IMG/VR virus record: IMGVR_UViG_3300023091_000012
Span: 1 to 33,339 of that record
Origin: a virus
DNA: 33,339 nucleotides
Reading direction: 5' to 3' (one strand)
Within the stretch, counting starts at the first letter, position 1. Every line of letters starts with the position of its first letter. Position numbers and translations under genes: made by a program. Below the pieces are notes generated by a model, which was given only the letters and a program-made list of their open reading frames with translations, did not search any database and had not been told where the DNA came from. Below, piece after piece: positions 1 through 33,339 of this stretch.

Positions 1-2
1 CG

Positions 3-116
3 GTAAGGTCGAATAGATCGCCGCGATGCGGGAACCCACCCACTACCGTCGATTGGGTAGTGGGCCAGTTTGGATTTCCACAGGCAGATGCAGCACAAGA
101 GGCCAGTGAGCTATGA
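3..116 (+). CDS. Possible 3' end of a small unknown protein (partial)
   Basis: The frame is open from the left edge and stops at TGA 114-116. That stop overlaps an ATG at 113 in an ATGA arrangement typical of coupled phage genes. The last part encodes VVGQFGFPQ, the peptide read from the 29-bp repeat. The minus-strand frame at 3034-3246 encodes the same peptide from the other repeat copy and also ends in ATGA. The symmetry suggests either two related small genes or a shared DNA element that happens to be open. No family was recognised and the start lies outside the window. Confidence 0.25.
   Translation, partial: VRSNRSPRCGNPPTTVDWVVGQFGFPQADAAQEASEL
56..84 (+). repeat. 29-bp perfect inverted repeat, left copy
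   Basis: These 29 bases (GGTAGTGGGCCAG at the left, GATTTCCACAGG at the right) are matched base for base in reverse complement at 3078-3106. The first nine bases also pair with CCCACTACC at 39-47, which could form a hairpin with a 9-bp stem and 8-nt loop. It lies just upstream of the proteasome-like gene, in the same orientation relative to that gene as the right copy has to its minus-strand gene. Confidence 0.9.
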
Positions 117-214
117 TTTCGCCATTCCTGAAGCCGCGTCCATTCGCCCCGAGTCCATTTCCGCGCCCGTTTCCGATCCCAAAACCCAAGCGGCTTCCGA
201 AAGGACCACGGCCC

Positions 215-925
215 ATGACCCTGGTAGCAGCCTACAGAAGCGCAGAAGGCGGGGTTCTGCTCTGCGCGGATCGGGAGGAGAATGACGGGTGGTTAGCAAA
301 ACGAAGCGTTGACAAGATTTATCCGATTCACCTTCTGCCGTGCGACTTCTACCTTGCCGGAGCTGGTCCGACGCCCGCGATTGTAAAAACAAATGAGCTA
401 ATACACAACGCTCTAAGTGAAGCATTCGCAAAAGGATCAGACGTTCTGCGCGAATTCAAAACCCTGATTGAAGCCAGCTTGCAGTGCGTACATACGCAGT
501 TCTTGGATGTTTTGGCTGAAATGCCGATGAATTTTATCGTGGTCATTCAAGCTAAGTTCCCGAACACTGTTCCTGTCCTTTACTACACAGACGGGGCAAT
601 TATGCTTCCCGAGCATCACTACTGCGCCTATGGATCAGGGAAGGTTATAGCCGATTACTTTTCAGATCGCCTCTACGAATATCCCAAGTTGGATAAGCCA
701 AACCTGATGACCATGGCAGCTTTCGTATTTCGGGAAGCGCACAAATCGAGGAGCGGGGTGGGAGAGGATGTTGATATGGTATTCATCTACCCCGGAATTG
801 GCCGCCGTCAAGAGATCGGGCCAGATTCTGTCCGGGAATTGCAATCGAAGATTCCTCCGCTCGCTGACTCACTTTGGATGCACTGGAAAAGGCGCGCCAA
901 GGTCCCAGATTGGGCCGCAGAATAG
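215..925 (+). CDS. Proteasome beta-subunit-like Ntn hydrolase
   Basis: Predicted N-terminal-nucleophile peptidase of the 20S proteasome/HslV fold. The ATG at 215 gives 236 residues, close to a beta subunit, and has AAGGA nine bases upstream. Removing Met leaves TLVAAYRS, so Thr becomes residue 1. Asp falls at 18 (AD-R) and Lys at 33 (VDKIYPI), matching the family's Thr1/Asp17/Lys33 layout. AGAG near mature residue 48, a YGSGK turn and a late DVDMVFI strand also fit. An upstream in-frame ATG at 113 would add a 34-residue Pro-rich leader, and its ATGA overlap makes coupling possible. That form would need cleavage at Met-Thr, whereas proteasome propeptides usually break at Gly-Thr. No partner ATPase or alpha subunit is in the window. 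The insertion sequence begins just after its stop codon. The fold is fairly secure; substrate and assembly are unknown. Confidence 0.7.
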   Translation: MTLVAAYRSAEGGVLLCADREENDGWLAKRSVDKIYPIHLLPCDFYLAGAGPTPAIVKTNELIHNALSEAFAKGSDVLREFKTLIEASLQCVHTQFLDVLAEMPMNFIVVIQAKFPNTVPVLYYTDGAIMLPEHHYCAYGSGKVIADYFSDRLYEYPKLDKPNLMTMAAFVFREAHKSRSGVGEDVDMVFIYPGIGRRQEIGPDSVRELQSKIPPLADSLWMHWKRRAKVPDWAAE

Positions 926-934
926 CCGCATATG

Positions 935-1826
935 TTATGCGCTTTCCCCAAGCGCCTTCCGCAGCAAGTCCCGGTCGATTGTCGATTTCGCAACGGTCGG
1001 TTTCGGCATCAATGCAACCAATTCCTCAATCATCCAAACGTGATCCGCAAGCCCGGCTTCCATAGCTGGCGTAACTCTGAGCGACTGATGAACCCTGCAA
1101 AAGTTGTAATGCATGTAGTGGAGTGCAACGGAGCAGATGTGGTTTTCGATCTTCTTTGAGAACGCATTGGTCAACCGTGTAAAGCGGCGATTCTGCATCC
1201 GCACTGTAAGGTTCTGACGCTCGACATAGGACGTGCTCACGTGGGCTGGGTCTGGATCGCCCATGACGGTTTTCATGTCACAGCCGATGCACTTGCCGGG
1301 AGAGTAGCGGCGGTGATCTTCGTCTGAGGAAGCGCCATAAATCTTCGTGAGCGTGGCGAAGTCCACATCCATTCCGAAGGCATCTTCGACGGCCTGTAGA
1401 TAGGGCTTGTGGCCGTCTGTCGTAAGCTGTACGCGGCCCTTTGATGCGGCTGGCGCAATCTTCCATGAAATCACGAGCCCAGCCCGCATCCCGTCCGCCT
1501 ACTAGGTAGCCGACTACCAGTTTCGTATCGGCATCGATTCCAACCCAAGTCCAAACGTCTCCCCATCCGCCCTGCTTCTTTTCCGCACTAACGTTCTTTG
1601 CCTTCGCGCCCACGAATTGCCAAATCTCGTCGCACTGCATCCGGCGAACCCGGAGGTTGCGAACCTTGAAATCGTGGTAGGCGGCGCAAGCAGAGCCAAG
1701 GTCGGAAAGCAGCTTCATGATGGTAGTTTTGGAGACGCCCGTCATGCGAACAGTGGCGCGAATAGAGCAGCCTTCAACTAGGCATCCGACAACTTGCGAC
1801 CGCGTTTTGTTATCTAATGTGTTCAT
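935..1826 (-). pseudogene. IS1-like transposase, interrupted by a +1 frameshift
   Basis: An N-terminal helix-turn-helix (GCSIRATVRMTGVSKTTIMKL) is followed by the first catalytic Asp (QCDEIWQF) and a short beta-strand region. The second Asp (QLTTDGHKPY) and the Glu (STSYVERQNLTV) are in a different frame, completing a DDE set. The frames join near 1437-1439, where GGG on the coding strand looks like GG plus one extra G; removing one G restores KGRVQLTTDG. IS1 itself uses a -1 slip on an A-run, so a +1 shift on GGG is not its usual mechanism. A disabled gene or a sequencing indel is more likely. The 3' end overlaps the terminal repeat of the element. Confidence 0.75.
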
Positions 1827-1833
1827 ACTGTCT

Positions 1834-1862
1834 ATTATGCAATAGCCGCTTTAGCATGTCAA
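1834..1862 (-). promoter_or_regulatory. Sigma70-type promoter of the transposase
   Basis: On the minus strand TTGACA (1862-1857) is followed by a 17-bp spacer and CATAAT (1839-1834). The predicted start of transcription falls within a base or two of the ATG at 1826, so the message would be essentially leaderless. Confidence 0.6.
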
Positions 1863-1934
1863 GGAAATAATGCGAAAGGGCGCATAAAATATGAAGATTC
1901 TCTTACTTTTTGGTTGATGCAGCATAGGGTGTCA

Positions 1935-1963
1935 TTGTGCGGATAGGCCAGCGGAGTTAATAT
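1935..1963 (+). promoter_or_regulatory. Sigma70-type promoter
   Basis: TTGTGC (1935-1940), a 17-bp spacer and TAATAT (1958-1963) lie about 50 bp upstream of the GTG at 2012. That gene has a strong Shine-Dalgarno, so it would have a normal leader. Confidence 0.5.
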
Positions 1964-2011
1964 AACGCCCAACAGGTCGATTCGTCGATGATCTGGCTAG
2001 GAGGAGAGTTC

Positions 2012-2524
2012 GTGGCAGACAGAAACCTTATACCTGATTTCCTGAAACAGCGCCGGACAGCTAGCGACTTGGCAGATGAAGAAAAGAGGGCCATCGAGGA
2101 TCAAAATCGGATTGCGGCTCTCCTCATCGCGTCGGGCGCTCCAAGGTTCTGGAGATCATTACTTGAGAAATTAAAGATAGCGACAGATGCTTTGCCGCAT
2201 GTGAATCTTCGTGGACAGTTCAAGCCCTCTCTAGATGAGCGGGGTGTGCGAATATCGGTTAATGGCACCGCGCCTTTCGTGAGCCAAACATACACCGACC
2301 TCTATCTTGATTCGAGGTGTATCCGATGCACTGAACTGAATATCGGCTTCTACAACCTAGAATTTCGCGTTGGTTTAGAATCGGAAATTGTGGTTGTGGA
2401 TGAGTTGGGAGACGGTGACCCTATGGACCCGGATGCGGCGGTGAAATACATCATAGAGCGAATGATGGACCACCTAGTAGAATCTAGTCGCAGTAACGCC
2501 ACCCTTTCTCGCCGCGGACTCTAG
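2012..2524 (+). CDS. Unknown protein, 170 aa
   Basis: I do not recognise this protein. GTG at 2012 is chosen because AGGAGG (1999-2004) lies seven bases upstream. An ATG at 1988 would place the ribosome site inside the gene. The N-terminal third is charged and probably helical (DEEKRAIEDQNRIAALL). The centre has alternating strands with a Cys pair (SRCIRCTEL) and an acidic stretch (VVVDELGDGDPMDPD). There is no signal peptide or membrane segment. It stands alone with its own promoter, downstream of the insertion sequence. Confidence 0.6.
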   Translation: MADRNLIPDFLKQRRTASDLADEEKRAIEDQNRIAALLIASGAPRFWRSLLEKLKIATDALPHVNLRGQFKPSLDERGVRISVNGTAPFVSQTYTDLYLDSRCIRCTELNIGFYNLEFRVGLESEIVVVDELGDGDPMDPDAAVKYIIERMMDHLVESSRSNATLSRRGL

Positions 2525-2572
2525 GGTTTTTGCGTTTGCCTAATTTTCCTGCTCGGTATACATCTTTCAAGC

Positions 2573-2578
2573 TAAGAT
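2573..2578 (+). promoter_or_regulatory. -10 box TAAGAT, leaderless type
   Basis: TAAGAT ends six bases before the ATG at 2585, and no Shine-Dalgarno lies between. No convincing -35 is visible. Confidence 0.4.
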
Positions 2579-2584
2579 AATCCA

Positions 2585-2731
2585 ATGAGTGAAACCACGC
2601 CGAAACCGCTCACGATGGGCGAAATATTTTTGGCAGTTTTCTTTGCGCTTTGGGTCTTCACTATCAGCGCAGGGGTTCTTTACGTCATGTGGGAAATGTT
2701 CAAAGGTTGGCTGAAATCAATGTTGCCATGA
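2585..2731 (+). CDS. Small single-pass membrane protein, 48 aa
   Basis: A short polar N-terminus (MSETTPKPLTMGEI) precedes one hydrophobic helix, roughly residues 14-36 (FLAVFFALWVFTISAGVLYV), and a short basic tail. The function is unknown; small phage membrane proteins of this shape include holins, superinfection-exclusion and accessory proteins. The -10-like TAAGAT six bases upstream suggests a leaderless message. It converges with the minus-strand gene ending at 2765. Confidence 0.5.
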   Translation: MSETTPKPLTMGEIFLAVFFALWVFTISAGVLYVMWEMFKGWLKSMLP

Positions 2732-2764
2732 AACATTTCAACTGGGGTCCCGTCTTTGACGGCC

Positions 2765-3037
2765 CTATTTCGGGCGATTCCAGCGTGCCGCCGCAGCCCT
2801 CTTTGCCACCCTGGAGCGTTGCGTCTTGGTCATGGTAGTCAGACGCCGCTTGCCGCCGATCTGACCGCCCTTGCGACCGATGGAGGCCATATACTCGGAA
2901 AGAGCGGCGGGCGCGATGCTGATTGCGGGCGGAAGCGCTTTGGGCTCCGGCGCTTGAATCTGGCCCGTGGAAACTGCCACGGTCCATGCGGCGAGTTGGT
3001 TGGGATCGCGGGGGCGCTTCCCTTTACCGATTGTCAT
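2765..3037 (-). CDS. Small basic protein with KGG-type repeat motif
   Basis: Ninety residues. The C-terminal half (ASIGRKGGQIGGKRR, then KTQRSRVAKRAAAARW) matches the pattern of small proteins, common in my experience in Acidobacteria, that carry GRKGG..GGK followed by an AKKAAxARW ending. The high Lys/Arg content and histone-H1-like composition suggest nucleic-acid binding, which is inference. The N-terminal half is Pro/Ala rich and probably disordered. The ATG overlaps the stop of an upstream minus-strand frame (ATGA), and only a weak GAG lies upstream. Confidence 0.65.
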   Translation of the reverse strand: MTIGKGKRPRDPNQLAAWTVAVSTGQIQAPEPKALPPAISIAPAALSEYMASIGRKGGQIGGKRRLTTMTKTQRSRVAKRAAAARWNRPK

Positions 3038-3246
3038 AGCATCTCAATCATGGCATAGACTGGGATGCTAAAGCGACCCTGTGGAAATCCAAACTGGCCC
3101 ACTACCGGCTTAAGATTGGGGTTGCAAACGAGGAATGCTTGCCGTAAAATGATTCCAGCGGGGTTGCTCCCGTCGCCTGTCGCCTGACAAGGCTTAGAGG
3201 GGGGATATTTCACCGGCCCCCCTCCGCCAAACTCAAGCATAGGCAT
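3034..3246 (-). CDS. Possible small unknown protein, 70 aa
   Basis: This frame ends in an ATGA overlap with the next minus-strand gene, which favours coupling. It contains VVGQFGFPQ, encoded by the right copy of the 29-bp repeat. No Shine-Dalgarno is visible before its ATG, and no family or domain was recognised. It may be an accidental frame over a regulatory or recombination sequence. Confidence 0.25.
   Translation of the reverse strand: MPMLEFGGGGPVKYPPSKPCQATGDGSNPAGIILRQAFLVCNPNLKPVVGQFGFPQGRFSIPVYAMIEML
3078..3106 (-). repeat. 29-bp perfect inverted repeat, right copy
   Basis: Exact reverse complement of 56-84. Together the copies bracket about 3 kb. Both sit a short distance upstream of inward-reading genes: 29 bp to the ATG at 113 on the left, and 40 bp to the minus-strand ATG at 3037 on the right. 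The match ends sharply at both sides. Confidence 0.9.
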
Positions 3247-3266
3247 GGCGTATTAGGTGAAAATCT

Positions 3267-4025
3267 TTGAGTAAGTTGCCTGCTTTTCAGTTCTATCCCG
3301 GCGATTGGCGTAAAGACATGGGCGTCCAGTCATTGAACTACCATGACCGCGGCGTGTGGTGGGAGATGTTGTGCCTCATGCACGAGTCGGAGCGGCGCGG
3401 CGTTCTGGTTTTAAATGGGCAGGCGATGGGAGAAGATTCGCTCAGCAGACTTCTCGGTTTGGATAAGCAAATTCTAACCACCACCCTAACCAACCTCCTA
3501 ACCTCTGGGGTAGCAAGTCGAGAGGATGGGACGGGCGCAATCTACAGTCGGCGCATGGTAAACGACGAATATATCCGAAAAGTTCGCTCAGAAGCTGGTT
3601 CTAAGGGCGGAAATCCCCGTTTGCTTAAGCAAATTCCAACCACTGGGGTTAAGCAAATTCCAACCCCTTCCGCGCGGAAGATGAAGATAGAAGATGAAGA
3701 TGTACTTAGAAAAGAAAATATTGATGCGTCAATGCTTGCCAGTGGGGTTTTACTTGAACTGAACCTCGCCGGCCGCGATCTTCGCATGGCCTTAGAGGAA
3801 ATCGGCCGGAACGAGGAAAAACGCGGCGGCGATTTAGAAAAACTTAAAGATCGTATGGTTTCTGCCTATCGCCGGCTGTTACAAGAAGCCCCGACGCTCG
3901 ATCACGCCCCATGGGGGCCACTCAACTTCTTTTCTGGTGGCCATTGGGAGCACCCAGAGAACTGGCGGCACAAGAATGGCACCCCACAGAAAATTCGCCT
4001 TCATCGGCTTGGGGATGAAATATGA
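3267..4025 (+). CDS. DUF1376-type phage replication organiser
   Basis: The N-terminus (LPAFQFYPGDWRKDMGVQSLNYHDRG) is the signature of the DUF1376/phage replisome-organiser group, which acts with a DnaB-type helicase at phage origins. The next ~80 residues look like a winged helix (SRLLGLDKQILTTTLTNLLTSGV). A low-complexity linker follows and then a helical C-terminus, the usual place for helicase contact. Start: TTG at 3267, with AGGTGA (3255-3260) six bases upstream; no ATG fits as well. It overlaps the helicase gene by four bases (ATGA), so the two are co-translated. The family is fairly certain and the exact role is inferred from the partner. Confidence 0.75.
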   Translation: MSKLPAFQFYPGDWRKDMGVQSLNYHDRGVWWEMLCLMHESERRGVLVLNGQAMGEDSLSRLLGLDKQILTTTLTNLLTSGVASREDGTGAIYSRRMVNDEYIRKVRSEAGSKGGNPRLLKQIPTTGVKQIPTPSARKMKIEDEDVLRKENIDASMLASGVLLELNLAGRDLRMALEEIGRNEEKRGGDLEKLKDRMVSAYRRLLQEAPTLDHAPWGPLNFFSGGHWEHPENWRHKNGTPQKIRLHRLGDEI

Positions 4026-5377
4026 GCACCACAGTCCTCTTATCCGCGCCGGCTTCCCCCGACCTTGAGCGCACCATTCTGGGCGCGGTGATGCTTGACA
4101 ATCTTGCCTACTACACAGCACAAGAGTCAGGCGTAGAGGCGGATGACTTCTCGCTTGATTCACACCGCCGCATCTGGCTGAGAATGGGCGAGTTGTTAGA
4201 TGAGGGTATACAGGCAGACATTGCAACACTCTCTCAGCGACTTGCCACTCACAAAGAGATTGAGGCTGTCGGCGGAGTGGCTTACCTGGCCAGTTTGACG
4301 GAGGGGCTTCCGCGCCGGCCGGTAAGCGATCAGTACATCCAGATTCTCCGGGACATAGCCCTCGGGCGCCGCCTGATGGGCATATGTGAGTCTGCGATTG
4401 AAAGAGCCGCGGACCAATCTGAATCCGCCGCCGAAACCATCAGTTCCGTCATTGAGCAAATGCAAGAATCGGCCGCGCGGGTAACGCGCCACGGCAGGCC
4501 CATCGCCGATCTGGTAGTTGACGCAGCTAACCAATTTGACGCAGAGTGCAACGTTCAGATGGGCGGAACGCTTGGTGCCAGCGTGTTCACCCCGGAAATA
4601 GACCGCGTAACAAGCGGACTTATGGAGGGGGAACTCTGCCTAATCGCCGGACGGCCGCATAGTGGGAAAACGGAAGCCGCTCTGCAACTTACACTAGCGA
4701 ACGCCCGGCGCGGTCTGCGGGTGCATTTGCAAAGCATGGAAATGAAGCAGGAGCAACTCCAACGGCGTTTCTGGCGTTTAATTGCACAGGTTCCGGTCGC
4801 AGCCATGCGGGACCCGCGGTGTCTTACCCCTGAACAGCGTCGGCGTATACGCCTGGCGCAAGAGGAGCTTTTAGATCTTCCAATCTTCATTGATGACACG
4901 CACGAAATGAAGGTAAGCGACTTCCGCTCCCGAGCCATCCTGGCGGCGAAGCGCTGGAAGGCTGATCTGATTGTGGCCGATTATGCCCAACTGATCATCG
5001 TACCGAAGGCTAGAACGATTATTGAGGCGGCCCCGAAACAGGCGGAGACACTTCGCCATATCGCGCGGGATTATTGCCGAACCGTGGCCCTGGCCCAGTT
5101 GCGGCGAGCTCCGCCGAATGATTTGAACCGCTACCCGGACGTAGAGGACATCTTAGGCTCAAGCGCCTTCGAGCAGGCAGCGCAGATGATTCTTATGCTT
5201 CACCGGACGCGGAAAGACAAGGAGTACACGGGCGAGGATATGTGCTTTCTCGCTAAAATGCGCGAAATGCAGAGCCTACGGGCATTCGGAATCAGGGCCG
5301 AGCGGTGGGGGGAATTCCGGGACCGGCAGGAGTCTGGATCATCCAAGACGACCTACTGGGCGGATACGGAGGACTGA
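4022..5377 (+). CDS. dnaB: DnaB-family replicative helicase
   Basis: Replicative 5'-3' helicase that opens the phage fork and recruits primase. It has 451 residues, the usual DnaB size. The N-terminal helical domain (LERTILGAVMLDN, about 15-110) is followed by a linker and a RecA-like ATPase domain. Walker A is GRPHSGKT (residues 210-217). HLQSMEM is the conserved post-Walker A segment. Walker B is LIVADYAQLI, with Asp about 320. A late GSSAFEQAAQMILMLHR segment matches the DnaB GSGSIEQDAD motif but lacks its usual acidic residues. The start overlaps the upstream organiser's stop (ATGA). Confidence 0.9.
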   Translation: MSTTVLLSAPASPDLERTILGAVMLDNLAYYTAQESGVEADDFSLDSHRRIWLRMGELLDEGIQADIATLSQRLATHKEIEAVGGVAYLASLTEGLPRRPVSDQYIQILRDIALGRRLMGICESAIERAADQSESAAETISSVIEQMQESAARVTRHGRPIADLVVDAANQFDAECNVQMGGTLGASVFTPEIDRVTSGLMEGELCLIAGRPHSGKTEAALQLTLANARRGLRVHLQSMEMKQEQLQRRFWRLIAQVPVAAMRDPRCLTPEQRRRIRLAQEELLDLPIFIDDTHEMKVSDFRSRAILAAKRWKADLIVADYAQLIIVPKARTIIEAAPKQAETLRHIARDYCRTVALAQLRRAPPNDLNRYPDVEDILGSSAFEQAAQMILMLHRTRKDKEYTGEDMCFLAKMREMQSLRAFGIRAERWGEFRDRQESGSSKTTYWADTED

Positions 5378-5378
5378 C

Positions 5379-5552
5379 ATGGAATGCGAAACCATGACGG
5401 AACTGGAAGCAGCGGAGCGCAACGCGCAGAACCTCCAGAAAGCCGCAAATCTCTTCCCTATGCAAGTTCTCTACGCCCAATGGGTTCTCGATGCCCAGCG
5501 CGTTCAACGGGACCACGCGGCCAACTGCGAGGCTTGCCGGGAGCGGCCCTAG
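5379..5552 (+). CDS. Small helical protein with C-terminal Cys pair
   Basis: Fifty-seven residues. GGAGG (5368-5372) sits six bases before the ATG, a strong site that supports the call despite the small size. The body is a likely coiled helix (MTELEAAERNAQNLQKAANL) and the end carries HAANCEACRER, a His/Cys-x2-Cys group that could be half of a metal site. It begins one base after the helicase stop, so it shares that operon and precedes the terminator at 5618. The function is unknown. Confidence 0.6.
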   Translation: MECETMTELEAAERNAQNLQKAANLFPMQVLYAQWVLDAQRVQRDHAANCEACRERP

Positions 5553-5617
5553 TAGGCGTACAATTCCATCAGACCGGCCTAAGCCGGCAGTTCCTCTTTG
5601 GAAACATGCGTCTCCCT

Positions 5618-5656
5618 CCCCCGGTACGGTTTAAGGCGCCGTATCGGGGGATTTTT
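5618..5656 (+). terminator. Rho-independent terminator of the replication operon
   Basis: CCCCCGGTACGG (5618-5629) pairs with CCGTATCGGGGG (5639-5650), giving a 12-bp stem with one G-T pair and a 9-base loop. ATTTTT follows. It closes the operon that ends at 5552. Confidence 0.85.
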
Positions 5657-5698
5657 GCGCCCTGTCACATTTTGCTCAGCGTTCAACTTCTTCCATGC

Positions 5699-5704
5699 TA
5701 TGCT
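5699..5704 (+). promoter_or_regulatory. -10 box TATGCT, leaderless type
   Basis: TATGCT ends six bases before the ATG at 5711. It lies just downstream of the terminator, where a new promoter is expected. Confidence 0.4.
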
Positions 5705-5710
5705 TATTTC

Positions 5711-5953
5711 ATGACGGTGATCGCCATGACGGAGCGCAGCGAAATCGAGATCGGGACGAGGGTTTACCTCAAGTTCGCCATTGCCGGCGATCCCGGCTGC
5801 GTTGTCGGCTTCGATGCCCGTGGCCGCGCGCTGGTGGAGTGGTACGACCTAGACCTGGGGCACCGCACCGCGCATGATCCCGCGAACCTAGTGGTCGACC
5901 AGGCGTTCCGCGTGGCGCAGTTCCATCTTGACTTTGAGGACGTTGCGGCGTAG
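5711..5953 (+). CDS. Small conserved-looking unknown protein, 80 aa
   Basis: The core (EIEIGTRVYLKFAIAGDPGCVVGFDARGRALVEWYDLDL) alternates strands and turns like a small beta barrel of the SH3/KOW kind, and a short helix ends the protein. No catalytic or metal residues stand out. ATG 5711 follows a -10-like box by six bases; a second in-frame ATG at 5726 would remove five residues. It is the first gene after the replication terminator. Confidence 0.5.
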   Translation: MTVIAMTERSEIEIGTRVYLKFAIAGDPGCVVGFDARGRALVEWYDLDLGHRTAHDPANLVVDQAFRVAQFHLDFEDVAA

Positions 5954-6088
5954 AAGTACCCTTACCAAGCCAGCCCCGCCAATCCAACCCGCGCACGTTC
6001 CTTCCACCGTCCCTCCTCTCGCAAATCCAAACTCCGCAACCGCTGGCCATGACCGGGAGCTAAATCCCGGCATGTTACAAAATATCCT

Positions 6089-6117
6089 TTGACAATCTTC
6101 CATGCGGGGCGTAGAGT
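6089..6117 (+). promoter_or_regulatory. Consensus sigma70 promoter
   Basis: TTGACA (6089-6094), a 17-bp spacer and TAGAGT (6112-6117) make the best promoter in the window. Its predicted start lies at 6124-6125, on the ATG of the next gene. A TGTTACA site lies at 6073-6079, just upstream of the -35. Confidence 0.75.
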
Positions 6118-6124
6118 TCTGCTC

Positions 6125-6523
6125 ATGCGAAATCTAACCCGCTTCACCCTTTGCCTTTCCTTGCTTACCGCAACCCTTGTAAGCCACGCTCAAAAGCCCA
6201 CGGCGGCCCCTGCTCCGCCCGTAGCCGCACAGACCGTGCAAACCCCTACCCCGGCGCCGCTGGCCGCACAGCAGCCGCCACAGCCCCAGCAACCGCCAAC
6301 GCTGAATGAGTTCGAGCAGTTGAAAACTGAAAATCTGCAACTGAAGGTTGCGGCGCTGTCGAAGGACATTCAGGATTTTGAAGCCGTTTTCATGCAGGCG
6401 CATCCCGGCTGGGCGGTGAATATCCAGAGCGGTCAGGTTGTTCCGGCACAGCAAGCGCAGACCCCTCAGGCCCCGAGATCGCCGGCGCGGCCCGCGGTTA
6501 AGCCGCCCATGCCGGGAAAGTAG
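6125..6523 (+). CDS. Exported Pro/Gln-rich protein with a short coiled coil
   Basis: The N-terminus MRNLTRFTLCLSLLTATLVSHAQ is a clear signal peptide with cleavage after SHA. A Pro/Ala/Gln-rich stretch follows (about 24-62), then a helix LNEFEQLKTENLQLKVAALSKD that may form a coiled coil, then another Pro-rich tail. Periplasmic location is therefore likely. Size, signal and coil resemble the gene at 16441, and either could be spanin-like, which is inference. An upstream in-frame ATG at 6089 is rejected because it lies in the -35 hexamer and would mask the signal peptide. No Shine-Dalgarno is present, consistent with a leaderless start. Confidence 0.65.
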   Translation: MRNLTRFTLCLSLLTATLVSHAQKPTAAPAPPVAAQTVQTPTPAPLAAQQPPQPQQPPTLNEFEQLKTENLQLKVAALSKDIQDFEAVFMQAHPGWAVNIQSGQVVPAQQAQTPQAPRSPARPAVKPPMPGK

Positions 6524-6530
6524 GCAATCT

Positions 6531-6773
6531 ATGACCCCCGAAAACGAATTGCGGGAGTTGCGCGACACGCTGGCCATCGAAATCACGCGCGCCTGCTTTG
6601 AAAAGATGCTCTTGCATCCACTCAGCACCCGTAAGGACCGGATGTTTCCCGCCGTGCTGGAGTCCGATGTGCTGCCAAACATCTACCGCATGGTCGACGC
6701 CGTGCTGAGCGGACGTGATCGGAATGTGCTCAATCCGCCCATCACAGTCCAGCAGTGCCACCCAGAGGCCTGA
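6531..6773 (+). CDS. Unknown helical protein, 80 aa
   Basis: Not recognised. The N-terminus (TPENELRELRDTLAIEITRACFEKML) is strongly helical. The middle (FPAVLESDVLPNIYRMVDAVLSGRD) is also helical. No metal or membrane features are visible. The start is seven bases after the stop of the exported protein, so it is probably in the same operon; only a weak TAGG precedes it. Confidence 0.5.
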   Translation: MTPENELRELRDTLAIEITRACFEKMLLHPLSTRKDRMFPAVLESDVLPNIYRMVDAVLSGRDRNVLNPPITVQQCHPEA

Positions 6774-6775
6774 TA

Positions 6776-7036
6776 ATGGGAATCACAAAAGTTAGCCAAC
6801 ATACGCTTAACTCCCCCAACGGAAGGCAAGCAGTTGTGAGCTTTGTGCCTGAATTGAATGTGATCGTAACCCATTGGATCGAAAAAGACGGAACCAAAAC
6901 TCCCCATGGTCTTGATTTCACAGATCGTGGAACTGCAACTTTGCGGTATCTTCACGCGCTTGCTCGATTTACGAGCCATGAGGAGCATGGCGCGCTGATC
7001 GCTTGGTTTGAAAAGGAACTCCAGGAGGCCGAATGA
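6776..7036 (+). CDS. Unknown small protein, 86 aa
   Basis: ATG 6776 has AGAGG (6764-6768) seven bases upstream; an earlier ATG at 6755 lies inside the preceding gene and is less likely. Strands such as RQAVVSFVPELNVIVTHWI lead to a helical C-terminus (ATLRYLHALARFTSHEEHGALIAWFEKEL). No known family was recognised. Its stop overlaps the next start (ATGA). Confidence 0.55.
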   Translation: MGITKVSQHTLNSPNGRQAVVSFVPELNVIVTHWIEKDGTKTPHGLDFTDRGTATLRYLHALARFTSHEEHGALIAWFEKELQEAE

Positions 7037-7608
7037 CCGATCAAGTTCCAATCCCGGTCTACCTCTGGTGGATGCTGATGGCCTTGGCGATCTGCGGGTT
7101 GTTCGCCGCCGCCCTCTGGTTCATCCGGTTGGCGTTCAATGGTTCCGTCATAGACAAGATCGCTCAAGCGAACGATCTGATCAAGACCGTAAACTCGCTC
7201 CCTACGAATCCGAACGTGCCCAACCCACTTGTAGCGAGCTGGAATGCAAGAATCCCCGCGCGCGCGGATGAAGTCGCAAAGCTAGGCCTTCGGCGCTGCC
7301 CTCTCTGCGGCCGCATGAAAGCCAAGGACGGCGAGCACAAGTGCCCGCAATCTTCGCACGCCGCCGGTATGGGTCCGTATCCGCCGCGCATTGTGGAAGT
7401 CGACCCGATGAACCCCGAGCCCAAAACAATCCAGCCGATCCTGTTTGCGGACGGCTTCCGAGTGACGGTAGGTGATCTCCACAAATTAGGGCTGAATCCG
7501 ATCATCAACGGCGACGGTCGAATTGTGATGCTGATGACGGCGACCGGCAAACACGTGCAAACCGTTGAGGAGTGGTGCGGCTTGCGCCACGGCGCGAGGA
7601 TTAGCTGA
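7033..7608 (+). CDS. Membrane-anchored zinc-ribbon protein
   Basis: One transmembrane helix lies at about residues 9-31 (WWMLMALAICGLFAAALWFI). A helical stalk follows, then a four-ligand group CPLCGRMKAKDGEHKC with two Cys, His and Cys at about 89-104. The C-terminal half has strands and a helix (FADGFRVTVGDLHKLGLN), ending in QTVEEWCGL. Likely a host-membrane phage protein with a metal-stabilised soluble domain; its role is unknown. It overlaps both neighbours (ATGA and TGATG), so it is part of a tightly coupled run. Confidence 0.6.
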   Translation: MTDQVPIPVYLWWMLMALAICGLFAAALWFIRLAFNGSVIDKIAQANDLIKTVNSLPTNPNVPNPLVASWNARIPARADEVAKLGLRRCPLCGRMKAKDGEHKCPQSSHAAGMGPYPPRIVEVDPMNPEPKTIQPILFADGFRVTVGDLHKLGLNPIINGDGRIVMLMTATGKHVQTVEEWCGLRHGARIS

Positions 7609-7730
7609 TGGATGACCTCCTTTTTGTTCTGCTCATGGCGGCGGGATTCTTCAACAGTATAGCCTCCATCGCGCTCTGTATCGCCTGCAGCCGCATGGCG
7701 CGAAGGCTCAAGAGGCTTGAAGGGAAATGA
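7608..7730 (+). CDS. Tiny membrane protein, 40 aa
   Basis: One hydrophobic helix (LLFVLLMAAGFFNSIASIAL, about 4-25) is followed by CIACSRMARRLKRLEGK, a basic tail that would stay in the cytoplasm. It is linked by TGATG to the upstream gene and by ATGA to the downstream one, which supports it as real. The function is unknown. Confidence 0.5.
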   Translation: MDDLLFVLLMAAGFFNSIASIALCIACSRMARRLKRLEGK

Positions 7731-7870
7731 CAGCCACGGTGCGCAAGCAAATCTCGGACATTGCCGACCGGATGCTTTGCTTTTCCGTCTACCAGGAGAC
7801 GGCCGATAAGCAGACGATCCGCAAGTGGGCAAACGAACTGAAAGCCTGCTTGAAGCAAGCGAAGGATTGA
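7727..7870 (+). CDS. Tiny helical protein, 47 aa
   Basis: Starts inside the previous stop (ATGA). The sequence is almost all helix-forming (VRKQISDIADRMLCF, then DKQTIRKWANELKACLKQA), with two well separated Cys. The overlap pattern on the upstream side argues for translation. No family was recognised. Confidence 0.45.
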   Translation: MTATVRKQISDIADRMLCFSVYQETADKQTIRKWANELKACLKQAKD

Positions 7871-7883
7871 CCGGAGAGCAAGG

Positions 7884-8540
7884 TTGAAAAAGCGTAACAC
7901 ATGCCACAACGGACACTCGCTTGACGATCCGGCGAACCTGATTCTCCGGACCACAAGGGGCGGCAAGGAAACGAGAGAGTGCCGGGCTTGCGCTAATGAG
8001 AGGTTCAAGAGAATGAGAAAATCAAAGAAAGCGGCGAAGGGCGGCAAGCCGGAGCCGGAGGAGGCGATTATGAAGGAGCCAACAAAGCACGCGGAAGAGC
8101 AGACGATTGATCCGATGGATTTTCTGGAAGCGCCGGCCGAGAAGGTTGATGCGCCTGCCCAGGCCGATGAAGCCTTCGGTGTCGGCGACTTGGAATCGCC
8201 GCAAGCGATCAGGACGGGGCTCTTCACTCGCAAGCCAATCTCCGCTGACGTGTCAAACCTGAGATTTGAGGAAACACACTGCGGTTTAACGATCCCCATT
8301 GTGATGGGTGACACTCGCCCCAGCGTCGCCAACCTTGACGCCGTGGCCGAAGAGATGGCAATTGCCGACATGACCGCGGGCGCCGTTGCGGACAGCCCGG
8401 AGATTAAGCAAGAGGCTGTCCCGCAGGAACCCGAACCCGTGAAGCCGATTCCGCCCGCGCTACCGAGACGTACCGGCTGCGAGCATGGATTTCCCAACGT
8501 TGCGCTGTGCGTAACCTGCCGGGCCAGCGGGAGGCGCTGA
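7884..8540 (+). CDS. Protein with Cys/His motifs at both ends and a disordered centre
   Basis: TTG at 7884 is chosen, with GGAGAG (7873-7878) five bases upstream. The N-terminus has CHNGHSLDDPAN then RECRACANERFKR, resembling the zinc-binding half of HNH-like or treble-clef proteins found in phages, but I see no catalytic HNH core. A long acidic, Pro-rich and probably disordered stretch follows. The C-terminus repeats a metal-type pattern, CEHGFPNVALCVTC. It may be a DNA- or RNA-binding adaptor. The TGA overlaps the next ATG. Confidence 0.55.
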   Translation: MKKRNTCHNGHSLDDPANLILRTTRGGKETRECRACANERFKRMRKSKKAAKGGKPEPEEAIMKEPTKHAEEQTIDPMDFLEAPAEKVDAPAQADEAFGVGDLESPQAIRTGLFTRKPISADVSNLRFEETHCGLTIPIVMGDTRPSVANLDAVAEEMAIADMTAGAVADSPEIKQEAVPQEPEPVKPIPPALPRRTGCEHGFPNVALCVTCRASGRR

Positions 8541-8752
8541 TGCCCTCCATAGACTTCCATCAGACCAACGACCAGCAATTAGCCGCGCTCATGCGAATAC
8601 AGGTACAGCGGGATGCGCTGAGCATCCAGGGTGTGCCTCCGATGCAGCAGATGGTGGTTGAGGCGATCGCGCGGATTCTGGCGCGGCCCGTTTTTGTTGT
8701 GCAGGGCGCAAGGTTGGCGGACGGTGAGTTGCGGAAGGAAAACGAAGGATAG
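8540..8752 (+). CDS. Unknown small protein, 70 aa
   Basis: ATG 8540 overlaps the upstream stop (TGATG) and has GGGAGG (8529-8534) five bases before it. The protein begins PSIDFHQTNDQQLAALMRIQ and is mainly helical in the middle (QQMVVEAIARILARP). It ends in a charged tail. Not recognised. Confidence 0.55.
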   Translation: MPSIDFHQTNDQQLAALMRIQVQRDALSIQGVPPMQQMVVEAIARILARPVFVVQGARLADGELRKENEG

Positions 8753-8771
8753 GGCGTGAAAGGGTAGCGCG

Positions 8772-9080
8772 ATGAGAACCAACCTCGCATTCAAATCCAT
8801 TCCCTGCCCCGCGTGCGGCGCTCCCGCCGGAAGAAACTGTATGCGATCGATTGCCTTAGCCACCGGCGCATGGTGCCATGAACGCATGGAGGCCGTCCAC
8901 CTGCCTACCAGCATGAAGGGGCTGAACCGCGAGACGCCGGAGATAGGCGCGCACCCTACGGCCAAATGCGCACAAGGTCACCACGGCGTATGCCATGGCC
9001 GCCATAAGCCGAACCATGGACTAGCCGGGCAGCGTTGCAGTTGCGGATGTCACCGGACGGCGCCTGCCGGAATAAACTAG
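8772..9080 (+). CDS. Small protein with two Cys-rich zinc-binding motifs
   Basis: The N-terminal motif CPACGAPAGRNCMRS...WCHERM is a short zinc finger often seen in small phage proteins, with Cys pairs and a following His. The C-terminus is dense in Cys and His (CAQGHHGVCHGRHK, then CSCGCH). The ending resembles that of the 55-residue protein at 31523 (CACECH). Location just upstream of the terminase fits an accessory DNA-handling role, which is inference. Confidence 0.6.
   Translation: MRTNLAFKSIPCPACGAPAGRNCMRSIALATGAWCHERMEAVHLPTSMKGLNRETPEIGAHPTAKCAQGHHGVCHGRHKPNHGLAGQRCSCGCHRTAPAGIN
9073..9078 (+). promoter_or_regulatory. -10 box TAAACT, leaderless type
   Basis: TAAACT overlaps the end of the upstream gene and ends seven bases before the terminase ATG at 9086. 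Only a weak AGG lies between. Confidence 0.4.
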
Positions 9081-9085
9081 GTTTC

Positions 9086-10837
9086 ATGGCCGCTATCGCC
9101 CCCAACATCGCGGAACTGATGCCGTACTTTACGGACGCGGAACTCAAAGAGCTTGAGTTTCTGGCGGCAGAGAAGCAGAGGTTCGCCGATATGACGGCGG
9201 ACGAGGAGTGCATCGAAGCAAGGCGAGCCGAAGCGGGCAAGAATCCAGCGGCATTCTTTCGCGCATCATGGAACGTGCTTGAGCCGGGAAAAGATCTGGA
9301 GTGGTCCTGGCATTATGACTTGATCGGCGAATACTTGCAAGCCGCCTTTCTTCGCCAGATTCGCCGCCTGATAATCAACGTTCCACCGAGGACAGCCAAG
9401 TCCAGTGAAGCTACAATTTGCTTCCCCGCGTGGGTTTGGACCAGGCAGCCTGGGATGCGGTTCCTTACCGCCAGCCACTCATCCGGCCTCAGTGGAGACC
9501 ATTCGGCAGCGCGCCGCCGCCTGATAGAGTCGCGCTGGTATCAAAACCTATGGCCATTAGAGTTCACGCGGGATACAAACCGGCGCGACCAATACCGGAA
9601 CACAGCACAAGGGGAAATGATTGCTACATCTGTGGGGAGTTCTGAGGCGCTCGGTAAAGGCGGCGACATCCTCATCGTTGACGATGCGATGAATCCGGCG
9701 GAGGCGCGGAGCGCAGCGAAGATAAAAGAACTTCACGAGTGGTTTCCGAACGTCTTTCGCCAGCGCCTCAACGATCCGGCGACGGGTGTCATTATCGTGA
9801 TCGAACAGAGAACCGGGGAAAACGACCTGACGGGCTGGCTGAAAACAAATGAACCCGGCCAGTGGCAGGATGTAGTCGTTCCGCTGGAAGCCCCCGCAAG
9901 GAAGGAATACTCTTTCCCTATATCTGGAAAGGTTCACGCCCGCGAGACGGGAGATGTCCTGCAGCCACGGCGTCACACGCCGGAAGTCATCGCAAACCGG
10001 AAGATCCACACGCGCACATGGGCAACGCAGGATCAGCAGCAGCCTGCCCCCGATTCCGGTATCGTTTTCCTGCGCGAGTGGTGGAAGTACCGCGGCACGC
10101 CACGAGCTAAGTACGATCAGATCATCACCACGTGGGACTTTGCCGTGGAGGGCAATGCGGACTCGGATTACAATGCTGCTTTCTGCCTCGGGAAATGCGG
10201 AGCTGATATAGATGTCCTTGACGCATTCAAGGCACGCCTCCCATTCCCCCAACAGCAGCAGGCGGTCGTCAACTTCGCAATCTCACATCCCCTCGCGAGT
10301 AGGCACCTAGTCGAAAAGAAGGCCAATGGGCCGGCAATTATTGCGTCCCTCAAGAGCAAAATACCCGGACTGATTGCGGTCGAGCCCCAAGGATCAAAAC
10401 TGCAACGCGCAGATGCGTCAACCCCTGAATGCGAGGCCGGGAACGTCTATCTAATCGAGGCCCCATGGAATCATGAATTCGTCGAGCATATGGCCATGTT
10501 CCCTAACGGAGCGAATGACGATTGGGTCGATGCCTTTGCGCAGGGAGTAAACTGGCTGCGCGGCCATAACTACAGCTACGGTTTACTGACCTACGCCGCC
10601 CAGCAAGCCGCGGGCGAACAGCAGAAAGTGCAGGAATACATGGAAAGCGCGAAGATGACCAAGCCGGATACCGGGGTTCAGACCGTAACCTGCATCAACT
10701 GCAAATCGACCGCAGTAGTCCGAATCGGGAACAATTATCGATGCAACTCCTGTTCCGCGTCATGGCCGGCGGTCAAGACGGCGGAGTTCGATCCAAAGAT
10801 TTTCACGCGCGGACCTGTTACAAACATGCGGAAGTAG
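9086..10837 (+). CDS. terL: Terminase large subunit with C-terminal zinc ribbon
   Basis: DNA-packaging motor ATPase and nuclease, 583 residues from ATG 9086. The Walker A-like loop is VPPRTAKS (99-106), the degenerate form common in phage terminases. Walker B is ILIVDD (195-200). The RNase H-like nuclease has Asp351 (TTWDFA), Glu410 (LVEKKA) and Asp482 (DDWVDAF). After the nuclease an extra zinc ribbon is visible, with Cys at 536, 539, 553 and 556, which most large terminases lack. An in-frame ATG at 9035 lies in the upstream gene and is rejected. No small terminase subunit was recognised; one of the small genes upstream could fill that role. Confidence 0.93.
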   Translation: MAAIAPNIAELMPYFTDAELKELEFLAAEKQRFADMTADEECIEARRAEAGKNPAAFFRASWNVLEPGKDLEWSWHYDLIGEYLQAAFLRQIRRLIINVPPRTAKSSEATICFPAWVWTRQPGMRFLTASHSSGLSGDHSAARRRLIESRWYQNLWPLEFTRDTNRRDQYRNTAQGEMIATSVGSSEALGKGGDILIVDDAMNPAEARSAAKIKELHEWFPNVFRQRLNDPATGVIIVIEQRTGENDLTGWLKTNEPGQWQDVVVPLEAPARKEYSFPISGKVHARETGDVLQPRRHTPEVIANRKIHTRTWATQDQQQPAPDSGIVFLREWWKYRGTPRAKYDQIITTWDFAVEGNADSDYNAAFCLGKCGADIDVLDAFKARLPFPQQQQAVVNFAISHPLASRHLVEKKANGPAIIASLKSKIPGLIAVEPQGSKLQRADASTPECEAGNVYLIEAPWNHEFVEHMAMFPNGANDDWVDAFAQGVNWLRGHNYSYGLLTYAAQQAAGEQQKVQEYMESAKMTKPDTGVQTVTCINCKSTAVVRIGNNYRCNSCSASWPAVKTAEFDPKIFTRGPVTNMRK

Positions 10838-10852
10838 GATAGGATTGTTACA
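10816..10852 (+). repeat. Pair of TGTTACA sites 30 bp apart
   Basis: TGTTACA occurs at 10816-10822 and 10846-10852, exactly 30 bp (about three helix turns) apart. The second copy overlaps the ATG of the next gene. The complementary motif forms another pair at the same spacing at 12358-12394. Possible operators. Confidence 0.5.
10840..10845 (+). promoter_or_regulatory. -10 box TAGGAT, leaderless type
   Basis: TAGGAT ends six bases before ATG 10852 and lies between the two TGTTACA sites. A second overlapping TAGGAT lies at 10835-10840. Confidence 0.35.
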
Positions 10853-11196
10853 TGCTTTGGATTTGGCTAGGCCGAGCGTTCTTCTGGTTCCTCCGGCTGT
10901 TCCTTCCCCGGTCGATTCTCCCGTCCCCTCCCGCGAAACCGAAGCAGCACAAGCCGGTAAGCCTGAAAGAACCATGTCCGGCCTGTCACCGGCCCGGAAC
11001 AATCACGGTCGAGCATGTAACGGTCTCGACAATGCCCGGAAAGCCTGCCGCCATCCGGCAGAATGCGATGCTTTACAGTTGCAGCGCATGTAGGGGTTTT
11101 TGGTACTGCAAGCCGGATTATGCCGTAGGCTACGGCGGAAAGCAGTTGGGACCGGATGACATTCATGGACGGGAAGTGAAAGGATTGGCGAGATGA
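10852..11196 (+). CDS. Hydrophobic N-terminus plus zinc-ribbon protein
   Basis: The first ~20 residues (LWIWLGRAFFWFLRLFLP) could be a membrane anchor or amphipathic helix. A Pro-rich linker follows, then a zinc ribbon with CPACHRPG at the front and LYSCSACRGFWYC at the back, about 40-95. The function is unknown. Its ATG lies under a TGTTACA site, and its stop overlaps the next start (ATGA). Confidence 0.6.
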   Translation: MLWIWLGRAFFWFLRLFLPRSILPSPPAKPKQHKPVSLKEPCPACHRPGTITVEHVTVSTMPGKPAAIRQNAMLYSCSACRGFWYCKPDYAVGYGGKQLGPDDIHGREVKGLAR

Positions 11197-11393
11197 CGGA
11201 CACTGGCAAAGCGTGGGCTTTAGTCCTTTCGGAGATTACCGCCAAGCGCTATCGCTCTGCTCCTGCGTTTGAGAGTTGCCCCGGCTGTCAGTGGCCGATG
11301 AACTTTGACCCGGCAAGGATGGAGCACTACTGCGAAAAATGCGGATCAACCGCATCACCGCTATTCTTTGAAGCAAGGAGATTGACAGCATGA
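11193..11393 (+). CDS. Small zinc-ribbon protein, 66 aa
   Basis: A compact zinc ribbon: CPGCQWPMNF in the middle and HYCEKCGS toward the end, about 15 residues between Cys pairs. The helical N-terminus reads GKAWALVLSEITAKRY. It overlaps both neighbours by ATGA, so the three genes 10852-11578 form one coupled unit. No further function can be read. Confidence 0.6.
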   Translation: MTDTGKAWALVLSEITAKRYRSAPAFESCPGCQWPMNFDPARMEHYCEKCGSTASPLFFEARRLTA

Positions 11394-11578
11394 ACGCACC
11401 AATCTTGAAGTATTTTGCCTATGAGCATCTTCCTGTTCATCTACAGGAGATCAGCAAGCCTATCGGAGAAATGGCCGTTGCGTTCGACGTGACATTGCCC
11501 GATGGACCTGAGAAGTCGGCAGGACTCCGTAAACTGCTCGAAGCGAAGGATTGCTTTGTTCGGGCGAAACTAGGTTAA
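11390..11578 (+). CDS. Small helical protein resembling Acb2/Tad1 hairpin family
   Basis: Sixty-two residues: KYFAYEHLPVHLQEISK, then helices ending LPDGPEKSAGLRKLLEAKD. Phage proteins with a short aromatic N-terminus, a helix, a P-D/E-x-x-EK-S turn and a final R/K-L-x-EA helix include the Acb2/Tad1 hairpin group. Characterised members bind cyclic nucleotide or cADPR-type signals and block CBASS or Thoeris defence. The resemblance comes from recognising the motif, not from a search, so function is tentative. An alternative is an unrelated head-assembly or regulatory helical hairpin. The start overlaps the zinc-ribbon gene stop (ATGA). Confidence 0.5.
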   Translation: MNAPILKYFAYEHLPVHLQEISKPIGEMAVAFDVTLPDGPEKSAGLRKLLEAKDCFVRAKLG

Positions 11579-11596
11579 GTTCCCCGCAAGGGGATA

Positions 11597-11707
11597 GCAG
11601 AGCGGACGGAATCGTCCATGAAGAGCAGCCACTTCGTGCGGGTTTGCAGAGGGTCTGGGCGTTCCTCCGGTTTAAGTGACCTGTAGCTCACAACGCGTCC
11701 GCTCTGC
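11597..11707 (+). other. Possible structured RNA or cis-acting stem
   Basis: A 152-base gap between genes has a perfect 12-bp closing helix: GCAGAGCGGACG (11597-11608) pairs with CGTCCGCTCTGC (11696-11707). Inside, GGACG/CGTCC (11604-11617) could form an alternative hairpin that competes with the closing helix. I see no tRNA fold and no convincing reading frame. It could be a small RNA, a leader of the next gene or a DNA element. Confidence 0.35.
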
Positions 11708-11730
11708 CGCGATTGAAACGCCGAGGCATC

Positions 11731-11955
11731 ATGGCCCACGCCTTTCTAAATCCCGATAGCCAAGTCCACGTGCAGCAGCGATGTACGAAGGTAGCTTTCC
11801 CATGCCGCAACGGAGCCATGAAGGCGGCGCGGACGGCCCGCAATCCTGTCGGCGTAGTTGATCGCGGCGAAGGGACGCTGAGGGCTTACCGGTGCAGGAT
11901 TTGCGGCGGTCATTGGCATCTGGGACACCTGACGAAGCAGGGGAAAAAGCGGTGA
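11731..11955 (+). CDS. Small zinc-binding protein, 74 aa
   Basis: Cys residues at VQQRCTKVAFPC and YRCRICGGHWHLGH could form one zinc site. The rest is basic. ATG 11731 follows GAGG at 11723-11726; a TTG at 11713 would add six residues. The stop TGA overlaps the next ATG (TGATG). Such CRICGGHWH endings recur in small phage proteins of unknown role. Confidence 0.55.
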   Translation: MAHAFLNPDSQVHVQQRCTKVAFPCRNGAMKAARTARNPVGVVDRGEGTLRAYRCRICGGHWHLGHLTKQGKKR

Positions 11956-12362
11956 TGGAAGAAGACGACCCCGTGACCCGCTGCCCGCACTGCGGCCTAA
12001 ATCAATACCGCACGCACAACGGTTGCTGTAGGCGCTGCTCGAAGCCGTTGACACTCCCAGCCTACAAGTTCGATCTTGACCGGCAACCAACAAATGAAAT
12101 GCTCGCCCTGGCGACAAAGCTGGTACTCTGCGCACACCGCGGCGAGAGATCGCAGCGGCAGATGGCCAAGCAGTTGAAATGCAAGCGGACGTACATATCG
12201 AAGTACGAGAACGGGCACTGCACACCATCGCCGATGCACATTGAAAGGTTTGCGGTAGCCTTTGGAATTCCGACCTGGCGGCTGGTTTTGGAGATCGAGT
12301 GCCTGGCGCGGGCGCTGGGCGCGATCGAGGATGTAGCACTTCCTCAAAGTTTACAGTTGTAA
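11955..12362 (+). CDS. XRE-family regulator with N-terminal zinc ribbon
   Basis: DNA-binding regulator, 135 residues. The first ~30 residues carry a zinc ribbon, CPHCGLNQYRTHNGCCRRC. Residues ~55-110 form a helix-turn-helix of the XRE/Cro type (RSQRQMAKQLKCKRTYISKYENGHCTP). Such fusions are familiar to me from Acidobacteria. It lies between two pairs of 30-bp-spaced TGTTACA/TGTAACA sites, and the second pair overlaps its stop codon. It is therefore a good candidate to bind them and control the flanking genes, which is inference. The start overlaps the upstream stop (TGATG). Confidence 0.75.
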   Translation: MEEDDPVTRCPHCGLNQYRTHNGCCRRCSKPLTLPAYKFDLDRQPTNEMLALATKLVLCAHRGERSQRQMAKQLKCKRTYISKYENGHCTPSPMHIERFAVAFGIPTWRLVLEIECLARALGAIEDVALPQSLQL

Positions 12363-12394
12363 CACGCTTCGATGCCTATTGCCCTCTTGTAACA
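12358..12394 (+). repeat. Pair of TGTAACA sites 30 bp apart
   Basis: TGTAACA occurs at 12358-12364 and 12388-12394, each inside TTGTAACAC. They are 30 bp apart, lie upstream of the portal promoter, and are the complement of the pair at 10816/10846. The first copy overlaps the regulator's stop codon. Confidence 0.5.
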
Positions 12395-12396
12395 CT

Positions 12397-12433
12397 CCCC
12401 ATCATTTCCCCGATTCCGGCCGTGTGATAGATT
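12397..12433 (+). promoter_or_regulatory. Late-type promoter, portal operon
   Basis: CATCATT (12400-12406) overlaps a -35-like TTTCCC (12405-12410); a 17-bp spacer and TAGATT (12428-12433) follow. It aligns without gaps with the promoters at 17701 and 24828. The -10 ends seven bases before the GTG at 12441. Confidence 0.6.
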
Positions 12434-12440
12434 GCGAATC

Positions 12441-14867
12441 GTGGCGGACCTCAATCAGCTCGCAGTCTTCAAGAAGGCCGGGAGCGCGGCCGTAGTCAGA
12501 CCGCTCGGCGCTTTAGCGCAGATGCTTACCCGGCTCCAGGGTAGCTTGTACCAAGCCCCATCGGATGTAATCCCCGGCATGAAGCCGACGGACTTTCCGA
12601 GTCCCCTACAGCCCGTCGCCCCATTCGGACCGCCTGACGCCCAGCCGCTCGGCCTCAATATGCAGATGGGGCAGAACCTCATCTTTACACCCCGGCCCGA
12701 TTCGCGGTACACGGCGGCCGATTTGCAGGCGCTGGCGCGGTATCCGCTAGCAAGGATGTGCATCAGCAACGTTGAGAACATCATCAGTTCTCTTGGCTGG
12801 AAGATTCAACTTCGGACGCAGCCTGGCGAAGACCAGAAAGAGCGCGAAGCCAAGCAACTTAAAGACGACACAATTCTAAAACTGACCGACTTCATGTCAT
12901 GCCCAGACGGTGAGCATGAGTTTCAGGACTGGGTACAGCCGCTCATCGACGACATGCTGCGAATCGATGCGGGCTGCTTTTTGATTCGGAAAGCGCCGGA
13001 TGGAACAGTGTATGAATGGCGCGTCATGCAGGGTGCGTACATAACTCGGCTGGTGGACGCGAACGGCTACACCCCGCAGTCTCCGGCCCCTGCTTATCAG
13101 CAGCTTTGGGATGGAATCCCTCGCGTCAATCTAACTACCGACCAGTTGATTTACCGGCCCCGCAAGATCGTTTATGAAGTCGGAAACGTGGCCTCGCAAC
13201 TTTACGGACTGGCCCCCACGGAAGAATTAGCCCCCGAGCTTGAAATCGGAATCCAGCGGCTCCGCTACGTCACAAACTTCTACAAGGACGGTTCGATTCC
13301 AAATGTCCTTTGGGTAGTTCCGTCCGACGCTTCGCCCGATGTCGTCAAGACCGCAATGGACTATCTAAATGCCGACATGAGCGGCAACCTTGAGGCGCGG
13401 CGGATGTTTAGATTCGCCCAGGGGTTCAGAAGTTCGGAGAGCGCCAAGGAAGACCTGATCAAGCAATTCGAGGAGCCGAAACTATCGGACGAATTCGACG
13501 ATCTACACACGCGCAAGGTCTGCTTCGGATATGGCGTGAGCCCGCAGCGGTTACTAAAAATGCAAAATCGCGCAACAGCTCAGACCAATCAGGAAGCCGC
13601 CGAAGAGGAAGGAGTTGCGCCGTTCCGTGAGTGGGTTGAAAAGGCTATCAACTTTACACTCCAGCGCAAGATGGGATATCAGAAATACGAATTCAAGTTC
13701 GACATTTCGCAAGATCCCGATCCGACGAAGCAGGCAGAAATTGACGCCACCGATCTAAAGTCGGGCATTGCCACGATCAACGAAAAGCGCGTAGCCCGCG
13801 GCTGGGACCCACGGCCCGAGGCGGAAGCCGATCAGTTAGGGAACTGGCTCACTACCGGATGGATGCCGATCGATCAACTGCCCGCCACGCCCAGCGCCCC
13901 GGCAGCCAAACCCGGCAAGGGATGGGAGCCGAATCCGGACGATGAACCTCCCGCGCCAAAAGGCAAGCAGAAGGTAGCAAAATCCAACGATGATCCGGTT
14001 CTGAATCCGGGCCGCGACACGATCCGCGCCCGCCAGGCCGAAGCGCAACTATTCGCCCGCATGTATCACTTCTTCCACAACATCAAATCTTCAATGGTCA
14101 TCGTCGACCCGCATGTACACAAGATGGCGAAGGCGGATACGGAACCCGACGTGGTTCAGCAGCAGCAGATTGAGCAGATCGTCGACGCCATCATGGGCAG
14201 CATTCAATGGGATGCGCTTCCGGCCGCGGTTCAACCCGCAATTCAGGACGCAGCGTTAGATGGAGCGGCAATAGGTCTCGATCAGACGGAGCGCGCGGTT
14301 CAGTCCGGACCGCTGACCGTGACTCTCTCGCCAACGCCCGTGCGCGTAACGGCCAGCGCGACGATCAGCGATGTCAACCAGGTGGCCATGGATTACGCCA
14401 GGGACCGCGGCGCCGAAATGGTGGGCATGAAGTGGGTCGATGGAGTTTTGGTCCAAAACCCGAACGCGGCCATGGCCATCACAGACTCCACGCGCAATAT
14501 GCTCCGCGAAATCCTGACCGAAGCTTTTTCGCGCGAAACGCCGATGAGCGAGCTCGTGCAGAGAATTCAGGCCGCCGGCGTGTTCTCCGAAAAGCGGGCA
14601 AAGTTGATCGCCACAACCGAAGTAAAGTTCGCCATGGCCCGCGGCAACATCGAAGCGTGGAAGAAGACCGGGGTGATTCAGGCGGTTGAGTGGGTGCTGT
14701 CGGCCGATCACGAGGTAGACGATGAATGCGATGAGAATGCAGAGGCCGGCCAGGTGCCGGTCGGTGAGGCATTTCCATCGGGAGATGTTGCACCGCCGCA
14801 GCACCCCGCGTGTTTGTGCGCCCTTCGTATCGTCCACCTCAATCCACCGAAGAAAGTGAGCGCATGA
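12441..14867 (+). CDS. Portal protein fused to Mu F-like head morphogenesis protein
   Basis: The N-terminal ~475 residues resemble a phage portal: ALARYPLARMCISNVENIISSLGW near the start, TDQLIYRPRK, GLAPTEELAPELEIGIQRL and the CFGYGVSPQRLLKMQN stem region. A Pro/Lys-rich linker (~480-530) leads to a helical segment. The C-terminal ~130 residues match the Mu gpF/SPP1 gp7 minor-head domain: KLIATTEVKFAMARGNIEAWKK, then CDENA and HPACLCALRI. Fusion of the two in one 808-residue chain occurs in some phages. GTG 12441 is preferred because it follows a -10 box by seven bases; TTG 12432 would add three residues. Confidence 0.88.
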   Translation: MADLNQLAVFKKAGSAAVVRPLGALAQMLTRLQGSLYQAPSDVIPGMKPTDFPSPLQPVAPFGPPDAQPLGLNMQMGQNLIFTPRPDSRYTAADLQALARYPLARMCISNVENIISSLGWKIQLRTQPGEDQKEREAKQLKDDTILKLTDFMSCPDGEHEFQDWVQPLIDDMLRIDAGCFLIRKAPDGTVYEWRVMQGAYITRLVDANGYTPQSPAPAYQQLWDGIPRVNLTTDQLIYRPRKIVYEVGNVASQLYGLAPTEELAPELEIGIQRLRYVTNFYKDGSIPNVLWVVPSDASPDVVKTAMDYLNADMSGNLEARRMFRFAQGFRSSESAKEDLIKQFEEPKLSDEFDDLHTRKVCFGYGVSPQRLLKMQNRATAQTNQEAAEEEGVAPFREWVEKAINFTLQRKMGYQKYEFKFDISQDPDPTKQAEIDATDLKSGIATINEKRVARGWDPRPEAEADQLGNWLTTGWMPIDQLPATPSAPAAKPGKGWEPNPDDEPPAPKGKQKVAKSNDDPVLNPGRDTIRARQAEAQLFARMYHFFHNIKSSMVIVDPHVHKMAKADTEPDVVQQQQIEQIVDAIMGSIQWDALPAAVQPAIQDAALDGAAIGLDQTERAVQSGPLTVTLSPTPVRVTASATISDVNQVAMDYARDRGAEMVGMKWVDGVLVQNPNAAMAITDSTRNMLREILTEAFSRETPMSELVQRIQAAGVFSEKRAKLIATTEVKFAMARGNIEAWKKTGVIQAVEWVLSADHEVDDECDENAEAGQVPVGEAFPSGDVAPPQHPACLCALRIVHLNPPKKVSA

Positions 14868-14868
14868 G

Positions 14869-15162
14869 ATGAGGCAGTTCTTAATTGATATGTTGAAGCG
14901 GCTGGAGTTTTTATGTCCTCCGCCGGCGCGTTGTCATCACGTAATTACCTTGGCCCAATATTTTGGCAGCGACGAAACTGAACGGGCAAAAGGCAGGCTC
15001 TCACTGCGGGTCAACTGTGATGGCTATTTTTTCGGATTCTTTCTCGATGACGAAGATTTCCATCGAGAGGCCGAGGCTGTCGCCAACGATTTTGCTGAGT
15101 TCATTCGCAAAGAACAGACGGGACACAGGTTGACATTGGTGCCGGGCAGTACGGAGGGATGA
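14869..15162 (+). CDS. Unknown small protein, 97 aa
   Basis: Not recognised. ATG 14869 begins one base after the portal stop, with AAAGTGAG eight bases upstream. A short hydrophobic start is followed by FFGFFLDDEDFHREAEAVANDFAEFI, which looks like a strand then a helix. The stop overlaps the next start. It may be a capsid accessory protein given its place after the portal. Confidence 0.5.
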   Translation: MRQFLIDMLKRLEFLCPPPARCHHVITLAQYFGSDETERAKGRLSLRVNCDGYFFGFFLDDEDFHREAEAVANDFAEFIRKEQTGHRLTLVPGSTEG

Positions 15163-15410
15163 TGCGCATCCGCTTTTCGGAACGGCTCGGCACGATCGAG
15201 ATTGACGGCGTCCTGATCTCAGCCGGTGTGCTCAAAGAGATCGTCGACCCGGACAAGCGCCTTCTTTTCCGGTTCGTCCGCGAGGGTGGGATAATCAAAG
15301 CGACCGCGATCGATGAACGGTCTGCGATCTGGATTGACCCTGATCCAAACGACCAGTCAACAGAATTTGGAGTTGTGAACCAAAACAGTAACGAGGAGAA
15401 ACGATCATGA
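15159..15410 (+). CDS. Unknown small beta-rich protein, 83 aa
   Basis: Strands such as RLGTIEIDGVLISAGVLKEIVDP and LLFRFVREGGIIKATAI suggest a small beta fold. ATGATG gives two possible starts, at 15159 and 15162; GGAGG at 15153-15157 fits the second slightly better, while the ATGA overlap favours the first. The stop overlaps the next start. The function is unknown. Confidence 0.5.
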   Translation: MMRIRFSERLGTIEIDGVLISAGVLKEIVDPDKRLLFRFVREGGIIKATAIDERSAIWIDPDPNDQSTEFGVVNQNSNEEKRS

Positions 15411-16441
15411 AAAGGTCACTTGCAGCCATCGTCCTCGCGGTCATCTTGCCCATGGTCGCGTTCGCCACGCCCACAACCATCAGCGGTACTCAGGTCAATT
15501 ACCCGGTTTCCTTCCCGCTCCAGACGGGTCAATGGTGCTTCAACGGGGCCTGCGCCACGATCACCAATGGGGCATTCTCCGGCAGCTTCACCGAGGGAAC
15601 TGCGACCGTCACGATTACCACGGGTGCGCAAACGATTCTTACCGTACCGGGGGTAACGATTTCCACGTCAACCTATGACTGGGACAATTACGTCGCTCCG
15701 GCAGGGTCAACATTGAGCGGCATGGGAACGCCGACGATTCCATGCGCTATAGGCGCCGCATTTCAGCAGAATGATTCTCTTCCCCCGTATCAGGGCTGGG
15801 GATGCAAAACCGTGGCGGGCGCGACGGCCTGGATCGCGCAGGGAACTCCGGCCACGCAAATCGTATTGAATCTTCCGGTGAACGCAATCACGACTACCAC
15901 AACCGTATCCACCGCGGCGCCGGGGAATGTGCGCTCGATCATCGGGCAGGTTACAACCACGAATACCGGATACGCGAACGGCGGCAACAGCCTGGTAGGC
16001 ATTCGCGGCGTGGCTACATTGCCATCCGGAACCACGGCCACGAACGGATATGTGTACGGCGCTCAGGGAAAACTGATCGTTCAGGGCACCGTCAACGGCG
16101 GCGCGCTCTGGATGTTCGGCCTGCTTGGCCAGCTTGATCTATCCTCGGCCACGCTCACCGGGGCTGCCCATATTGCGCCGATCTGGTCCGACGCCGGCGC
16201 AACCGCACCTTCAGGGGCCTGCGCGTTCTGCGATTCGATGGTTATCACCAACACAACTGCGGCGACATTCAACTCCCTGATCTACGGCTACTCAAAGGCC
16301 ACGAGGCTGATGGATTTGACCGACAATGGCGGCGGCTACATCATCCCCGGAAGCGGAGCGAGTGCGGCTGTGAGCGGGTACCTGAAGATCAAGGTGTCAG
16401 GAACTGACGTTTATCTGCGCTACTACGCCGGAGCAAGCTAA
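15407..16441 (+). CDS. Exported beta-rich protein, possible virion surface or fibre protein
   Basis: A signal peptide (MKRSLAAIVLAVILPMVAFA) precedes about 320 residues rich in Thr, Gly, Ala and Ser with alternating strands, as in tail-fibre or adhesin-like proteins. The end (SGYLKIKVSGTDVYLRYYAGAS) is a strand pattern I associate with the tips of such proteins. A true signal peptide is unusual for a virion protein, so it may instead be exported and act at the host surface. SD: GAGGAG before ATG 15407. The stop TAA overlaps the next ATG. Confidence 0.6.
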   Translation: MKRSLAAIVLAVILPMVAFATPTTISGTQVNYPVSFPLQTGQWCFNGACATITNGAFSGSFTEGTATVTITTGAQTILTVPGVTISTSTYDWDNYVAPAGSTLSGMGTPTIPCAIGAAFQQNDSLPPYQGWGCKTVAGATAWIAQGTPATQIVLNLPVNAITTTTTVSTAAPGNVRSIIGQVTTTNTGYANGGNSLVGIRGVATLPSGTTATNGYVYGAQGKLIVQGTVNGGALWMFGLLGQLDLSSATLTGAAHIAPIWSDAGATAPSGACAFCDSMVITNTTAATFNSLIYGYSKATRLMDLTDNGGGYIIPGSGASAAVSGYLKIKVSGTDVYLRYYAGAS

Positions 16442-16743
16442 TGCGCCGGATCTACCTGGCAATTCTGCTGATGGGCGGGTGTCTCCCGATGCCCGCCCAA
16501 ACCGCGCAAGCAGTGCCGCCCGCAAAGACGGACAAGCCCGCGATTACCCGCCAGATGCTTGAGCAGCGTCTGGCTGAATTGAAGGCCGGCAAAGAGCAGG
16601 CGGTTGCGAACGTCAATGCTTTTGAAGGCGCGATACAGGAATGTTCGCATTGGCTTGATTTGCTCGAACCGCAGAAGCCAAAAGCAGAGCCTAAGCCCGC
16701 GTCAAATCCGGCAATCGAAGGCGCGGGGAAAAAGGAAGAGTGA
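16441..16743 (+). CDS. Exported small coiled-coil protein, possible lipoprotein
   Basis: The signal sequence MRRIYLAILLMGGCLPMPAQ has Cys after GG, a weak lipobox, or could be cut later at AQA. A helix follows (TRQMLEQRLAELKAGKEQAVANVNAFEGAIQE) and then a Lys/Pro-rich tail. Size and layout fit an outer-membrane spanin-type or periplasmic coil, but no family was identified. It is joined to the upstream exported gene by TAATG and is followed by a membrane-anchored coiled coil. The three may form a host-envelope module. Confidence 0.5.
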   Translation: MRRIYLAILLMGGCLPMPAQTAQAVPPAKTDKPAITRQMLEQRLAELKAGKEQAVANVNAFEGAIQECSHWLDLLEPQKPKAEPKPASNPAIEGAGKKEE

Positions 16744-16752
16744 GCGAGCCTC

Positions 16753-17271
16753 ATGGACTTTAACGCGGTGGACGTAGCGGCAAGACTCGGAGACACGATG
16801 ACCGCACTCAGTGAGCGCGTGGCGGCTTGCGAACATACCTCAAGGGAATTTGAGAAACTTCACGATGAGATACCGGGGCTATGCGTTCGCATATCGTTAA
16901 CGGAGAAATGGCAGGAAGCACACCCGGATACGCATCGCCTAGAAGGAAACGCTCTCTCCATTGCAAAGGCTGAAACTGACCGCCGCTTGCATGAAATGAA
17001 CGAGATGCGCAAGCAGATCGATAATGAGCGTGGAACTTTTGTAAACCGTGAACAGTACGAGCAACAACATGCGCGGCTCAGAGAAGACATTATGAAGGGC
17101 GCCGCGTATAACGACGCTAAGATTGCCGAATTGGCGAAGAGTTATGACGCTAAGATTTCCGACCTGACCAAGAGTCGCGATACCGCATCCGGCGAGCAAG
17201 GGTTTATTGAGAAGTTCTGGCCTTTGATTGTGGCTGTCGCCATACTCGTCGTGCAACACTTTTGGAAGTGA
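16753..17271 (+). CDS. Coiled-coil protein with C-terminal membrane anchor
   Basis: About 145 residues of charged helix (RRLHEMNEMRKQIDNERGTF, then AKIAELAKSYDAKISDLTKS) end in one hydrophobic helix FWPLIVAVAILVVQHFWK. This is the reverse polarity of typical spanins but is a common shape for phage proteins next to lysis or holin genes. No holin or endolysin was recognised nearby. It probably acts at the inner membrane; the role is inferred. Confidence 0.55.
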   Translation: MDFNAVDVAARLGDTMTALSERVAACEHTSREFEKLHDEIPGLCVRISLTEKWQEAHPDTHRLEGNALSIAKAETDRRLHEMNEMRKQIDNERGTFVNREQYEQQHARLREDIMKGAAYNDAKIAELAKSYDAKISDLTKSRDTASGEQGFIEKFWPLIVAVAILVVQHFWK

Positions 17272-17349
17272 GGCTAGCAAACTGGCACATCTAGAGGCCC
17301 TTTTTCACCTCCGAAACTTTATTTCATCGCTTGAACCCAAAGAGTAAAC

Positions 17350-17697
17350 ATGCCAGATACCAAAGTTGAACCCGCAAAGCAATACGTTGAGCCGACGCTC
17401 GATGAGCAGAGGCGGCTGATTCATGACGAAACCGTCCCCGAACCCATCCGCTGGTTCTGGCGGCAGCGGCTGTACGGGGCGGGCGGTACGGGGCGCAAGG
17501 GGATACAACAGGATCGAGTCCAACGCCTACAGGAAAGCCTCCGCGAGAATTTCAAGGTTCGGATGCTCGATAAGTTGGTGGGGGCAGTTGGAAACCAAAG
17601 TCCCAAATCCGCAGCAGAGCATCTACCCGGCAAGCGGAGAAAGCGCGCCCGTCGCCTCATGCGGCAACTCGCAAAAGTCGTAAAAACTGCCAGTTAA
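17350..17697 (+). CDS. Unknown basic protein, 115 aa
   Basis: Acidic N-terminal half (VEPTLDEQRRLIHDETVPEPIRWFWRQRLYG) and strongly basic C-terminal half (LPGKRRKRARRLMRQLAKVVK). No zinc or membrane features. Position just before the protease gene suggests a head-assembly or nucleic-acid-binding role. AAAGAG precedes ATG 17350. Confidence 0.5.
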   Translation: MPDTKVEPAKQYVEPTLDEQRRLIHDETVPEPIRWFWRQRLYGAGGTGRKGIQQDRVQRLQESLRENFKVRMLDKLVGAVGNQSPKSAAEHLPGKRRKRARRLMRQLAKVVKTAS

Positions 17698-17700
17698 CCC

Positions 17701-17735
17701 CCATCATTGCGCGGTTGCCATGCCTGTTGTATATC
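17701..17735 (+). promoter_or_regulatory. Late-type promoter, protease/capsid operon
   Basis: CATCATT (17702-17708) overlaps TTGCGC (17707-17712); a 17-bp spacer and TATATC (17730-17735) follow. It aligns without gaps with 12397-12433 and 24828-24861. The -10 ends seven bases before GTG 17743, so the protease message may be leaderless. Confidence 0.6.
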
Positions 17736-17742
17736 CCTAGAT

Positions 17743-19647
17743 GTGCAGCAGACCATCAAACCCGGCGAGTTCCTGAAGGCTGTTCCCATCGAAAAGGTGG
17801 ATGAGGCCAAGCAGGAAGCCTGGGGCACATTCACCGCCGAGGTTCGGGATTCCGACAATGAAATAGCCGACTACGCCTATCAGAAGGGGCGCGTTCAGGC
17901 CTGGTCCGACAATGAGAAGTCGATAGCCGCCGCGGCGGGGATGGAAGAATCCCTCGGCAATGTTCGGTTCTCCCACATGACCCTTCCGACCGGCAAGGTG
18001 ATCGCCCTGAACATGGACGACGGGCGAAAAACCATCGGCGGCGGAACATACCTGATGAACGTCGGCGATACGAAAACCTGGGACATGGTCGCCAAGGGGA
18101 TCTTAAAAGGGTTCAGCTTTGGCGGCCGCTACGACTGGCGCAAATGCGACGTTTGTGGTGAGCAGCTACCCAATGAGCAGGGCAACAACTGGTGCCCGGC
18201 CTGCAAGGAAACGGTCCCGGTACGGTACGGCGCCACGATTGCCGAACTTTCCGTGTGCGACCGGCCGGCGGTCCCGGTGGCGAACATTCTTCACATCAAG
18301 GCCGATGGCTCGACGGTGCCGGTGGAGGTAAAAGTGGATAAGGACGAAAAGAAGACCAAGCGCGTGGCCGGGGAAGACCTGACGGCCGATTGCTTCGCCC
18401 ACGTCGGAGATCCGGAAAAGACGGAAACCTGGAAGCTCCCCATCAAGTTCTCGACCGAGGAGAAAACCAAGCGCCACATCGTAAATGCTCTCGCCCGCTT
18501 CGCTTCGACTAAGGGCATTCCCGCCGATGAAAAGGCTAAAGTCAAGGCCAAGATCATCGCCGCGGCCAAGGAGCACGGAATCGAAGTCTCCGAGGACGAG
18601 GACAAGGCCGAGGTCCTGACGCTTGACCGGAGCTTCATCAAGGCTGAAAGTCAGCGCATCAAGGAAAGCATCCACGCCAAGGCCGCGGGCGCGGGTATCA
18701 CGCTGCGCAAGGATTTGTTCGATGTGGCGAACTTTGCCGAGGTACTCCAACGGATTGCATGGTTGCGGTATAGTGCGATTCAAGAACGGGACTACGAGGG
18801 CGATGAGTCCGACATTCCCGAGGAATTGGAAGAAAATCTGATCAGTCTCTCGGAGACTTTCCTTCGCATGGCGCAGGAAGAAACCGCGGAACTGGTAGCG
18901 GCCGCGAAAAAGGCCGGGAAGGTGACCACGATGAAAAAGGAAGTCGAACTGCCCGAGAATGTCGGCGACGTGATGACCGGCCATCTTGTCGATCAGGCTG
19001 CGCATAACGAAGTTCTGGCCGATGCCCACAAAGCAATGGCGGAACACCACACGGCTCAGGCCGCCGTTCACAAGGCCGCTCACGAGCACTTCAAGAAGGC
19101 GGCCGCAGACGGCGGCGAGCACGAGGAGCATCACAAGATGCACGCCGATATTGCCAAGGCCACGCATGAGCATCACCTGGCCAAGGCCGAGCACCACACG
19201 GCCATGCACAAGGCCCATTCGGAAATGGCCGCCAAGTGCGCGAAGTGCGCCGAGGACTTCGCCGACACGCCGGAAAAGAAAACCGCGCTGGCCGCGCAAT
19301 TCAAGACCGTGCGCGAGGCCAAGCCTGCAATTCGGAAGAGCAATGCGGCTCCCGTGGAGGTTGACGTGACCAACATGAGCGAAGTGGAGAAAAATGCCTA
19401 CGCTCGCATTCAGGGCGAGTACTACGCATCGCCCGAATATGCCAAAAAGGTGCGCGAATCGCTCGACGCCCAGGCCGTGGCAAAGCTCAACGCGGCAGCC
19501 AACAACGCATCGATCGCGGTCGGCGTTGAGGCGGGCGGAGACAACGGGAACATCTACGCGGTTCCGCGTGCCGGCCAACTGGACAAGAGCCAGCAGGACG
19601 AAGGCGAATTGACGGGCGCAACGAAGCTCTTCGATTTCATCAAGTAA
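17743..19647 (+). CDS. Capsid maturation protease with scaffold-like His-rich C-terminus
   Basis: The N-terminal ~185 residues look like a phage prohead protease of the XkdF type: WGTFTAEVRDSDNEI, RFSHMTLPTG, AKGILKGFSFGG and TIAELSVCDRPAVPVAN. Inside this domain a zinc ribbon is inserted, with Cys at 135, 138, 151 and 154. Residues ~206-285 resemble the DUF6582 helical unit often joined to these proteases. A coiled, His-rich helix follows (about 413-491) with roughly 19 His (for example EHHTAQAAVHKAAHEHF, HEHHLAKAEHHTAMHK). Scaffold function for the rest is inferred. GTG 17743 is chosen because it follows the -10 by seven bases; TTG 17707 falls in the -35. Confidence 0.8.
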   Translation: MQQTIKPGEFLKAVPIEKVDEAKQEAWGTFTAEVRDSDNEIADYAYQKGRVQAWSDNEKSIAAAAGMEESLGNVRFSHMTLPTGKVIALNMDDGRKTIGGGTYLMNVGDTKTWDMVAKGILKGFSFGGRYDWRKCDVCGEQLPNEQGNNWCPACKETVPVRYGATIAELSVCDRPAVPVANILHIKADGSTVPVEVKVDKDEKKTKRVAGEDLTADCFAHVGDPEKTETWKLPIKFSTEEKTKRHIVNALARFASTKGIPADEKAKVKAKIIAAAKEHGIEVSEDEDKAEVLTLDRSFIKAESQRIKESIHAKAAGAGITLRKDLFDVANFAEVLQRIAWLRYSAIQERDYEGDESDIPEELEENLISLSETFLRMAQEETAELVAAAKKAGKVTTMKKEVELPENVGDVMTGHLVDQAAHNEVLADAHKAMAEHHTAQAAVHKAAHEHFKKAAADGGEHEEHHKMHADIAKATHEHHLAKAEHHTAMHKAHSEMAAKCAKCAEDFADTPEKKTALAAQFKTVREAKPAIRKSNAAPVEVDVTNMSEVEKNAYARIQGEYYASPEYAKKVRESLDAQAVAKLNAAANNASIAVGVEAGGDNGNIYAVPRAGQLDKSQQDEGELTGATKLFDFIK

Positions 19648-19664
19648 CGGGCAGTTCACGAAAA

Positions 19665-19688
19665 GGCGCGTCACCCCGGTGGCGCGTC
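19665..19688 (+). promoter_or_regulatory. Stem-loop between protease and capsid genes
   Basis: GGCGCGTCACC pairs with GGTGGCGCGTC with two wobbles around a very short loop; no T-run follows. Such hairpins before capsid genes may slow transcription or set an mRNA processing end. Predicted from pairing only. Confidence 0.35.
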
Positions 19689-19722
19689 CCGAAGGCAAGC
19701 AAAACACGAGGAGGGTACCAGG

Positions 19723-21567
19723 ATGTTTGGCACACCAGTTTTCACTCGCGGCATGGGCGAGATCGTCCTGACGGACGATGTCTACAGGGGATTCACGGCG
19801 CAGCAGGAGGCCGCAGTCAAAACGTGGGTGGGCAACCTGCAAAAGAAGCACAGCAAGACCTTGAACGATATGTTGCGCGTCAAGGGCGCTGTCGGCTCCC
19901 TCAAACTGCCGGGCAATCCGGCCGATACAGCCGAAACCAACAAGCGCATGGCCCTCTACAATGAGGGCGCCGAGATGGCGAAGCACCGCATCTGGGAAGT
20001 GATGAAGGCCGGGCAGAAGATGGCCAAGACCGGCGTCACATCCTCGATCGGATTCAACTTCTACGACCTCCGCGGCCCGGTCGAACTGCTTTATCCGTTC
20101 TACACGCCGTTCCGCAACATGACCCCGCGTCCGGCTCCTCCGAATTCTGGCGTCGGCACGGCTGCTCACTGGCAGCGCATCACCGCGCCCGGATACGCCT
20201 ATCCCGGCGTGCCGGAAGCGCAGCGCGCCCAGATCACAGCGCCGAACATGGTCCCCTGCATTGCGACCTACAAGGAGTTCGGCAAGGAAAACCAGGTCAC
20301 CTACACGGCGGAGTTTGCCGGCGAGGGATTCAACGACAACCTGGCTACCGAGCGTCTGGACGGCCTTCTGGCTCTGTTCCTCGCCGAAGAGGCGCAGATT
20401 CTGAACGGCAACGGCGGCAACGGAACCGGCTCGAACGGCTTCCAACTCGGCACCGGCCCGACTCCGACCGTAGTTGCCGGGACCGCGCTTACGCCGGCCG
20501 GAACGCTCACATCCGGTCACTACGTCTCCGTCTGGTGCGTGGCCCTTACCGCCATGGGAAACCCGCAGAACGCGCAGTACGGCTACTACAATGCGCCTCT
20601 TACCGTGGCCGGCGGCCTGACTCCGACGTTCCAGTACAACGCGCCCGGCACCAATCAGCCGATCTCGATCGCCGGCGGCACGTCGGCATTGTCGGCAATG
20701 TCCAACTCGGCAACTCCGTTTCAAGTCACCGCCACTCTCAACGTCGTAGCCACCGTCACGCCGAAAGTCGGCGCCATGGGCGGCTATGCGTGGTTTGTAG
20801 ACTACGAGGCCACCAATACCGGCAGCACGGCTGGCGCTTATCTCTACGCCATCACACAGTTCCCGACGGTGACCATCAGCACGCCCCCGACCGTAACGAC
20901 AACCGCCTCCGCGTTCGTAGCCGCCGGCGGGAATGTTGACGAATCGGCCAACCCCTACGACATGGACGGATTGTTCGCCTGGGCCGCCACCTACGGCCAG
21001 TGGGTGAATCAGTTCGGCGCGGGTCCAAGCGGATCGAACTCCCTGACTTCGCTCGGAAACGGCAAGGTTCTCGAAGTCGAAACCATGCTGCAGACCCTGT
21101 TCACGATCTTCCAGACGGGCATCGACGAAATCTGGGGCGATCTGATCGCGGTCGAGTGCCTGGACAATGCTGTCCGTTACGGCGGCGCCTCGGCAACCGG
21201 CTACCAGATCATCCTCCAGCGCGATACTCAGAACAACATCCTGGGCGGCTTCGTCGTATCCGGCTATCAGAGCCGCTACGCCGTTGGCAACCCCACCGGT
21301 GCGAATGCAATTCCCATCCGCATTCACCCGATGATCCCGCCCGGAACGCTGCTGTTCAACATCCGGACCGTGCCGCCTGGCTACTCGCACAGCCGCCTGC
21401 CGTACATCTACGGCATGTTGGTTCAGCGCGACTACTACGGCATCGAATGGCCGCCGGTGTTCCGTGCATGGAATTTTGGGACATATGTCCATGAAACCTT
21501 AGCTCATCACTTCCCCGGCCTTTTGGGAGTGATCACGGGCATCGGAGCATTTGTTTCCCCGTCGTAA
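19723..21567 (+). CDS. Major capsid protein, 614 aa
   Basis: The large protein after the protease is the expected HK97-fold major capsid protein. GGAGGG lies seven bases before ATG 19723, the strong site expected for the most abundant protein. The N-terminal part is helical and charged, followed by strands (NFYDLRGPVELLYPFYTPFRNM). Residues ~240-400 are Thr/Gly/Ser-rich beta sequence and look like an inserted surface domain. The C-terminal ~150 residues (FTIFQTGIDEIWGDLIAVECLDNAVRYGG) return to a capsid-like pattern. It is unusually long because of the insert. A terminator follows at 21618. Confidence 0.78.
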   Translation: MFGTPVFTRGMGEIVLTDDVYRGFTAQQEAAVKTWVGNLQKKHSKTLNDMLRVKGAVGSLKLPGNPADTAETNKRMALYNEGAEMAKHRIWEVMKAGQKMAKTGVTSSIGFNFYDLRGPVELLYPFYTPFRNMTPRPAPPNSGVGTAAHWQRITAPGYAYPGVPEAQRAQITAPNMVPCIATYKEFGKENQVTYTAEFAGEGFNDNLATERLDGLLALFLAEEAQILNGNGGNGTGSNGFQLGTGPTPTVVAGTALTPAGTLTSGHYVSVWCVALTAMGNPQNAQYGYYNAPLTVAGGLTPTFQYNAPGTNQPISIAGGTSALSAMSNSATPFQVTATLNVVATVTPKVGAMGGYAWFVDYEATNTGSTAGAYLYAITQFPTVTISTPPTVTTTASAFVAAGGNVDESANPYDMDGLFAWAATYGQWVNQFGAGPSGSNSLTSLGNGKVLEVETMLQTLFTIFQTGIDEIWGDLIAVECLDNAVRYGGASATGYQIILQRDTQNNILGGFVVSGYQSRYAVGNPTGANAIPIRIHPMIPPGTLLFNIRTVPPGYSHSRLPYIYGMLVQRDYYGIEWPPVFRAWNFGTYVHETLAHHFPGLLGVITGIGAFVSPS

Positions 21568-21617
21568 AATCAACGATTTAGGTTAGCCACTGTTTCTAGG
21601 GGGCGGTGGCCCTAAAG

Positions 21618-21660
21618 CTCAAAAAGGCCAGTTCCGAGAGGGATTGGCCTTTTGAGTTTG
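21618..21660 (+). terminator. Terminator after the capsid gene
   Basis: CTCAAAAAGGCCA (21618-21630) pairs with TGGCCTTTTGAG (21645-21656) with one bulge. A-rich and T-rich arms flank the stem, so it could stop both strands; it lies between two convergent genes. Confidence 0.8.
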
Positions 21661-21773
21661 CGCATTCTTTGCACCCTGTATCCTGTGAATCATGGAGGGG
21701 CTTTACGGCGCTTTTCGGTAAATCTGAGGGCCACCCCACCGGCGACCCTCAAGCCATCGTTCTTCCGTCTCGC

Positions 21774-22343
21774 CTAGTTGACCGTAAGCGTGGTACTGGA
21801 CGATGCCGTCTCGTACCCGAAAGCATCGGTTGGGGTGAAAACAACTGACAGGCGGTGTGTGCCGGCAGGCAGCACGGCTCCTGGGCCGGGTGAATACGCA
21901 TAGGTTCCGGGCACGGATGCAGTAGCGTTCAACTGCGCCGCGCTGAGGGGCGTCGGGAAGGCGATAGGGGCGGGCGTAGGCCATGTGATGACCGGAACAA
22001 CGGCCTTCCTCTTCTCTTCGGCCGCTACTTCCGTATTGCGCTCATTGTGCGCGACGGCCTCCGCTTCCGCGGCATTGTCCGCCGAGTATGTTGCCGTGTG
22101 GCGAACGATTGCCGACAGCGCACCCTCTACCTCATTTGCGGAGATCCCGAACGGGATGGATGCCTGGAAAGCAAGCAATTCCTTGTTCGCGTCGTAGGAC
22201 CAGTCGATTCCGATGCCGTGGTCCCATGTTAGGAGGCCCTTCTGGCCGCCGAGTGCGAGGCCTTCAGCCTTGGCGCGCGTCTGGATCGCCTCAAACTGCT
22301 TTTCCGAAATGTCCTTGAACACCAATTTCTCTGTCCGCTTCAT
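21774..22343 (-). CDS. Ig-like (MBG-type) domain protein on the minus strand
   Basis: 189 residues from the ATG whose complement is at 22341-22343, with AAAGGAG upstream on the minus strand; an earlier ATG would add 12 residues. The N-terminal domain (KLVFKDISEKQFEAIQTRAKAEGLAL, then IGIDWSYDANKELLAFQ, ANEVEGALSAIV) resembles short proteins I know from Acidobacteria. The C-terminus (PVITWPTPAPIAFPTPLSA, ending TTLTVN) is a clear MBG/Ig-like repeat of the type found in surface proteins of that phylum. No signal peptide is seen. It is the only minus-strand gene in the structural region, so it may be a recent acquisition (moron) or a virion decoration protein. Confidence 0.75.
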   Translation of the reverse strand: MKRTEKLVFKDISEKQFEAIQTRAKAEGLALGGQKGLLTWDHGIGIDWSYDANKELLAFQASIPFGISANEVEGALSAIVRHTATYSADNAAEAEAVAHNERNTEVAAEEKRKAVVPVITWPTPAPIAFPTPLSAAQLNATASVPGTYAYSPGPGAVLPAGTHRLSVVFTPTDAFGYETASSSTTLTVN

Positions 22344-22398
22344 GAGGTGATTCTCCTTTTGGTGAGGCATCTGCCCCACGGAGTTAATTAGATACAGT

Positions 22399-22436
22399 CA
22401 CATGAGGCGCCGTCAGAGCTAATCTGACCACATGAG
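22399..22436 (+). repeat. Pair of CACATGAG sites 30 bp apart
   Basis: CACATGAG occurs at 22399-22406 and 22429-22436. The 30-bp spacing equals that of the TGTTACA and TGTAACA pairs. The second copy begins 30 bp before the -10-like TACACT at 22459. Confidence 0.5.
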
Positions 22437-22458
22437 TGAGCGGTTTGCCGTTTGGGTT

Positions 22459-22464
22459 TACACT
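22459..22464 (+). promoter_or_regulatory. -10 box TACACT, leaderless type
   Basis: TACACT ends seven bases before ATG 22472 with no Shine-Dalgarno between. Confidence 0.4.
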
Positions 22465-22471
22465 GTCCCTG

Positions 22472-22702
22472 ATGAGCGCACCAAAGTACGTTCCCTTAAA
22501 GCCGAAGATTGTCCGCGTAGACGGCCGTTGGCGCATTTTCCTGCCGCAGACGGTCTTCGGCGATCTGGCGTGCGGTGGTCAGCACGGGCCGTTTGCCTCG
22601 TGGGAAGATGCCCGCCGGGCTGCGTTCGGAATTGCTACGGCTTTGCACGCGAACCTCTGCCGGCAGAACCAGGGAGCGATTCAGATAGGAGCCGTGAACT
22701 GA
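22472..22702 (+). CDS. Small unknown protein, 76 aa
   Basis: ATG 22472 is chosen over 22436 because it follows a -10 box by seven bases. KIVRVDGRWRIFLP and FASWEDARRAAFGIATALHANL suggest a strand pair and a helix. It is the first gene of the connector and tail operon and has no recognised family. Confidence 0.5.
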   Translation: MSAPKYVPLKPKIVRVDGRWRIFLPQTVFGDLACGGQHGPFASWEDARRAAFGIATALHANLCRQNQGAIQIGAVN

Positions 22703-22703
22703 G

Positions 22704-23819
22704 ATGATCGGACCGACGCCGCTCGACCTCTGCACAATAGACGAAGCCGTCAACTGGATATTCGGAGCTCCGCAGAACGCCGGCCAAAACACAAGCGTCC
22801 TTCAGGCCTTGATTTCATCGCTATCCCTTGACATCCTGCGGCGCACGGGGCGGGCCAGCCAGAATGCCTCAATCCCCGCGCAGTCGCCATTTAACCAGGC
22901 CGTCAATTATTCCGAGTCCTACTCCGGCAACGGAAACTGTCTCCTGCAGCTCCGAAACTGGCCGATCCTGTCCGTCTCGTCCGTTACGGTCTTTTCGCAG
23001 CCGGTCCCGGCGTCTTCCGGTCCGAACAGTTGGGGATGGTTCATCGACGATAGCGGCCGCTTTCTCGGTGTACGGTTCTGGGGCTTGATGACCGGCTCCG
23101 GCGGATACTGGGGCGGCGGTTGGGCCGGTATCCGGGGTTATGGCGGCGGCCGTCCCGGATGGCCAAAGGCGATCGATTGCATTCAGGTGTCCTACTCGGC
23201 CGGTTTCGCCGCGCAGCCGATCCCGGATGAACTCCGAACCGTTCCCGCCCTGCCTCCCTCATGGGTCGCGCGCGGAGCATACGGAAATGGCCAGACGATC
23301 TTCGATGGAAAGAATATCCAGACATGCTCAATCATCGCCGGCAATGCCACGACGGCGAACGCCGGGGCGTCTACGCCGGTCTGGGGCGCGGACAAGGGCG
23401 CGGTGACACCGGACGGCGGAAGTATCGCATGGACGTGCCAGGGAGCGCCGTACACGGTCACCGTGAACCAACTGCCATGGGTATCCGATGGCGGTGTGAG
23501 GTATTTTTCCGGCGGGCTTCCTTTGACGCCGGTTCTGACCGCGCCGTCCGCCGGGCAGTATTATCTTTTGGGAAACGGCTCCTACCTGTTCAACTCCGCC
23601 GATGCCGGGAGTCAGGTGCAGATTAGTTATCAAACCGCCGGGACGCCGCTGGATCTGAAAGAAGCCATGCTGCGATGGGTGAACATGATCTACAAGAGGA
23701 GAGGATGGGAGGGCATCCGTTCGCTGATGCAGAAGGATGCCGGGTCGACGATTTACACCAGCTTCGAGATCGATCCGAGCGTTGCGAAGACGATTGAGTA
23801 TTACAAGCGGAGAGCATAG
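22704..23819 (+). CDS. Head-tail connector protein with inserted beta modules
   Basis: The N-terminus (LDLCTIDEAVNWIFGAPQ...LQALISSLSLDILRRTGR) and C-terminus (DLKEAMLRWVNMIYKRRGWEGIRSL) together look like a gp6-type head-completion/connector protein split by a large insertion. The middle contains strands typical of connector proteins (LQLRNWPILSVSSVTVF). Two beta modules then follow. The first contains GNIQT-like text (NIQTCSIIAGNATTANAG). The second (~249-311, PYTVTVNQLPWVSDGGVRYF, GQYYLLGNGSYLFNSADAG) recurs in the tail tube and tip proteins. The order after the capsid supports the role. Confidence 0.7.
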   Translation: MIGPTPLDLCTIDEAVNWIFGAPQNAGQNTSVLQALISSLSLDILRRTGRASQNASIPAQSPFNQAVNYSESYSGNGNCLLQLRNWPILSVSSVTVFSQPVPASSGPNSWGWFIDDSGRFLGVRFWGLMTGSGGYWGGGWAGIRGYGGGRPGWPKAIDCIQVSYSAGFAAQPIPDELRTVPALPPSWVARGAYGNGQTIFDGKNIQTCSIIAGNATTANAGASTPVWGADKGAVTPDGGSIAWTCQGAPYTVTVNQLPWVSDGGVRYFSGGLPLTPVLTAPSAGQYYLLGNGSYLFNSADAGSQVQISYQTAGTPLDLKEAMLRWVNMIYKRRGWEGIRSLMQKDAGSTIYTSFEIDPSVAKTIEYYKRRA

Positions 23820-24326
23820 ATGGCTGATGTCCGCCCAGGGCCGTTCCGTGAATCCGTAGGCGTCACGATCGACACCAACGCCGTCGGGCCGTTCCTCGAA
23901 TCGAAGACCGGGGCGATACGGGCGGCGCTGGCGGAGAAAATGGGTTTGACATCTAGGAATCTAGCTGTGGCGGTCAGCGCGAAGGTTGCAGGACAAGTGT
24001 TGCAGGTTCATACCGGGCGTCTGTCCGGCAGCATCCGAACGCTCCCGACCGAGACAAGCCCCAATGAGATTACCGGCGGCGCGGCGGCGGGCGGCGCTCA
24101 GGTGGTCTATGCGCGGCCCCTTGAATATGGCTCGAGGGCGCATATCATTCAGGCAATCAACGCGAAGGCTCTGCACTTTCAGATTGGCGGCAAGGAGATA
24201 TTCGCCAAGCAGGTGATGCACCCCGGAACCCGCGCCTATGCCTTCATGCGCGGAACCCTAGACGAGCAGGCCACGAGTATCATCGAGGGCTTTCAGGAGA
24301 CGGCAGCGGAGGCCGCGGCATCATGA
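23820..24326 (+). CDS. HK97 gp10-like head-tail joining protein
   Basis: QVHTGRLSGSIRT and VVYARPLEYGSRAHII are the hallmark of the HK97 gp10/tail-component family, which forms part of the neck. The C-terminus (YAFMRGTLDEQATSIIEGFQE) fits that family's closing helix. It begins immediately after the connector stop and ends in ATGA with the next gene. The family is recognised with good confidence. Confidence 0.78.
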   Translation: MADVRPGPFRESVGVTIDTNAVGPFLESKTGAIRAALAEKMGLTSRNLAVAVSAKVAGQVLQVHTGRLSGSIRTLPTETSPNEITGGAAAGGAQVVYARPLEYGSRAHIIQAINAKALHFQIGGKEIFAKQVMHPGTRAYAFMRGTLDEQATSIIEGFQETAAEAAAS

Positions 24327-24826
24327 AACTACCGGCAGAGACGGTCTATCGTGCAATTTTCGCCCAGGCGTGCTCCATCAACGCACCCCAGGCTAACGGC
24401 AATCCATCCCAAACGCCGCTTATCACGATGTCCCGCCGCTGGGTTCACTGGGACCAGGTTGGCGATATTCCGATGCCCGCCCTCTACCAACTTCAACCGG
24501 CGGACGGGATACGGCTCGTGCATGGTGAGCGCGGAATCACGAAGTATGAGTTGACGGCGTTTCTGTTCCTCTATTTTGCGGTTGACTCCGGCAACCTGAA
24601 CGCCTCGGCATCGCCTCTGCTGAACAGCTACTTTAACGCCATGGACCTGGCCTTTCAGCCCTCACTGATCGCCTTGAACGGTAAGCCGAACATGGGCGGC
24701 CGGCAGCAGCTAGGGCTCGGGCCGGCGCTTGAGGAATGCTGGATAGATGGAAGAGTTCCGTTTGATGAGGGACTTCTGGCGCCTCCCGCCATGCTGGTAT
24801 TTACCGTCAAGGCAATTTGCGGCTAA
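24323..24826 (+). CDS. Tail terminator/completion-like protein
   Basis: A 167-residue protein in the usual place for the tail terminator, between the joining protein and the tail tube. LPAETVYRAIFAQACSI starts the chain and WVHWDQVGDIPMPALYQLQP follows. KYELTAFLFLYF and PAMLVFTVKAIC look like the strands of a minor-tail U-like fold. The call rests mainly on position and size. It overlaps the upstream gene by ATGA. Confidence 0.55.
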   Translation: MKLPAETVYRAIFAQACSINAPQANGNPSQTPLITMSRRWVHWDQVGDIPMPALYQLQPADGIRLVHGERGITKYELTAFLFLYFAVDSGNLNASASPLLNSYFNAMDLAFQPSLIALNGKPNMGGRQQLGLGPALEECWIDGRVPFDEGLLAPPAMLVFTVKAICG

Positions 24827-24827
24827 C

Positions 24828-24861
24828 CATCATTGCCCGGTTTACCCCCGTGGTGTAGATT
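24828..24861 (+). promoter_or_regulatory. Late-type promoter, tail tube operon
   Basis: CATCATT (24828-24834) overlaps TTGCCC (24833-24838); a 17-bp spacer and TAGATT (24856-24861) follow. It aligns without gaps with the promoters at 12397 and 17701. Unlike those, it leaves a leader of about 40 bases before ATG 24909, which has GAAGGAG. Confidence 0.65.
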
Positions 24862-24908
24862 GCACTTGAGAAACAGCGGACCCCCTGGCCGCCCGAAGGA
24901 GAACCGCG

Positions 24909-25940
24909 ATGGGTGCAGAACAACTCCAGACTCTAGGCTTTGGATCGGGCATTCTATTTGGCTTCCCGAACGGGGGGCAGACGGGCCAGAACCTCTCGCC
25001 GGTCCAGATCGGCACGGTGCAAAGCGCCAAGGTGGACATCAAGGTCGAACTCAAGACGCTGTTCGGCCTTTACAAATACCCCGTGGATTCGGCGACCGGA
25101 AAGAGCACGATCAACGGCAGCGTCAGCTTTGCGCAGCTTGAGGGCACGGCCTGGAATTCCTTGATGTTCGGCTCTTCCGGCTCGGTATCCTCCGGCACGG
25201 CGCAAACGGGAAGCTACCGCGAGGAGTGGACTGTCCCCGTGTCCACTTATACGGTAACGGTCACCAACGCCGCCCACTTCGTTCAGGATGGAGGCGTTCT
25301 TTATGCCGCCAACGGCCAGATACTGAATGCGATCACCAGCGGGACGCCGGCGCAAGGCGAGTACACGGTATCCAATGGCGTTTATGTCTTCGCCGCGGCC
25401 GATGTAGGGGCATCCATGCTGATCACCTACACCTACTCGAAAACGACGGCGAACGCCACGGACATTTACGAGGGCAACATCCCCGGAACGCCCTACCAGA
25501 TCACGGTTCCCCATGCGGCGAATTACGTGTCGACCGGCAACGTGGTTTACGGCGCGACCGGCGCCCCGTTGGAGGTCACATCCGGCACCCCGTCGACGGG
25601 CCAGTACGAGGTTGCCGCCGGCGTCTACACATTCGCCGCCGCCGATGTCGGTGAATCGGTGATCATCAACTACGTCTACTCCGGCGCCGCCGCGGGCCAG
25701 ACATTCACCATCGTGAACACCGCCATGGGCACCGGCCCGATTGTCGGGCTCTATCTCTATCTGCCCTACGAATCGCCCAGCTTTGCGGAGTTGAACCGCG
25801 GCCTCTACTTCCCGAACGTCCGCTTTGGGAATCTCAGCCTGGCAACGAAACTCGACGATTACACGATGGAGGATACGAGCTTCGAGGCGTACTCGAACCC
25901 CGTCACCGGCATTGTGATGCAGCAATATCTGCCGTGGTAA
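24909..25940 (+). CDS. Major tail tube protein with two repeated beta modules
   Basis: 343 residues with its own promoter and strong ribosome site, as expected for the abundant tail tube. The start (GAEQLQTLGFGSGILFG) and a VDIKVELKTLFGLYKYPVD segment fit a tube strand layout. Two tandem modules (25240-25440 and 25490-25685) read TYTVTVTNAAHFVQDGGVLY and PYQITVPHAANYVSTGNVVY, each ending in a strand ITYTYS or INYVYS. The C-terminus (YFPNVRFGNLSLATKLDDYTMEDTSFEAY) closes the tube fold. Two modules would decorate each subunit. Function is from position and pattern. Confidence 0.72.
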   Translation: MGAEQLQTLGFGSGILFGFPNGGQTGQNLSPVQIGTVQSAKVDIKVELKTLFGLYKYPVDSATGKSTINGSVSFAQLEGTAWNSLMFGSSGSVSSGTAQTGSYREEWTVPVSTYTVTVTNAAHFVQDGGVLYAANGQILNAITSGTPAQGEYTVSNGVYVFAAADVGASMLITYTYSKTTANATDIYEGNIPGTPYQITVPHAANYVSTGNVVYGATGAPLEVTSGTPSTGQYEVAAGVYTFAAADVGESVIINYVYSGAAAGQTFTIVNTAMGTGPIVGLYLYLPYESPSFAELNRGLYFPNVRFGNLSLATKLDDYTMEDTSFEAYSNPVTGIVMQQYLPW

Positions 25941-25974
25941 GCGGCATTCATCAAAAAGAAAGGTAGCCCCCTGT

Positions 25975-26382
25975 ATGCGTAGCGACATGATCGTAATCGG
26001 CGGACAGCCGCACCCCGTCAAAGGCTTGTCCGTCTCGCAATCCATAATGGAAGACCTCTTGGCCGCCGAGGCCAACCGGGGCGCGGACAATAAAACCAAG
26101 GTCAGCGTCCGTATGCGCCGTATGGCCGTTTCGCTCCAGAACGGCAAGGCATTCCTGCCCGACCTCAAATCTCCGGTGGACGAAAATGGAAAGCACCGCG
26201 GGCAGATCGGGACCGCGGACCTTCCGATTGAGAAGGTTATCGAGCTCCTGGACACCGATCTATGGGATTCGGCCAAGGAGTTCTACGACGCCGAGGTCGT
26301 GGTCATGGGCCTGACCGGCTTCGGTACGCCGAATTCCAAGGAGTCCGCCGCGGGCGCGGGGGAATCACCAGCGGCGGAATAA
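25975..26382 (+). CDS. Tail assembly chaperone, short form (gpG-like)
   Basis: A 135-residue protein directly between the tail tube and the tape measure, where tail chaperones sit. It reads MIVIGGQPHPVKGLSVSQSIMEDLL, KVIELLDTDLWDSAKEFYDAE and a Gly/Ala/Ser tail. The following frame continues in -1 and would give a longer gpGT-like product. AAAGG lies rather far (about 12 bases) upstream of the ATG. Confidence 0.65.
   Translation: MRSDMIVIGGQPHPVKGLSVSQSIMEDLLAAEANRGADNKTKVSVRMRRMAVSLQNGKAFLPDLKSPVDENGKHRGQIGTADLPIEKVIELLDTDLWDSAKEFYDAEVVVMGLTGFGTPNSKESAAGAGESPAAE
26358..26362 (+). promoter_or_regulatory. Candidate -1 frameshift site (GGGGG)
   Basis: In the chaperone frame the codons are gcg ggg gaa. 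A slip of one base back after ggg gives gga atc acc, which continues the second frame without a stop. A five-G run lets tRNA-Gly re-pair, but the A-site GAA would change to GGA, so this is not a canonical XXXYYYZ heptamer. Confidence 0.4.
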
Positions 26383-26684
26383 TCAAGTGGTATGAGCGCA
26401 ATTTCCGTCGCCTGATCCGCGAAACCGGCTGGACTTACGAATACATCGAGGCGATGGATATGTCCCGCTTCATGGAGTTCGTCGAGGAGTTCAAGACTCT
26501 TCCGCCCGTCCATGAAATCGAGCGCACGCAGATTCTTCTTCCCGGCGATAAGGGTTATCCTAAAACAGACAAGCGCATGGCCGAGAAGGTGGTGCGGGAT
26601 GCCATCAAGCCGGCGGGCGAAGCCCCTGTATGGTTGAGGAACGCTTTAGATAAAGCGAAGCGGAAGGGGAAGAAAAATGTCTGA
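26361..26684 (+). CDS. Tail assembly chaperone, frameshift extension (gpT-like part)
   Basis: The frame is -1 relative to the short chaperone and overlaps its end. From the slip it reads GITSGGIIKWYERNFRRLIRETGWTYEYIEAM and continues to KAKRKGKKNV, about 107 residues. Tail chaperone pairs before the tape measure are commonly made this way. No good independent start lies near its head; an ATG at 26455 would remove a third of it. The stop overlaps the tape-measure start. Confidence 0.6.
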   Translation, partial: GITSGGIIKWYERNFRRLIRETGWTYEYIEAMDMSRFMEFVEEFKTLPPVHEIERTQILLPGDKGYPKTDKRMAEKVVRDAIKPAGEAPVWLRNALDKAKRKGKKNV

Positions 26685-29076
26685 CGACTCCCAGATTCGA
26701 ATAGGCTTGTCGATCGATACGAGCGGGCTCAGCGCGGCGCGGAGTCAAGCGCAGCAGTCGGCAGATCAGATTGCGGCGGCATATCAGCGAGTAGCTGCCG
26801 CTGCGCTTGAAGCCCAGAACGTTCAATCTCGCCACAGGGACATTATCAAACAGTATCAGGTCGGCGCGATCGGTGCGGCGGAGTCCACCAAACTACTTGC
26901 CCAAAACCTTGCAGAGAATGCGGCTGCCGCATCCGTAGCAGCAGGCGCAGAGAAAGAACTTGTCTCCGCACTGGCCGCAACCGCCGCCGGAGAAAATGCG
27001 GTCACCGCAGCCGTAGGGAGAGGCATTTCCGCCAGGCAGAGTGCAACGGCCTCTATCGGCATTCTCGAAGGCCGCATGATGAGTGGCAACCGAGCCGCGG
27101 CGGCGTTCCTGAGCACCACTTTAGGCCTTGGACCCGCCCTACAGATGGCGTTCCCGGTAATCGGCCTGATCGCCCTCGGAGAAGTCGCGGGTCGGGTAGG
27201 GAAAATGCTCTATGACGCCTTCGATATGGGTGGCGAGCGCGCGCGCAAGACAGCAGAAGATATCCAAGAGGTGACGAATTCTCTACGTATGATGAACGAT
27301 GAAATCAACGTTGAGATTGACCGCCTGACGGTAGCGAATGAAAAACTTGAGCATAAGCCAACGAACGGGATGAAGTTGGCAATCGACGAGGCGATTCTAG
27401 ACGCAGATCGGCTTGACCAAAAACTAGACGGCGTCCTCAAGAAGGTCGAGACCGCCATCAAGGGGATGTCCGGAAGTTTCCTGCAGCAGGTTGTTGGCCA
27501 GCAGGGTGGGACCGGCTATGAGCAAACGATGGCGTCCGAACATGAACGGCACCTTTCCGAGCAGGTCAACACGCAGGGAGAATTAAATGAATCAACGTCC
27601 TATTACAACTCGCTGCTGATTCGGCAGAAAGAATTGAAGGGGTGGATAAACGACACGGGGACATCCCCAGCCACCACGCCGGCGTATCAAACGGAACTTG
27701 ACGCGGTCCAGCGTCTGATGAATGCGCAAGCCCAGGAGCAGCAGTACATCAAAGCAACCATGGACCTTCAGGGCGCCCAGACAGAGCACCAAACGCTTGT
27801 TGATGCCCACTCCCCAAAAGAGAAAGAATCCCCCGAGGTTAAGGACCAATTCCGCATCCGCAAAAAGGAGCTTGAGGATTACGGGCGCAGCGTCGAGGAA
27901 GAAACCAAAACGCAGGAAGAGATTCTCAATCACAGCATGGACTGGCAACTGGGAGAGCAGAAGTTTGCTACAACCCAAGAGATTGCCGATGCCAACACGG
28001 TGATGGTAACGCGCATCGATGCGGGGAAGAAAACAGAGGAAGCGGACCGGCAGGCAGCGGAAGAGTGGAGGCGCACCCACGAAGAGCAAATGCGGATGAT
28101 GCAGGAGCAGACGGAAGCCGCTCTGAAATCCACAACCCAGCAGGAAGAGGAAGCTAACAGGATCATTTCCTTCCGCGAAAAGATGGGAACCATCACGCCA
28201 AAGCAGGCGGAACAGGAGAAGATCGCCGTCTCCTACGCGGCGGAAAACGAAAGGGTAGGAGCCCTATCTGCGCAGCAGGCTCAATATCATCCCATGGAGG
28301 GAGGCGACCAACTCGCCGCATACACCAAGATCCAGGACGAGATAACCGCGGCGCAGCGCAAGGGAGCGGCAGGGCGCGAGCAGATCGCCCAGCAAGAGGC
28401 CGAACGTGAGATGCAGACGTACATAAAGTACGCCGAGCAGACCAATCAGGCGCTAATCGGCGGCCTCAACGAATGGATGACAACACACAAGAAGTTCACA
28501 GACGCCATGATCGACGCCGGTAAGCGTTGGGCTGTATCGATGATCGATGATATTGCTGAGGTTATGTTGAAAAAACTAGAGATGTGGGTAATGGATAAGA
28601 CCATAGGCCAGAGTGGAGAGAAAGATGCTACTGCAAAAAATGCCGACACAATTGCTTCGCAGGCTCTAGTAGCAGAAAGCGCCGCTGGAATGGCTGCTGC
28701 CGAGTATGCGGCAACTATGGCTATCTTGGGACCAGCCGCCGCCGCCGCCGCCGGGGCTGCTATGTTGGGAGTCATGCAGCCGTTTGTTTTAGCAGCTTCG
28801 ATGGAAACGGGCGGCATTGTTCCGGGAAGAAATGGGCAGGGAGTACCAATTCTGGCTCATGCCGGCGAAGCCGTGCTGCCAACGCCGATGACCTCCATGC
28901 TGATGAATGCGGCGGGCAATGGGGGCGGCGGGGGCGGCCACACCTTCAACACTCACTCAACCATCAACGCAACCGTCATGGACAGCAAGGGGCTGGAGGG
29001 GTTGGCCCGGCGGAGCGCGGATGCAAACGCACTGCATTTGAAACGAGCGGCGCGGCGGATGAATATCACGTGTTGA
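26677..29076 (+). CDS. Tail tape measure protein, 799 aa
   Basis: A long, mainly helical protein after the chaperones is the tape measure, which sets tail length and lines the tube. Helical Gln/Ala-rich repeats (SAARSQAQQSADQIAAAYQRVAAAALEAQN) start it. Hydrophobic segments lie at about residues 146-172 (LGPALQMAFPVIGLIALGEVAG) and near 670-710 (AAEYAATMAILGPAAAAAAGAAMLGVMQPFVLA). The end is Gly-rich with HTFNTHSTINATVMD, as in many tape measures. From 799 residues at about 1.5 A per residue (general rule), the tail would be near 120 nm. GGAAGGGGAAG precedes the ATG. Confidence 0.85.
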   Translation: MSDDSQIRIGLSIDTSGLSAARSQAQQSADQIAAAYQRVAAAALEAQNVQSRHRDIIKQYQVGAIGAAESTKLLAQNLAENAAAASVAAGAEKELVSALAATAAGENAVTAAVGRGISARQSATASIGILEGRMMSGNRAAAAFLSTTLGLGPALQMAFPVIGLIALGEVAGRVGKMLYDAFDMGGERARKTAEDIQEVTNSLRMMNDEINVEIDRLTVANEKLEHKPTNGMKLAIDEAILDADRLDQKLDGVLKKVETAIKGMSGSFLQQVVGQQGGTGYEQTMASEHERHLSEQVNTQGELNESTSYYNSLLIRQKELKGWINDTGTSPATTPAYQTELDAVQRLMNAQAQEQQYIKATMDLQGAQTEHQTLVDAHSPKEKESPEVKDQFRIRKKELEDYGRSVEEETKTQEEILNHSMDWQLGEQKFATTQEIADANTVMVTRIDAGKKTEEADRQAAEEWRRTHEEQMRMMQEQTEAALKSTTQQEEEANRIISFREKMGTITPKQAEQEKIAVSYAAENERVGALSAQQAQYHPMEGGDQLAAYTKIQDEITAAQRKGAAGREQIAQQEAEREMQTYIKYAEQTNQALIGGLNEWMTTHKKFTDAMIDAGKRWAVSMIDDIAEVMLKKLEMWVMDKTIGQSGEKDATAKNADTIASQALVAESAAGMAAAEYAATMAILGPAAAAAAGAAMLGVMQPFVLAASMETGGIVPGRNGQGVPILAHAGEAVLPTPMTSMLMNAAGNGGGGGGHTFNTHSTINATVMDSKGLEGLARRSADANALHLKRAARRMNITC

Positions 29077-29106
29077 TGTAAAATGGGGTAGTGTCGACCC
29101 TTGCGC

Positions 29107-29112
29107 TATACT
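29107..29112 (+). promoter_or_regulatory. -10 box TATACT, leaderless type
   Basis: TATACT ends six bases before GTG 29119. No Shine-Dalgarno or clear -35 is visible. Confidence 0.4.
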
Positions 29113-29118
29113 TGACCC

Positions 29119-29862
29119 GTGGCCACTCTACCGACATTACCGATCCCCCCCGGCGTCGAATGGGAATCTCACAAATCCCCCCGCTTTAACACGGTCACCC
29201 AGCATCCGGTAAGCGGAGCGCGCCCTGTATCGTTCAGCGTCTCGCAGTTTCCGAGCTGGGAATGGGATTTGTCCTGGTCGGTTTTGCGCGATCAAGGCTT
29301 ATGGCCGGAGTCGGAAGACGTGCCGGCGGGCGTCAATAACGCCAACGACCTTAAGCCGGATTTTTTTGCCCTGCAAGATTTCTTTTTAGCCATGAACGGC
29401 TCAAATGGCCGCTTTATCTACGATCCGGCCGCCAACCCGGTTCCGCTTGAGGATACCTACATCACGCCGATAATCGCCGGCACGCTGGTCAACGGCTACT
29501 CCGGCACTACCAACGGAACGCAAACCGTTTTCCAGTTGTATCGCACCAGCAAGGTGACAGGGTCGCTCGTTCCCGTCGAAGCGATCGATGCGCTGTCGGC
29601 CATCTCCAGCGACGTCGGAATCAATCCGTTTGCCCTCTACCTGGACGGTGCGCTGGTCAACTCCTCGCTGTACACGCTCTCGCAATATCCCCTACAGGTG
29701 ACGTTCGGGACGGCGCCATCGGCGGGAAAGGCATTGTCGTGGAATGGGAATTACGCTTACGTGGCAAAGTTCCTCGATGATACTCTCGACTTCGATCAGT
29801 TTGTCCAAAACCTCTACTCGCTTCAAAGTTGTAAGTTGGAGCAAGTGCCCCTCGGATTCTAA
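29119..29862 (+). CDS. DUF2460-type distal tail protein
   Basis: The first part (VEWESHKSPRFNTVTQHPVSGARP, then FFALQDFFLAMNGSNGRFIYDPA) matches DUF2460 proteins, represented by the distal tail protein (gp12) of gene transfer agents. The second half (FALYLDGALVNSSLYTLSQYPLQVTFGTAPSAGKALSW) is the beta part of the same family. It starts with GTG six bases after a -10 box. Four genes follow in the GTA-like order. Confidence 0.78.
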   Translation: MATLPTLPIPPGVEWESHKSPRFNTVTQHPVSGARPVSFSVSQFPSWEWDLSWSVLRDQGLWPESEDVPAGVNNANDLKPDFFALQDFFLAMNGSNGRFIYDPAANPVPLEDTYITPIIAGTLVNGYSGTTNGTQTVFQLYRTSKVTGSLVPVEAIDALSAISSDVGINPFALYLDGALVNSSLYTLSQYPLQVTFGTAPSAGKALSWNGNYAYVAKFLDDTLDFDQFVQNLYSLQSCKLEQVPLGF

Positions 29863-29865
29863 GCC

Positions 29866-30813
29866 ATGGCGCAACAGTATTCAGCCGATCTTCTCGCCCT
29901 CTACGCCGCGGCCCCCTACACGAAAATCTATCGCGCCCATCTTTTCGCAATCGGCCCATGCCGCAACGGAGCCATGATCTACGCCACGGACGGCCGCGCG
30001 CCGATCACCTACGATGGGAACCAATACCATCCGTGGCTCTACGGCTTCTGGAAACGCGGCGCGCAGACCGTTAAGATCGGCTTTGAATCGAACTCCATCG
30101 ACCTGACCGTCTACTCCGACGAGCAGTTCCAGCCGATCTTCTTCCCCGGCACAAATAACCTCGTCTACCTCATGGACGGCATCTATGCCGGGCTTCTTGC
30201 CGCGGCTCCCGTGACCATCTACCGGGCCACGATGAGCACATGGGGCGTCGTGGTAGGGCCAACGGGCGGCAGCCTGATATCGACGCGGTTCGTAGGCGAA
30301 TGCGGGGAGACGAACGACCTCGGGCCGACGAAATGCACGATCAAGGTCCGGGATCTGATGTACCGCCTGAATCTCGATTGCCCACAACAGCTTATTCAGG
30401 CCAACTGCCGGTGGGTCCTGTACTCCAGCGGCTGCGCATTGAGCAAGGCGGCATTTACGCGCTCCGGGCAGTCTATCGGAGGATTGATCGACCCGCGAAC
30501 TCTCCAGCCGGCAGCCAACCTGTCAACCATCAGCCCGGCGGGGACGTTTTCCAAGGGGCAGATCACCTTTACATCCGGCGCCAACAACGGCATAACCTAC
30601 ACGGTCGCCGTCTGGACACCGGGCGCGGGATCGGTGCCGGACCAGGTGCAATTGGATGCGCCTCCGCTGTTCGATATGACGGTGGGCGATACGTTCTCGA
30701 TTGCGGAGGGGTGTAATCACACTTTCGCGTCATGCCTCAACCTGCAACCGAGTACGGCTTACGTGAACTTCGGGGGAATGAATTTCGTCCCCCAGCCGGA
30801 AGCTGCACTTTGA
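29866..30813 (+). CDS. DUF2163/BR0599-type tail hub protein
   Basis: The N-terminal region (KIYRAHLFAIGPCRNGAMIYATDGRAPITYDGNQY) matches DUF2163. The C-terminus (GCNHTFASCLNL, then YVNFGGMNFVPQPE) is the typical BR0599 ending, with its Cys residues. In gene transfer agents this is gp13, the baseplate hub next to the distal tail protein. It begins three bases after the upstream stop with no visible ribosome site, so coupling is likely. Confidence 0.8.
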   Translation: MAQQYSADLLALYAAAPYTKIYRAHLFAIGPCRNGAMIYATDGRAPITYDGNQYHPWLYGFWKRGAQTVKIGFESNSIDLTVYSDEQFQPIFFPGTNNLVYLMDGIYAGLLAAAPVTIYRATMSTWGVVVGPTGGSLISTRFVGECGETNDLGPTKCTIKVRDLMYRLNLDCPQQLIQANCRWVLYSSGCALSKAAFTRSGQSIGGLIDPRTLQPAANLSTISPAGTFSKGQITFTSGANNGITYTVAVWTPGAGSVPDQVQLDAPPLFDMTVGDTFSIAEGCNHTFASCLNLQPSTAYVNFGGMNFVPQPEAAL

Positions 30814-30841
30814 GTAGATCAACGAATAGGAGTCTTGCTAG

Positions 30842-31042
30842 ATGAGGAATCAATGCGACAGATGCGGGCGCCGATACGATGACGAGTTCCACTCCACTGT
30901 TTGCCCACACAAGGGTTTTGGTTTCTGCGCCGTTTGCGATTGCACAATATGTGTGTGCGATTCGAGAACCTCGCGGGACTGGAAGCGCAGCGCAAACAAT
31001 GGCAAAGCATTCCGGCCAGGAATGACGGCGGTGCGCATATGA
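30842..31042 (+). CDS. Small Cys/His-rich protein inside the tail-tip cluster
   Basis: 66 residues. CDRCGRRYDDEFHSTVCPHK and FCAVCDCTICVC give up to nine Cys and two His in ~45 residues, enough for two zinc sites. AGGAG (30828-30832) precedes the ATG and the stop overlaps the hydrolase start (ATGA). It has no place in the standard gene-transfer-agent order, so it is an insert in this module. Its role is unknown. Confidence 0.6.
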   Translation: MRNQCDRCGRRYDDEFHSTVCPHKGFGFCAVCDCTICVCDSRTSRDWKRSANNGKAFRPGMTAVRI

Positions 31043-31521
31043 CCGAATCCGAAGGCCGCGCCGCTTTGATTGAGACTGCCAAACTCTGGCTCGGGACGCC
31101 GTACAATGAAGCCCCGCCGCCCCTCCGCGGTATCGGCGCCAACTGCGCCACGCTCATGTGGGCCATCTACCGCGACGCCGGGATTTTGCCGAAAGACGCT
31201 CCGATGCCCCGCTGGTACAGCCCGCAACTGCACATTCATAGCCGGGAGGAACGGCTGCTCGAAAGCATCAAGCAATGCGGCGGCGCGCCGATTGCCGAAG
31301 CCATGGTCAAGCCCGGCGACGTTGTAGCCTATCTGACCGGCAGAGGCCATGGGCATTTGGCTATGGTCATCGAGTGGCCCCGCAAAATTCTTCAAACGCA
31401 CAAGGCTACCGGGTGCCAGTACGGCCACGGGCGCGAAGGACGCTTGAGCGGAGTCCGGCTTGAGTTCTATTCGCTCTGGAGTCCAACCCCCAATCCCCCT
31501 GAGAAAGAGGCGGCTGCATAG
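31039..31521 (+). CDS. NlpC/P60-family tail peptidoglycan hydrolase
   Basis: Cell-wall peptidase of the tail tip, the counterpart of GTA gp14. The catalytic Cys is in GIGANCATLMWAIY (Cys36). The catalytic His is in GRGHGHLAMVIEW (His106), and VKPGDVVAYL precedes it as in NlpC/P60 enzymes. It has 160 residues from ATG 31039, which overlaps the upstream Cys-rich gene; an upstream in-frame start at 30901 lies within that gene and is rejected. It would help the tail open the cell wall on entry. Confidence 0.82.
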   Translation: MTESEGRAALIETAKLWLGTPYNEAPPPLRGIGANCATLMWAIYRDAGILPKDAPMPRWYSPQLHIHSREERLLESIKQCGGAPIAEAMVKPGDVVAYLTGRGHGHLAMVIEWPRKILQTHKATGCQYGHGREGRLSGVRLEFYSLWSPTPNPPEKEAAA

Positions 31522-31522
31522 C

Positions 31523-31690
31523 ATGGCGCAAGCAAAGAAAGAAGAACCCAAGAAGCATCAAGGATTCGACCGGGTCAATCTCGGACACTATGCCGTATGC
31601 AAAGGCCAGATATCGGGAACGTGCCAGCGCGGGGGCCATGCGCGCTGTTTCAGCCTCTCGTGCGCGTGCGAGTGCCACAGGGACGGGTGA
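31523..31690 (+). CDS. Small Cys/His-rich protein, 55 aa
   Basis: A Lys-rich N-terminus (MAQAKKEEPKKHQG) is followed by CKGQISGTCQRGGHARC and CACECH, a compact metal-binding pattern. The ending resembles the CSCGCH end of the protein at 8772. It lies between the hydrolase and the tip protein. The ATG is one base after the previous stop. Confidence 0.55.
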   Translation: MAQAKKEEPKKHQGFDRVNLGHYAVCKGQISGTCQRGGHARCFSLSCACECHRDG

Positions 31691-31692
31691 GG

Positions 31693-31698
31693 TAAGAT
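31693..31698 (+). promoter_or_regulatory. -10 box TAAGAT, leaderless type
   Basis: TAAGAT ends six bases before ATG 31705. The same hexamer and spacing occur at 2573. Confidence 0.4.
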
Positions 31699-31704
31699 TC
31701 AGCC

Positions 31705-33339
31705 ATGGGAATCTTTGGACTCGGACGCCAACCCGGACAACCAAGGTACAACGGCTCGGTCGCAAATATGAGCATCACCGAGTCGGTTTATGCGACGACC
31801 CTCCCCATCCTCTTCGGCACCAAGCGCCTCCATGGCAAGCTGCTCGATTACTTCGACTTCAACCGCGTTAAGACATCCGCTCCGACCGGCAAAGGCATCT
31901 TCGGGTCGAAGGGCGACTATTACGAGTACTATGCCACCGTGGTTATAGCCCTTGCTCAAGGTCCGTGCGTGGCCCTCCTGAACGTCTGGACTTACAACGG
32001 GATGCTTGAGAACCTCTCCTCCACCTACAACTACACGGTTCCCGGCGGCGGCGGTTGGGTCTCCCCGATTGACGGAAACGCAGCACCCATCCAAGTCGAT
32101 CTCGGCGTCGTTCATCCGCAGGCTTACTCGGTCGCAACGAACGATTTCGGCGGCTCGCCAAAAATACTGACCGGCATACAAAATGTCCCCCTGCGAAGGG
32201 TTCCGTCGCTGCCAGGCGCCGGGCAGTATAGCTTTGATCTGGCAACCGGAACCTATACCTTCGGCGCGGCGATGGCCGGGGCAACGGTAGCTATCAGTTA
32301 TTCATCGACCTTCTCGCTCTATTACCTGATTCAAACCCAGTTCGATCTCATCCCGGCCAGCAGCCCGTGGCAGATCACGGTGGACAATTACCAATACTTT
32401 TATCAAAACAGCGGGGTAACCTTCATCGACAACAACTCCGCCGGTATTCCTGTGGGCGGAGCGCCGACGTCACCGAATGAGTATCAGGTGGTCAGTACGG
32501 GCGGATCATTTCCGACGACCTACTATCAGTTCTACTCGGGCGATGCGGGGCGGCCGGTTGCAATCAAGTATTCGTACACGAGCTCAGACCCCAACGTTAC
32601 GAGTTCTTCGGCCTTGAACCTGACCTTTTTCAACGGCGCTCAAAGCCAGGCCCCATGGTCCTACACCGAATCGGCTAACCCCTCCCATGCCTTTGGCTAC
32701 ACAGGCGTCTGCTACGTGGCGAGCGAGAATCTGGATCTCGGGCAGACGGCGCAAACGCCTCCGTACAACTACGAGGTTGCGGGGCAAGCGATCTATCCGG
32801 GGCAGCAGGACGCGCTGCCGACGGATGTAATTGCGCTGCTTCTCTGCGATCCCCTATGCGGTATCGATTTTCCCTTGGACGCTTTGGACGTAGCGGGGAC
32901 CTGGGCGAACTACGCCATCCCTCACTGGCTGGCAAACGGATTCTTTATCTCCGATTGCCTTGAGGCCGCGGAAGGAATAGCCGACAAATTAGGCAAGTAT
33001 TGCGACGCCGGGAACACGGCCGCGTTCTTTTCCGGCGGCCTGCTGAAGCTGGTTCCCTACAGCGAAGTGAGCGCCGTCGGAAATGGAGCCGCTTACACGC
33101 CGCCGACCAATACGGCCATTACGCTGACCTGGAACGACATCCTGCTTCCTTCGGGCCAGAAACCCGGCGCGAGCCTCTCGGACGATTTCATCACTGTTGA
33201 CCGCAAGGCCTCGGTCGACCTCTACAACTACGTTCAAGCGAACTATTCGCAGCGAATTAACTCCTACAACAACAACCTCATCAACCAACAGTCGGACGCC
33301 AACATCGCGCTTTGCAAAAGGCGCATGGAATCGGCGCAG
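31705..33339 (+). CDS. Large tail-tip protein (GTA gp15-like position), partial
   Basis: The frame is open for 545 codons to the window end. The start (ESVYATTLPILFGTKRLHGKLLDYFDF) and ATVVIALAQGPCVALLNVW match the N-terminal region of phage tail-tip/host-specificity proteins. Two beta modules of the connector and tail-tube kind lie at about 32160-32310 (GQYSFDLATGTYTFGAAMAG) and 32360-32580 (PWQITVDNYQYFYQNSGVTF). Its place after the NlpC/P60 hydrolase equals that of the GTA megatron, gp15. The 3' end is not in the window. Confidence 0.78.
   Translation, partial: MGIFGLGRQPGQPRYNGSVANMSITESVYATTLPILFGTKRLHGKLLDYFDFNRVKTSAPTGKGIFGSKGDYYEYYATVVIALAQGPCVALLNVWTYNGMLENLSSTYNYTVPGGGGWVSPIDGNAAPIQVDLGVVHPQAYSVATNDFGGSPKILTGIQNVPLRRVPSLPGAGQYSFDLATGTYTFGAAMAGATVAISYSSTFSLYYLIQTQFDLIPASSPWQITVDNYQYFYQNSGVTFIDNNSAGIPVGGAPTSPNEYQVVSTGGSFPTTYYQFYSGDAGRPVAIKYSYTSSDPNVTSSSALNLTFFNGAQSQAPWSYTESANPSHAFGYTGVCYVASENLDLGQTAQTPPYNYEVAGQAIYPGQQDALPTDVIALLLCDPLCGIDFPLDALDVAGTWANYAIPHWLANGFFISDCLEAAEGIADKLGKYCDAGNTAAFFSGGLLKLVPYSEVSAVGNGAAYTPPTNTAITLTWNDILLPSGQKPGASLSDDFITVDRKASVDLYNYVQANYSQRINSYNNNLINQQSDANIALCKRRMESAQ

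What the first reader, a model, noticed from the sequence alone, without database searches (positions are those of the whole stretch)
12397..24861. Three structural operons share an ungapped 34-bp late promoter
At 12400, 17702 and 24828 the sequence from CATCATT through the -10 aligns without gaps. CATCATT is identical in all three, C/G/T positions follow in register, and the 17-bp spacer between TTKSCC-like and TAKATY-like hexamers is constant. About 19 of 34 positions are invariant (counted by eye). They lie upstream of the portal, protease/capsid and tail tube genes, the classic sites for coordinated late expression. The extra CATCATT block next to the -35 suggests a phage-specific activator site or a modified sigma requirement. 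This is a candidate undescribed late promoter of an acidobacterial-type phage.
Basis: partly seen in the sequence, partly recalled or inferred. Interest (0 to 1): 0.7.

Follow-up and report, generated by a model that had tools for sequence, protein, structure and literature searches.

The report
Shared leaderless promoters for phage structural genes
Three places in this phage genome carry nearly the same ordinary bacterial promoter in front of its particle-building genes, and two of them sit so close to the gene that the message probably starts at the first codon; the extra CATCATT letters are real but private to this one phage.

Summary
The sites at 12400, 17702 and 24828 share 19 of 34 positions without gaps, are alone in the window even at 3 mismatches (0.02 expected), and each is recovered from the other two. 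The explanation needs changing. In related phages (about 62-74% identical proteins; 7 promoters at the orthologous portal and protease genes), what is conserved is a sigma-70-type core: TTG/TTT, exactly 17 bp, TAnnnn. All 7 have TT at 17-bp spacing; no other spacing exceeds 3. The -10 then lies 6-8 nt before a GTG or ATG, in the window without a Shine-Dalgarno, so the portal and protease messages are probably leaderless. The third promoter has a leader of about 40 nt and an SD. CATCATT is not conserved in relatives: its last TT belongs to the -35, and (C)CATCA plus parts of the spacer are private to this phage. No sigma factor or Ogr activator was found. Best reading: host RpoD-type promoters for three structural operons, two leaderless, with a private accessory signal of unproven function; a new member of a known kind. 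Lateness, operon limits, start sites and the acidobacterial host remain untested.

The parts
12399..12404 (+). CCATCA, phage-private block directly upstream of the -35 (site 1)
   Evidence: identical in all three sites; not in relatives
12405..12433 (+). promoter core of site 1: -35 TTTCCC, 17-bp spacer, -10 TAGATT
   Evidence: orthologous core in L005, L009, L008
12441..14867 (+). portal gene, GTG start 7 nt after the -10, no SD: predicted leaderless; predicted transcription start about 12440-12441
   Evidence: portal; start context; N-terminus conserved from residue 1 in L005 and L009
17701..17706 (+). CCATCA, phage-private block (site 2)
17707..17735 (+). promoter core of site 2: -35 TTGCGC, 17-bp spacer, -10 TATATC
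   Evidence: rank 1 of 66,620 positions with a matrix from relatives only; alignment with 4 orthologues
   Evidence: families matched are of unknown function
19723..21567 (+). probable major capsid gene, second gene of the unit, with an SD (GAGGAGG)
   Evidence: phrog_13692 of unknown function, matches Brevundimonas phages in the same gene order; start context; 'capsid' is by position only
24827..24832 (+). CCATCA, phage-private block (site 3)
24833..24861 (+). promoter core of site 3: -35 TTGCCC, 17-bp spacer, -10 TAGATT
24895..24901 (+). Shine-Dalgarno GAAGGAG of the third unit (leader of about 40 nt)
   Evidence: phrog_8234 (unknown function) and phrog_16710 virion structural protein
11955..12362 (+). 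HTH_3 protein with an N-terminal Cys-pair motif, candidate regulator beside site 1 (role untested)

Best explanation
The three sites are promoters for the host's main (RpoD-type) RNA polymerase, each at the head of a block of structural genes, so that portal, protease/capsid and tail genes are transcribed from three matched starts. Conservation of the -35/17 bp/-10 core at portal and protease is shown by comparison; recognition by RpoD is inferred from its form. For portal and protease the -10 ends 7 nt before a GTG without SD, so the message probably begins at or next to the start codon and is translated leaderless; the third has a leader of about 40 nt with an SD. The shared CCATCA and the spacer matches are an additional, phage-private signal overlapping the promoter; a DNA-binding protein that sets the timing of the three promoters together is the most natural cause, but that step is inference and no protein is identified.
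For: 19/34 identity and uniqueness in the window. In 7 orthologous promoters of L005, L166, L236, L009 and L008 TT lies exactly 17 bp before the -10 in 7 of 7 (TTG in 4), at most 3 of 7 at any other spacing from 8 to 39. Alignments: TTG, TATA and GTG invariant before the protease; TTT, TA and the start region before the portal. -10 lies 6-8 nt from GTG/ATG in all of them. Similarity of the three sites stops at the edges of the promoter. No sigma-70 region 2 gene in the phage contigs. TANNNT about 12 bp before the start is the known leaderless signature (PMC3160421).
Against: No transcript data. The hexamers are far from the E. coli consensus; a generic sigma-70 scan does not list the sites. 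With a matrix from relatives only, sites 1 and 3 rank 23 and 24 of 66,620, not first. The -10 boxes of relatives were picked by eye from their distance to the start codon. No clear promoter at the orthologous place of site 3: only one relative (L088) was found there and it is ambiguous; the L088 protease promoter is also unclear.
Confidence: 0.72

Rival explanations
1. CCATCA plus spacer positions form the site of a phage-encoded activator (working like Ogr of P2 or C of Mu), without which polymerase does not fire these weak promoters; this is the late switch.
For: Non-hexamer positions are shared far above chance; the window pairs are 3 of the 4 best of 45 promoter pairs; the hexamers are weak; an HTH gene lies just upstream of site 1.
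Against: Not conserved in relatives or elsewhere in IMG/VR; no dyad or second half-site seen; no Ogr family protein; no activator identified.
Confidence: 0.25
2. The shared extra bases are a repressor operator over the promoters (working like a stoperator or operator) that keeps structural genes silent early in infection or in a lysogen.
For: The block overlaps the -35 and the spacer, where a repressor would block polymerase; an HTH_3 protein of the Cro/CI type is encoded next to site 1.
Against: Only three copies, all one orientation, all on promoters; no palindrome; no integrase or lysogeny evidence was sought or seen.
Confidence: 0.15
3. The three promoters are copies of one ancestral promoter (duplication or recombination) and the extra identity is only descent, without function.
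For: The extra bases are private to this phage; sites 1 and 3 agree at 25, sites 2 and 3 at 24 of 34 positions.
Against: Identity stops at the promoter edges on both sides; the orthologous genes of relatives already have their own promoters at the same places, so site duplication would have had to overwrite them.
Confidence: 0.2
4. A phage or alternative host sigma factor reads the motif.
For: -35 TTKCSC differs from the E. coli consensus; weak in a generic scan.
Against: The conserved part in relatives is TTG/TTT-17 bp-TA, the sigma-70 form; no Sigma70_r2 gene. The genome is incomplete, so a gene elsewhere is not excluded.
Confidence: 0.06
5. Chance similarity of three unrelated intergenic stretches.
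For: CATCATT alone is no more frequent than chance.
Against: 0.02 matches expected against 3; leave-one-out; core conserved in relatives.
Confidence: 0.01

Closest known systems
P2 late promoters (PP, PO, PV, PF) and their activator Ogr
   Same: A few promoters with one shared extra sequence, each heading a block of late structural genes (PMC3931495).
   Different: P2 promoters carry TGT-N12-ACA and depend on the zinc-finger protein Ogr; here the shared block is CCATCA touching the -35, and no Ogr_Delta protein is found.
Bacterial leaderless genes with a -10 box (TANNNT) next to the reading frame
   Same: -10 box 6-8 nt before GTG/ATG, no SD (PMC3160421; PMC12340547).
   Different: Here a -35 at exactly 17 bp is conserved as well; in Deinococcus most such genes lack a classical -35 (PMC12340547). 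Phage structural genes rather than host genes.
Start-associated sequences of Cluster K mycobacteriophages and stoperators of Cluster A
   Same: Short one-orientation repeats before phage genes (PMC3203893).
   Different: SAS (GGGATAGGAGCCC) lie 3-7 bp from the start codon and are proposed to act in translation; here the repeat contains the -35 and -10 and ends 47 bp upstream of the third gene. Stoperators were not compared by sequence.

Membership tests
sigma-70 (RpoD)-type promoter | two hexamers related to TTGACA and TATAAT, 16-18 bp apart | tested here: met
   TTG/TTT and TA conserved at exactly 17 bp in 7 of 7 orthologous promoters; the rest of the -35 departs from consensus and the generic scan misses the sites
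sigma-70 (RpoD)-type promoter | transcription by RpoD holoenzyme | not testable with these tools
   needs in vitro transcription or start-site mapping
leaderless gene (portal, protease) | -10 box so close to the start codon that the transcript has no SD leader | tested here: met
   TAGATT-N7-GTG and TATATC-N7-GTG, no SD; 6-8 nt in relatives
leaderless gene (portal, protease) | mRNA 5' end at the start codon | not testable with these tools
   no RNA data
P2/Ogr-type late promoter | Ogr/Delta zinc-finger activator encoded by the phage | tested here: not met
   no PF04606 match in the companion contig G002 and relatives; the known genome is incomplete
P2/Ogr-type late promoter | TGT-N12-ACA upstream of the -35 | not tested
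   not scanned systematically; not seen on reading the three upstream stretches
phage-encoded sigma factor regulon | sigma-70 region 2 gene in the phage | tested here: not met
   PF04542 not found in the window, G002 and four related contigs; controls ring
start-associated sequence (SAS) | repeat within 3-7 bp of the start codon | tested here: not met
   site 3 ends 47 bp before ATG 24909
late promoter | active late in infection | not testable with these tools
   inferred only from the structural genes downstream

The most novel reading that the evidence does not exclude
A phage-encoded regulator reads CCATCA and spacer positions to switch on three structural operons together, and within this phage group the recognised sequence has changed between lineages (CCATCA here, AATCTTnnGCAnAATCG at the L005 portal and L236 protease) while the sigma-70 core and the leaderless geometry stayed fixed: rapid turnover of late-promoter dialects.
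Probability: 0.2. Interest if true: 0.55.

Novelty: new member of a known kind. Interest (0 to 1): 0.35.

Why it matters
It gives exact, testable start sites for the structural operons of an uncultured phage group and suggests that portal and protease genes there are translated from leaderless messages, which a mechanical gene call misplaces (the ORF list starts them at TTG 12432 and TTG 17707, inside the promoters). It also separates what is conserved (core and spacing) from what is private (CCATCA), which is where any phage-specific regulation must lie.

Tried and rejected
Motif scans of IMG/VR: the 20-base pattern hits only the identical phage; a 15-base pattern hits 65 stretches, and no contig other than that same phage is listed twice, as chance would give. 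Scan of about 2.3 Mb of fetched relatives with the 34-bp matrix: nothing above 17.5 bits. Second copies of a promoter-like motif seen at the portal of distant relatives L012-L014: none found. Generic sigma-70 scan: does not list the sites, and finds no more than shuffles. Host assignment: no tRNA genes; no Acidobacteriota genome set could be addressed; the one genome-collection hit is a contig binned to a Methanoregulaceae archaeon MAG, which I take to be mis-binned but did not test. HTH protein: a first homologue search used the wrong frame; repeated correctly it has only a 50-residue, 42% match in L166. Within-phage sharing of promoter extras as a general rule: not seen in L009, weak in L008. 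Start-associated sequences, Ogr promoters and an own sigma factor were considered and set aside as in the membership table.

Full report
What was checked. The three sites exist at the stated positions. CATCATT begins at 12400, 17702 and 24828, and 19 of 34 positions agree in all three without a gap. CATCATT by itself is expected about five times in this window and occurs four times, so the weight lies in the whole pattern: with up to three mismatches it occurs only at these three places, against 0.02 expected. Matrices built from any two sites recover the third far above everything else. Even with both hexamers left out, 11 of 22 positions are invariant, and the held-out site is first among non-training positions for two of the three sites and fourth for the other. 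The agreement begins at the C before CATCATT and ends with the -10; in the stretches compared beyond it only one further column is invariant.

What is conserved in relatives. Portal, protease and capsid searches brought in phages with about 62-74% identical portal or protease proteins: L005, L009, L008, L236 and L166. In all of them the portal or protease gene begins with GTG or ATG 6-8 nt after a TAnnnn box. With that box fixed, TT lies exactly 17 bp upstream in 7 of 7 promoters, TTG in 4; at any other spacing at most 3 have TT. MAFFT alignments show TTG, TATA and GTG invariant before the protease, and TTT and TA before the portal. This is the form of an RpoD promoter. The -10 boxes were chosen by eye from their distance to the start codon; the -35 was not. 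A matrix made only from relatives puts the window's protease site first of 66,620 positions and the other two at ranks 23 and 24, so the core alone would not single those two out.

What is not conserved. The five bases before the -35 match CATCA at 1-3 of 5 positions in relatives. In IMG/VR the strict motif occurs only in IMGVR_UViG_3300039216_000224, a contig identical to the window over the 19.5 kb compared; it carries the first two sites and no further copy within 3 mismatches, and it appears to run on about 5 kb upstream of the window. The extra block is therefore private to this phage at present sampling. Two other phages, L005 at the portal and L236 at the protease, share another extra motif around the -35; among 45 promoter pairs compared outside the hexamers, this pair and the three window pairs are the best four. 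Within L009 no such sharing is seen, and in L008 only weakly. It is a lead, not a result.

How it most likely works. Host RNA polymerase with its main sigma factor starts at about 12440, 17742 and 24868. The first two messages begin at or next to the GTG of portal and protease and are translated without an SD; the third has a leader of about 40 nt with GAAGGAG before ATG 24909. Leaderless initiation with a TANNNT box about 12 bp before the start codon is established in many bacteria; Acidobacteria average 13.3% of genes in three genomes, Actinobacteria 19.2% and Deinococcus-Thermus 39.4% (PMC3160421). This is compatible with an acidobacterial host but is no evidence for one. Shown: motif, spacing, conservation, position relative to start codons. 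Inferred: RpoD, leaderlessness, co-regulation, lateness, any regulator.

Gene labels. Portal is confirmed.

Candidate regulators. An HTH_3 protein is encoded at 11955-12362, directly upstream of the portal promoter, near small Cys-pair proteins. No sigma-70 region 2 and no Ogr_Delta match was found. A near-palindromic box TGTWACA occurs six times (1.1 expected), with two pairs 30 bp apart, one just upstream of the portal promoter; it is absent from the other two promoters, so it is not the common signal.

Verdict. A correct and well-seen pattern, best explained as sigma-70-type promoters of a phage's structural operons, two of them leaderless, with a private accessory sequence whose function is open.

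Noticed in passing
window 3877, 6073, 10816, 10846, 12358, 12388; L005 2203, 2276, 2431, 3807, 3830: Near-palindromic box TGTWACA six times (1.1 expected). Two pairs exactly 30 bp apart, at the terminase gene end and just upstream of the portal promoter; also paired upstream of the L005 portal (23 bp apart). Possible operator.
   Followed up: partly
window 10807-10854; L005 2275-2284: The gene at 10852 and its L005 homologue both start at an ATG that overlaps the TGTWACA box (TTGTTACATG, TTGTAACATG); TTACAA-17 bp-TAGGAT-N6-ATG in the window may be another leaderless promoter.
   Followed up: no
window 29074-29121: DUF2460 gene at 29119 has TATACT 6 nt before its GTG and no SD: possibly a further leaderless start, without CATCATT and without a clear -35.
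   Followed up: no
window 935-1826; L169: An IS1-like transposase is one 296-aa frame in the companion contig G002 but is split into two frames in the window.
   Followed up: no
window 56-84 and about 3078-3106: 29-bp exact inverted repeat; the first 60 bases of the window are not found in the companion contig, perhaps an assembly end effect.
   Followed up: no
L169 (companion contig beyond the window start): N6/N4 DNA methylase fused to a helicase C domain, a C5 cytosine methylase and an AAA_34 protein.
   Followed up: no
window 21774-22379 (-): A 201-aa reading frame on the opposite strand after the capsid gene, in the structural region; no Pfam match.
   Followed up: no
L005 3869-3885, L236 7258-7274: A different shared motif, AATCTTnnGCAnAATCG, over the -35 of the L005 portal and the L236 protease promoters, found in no other fetched locus.
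   Followed up: partly
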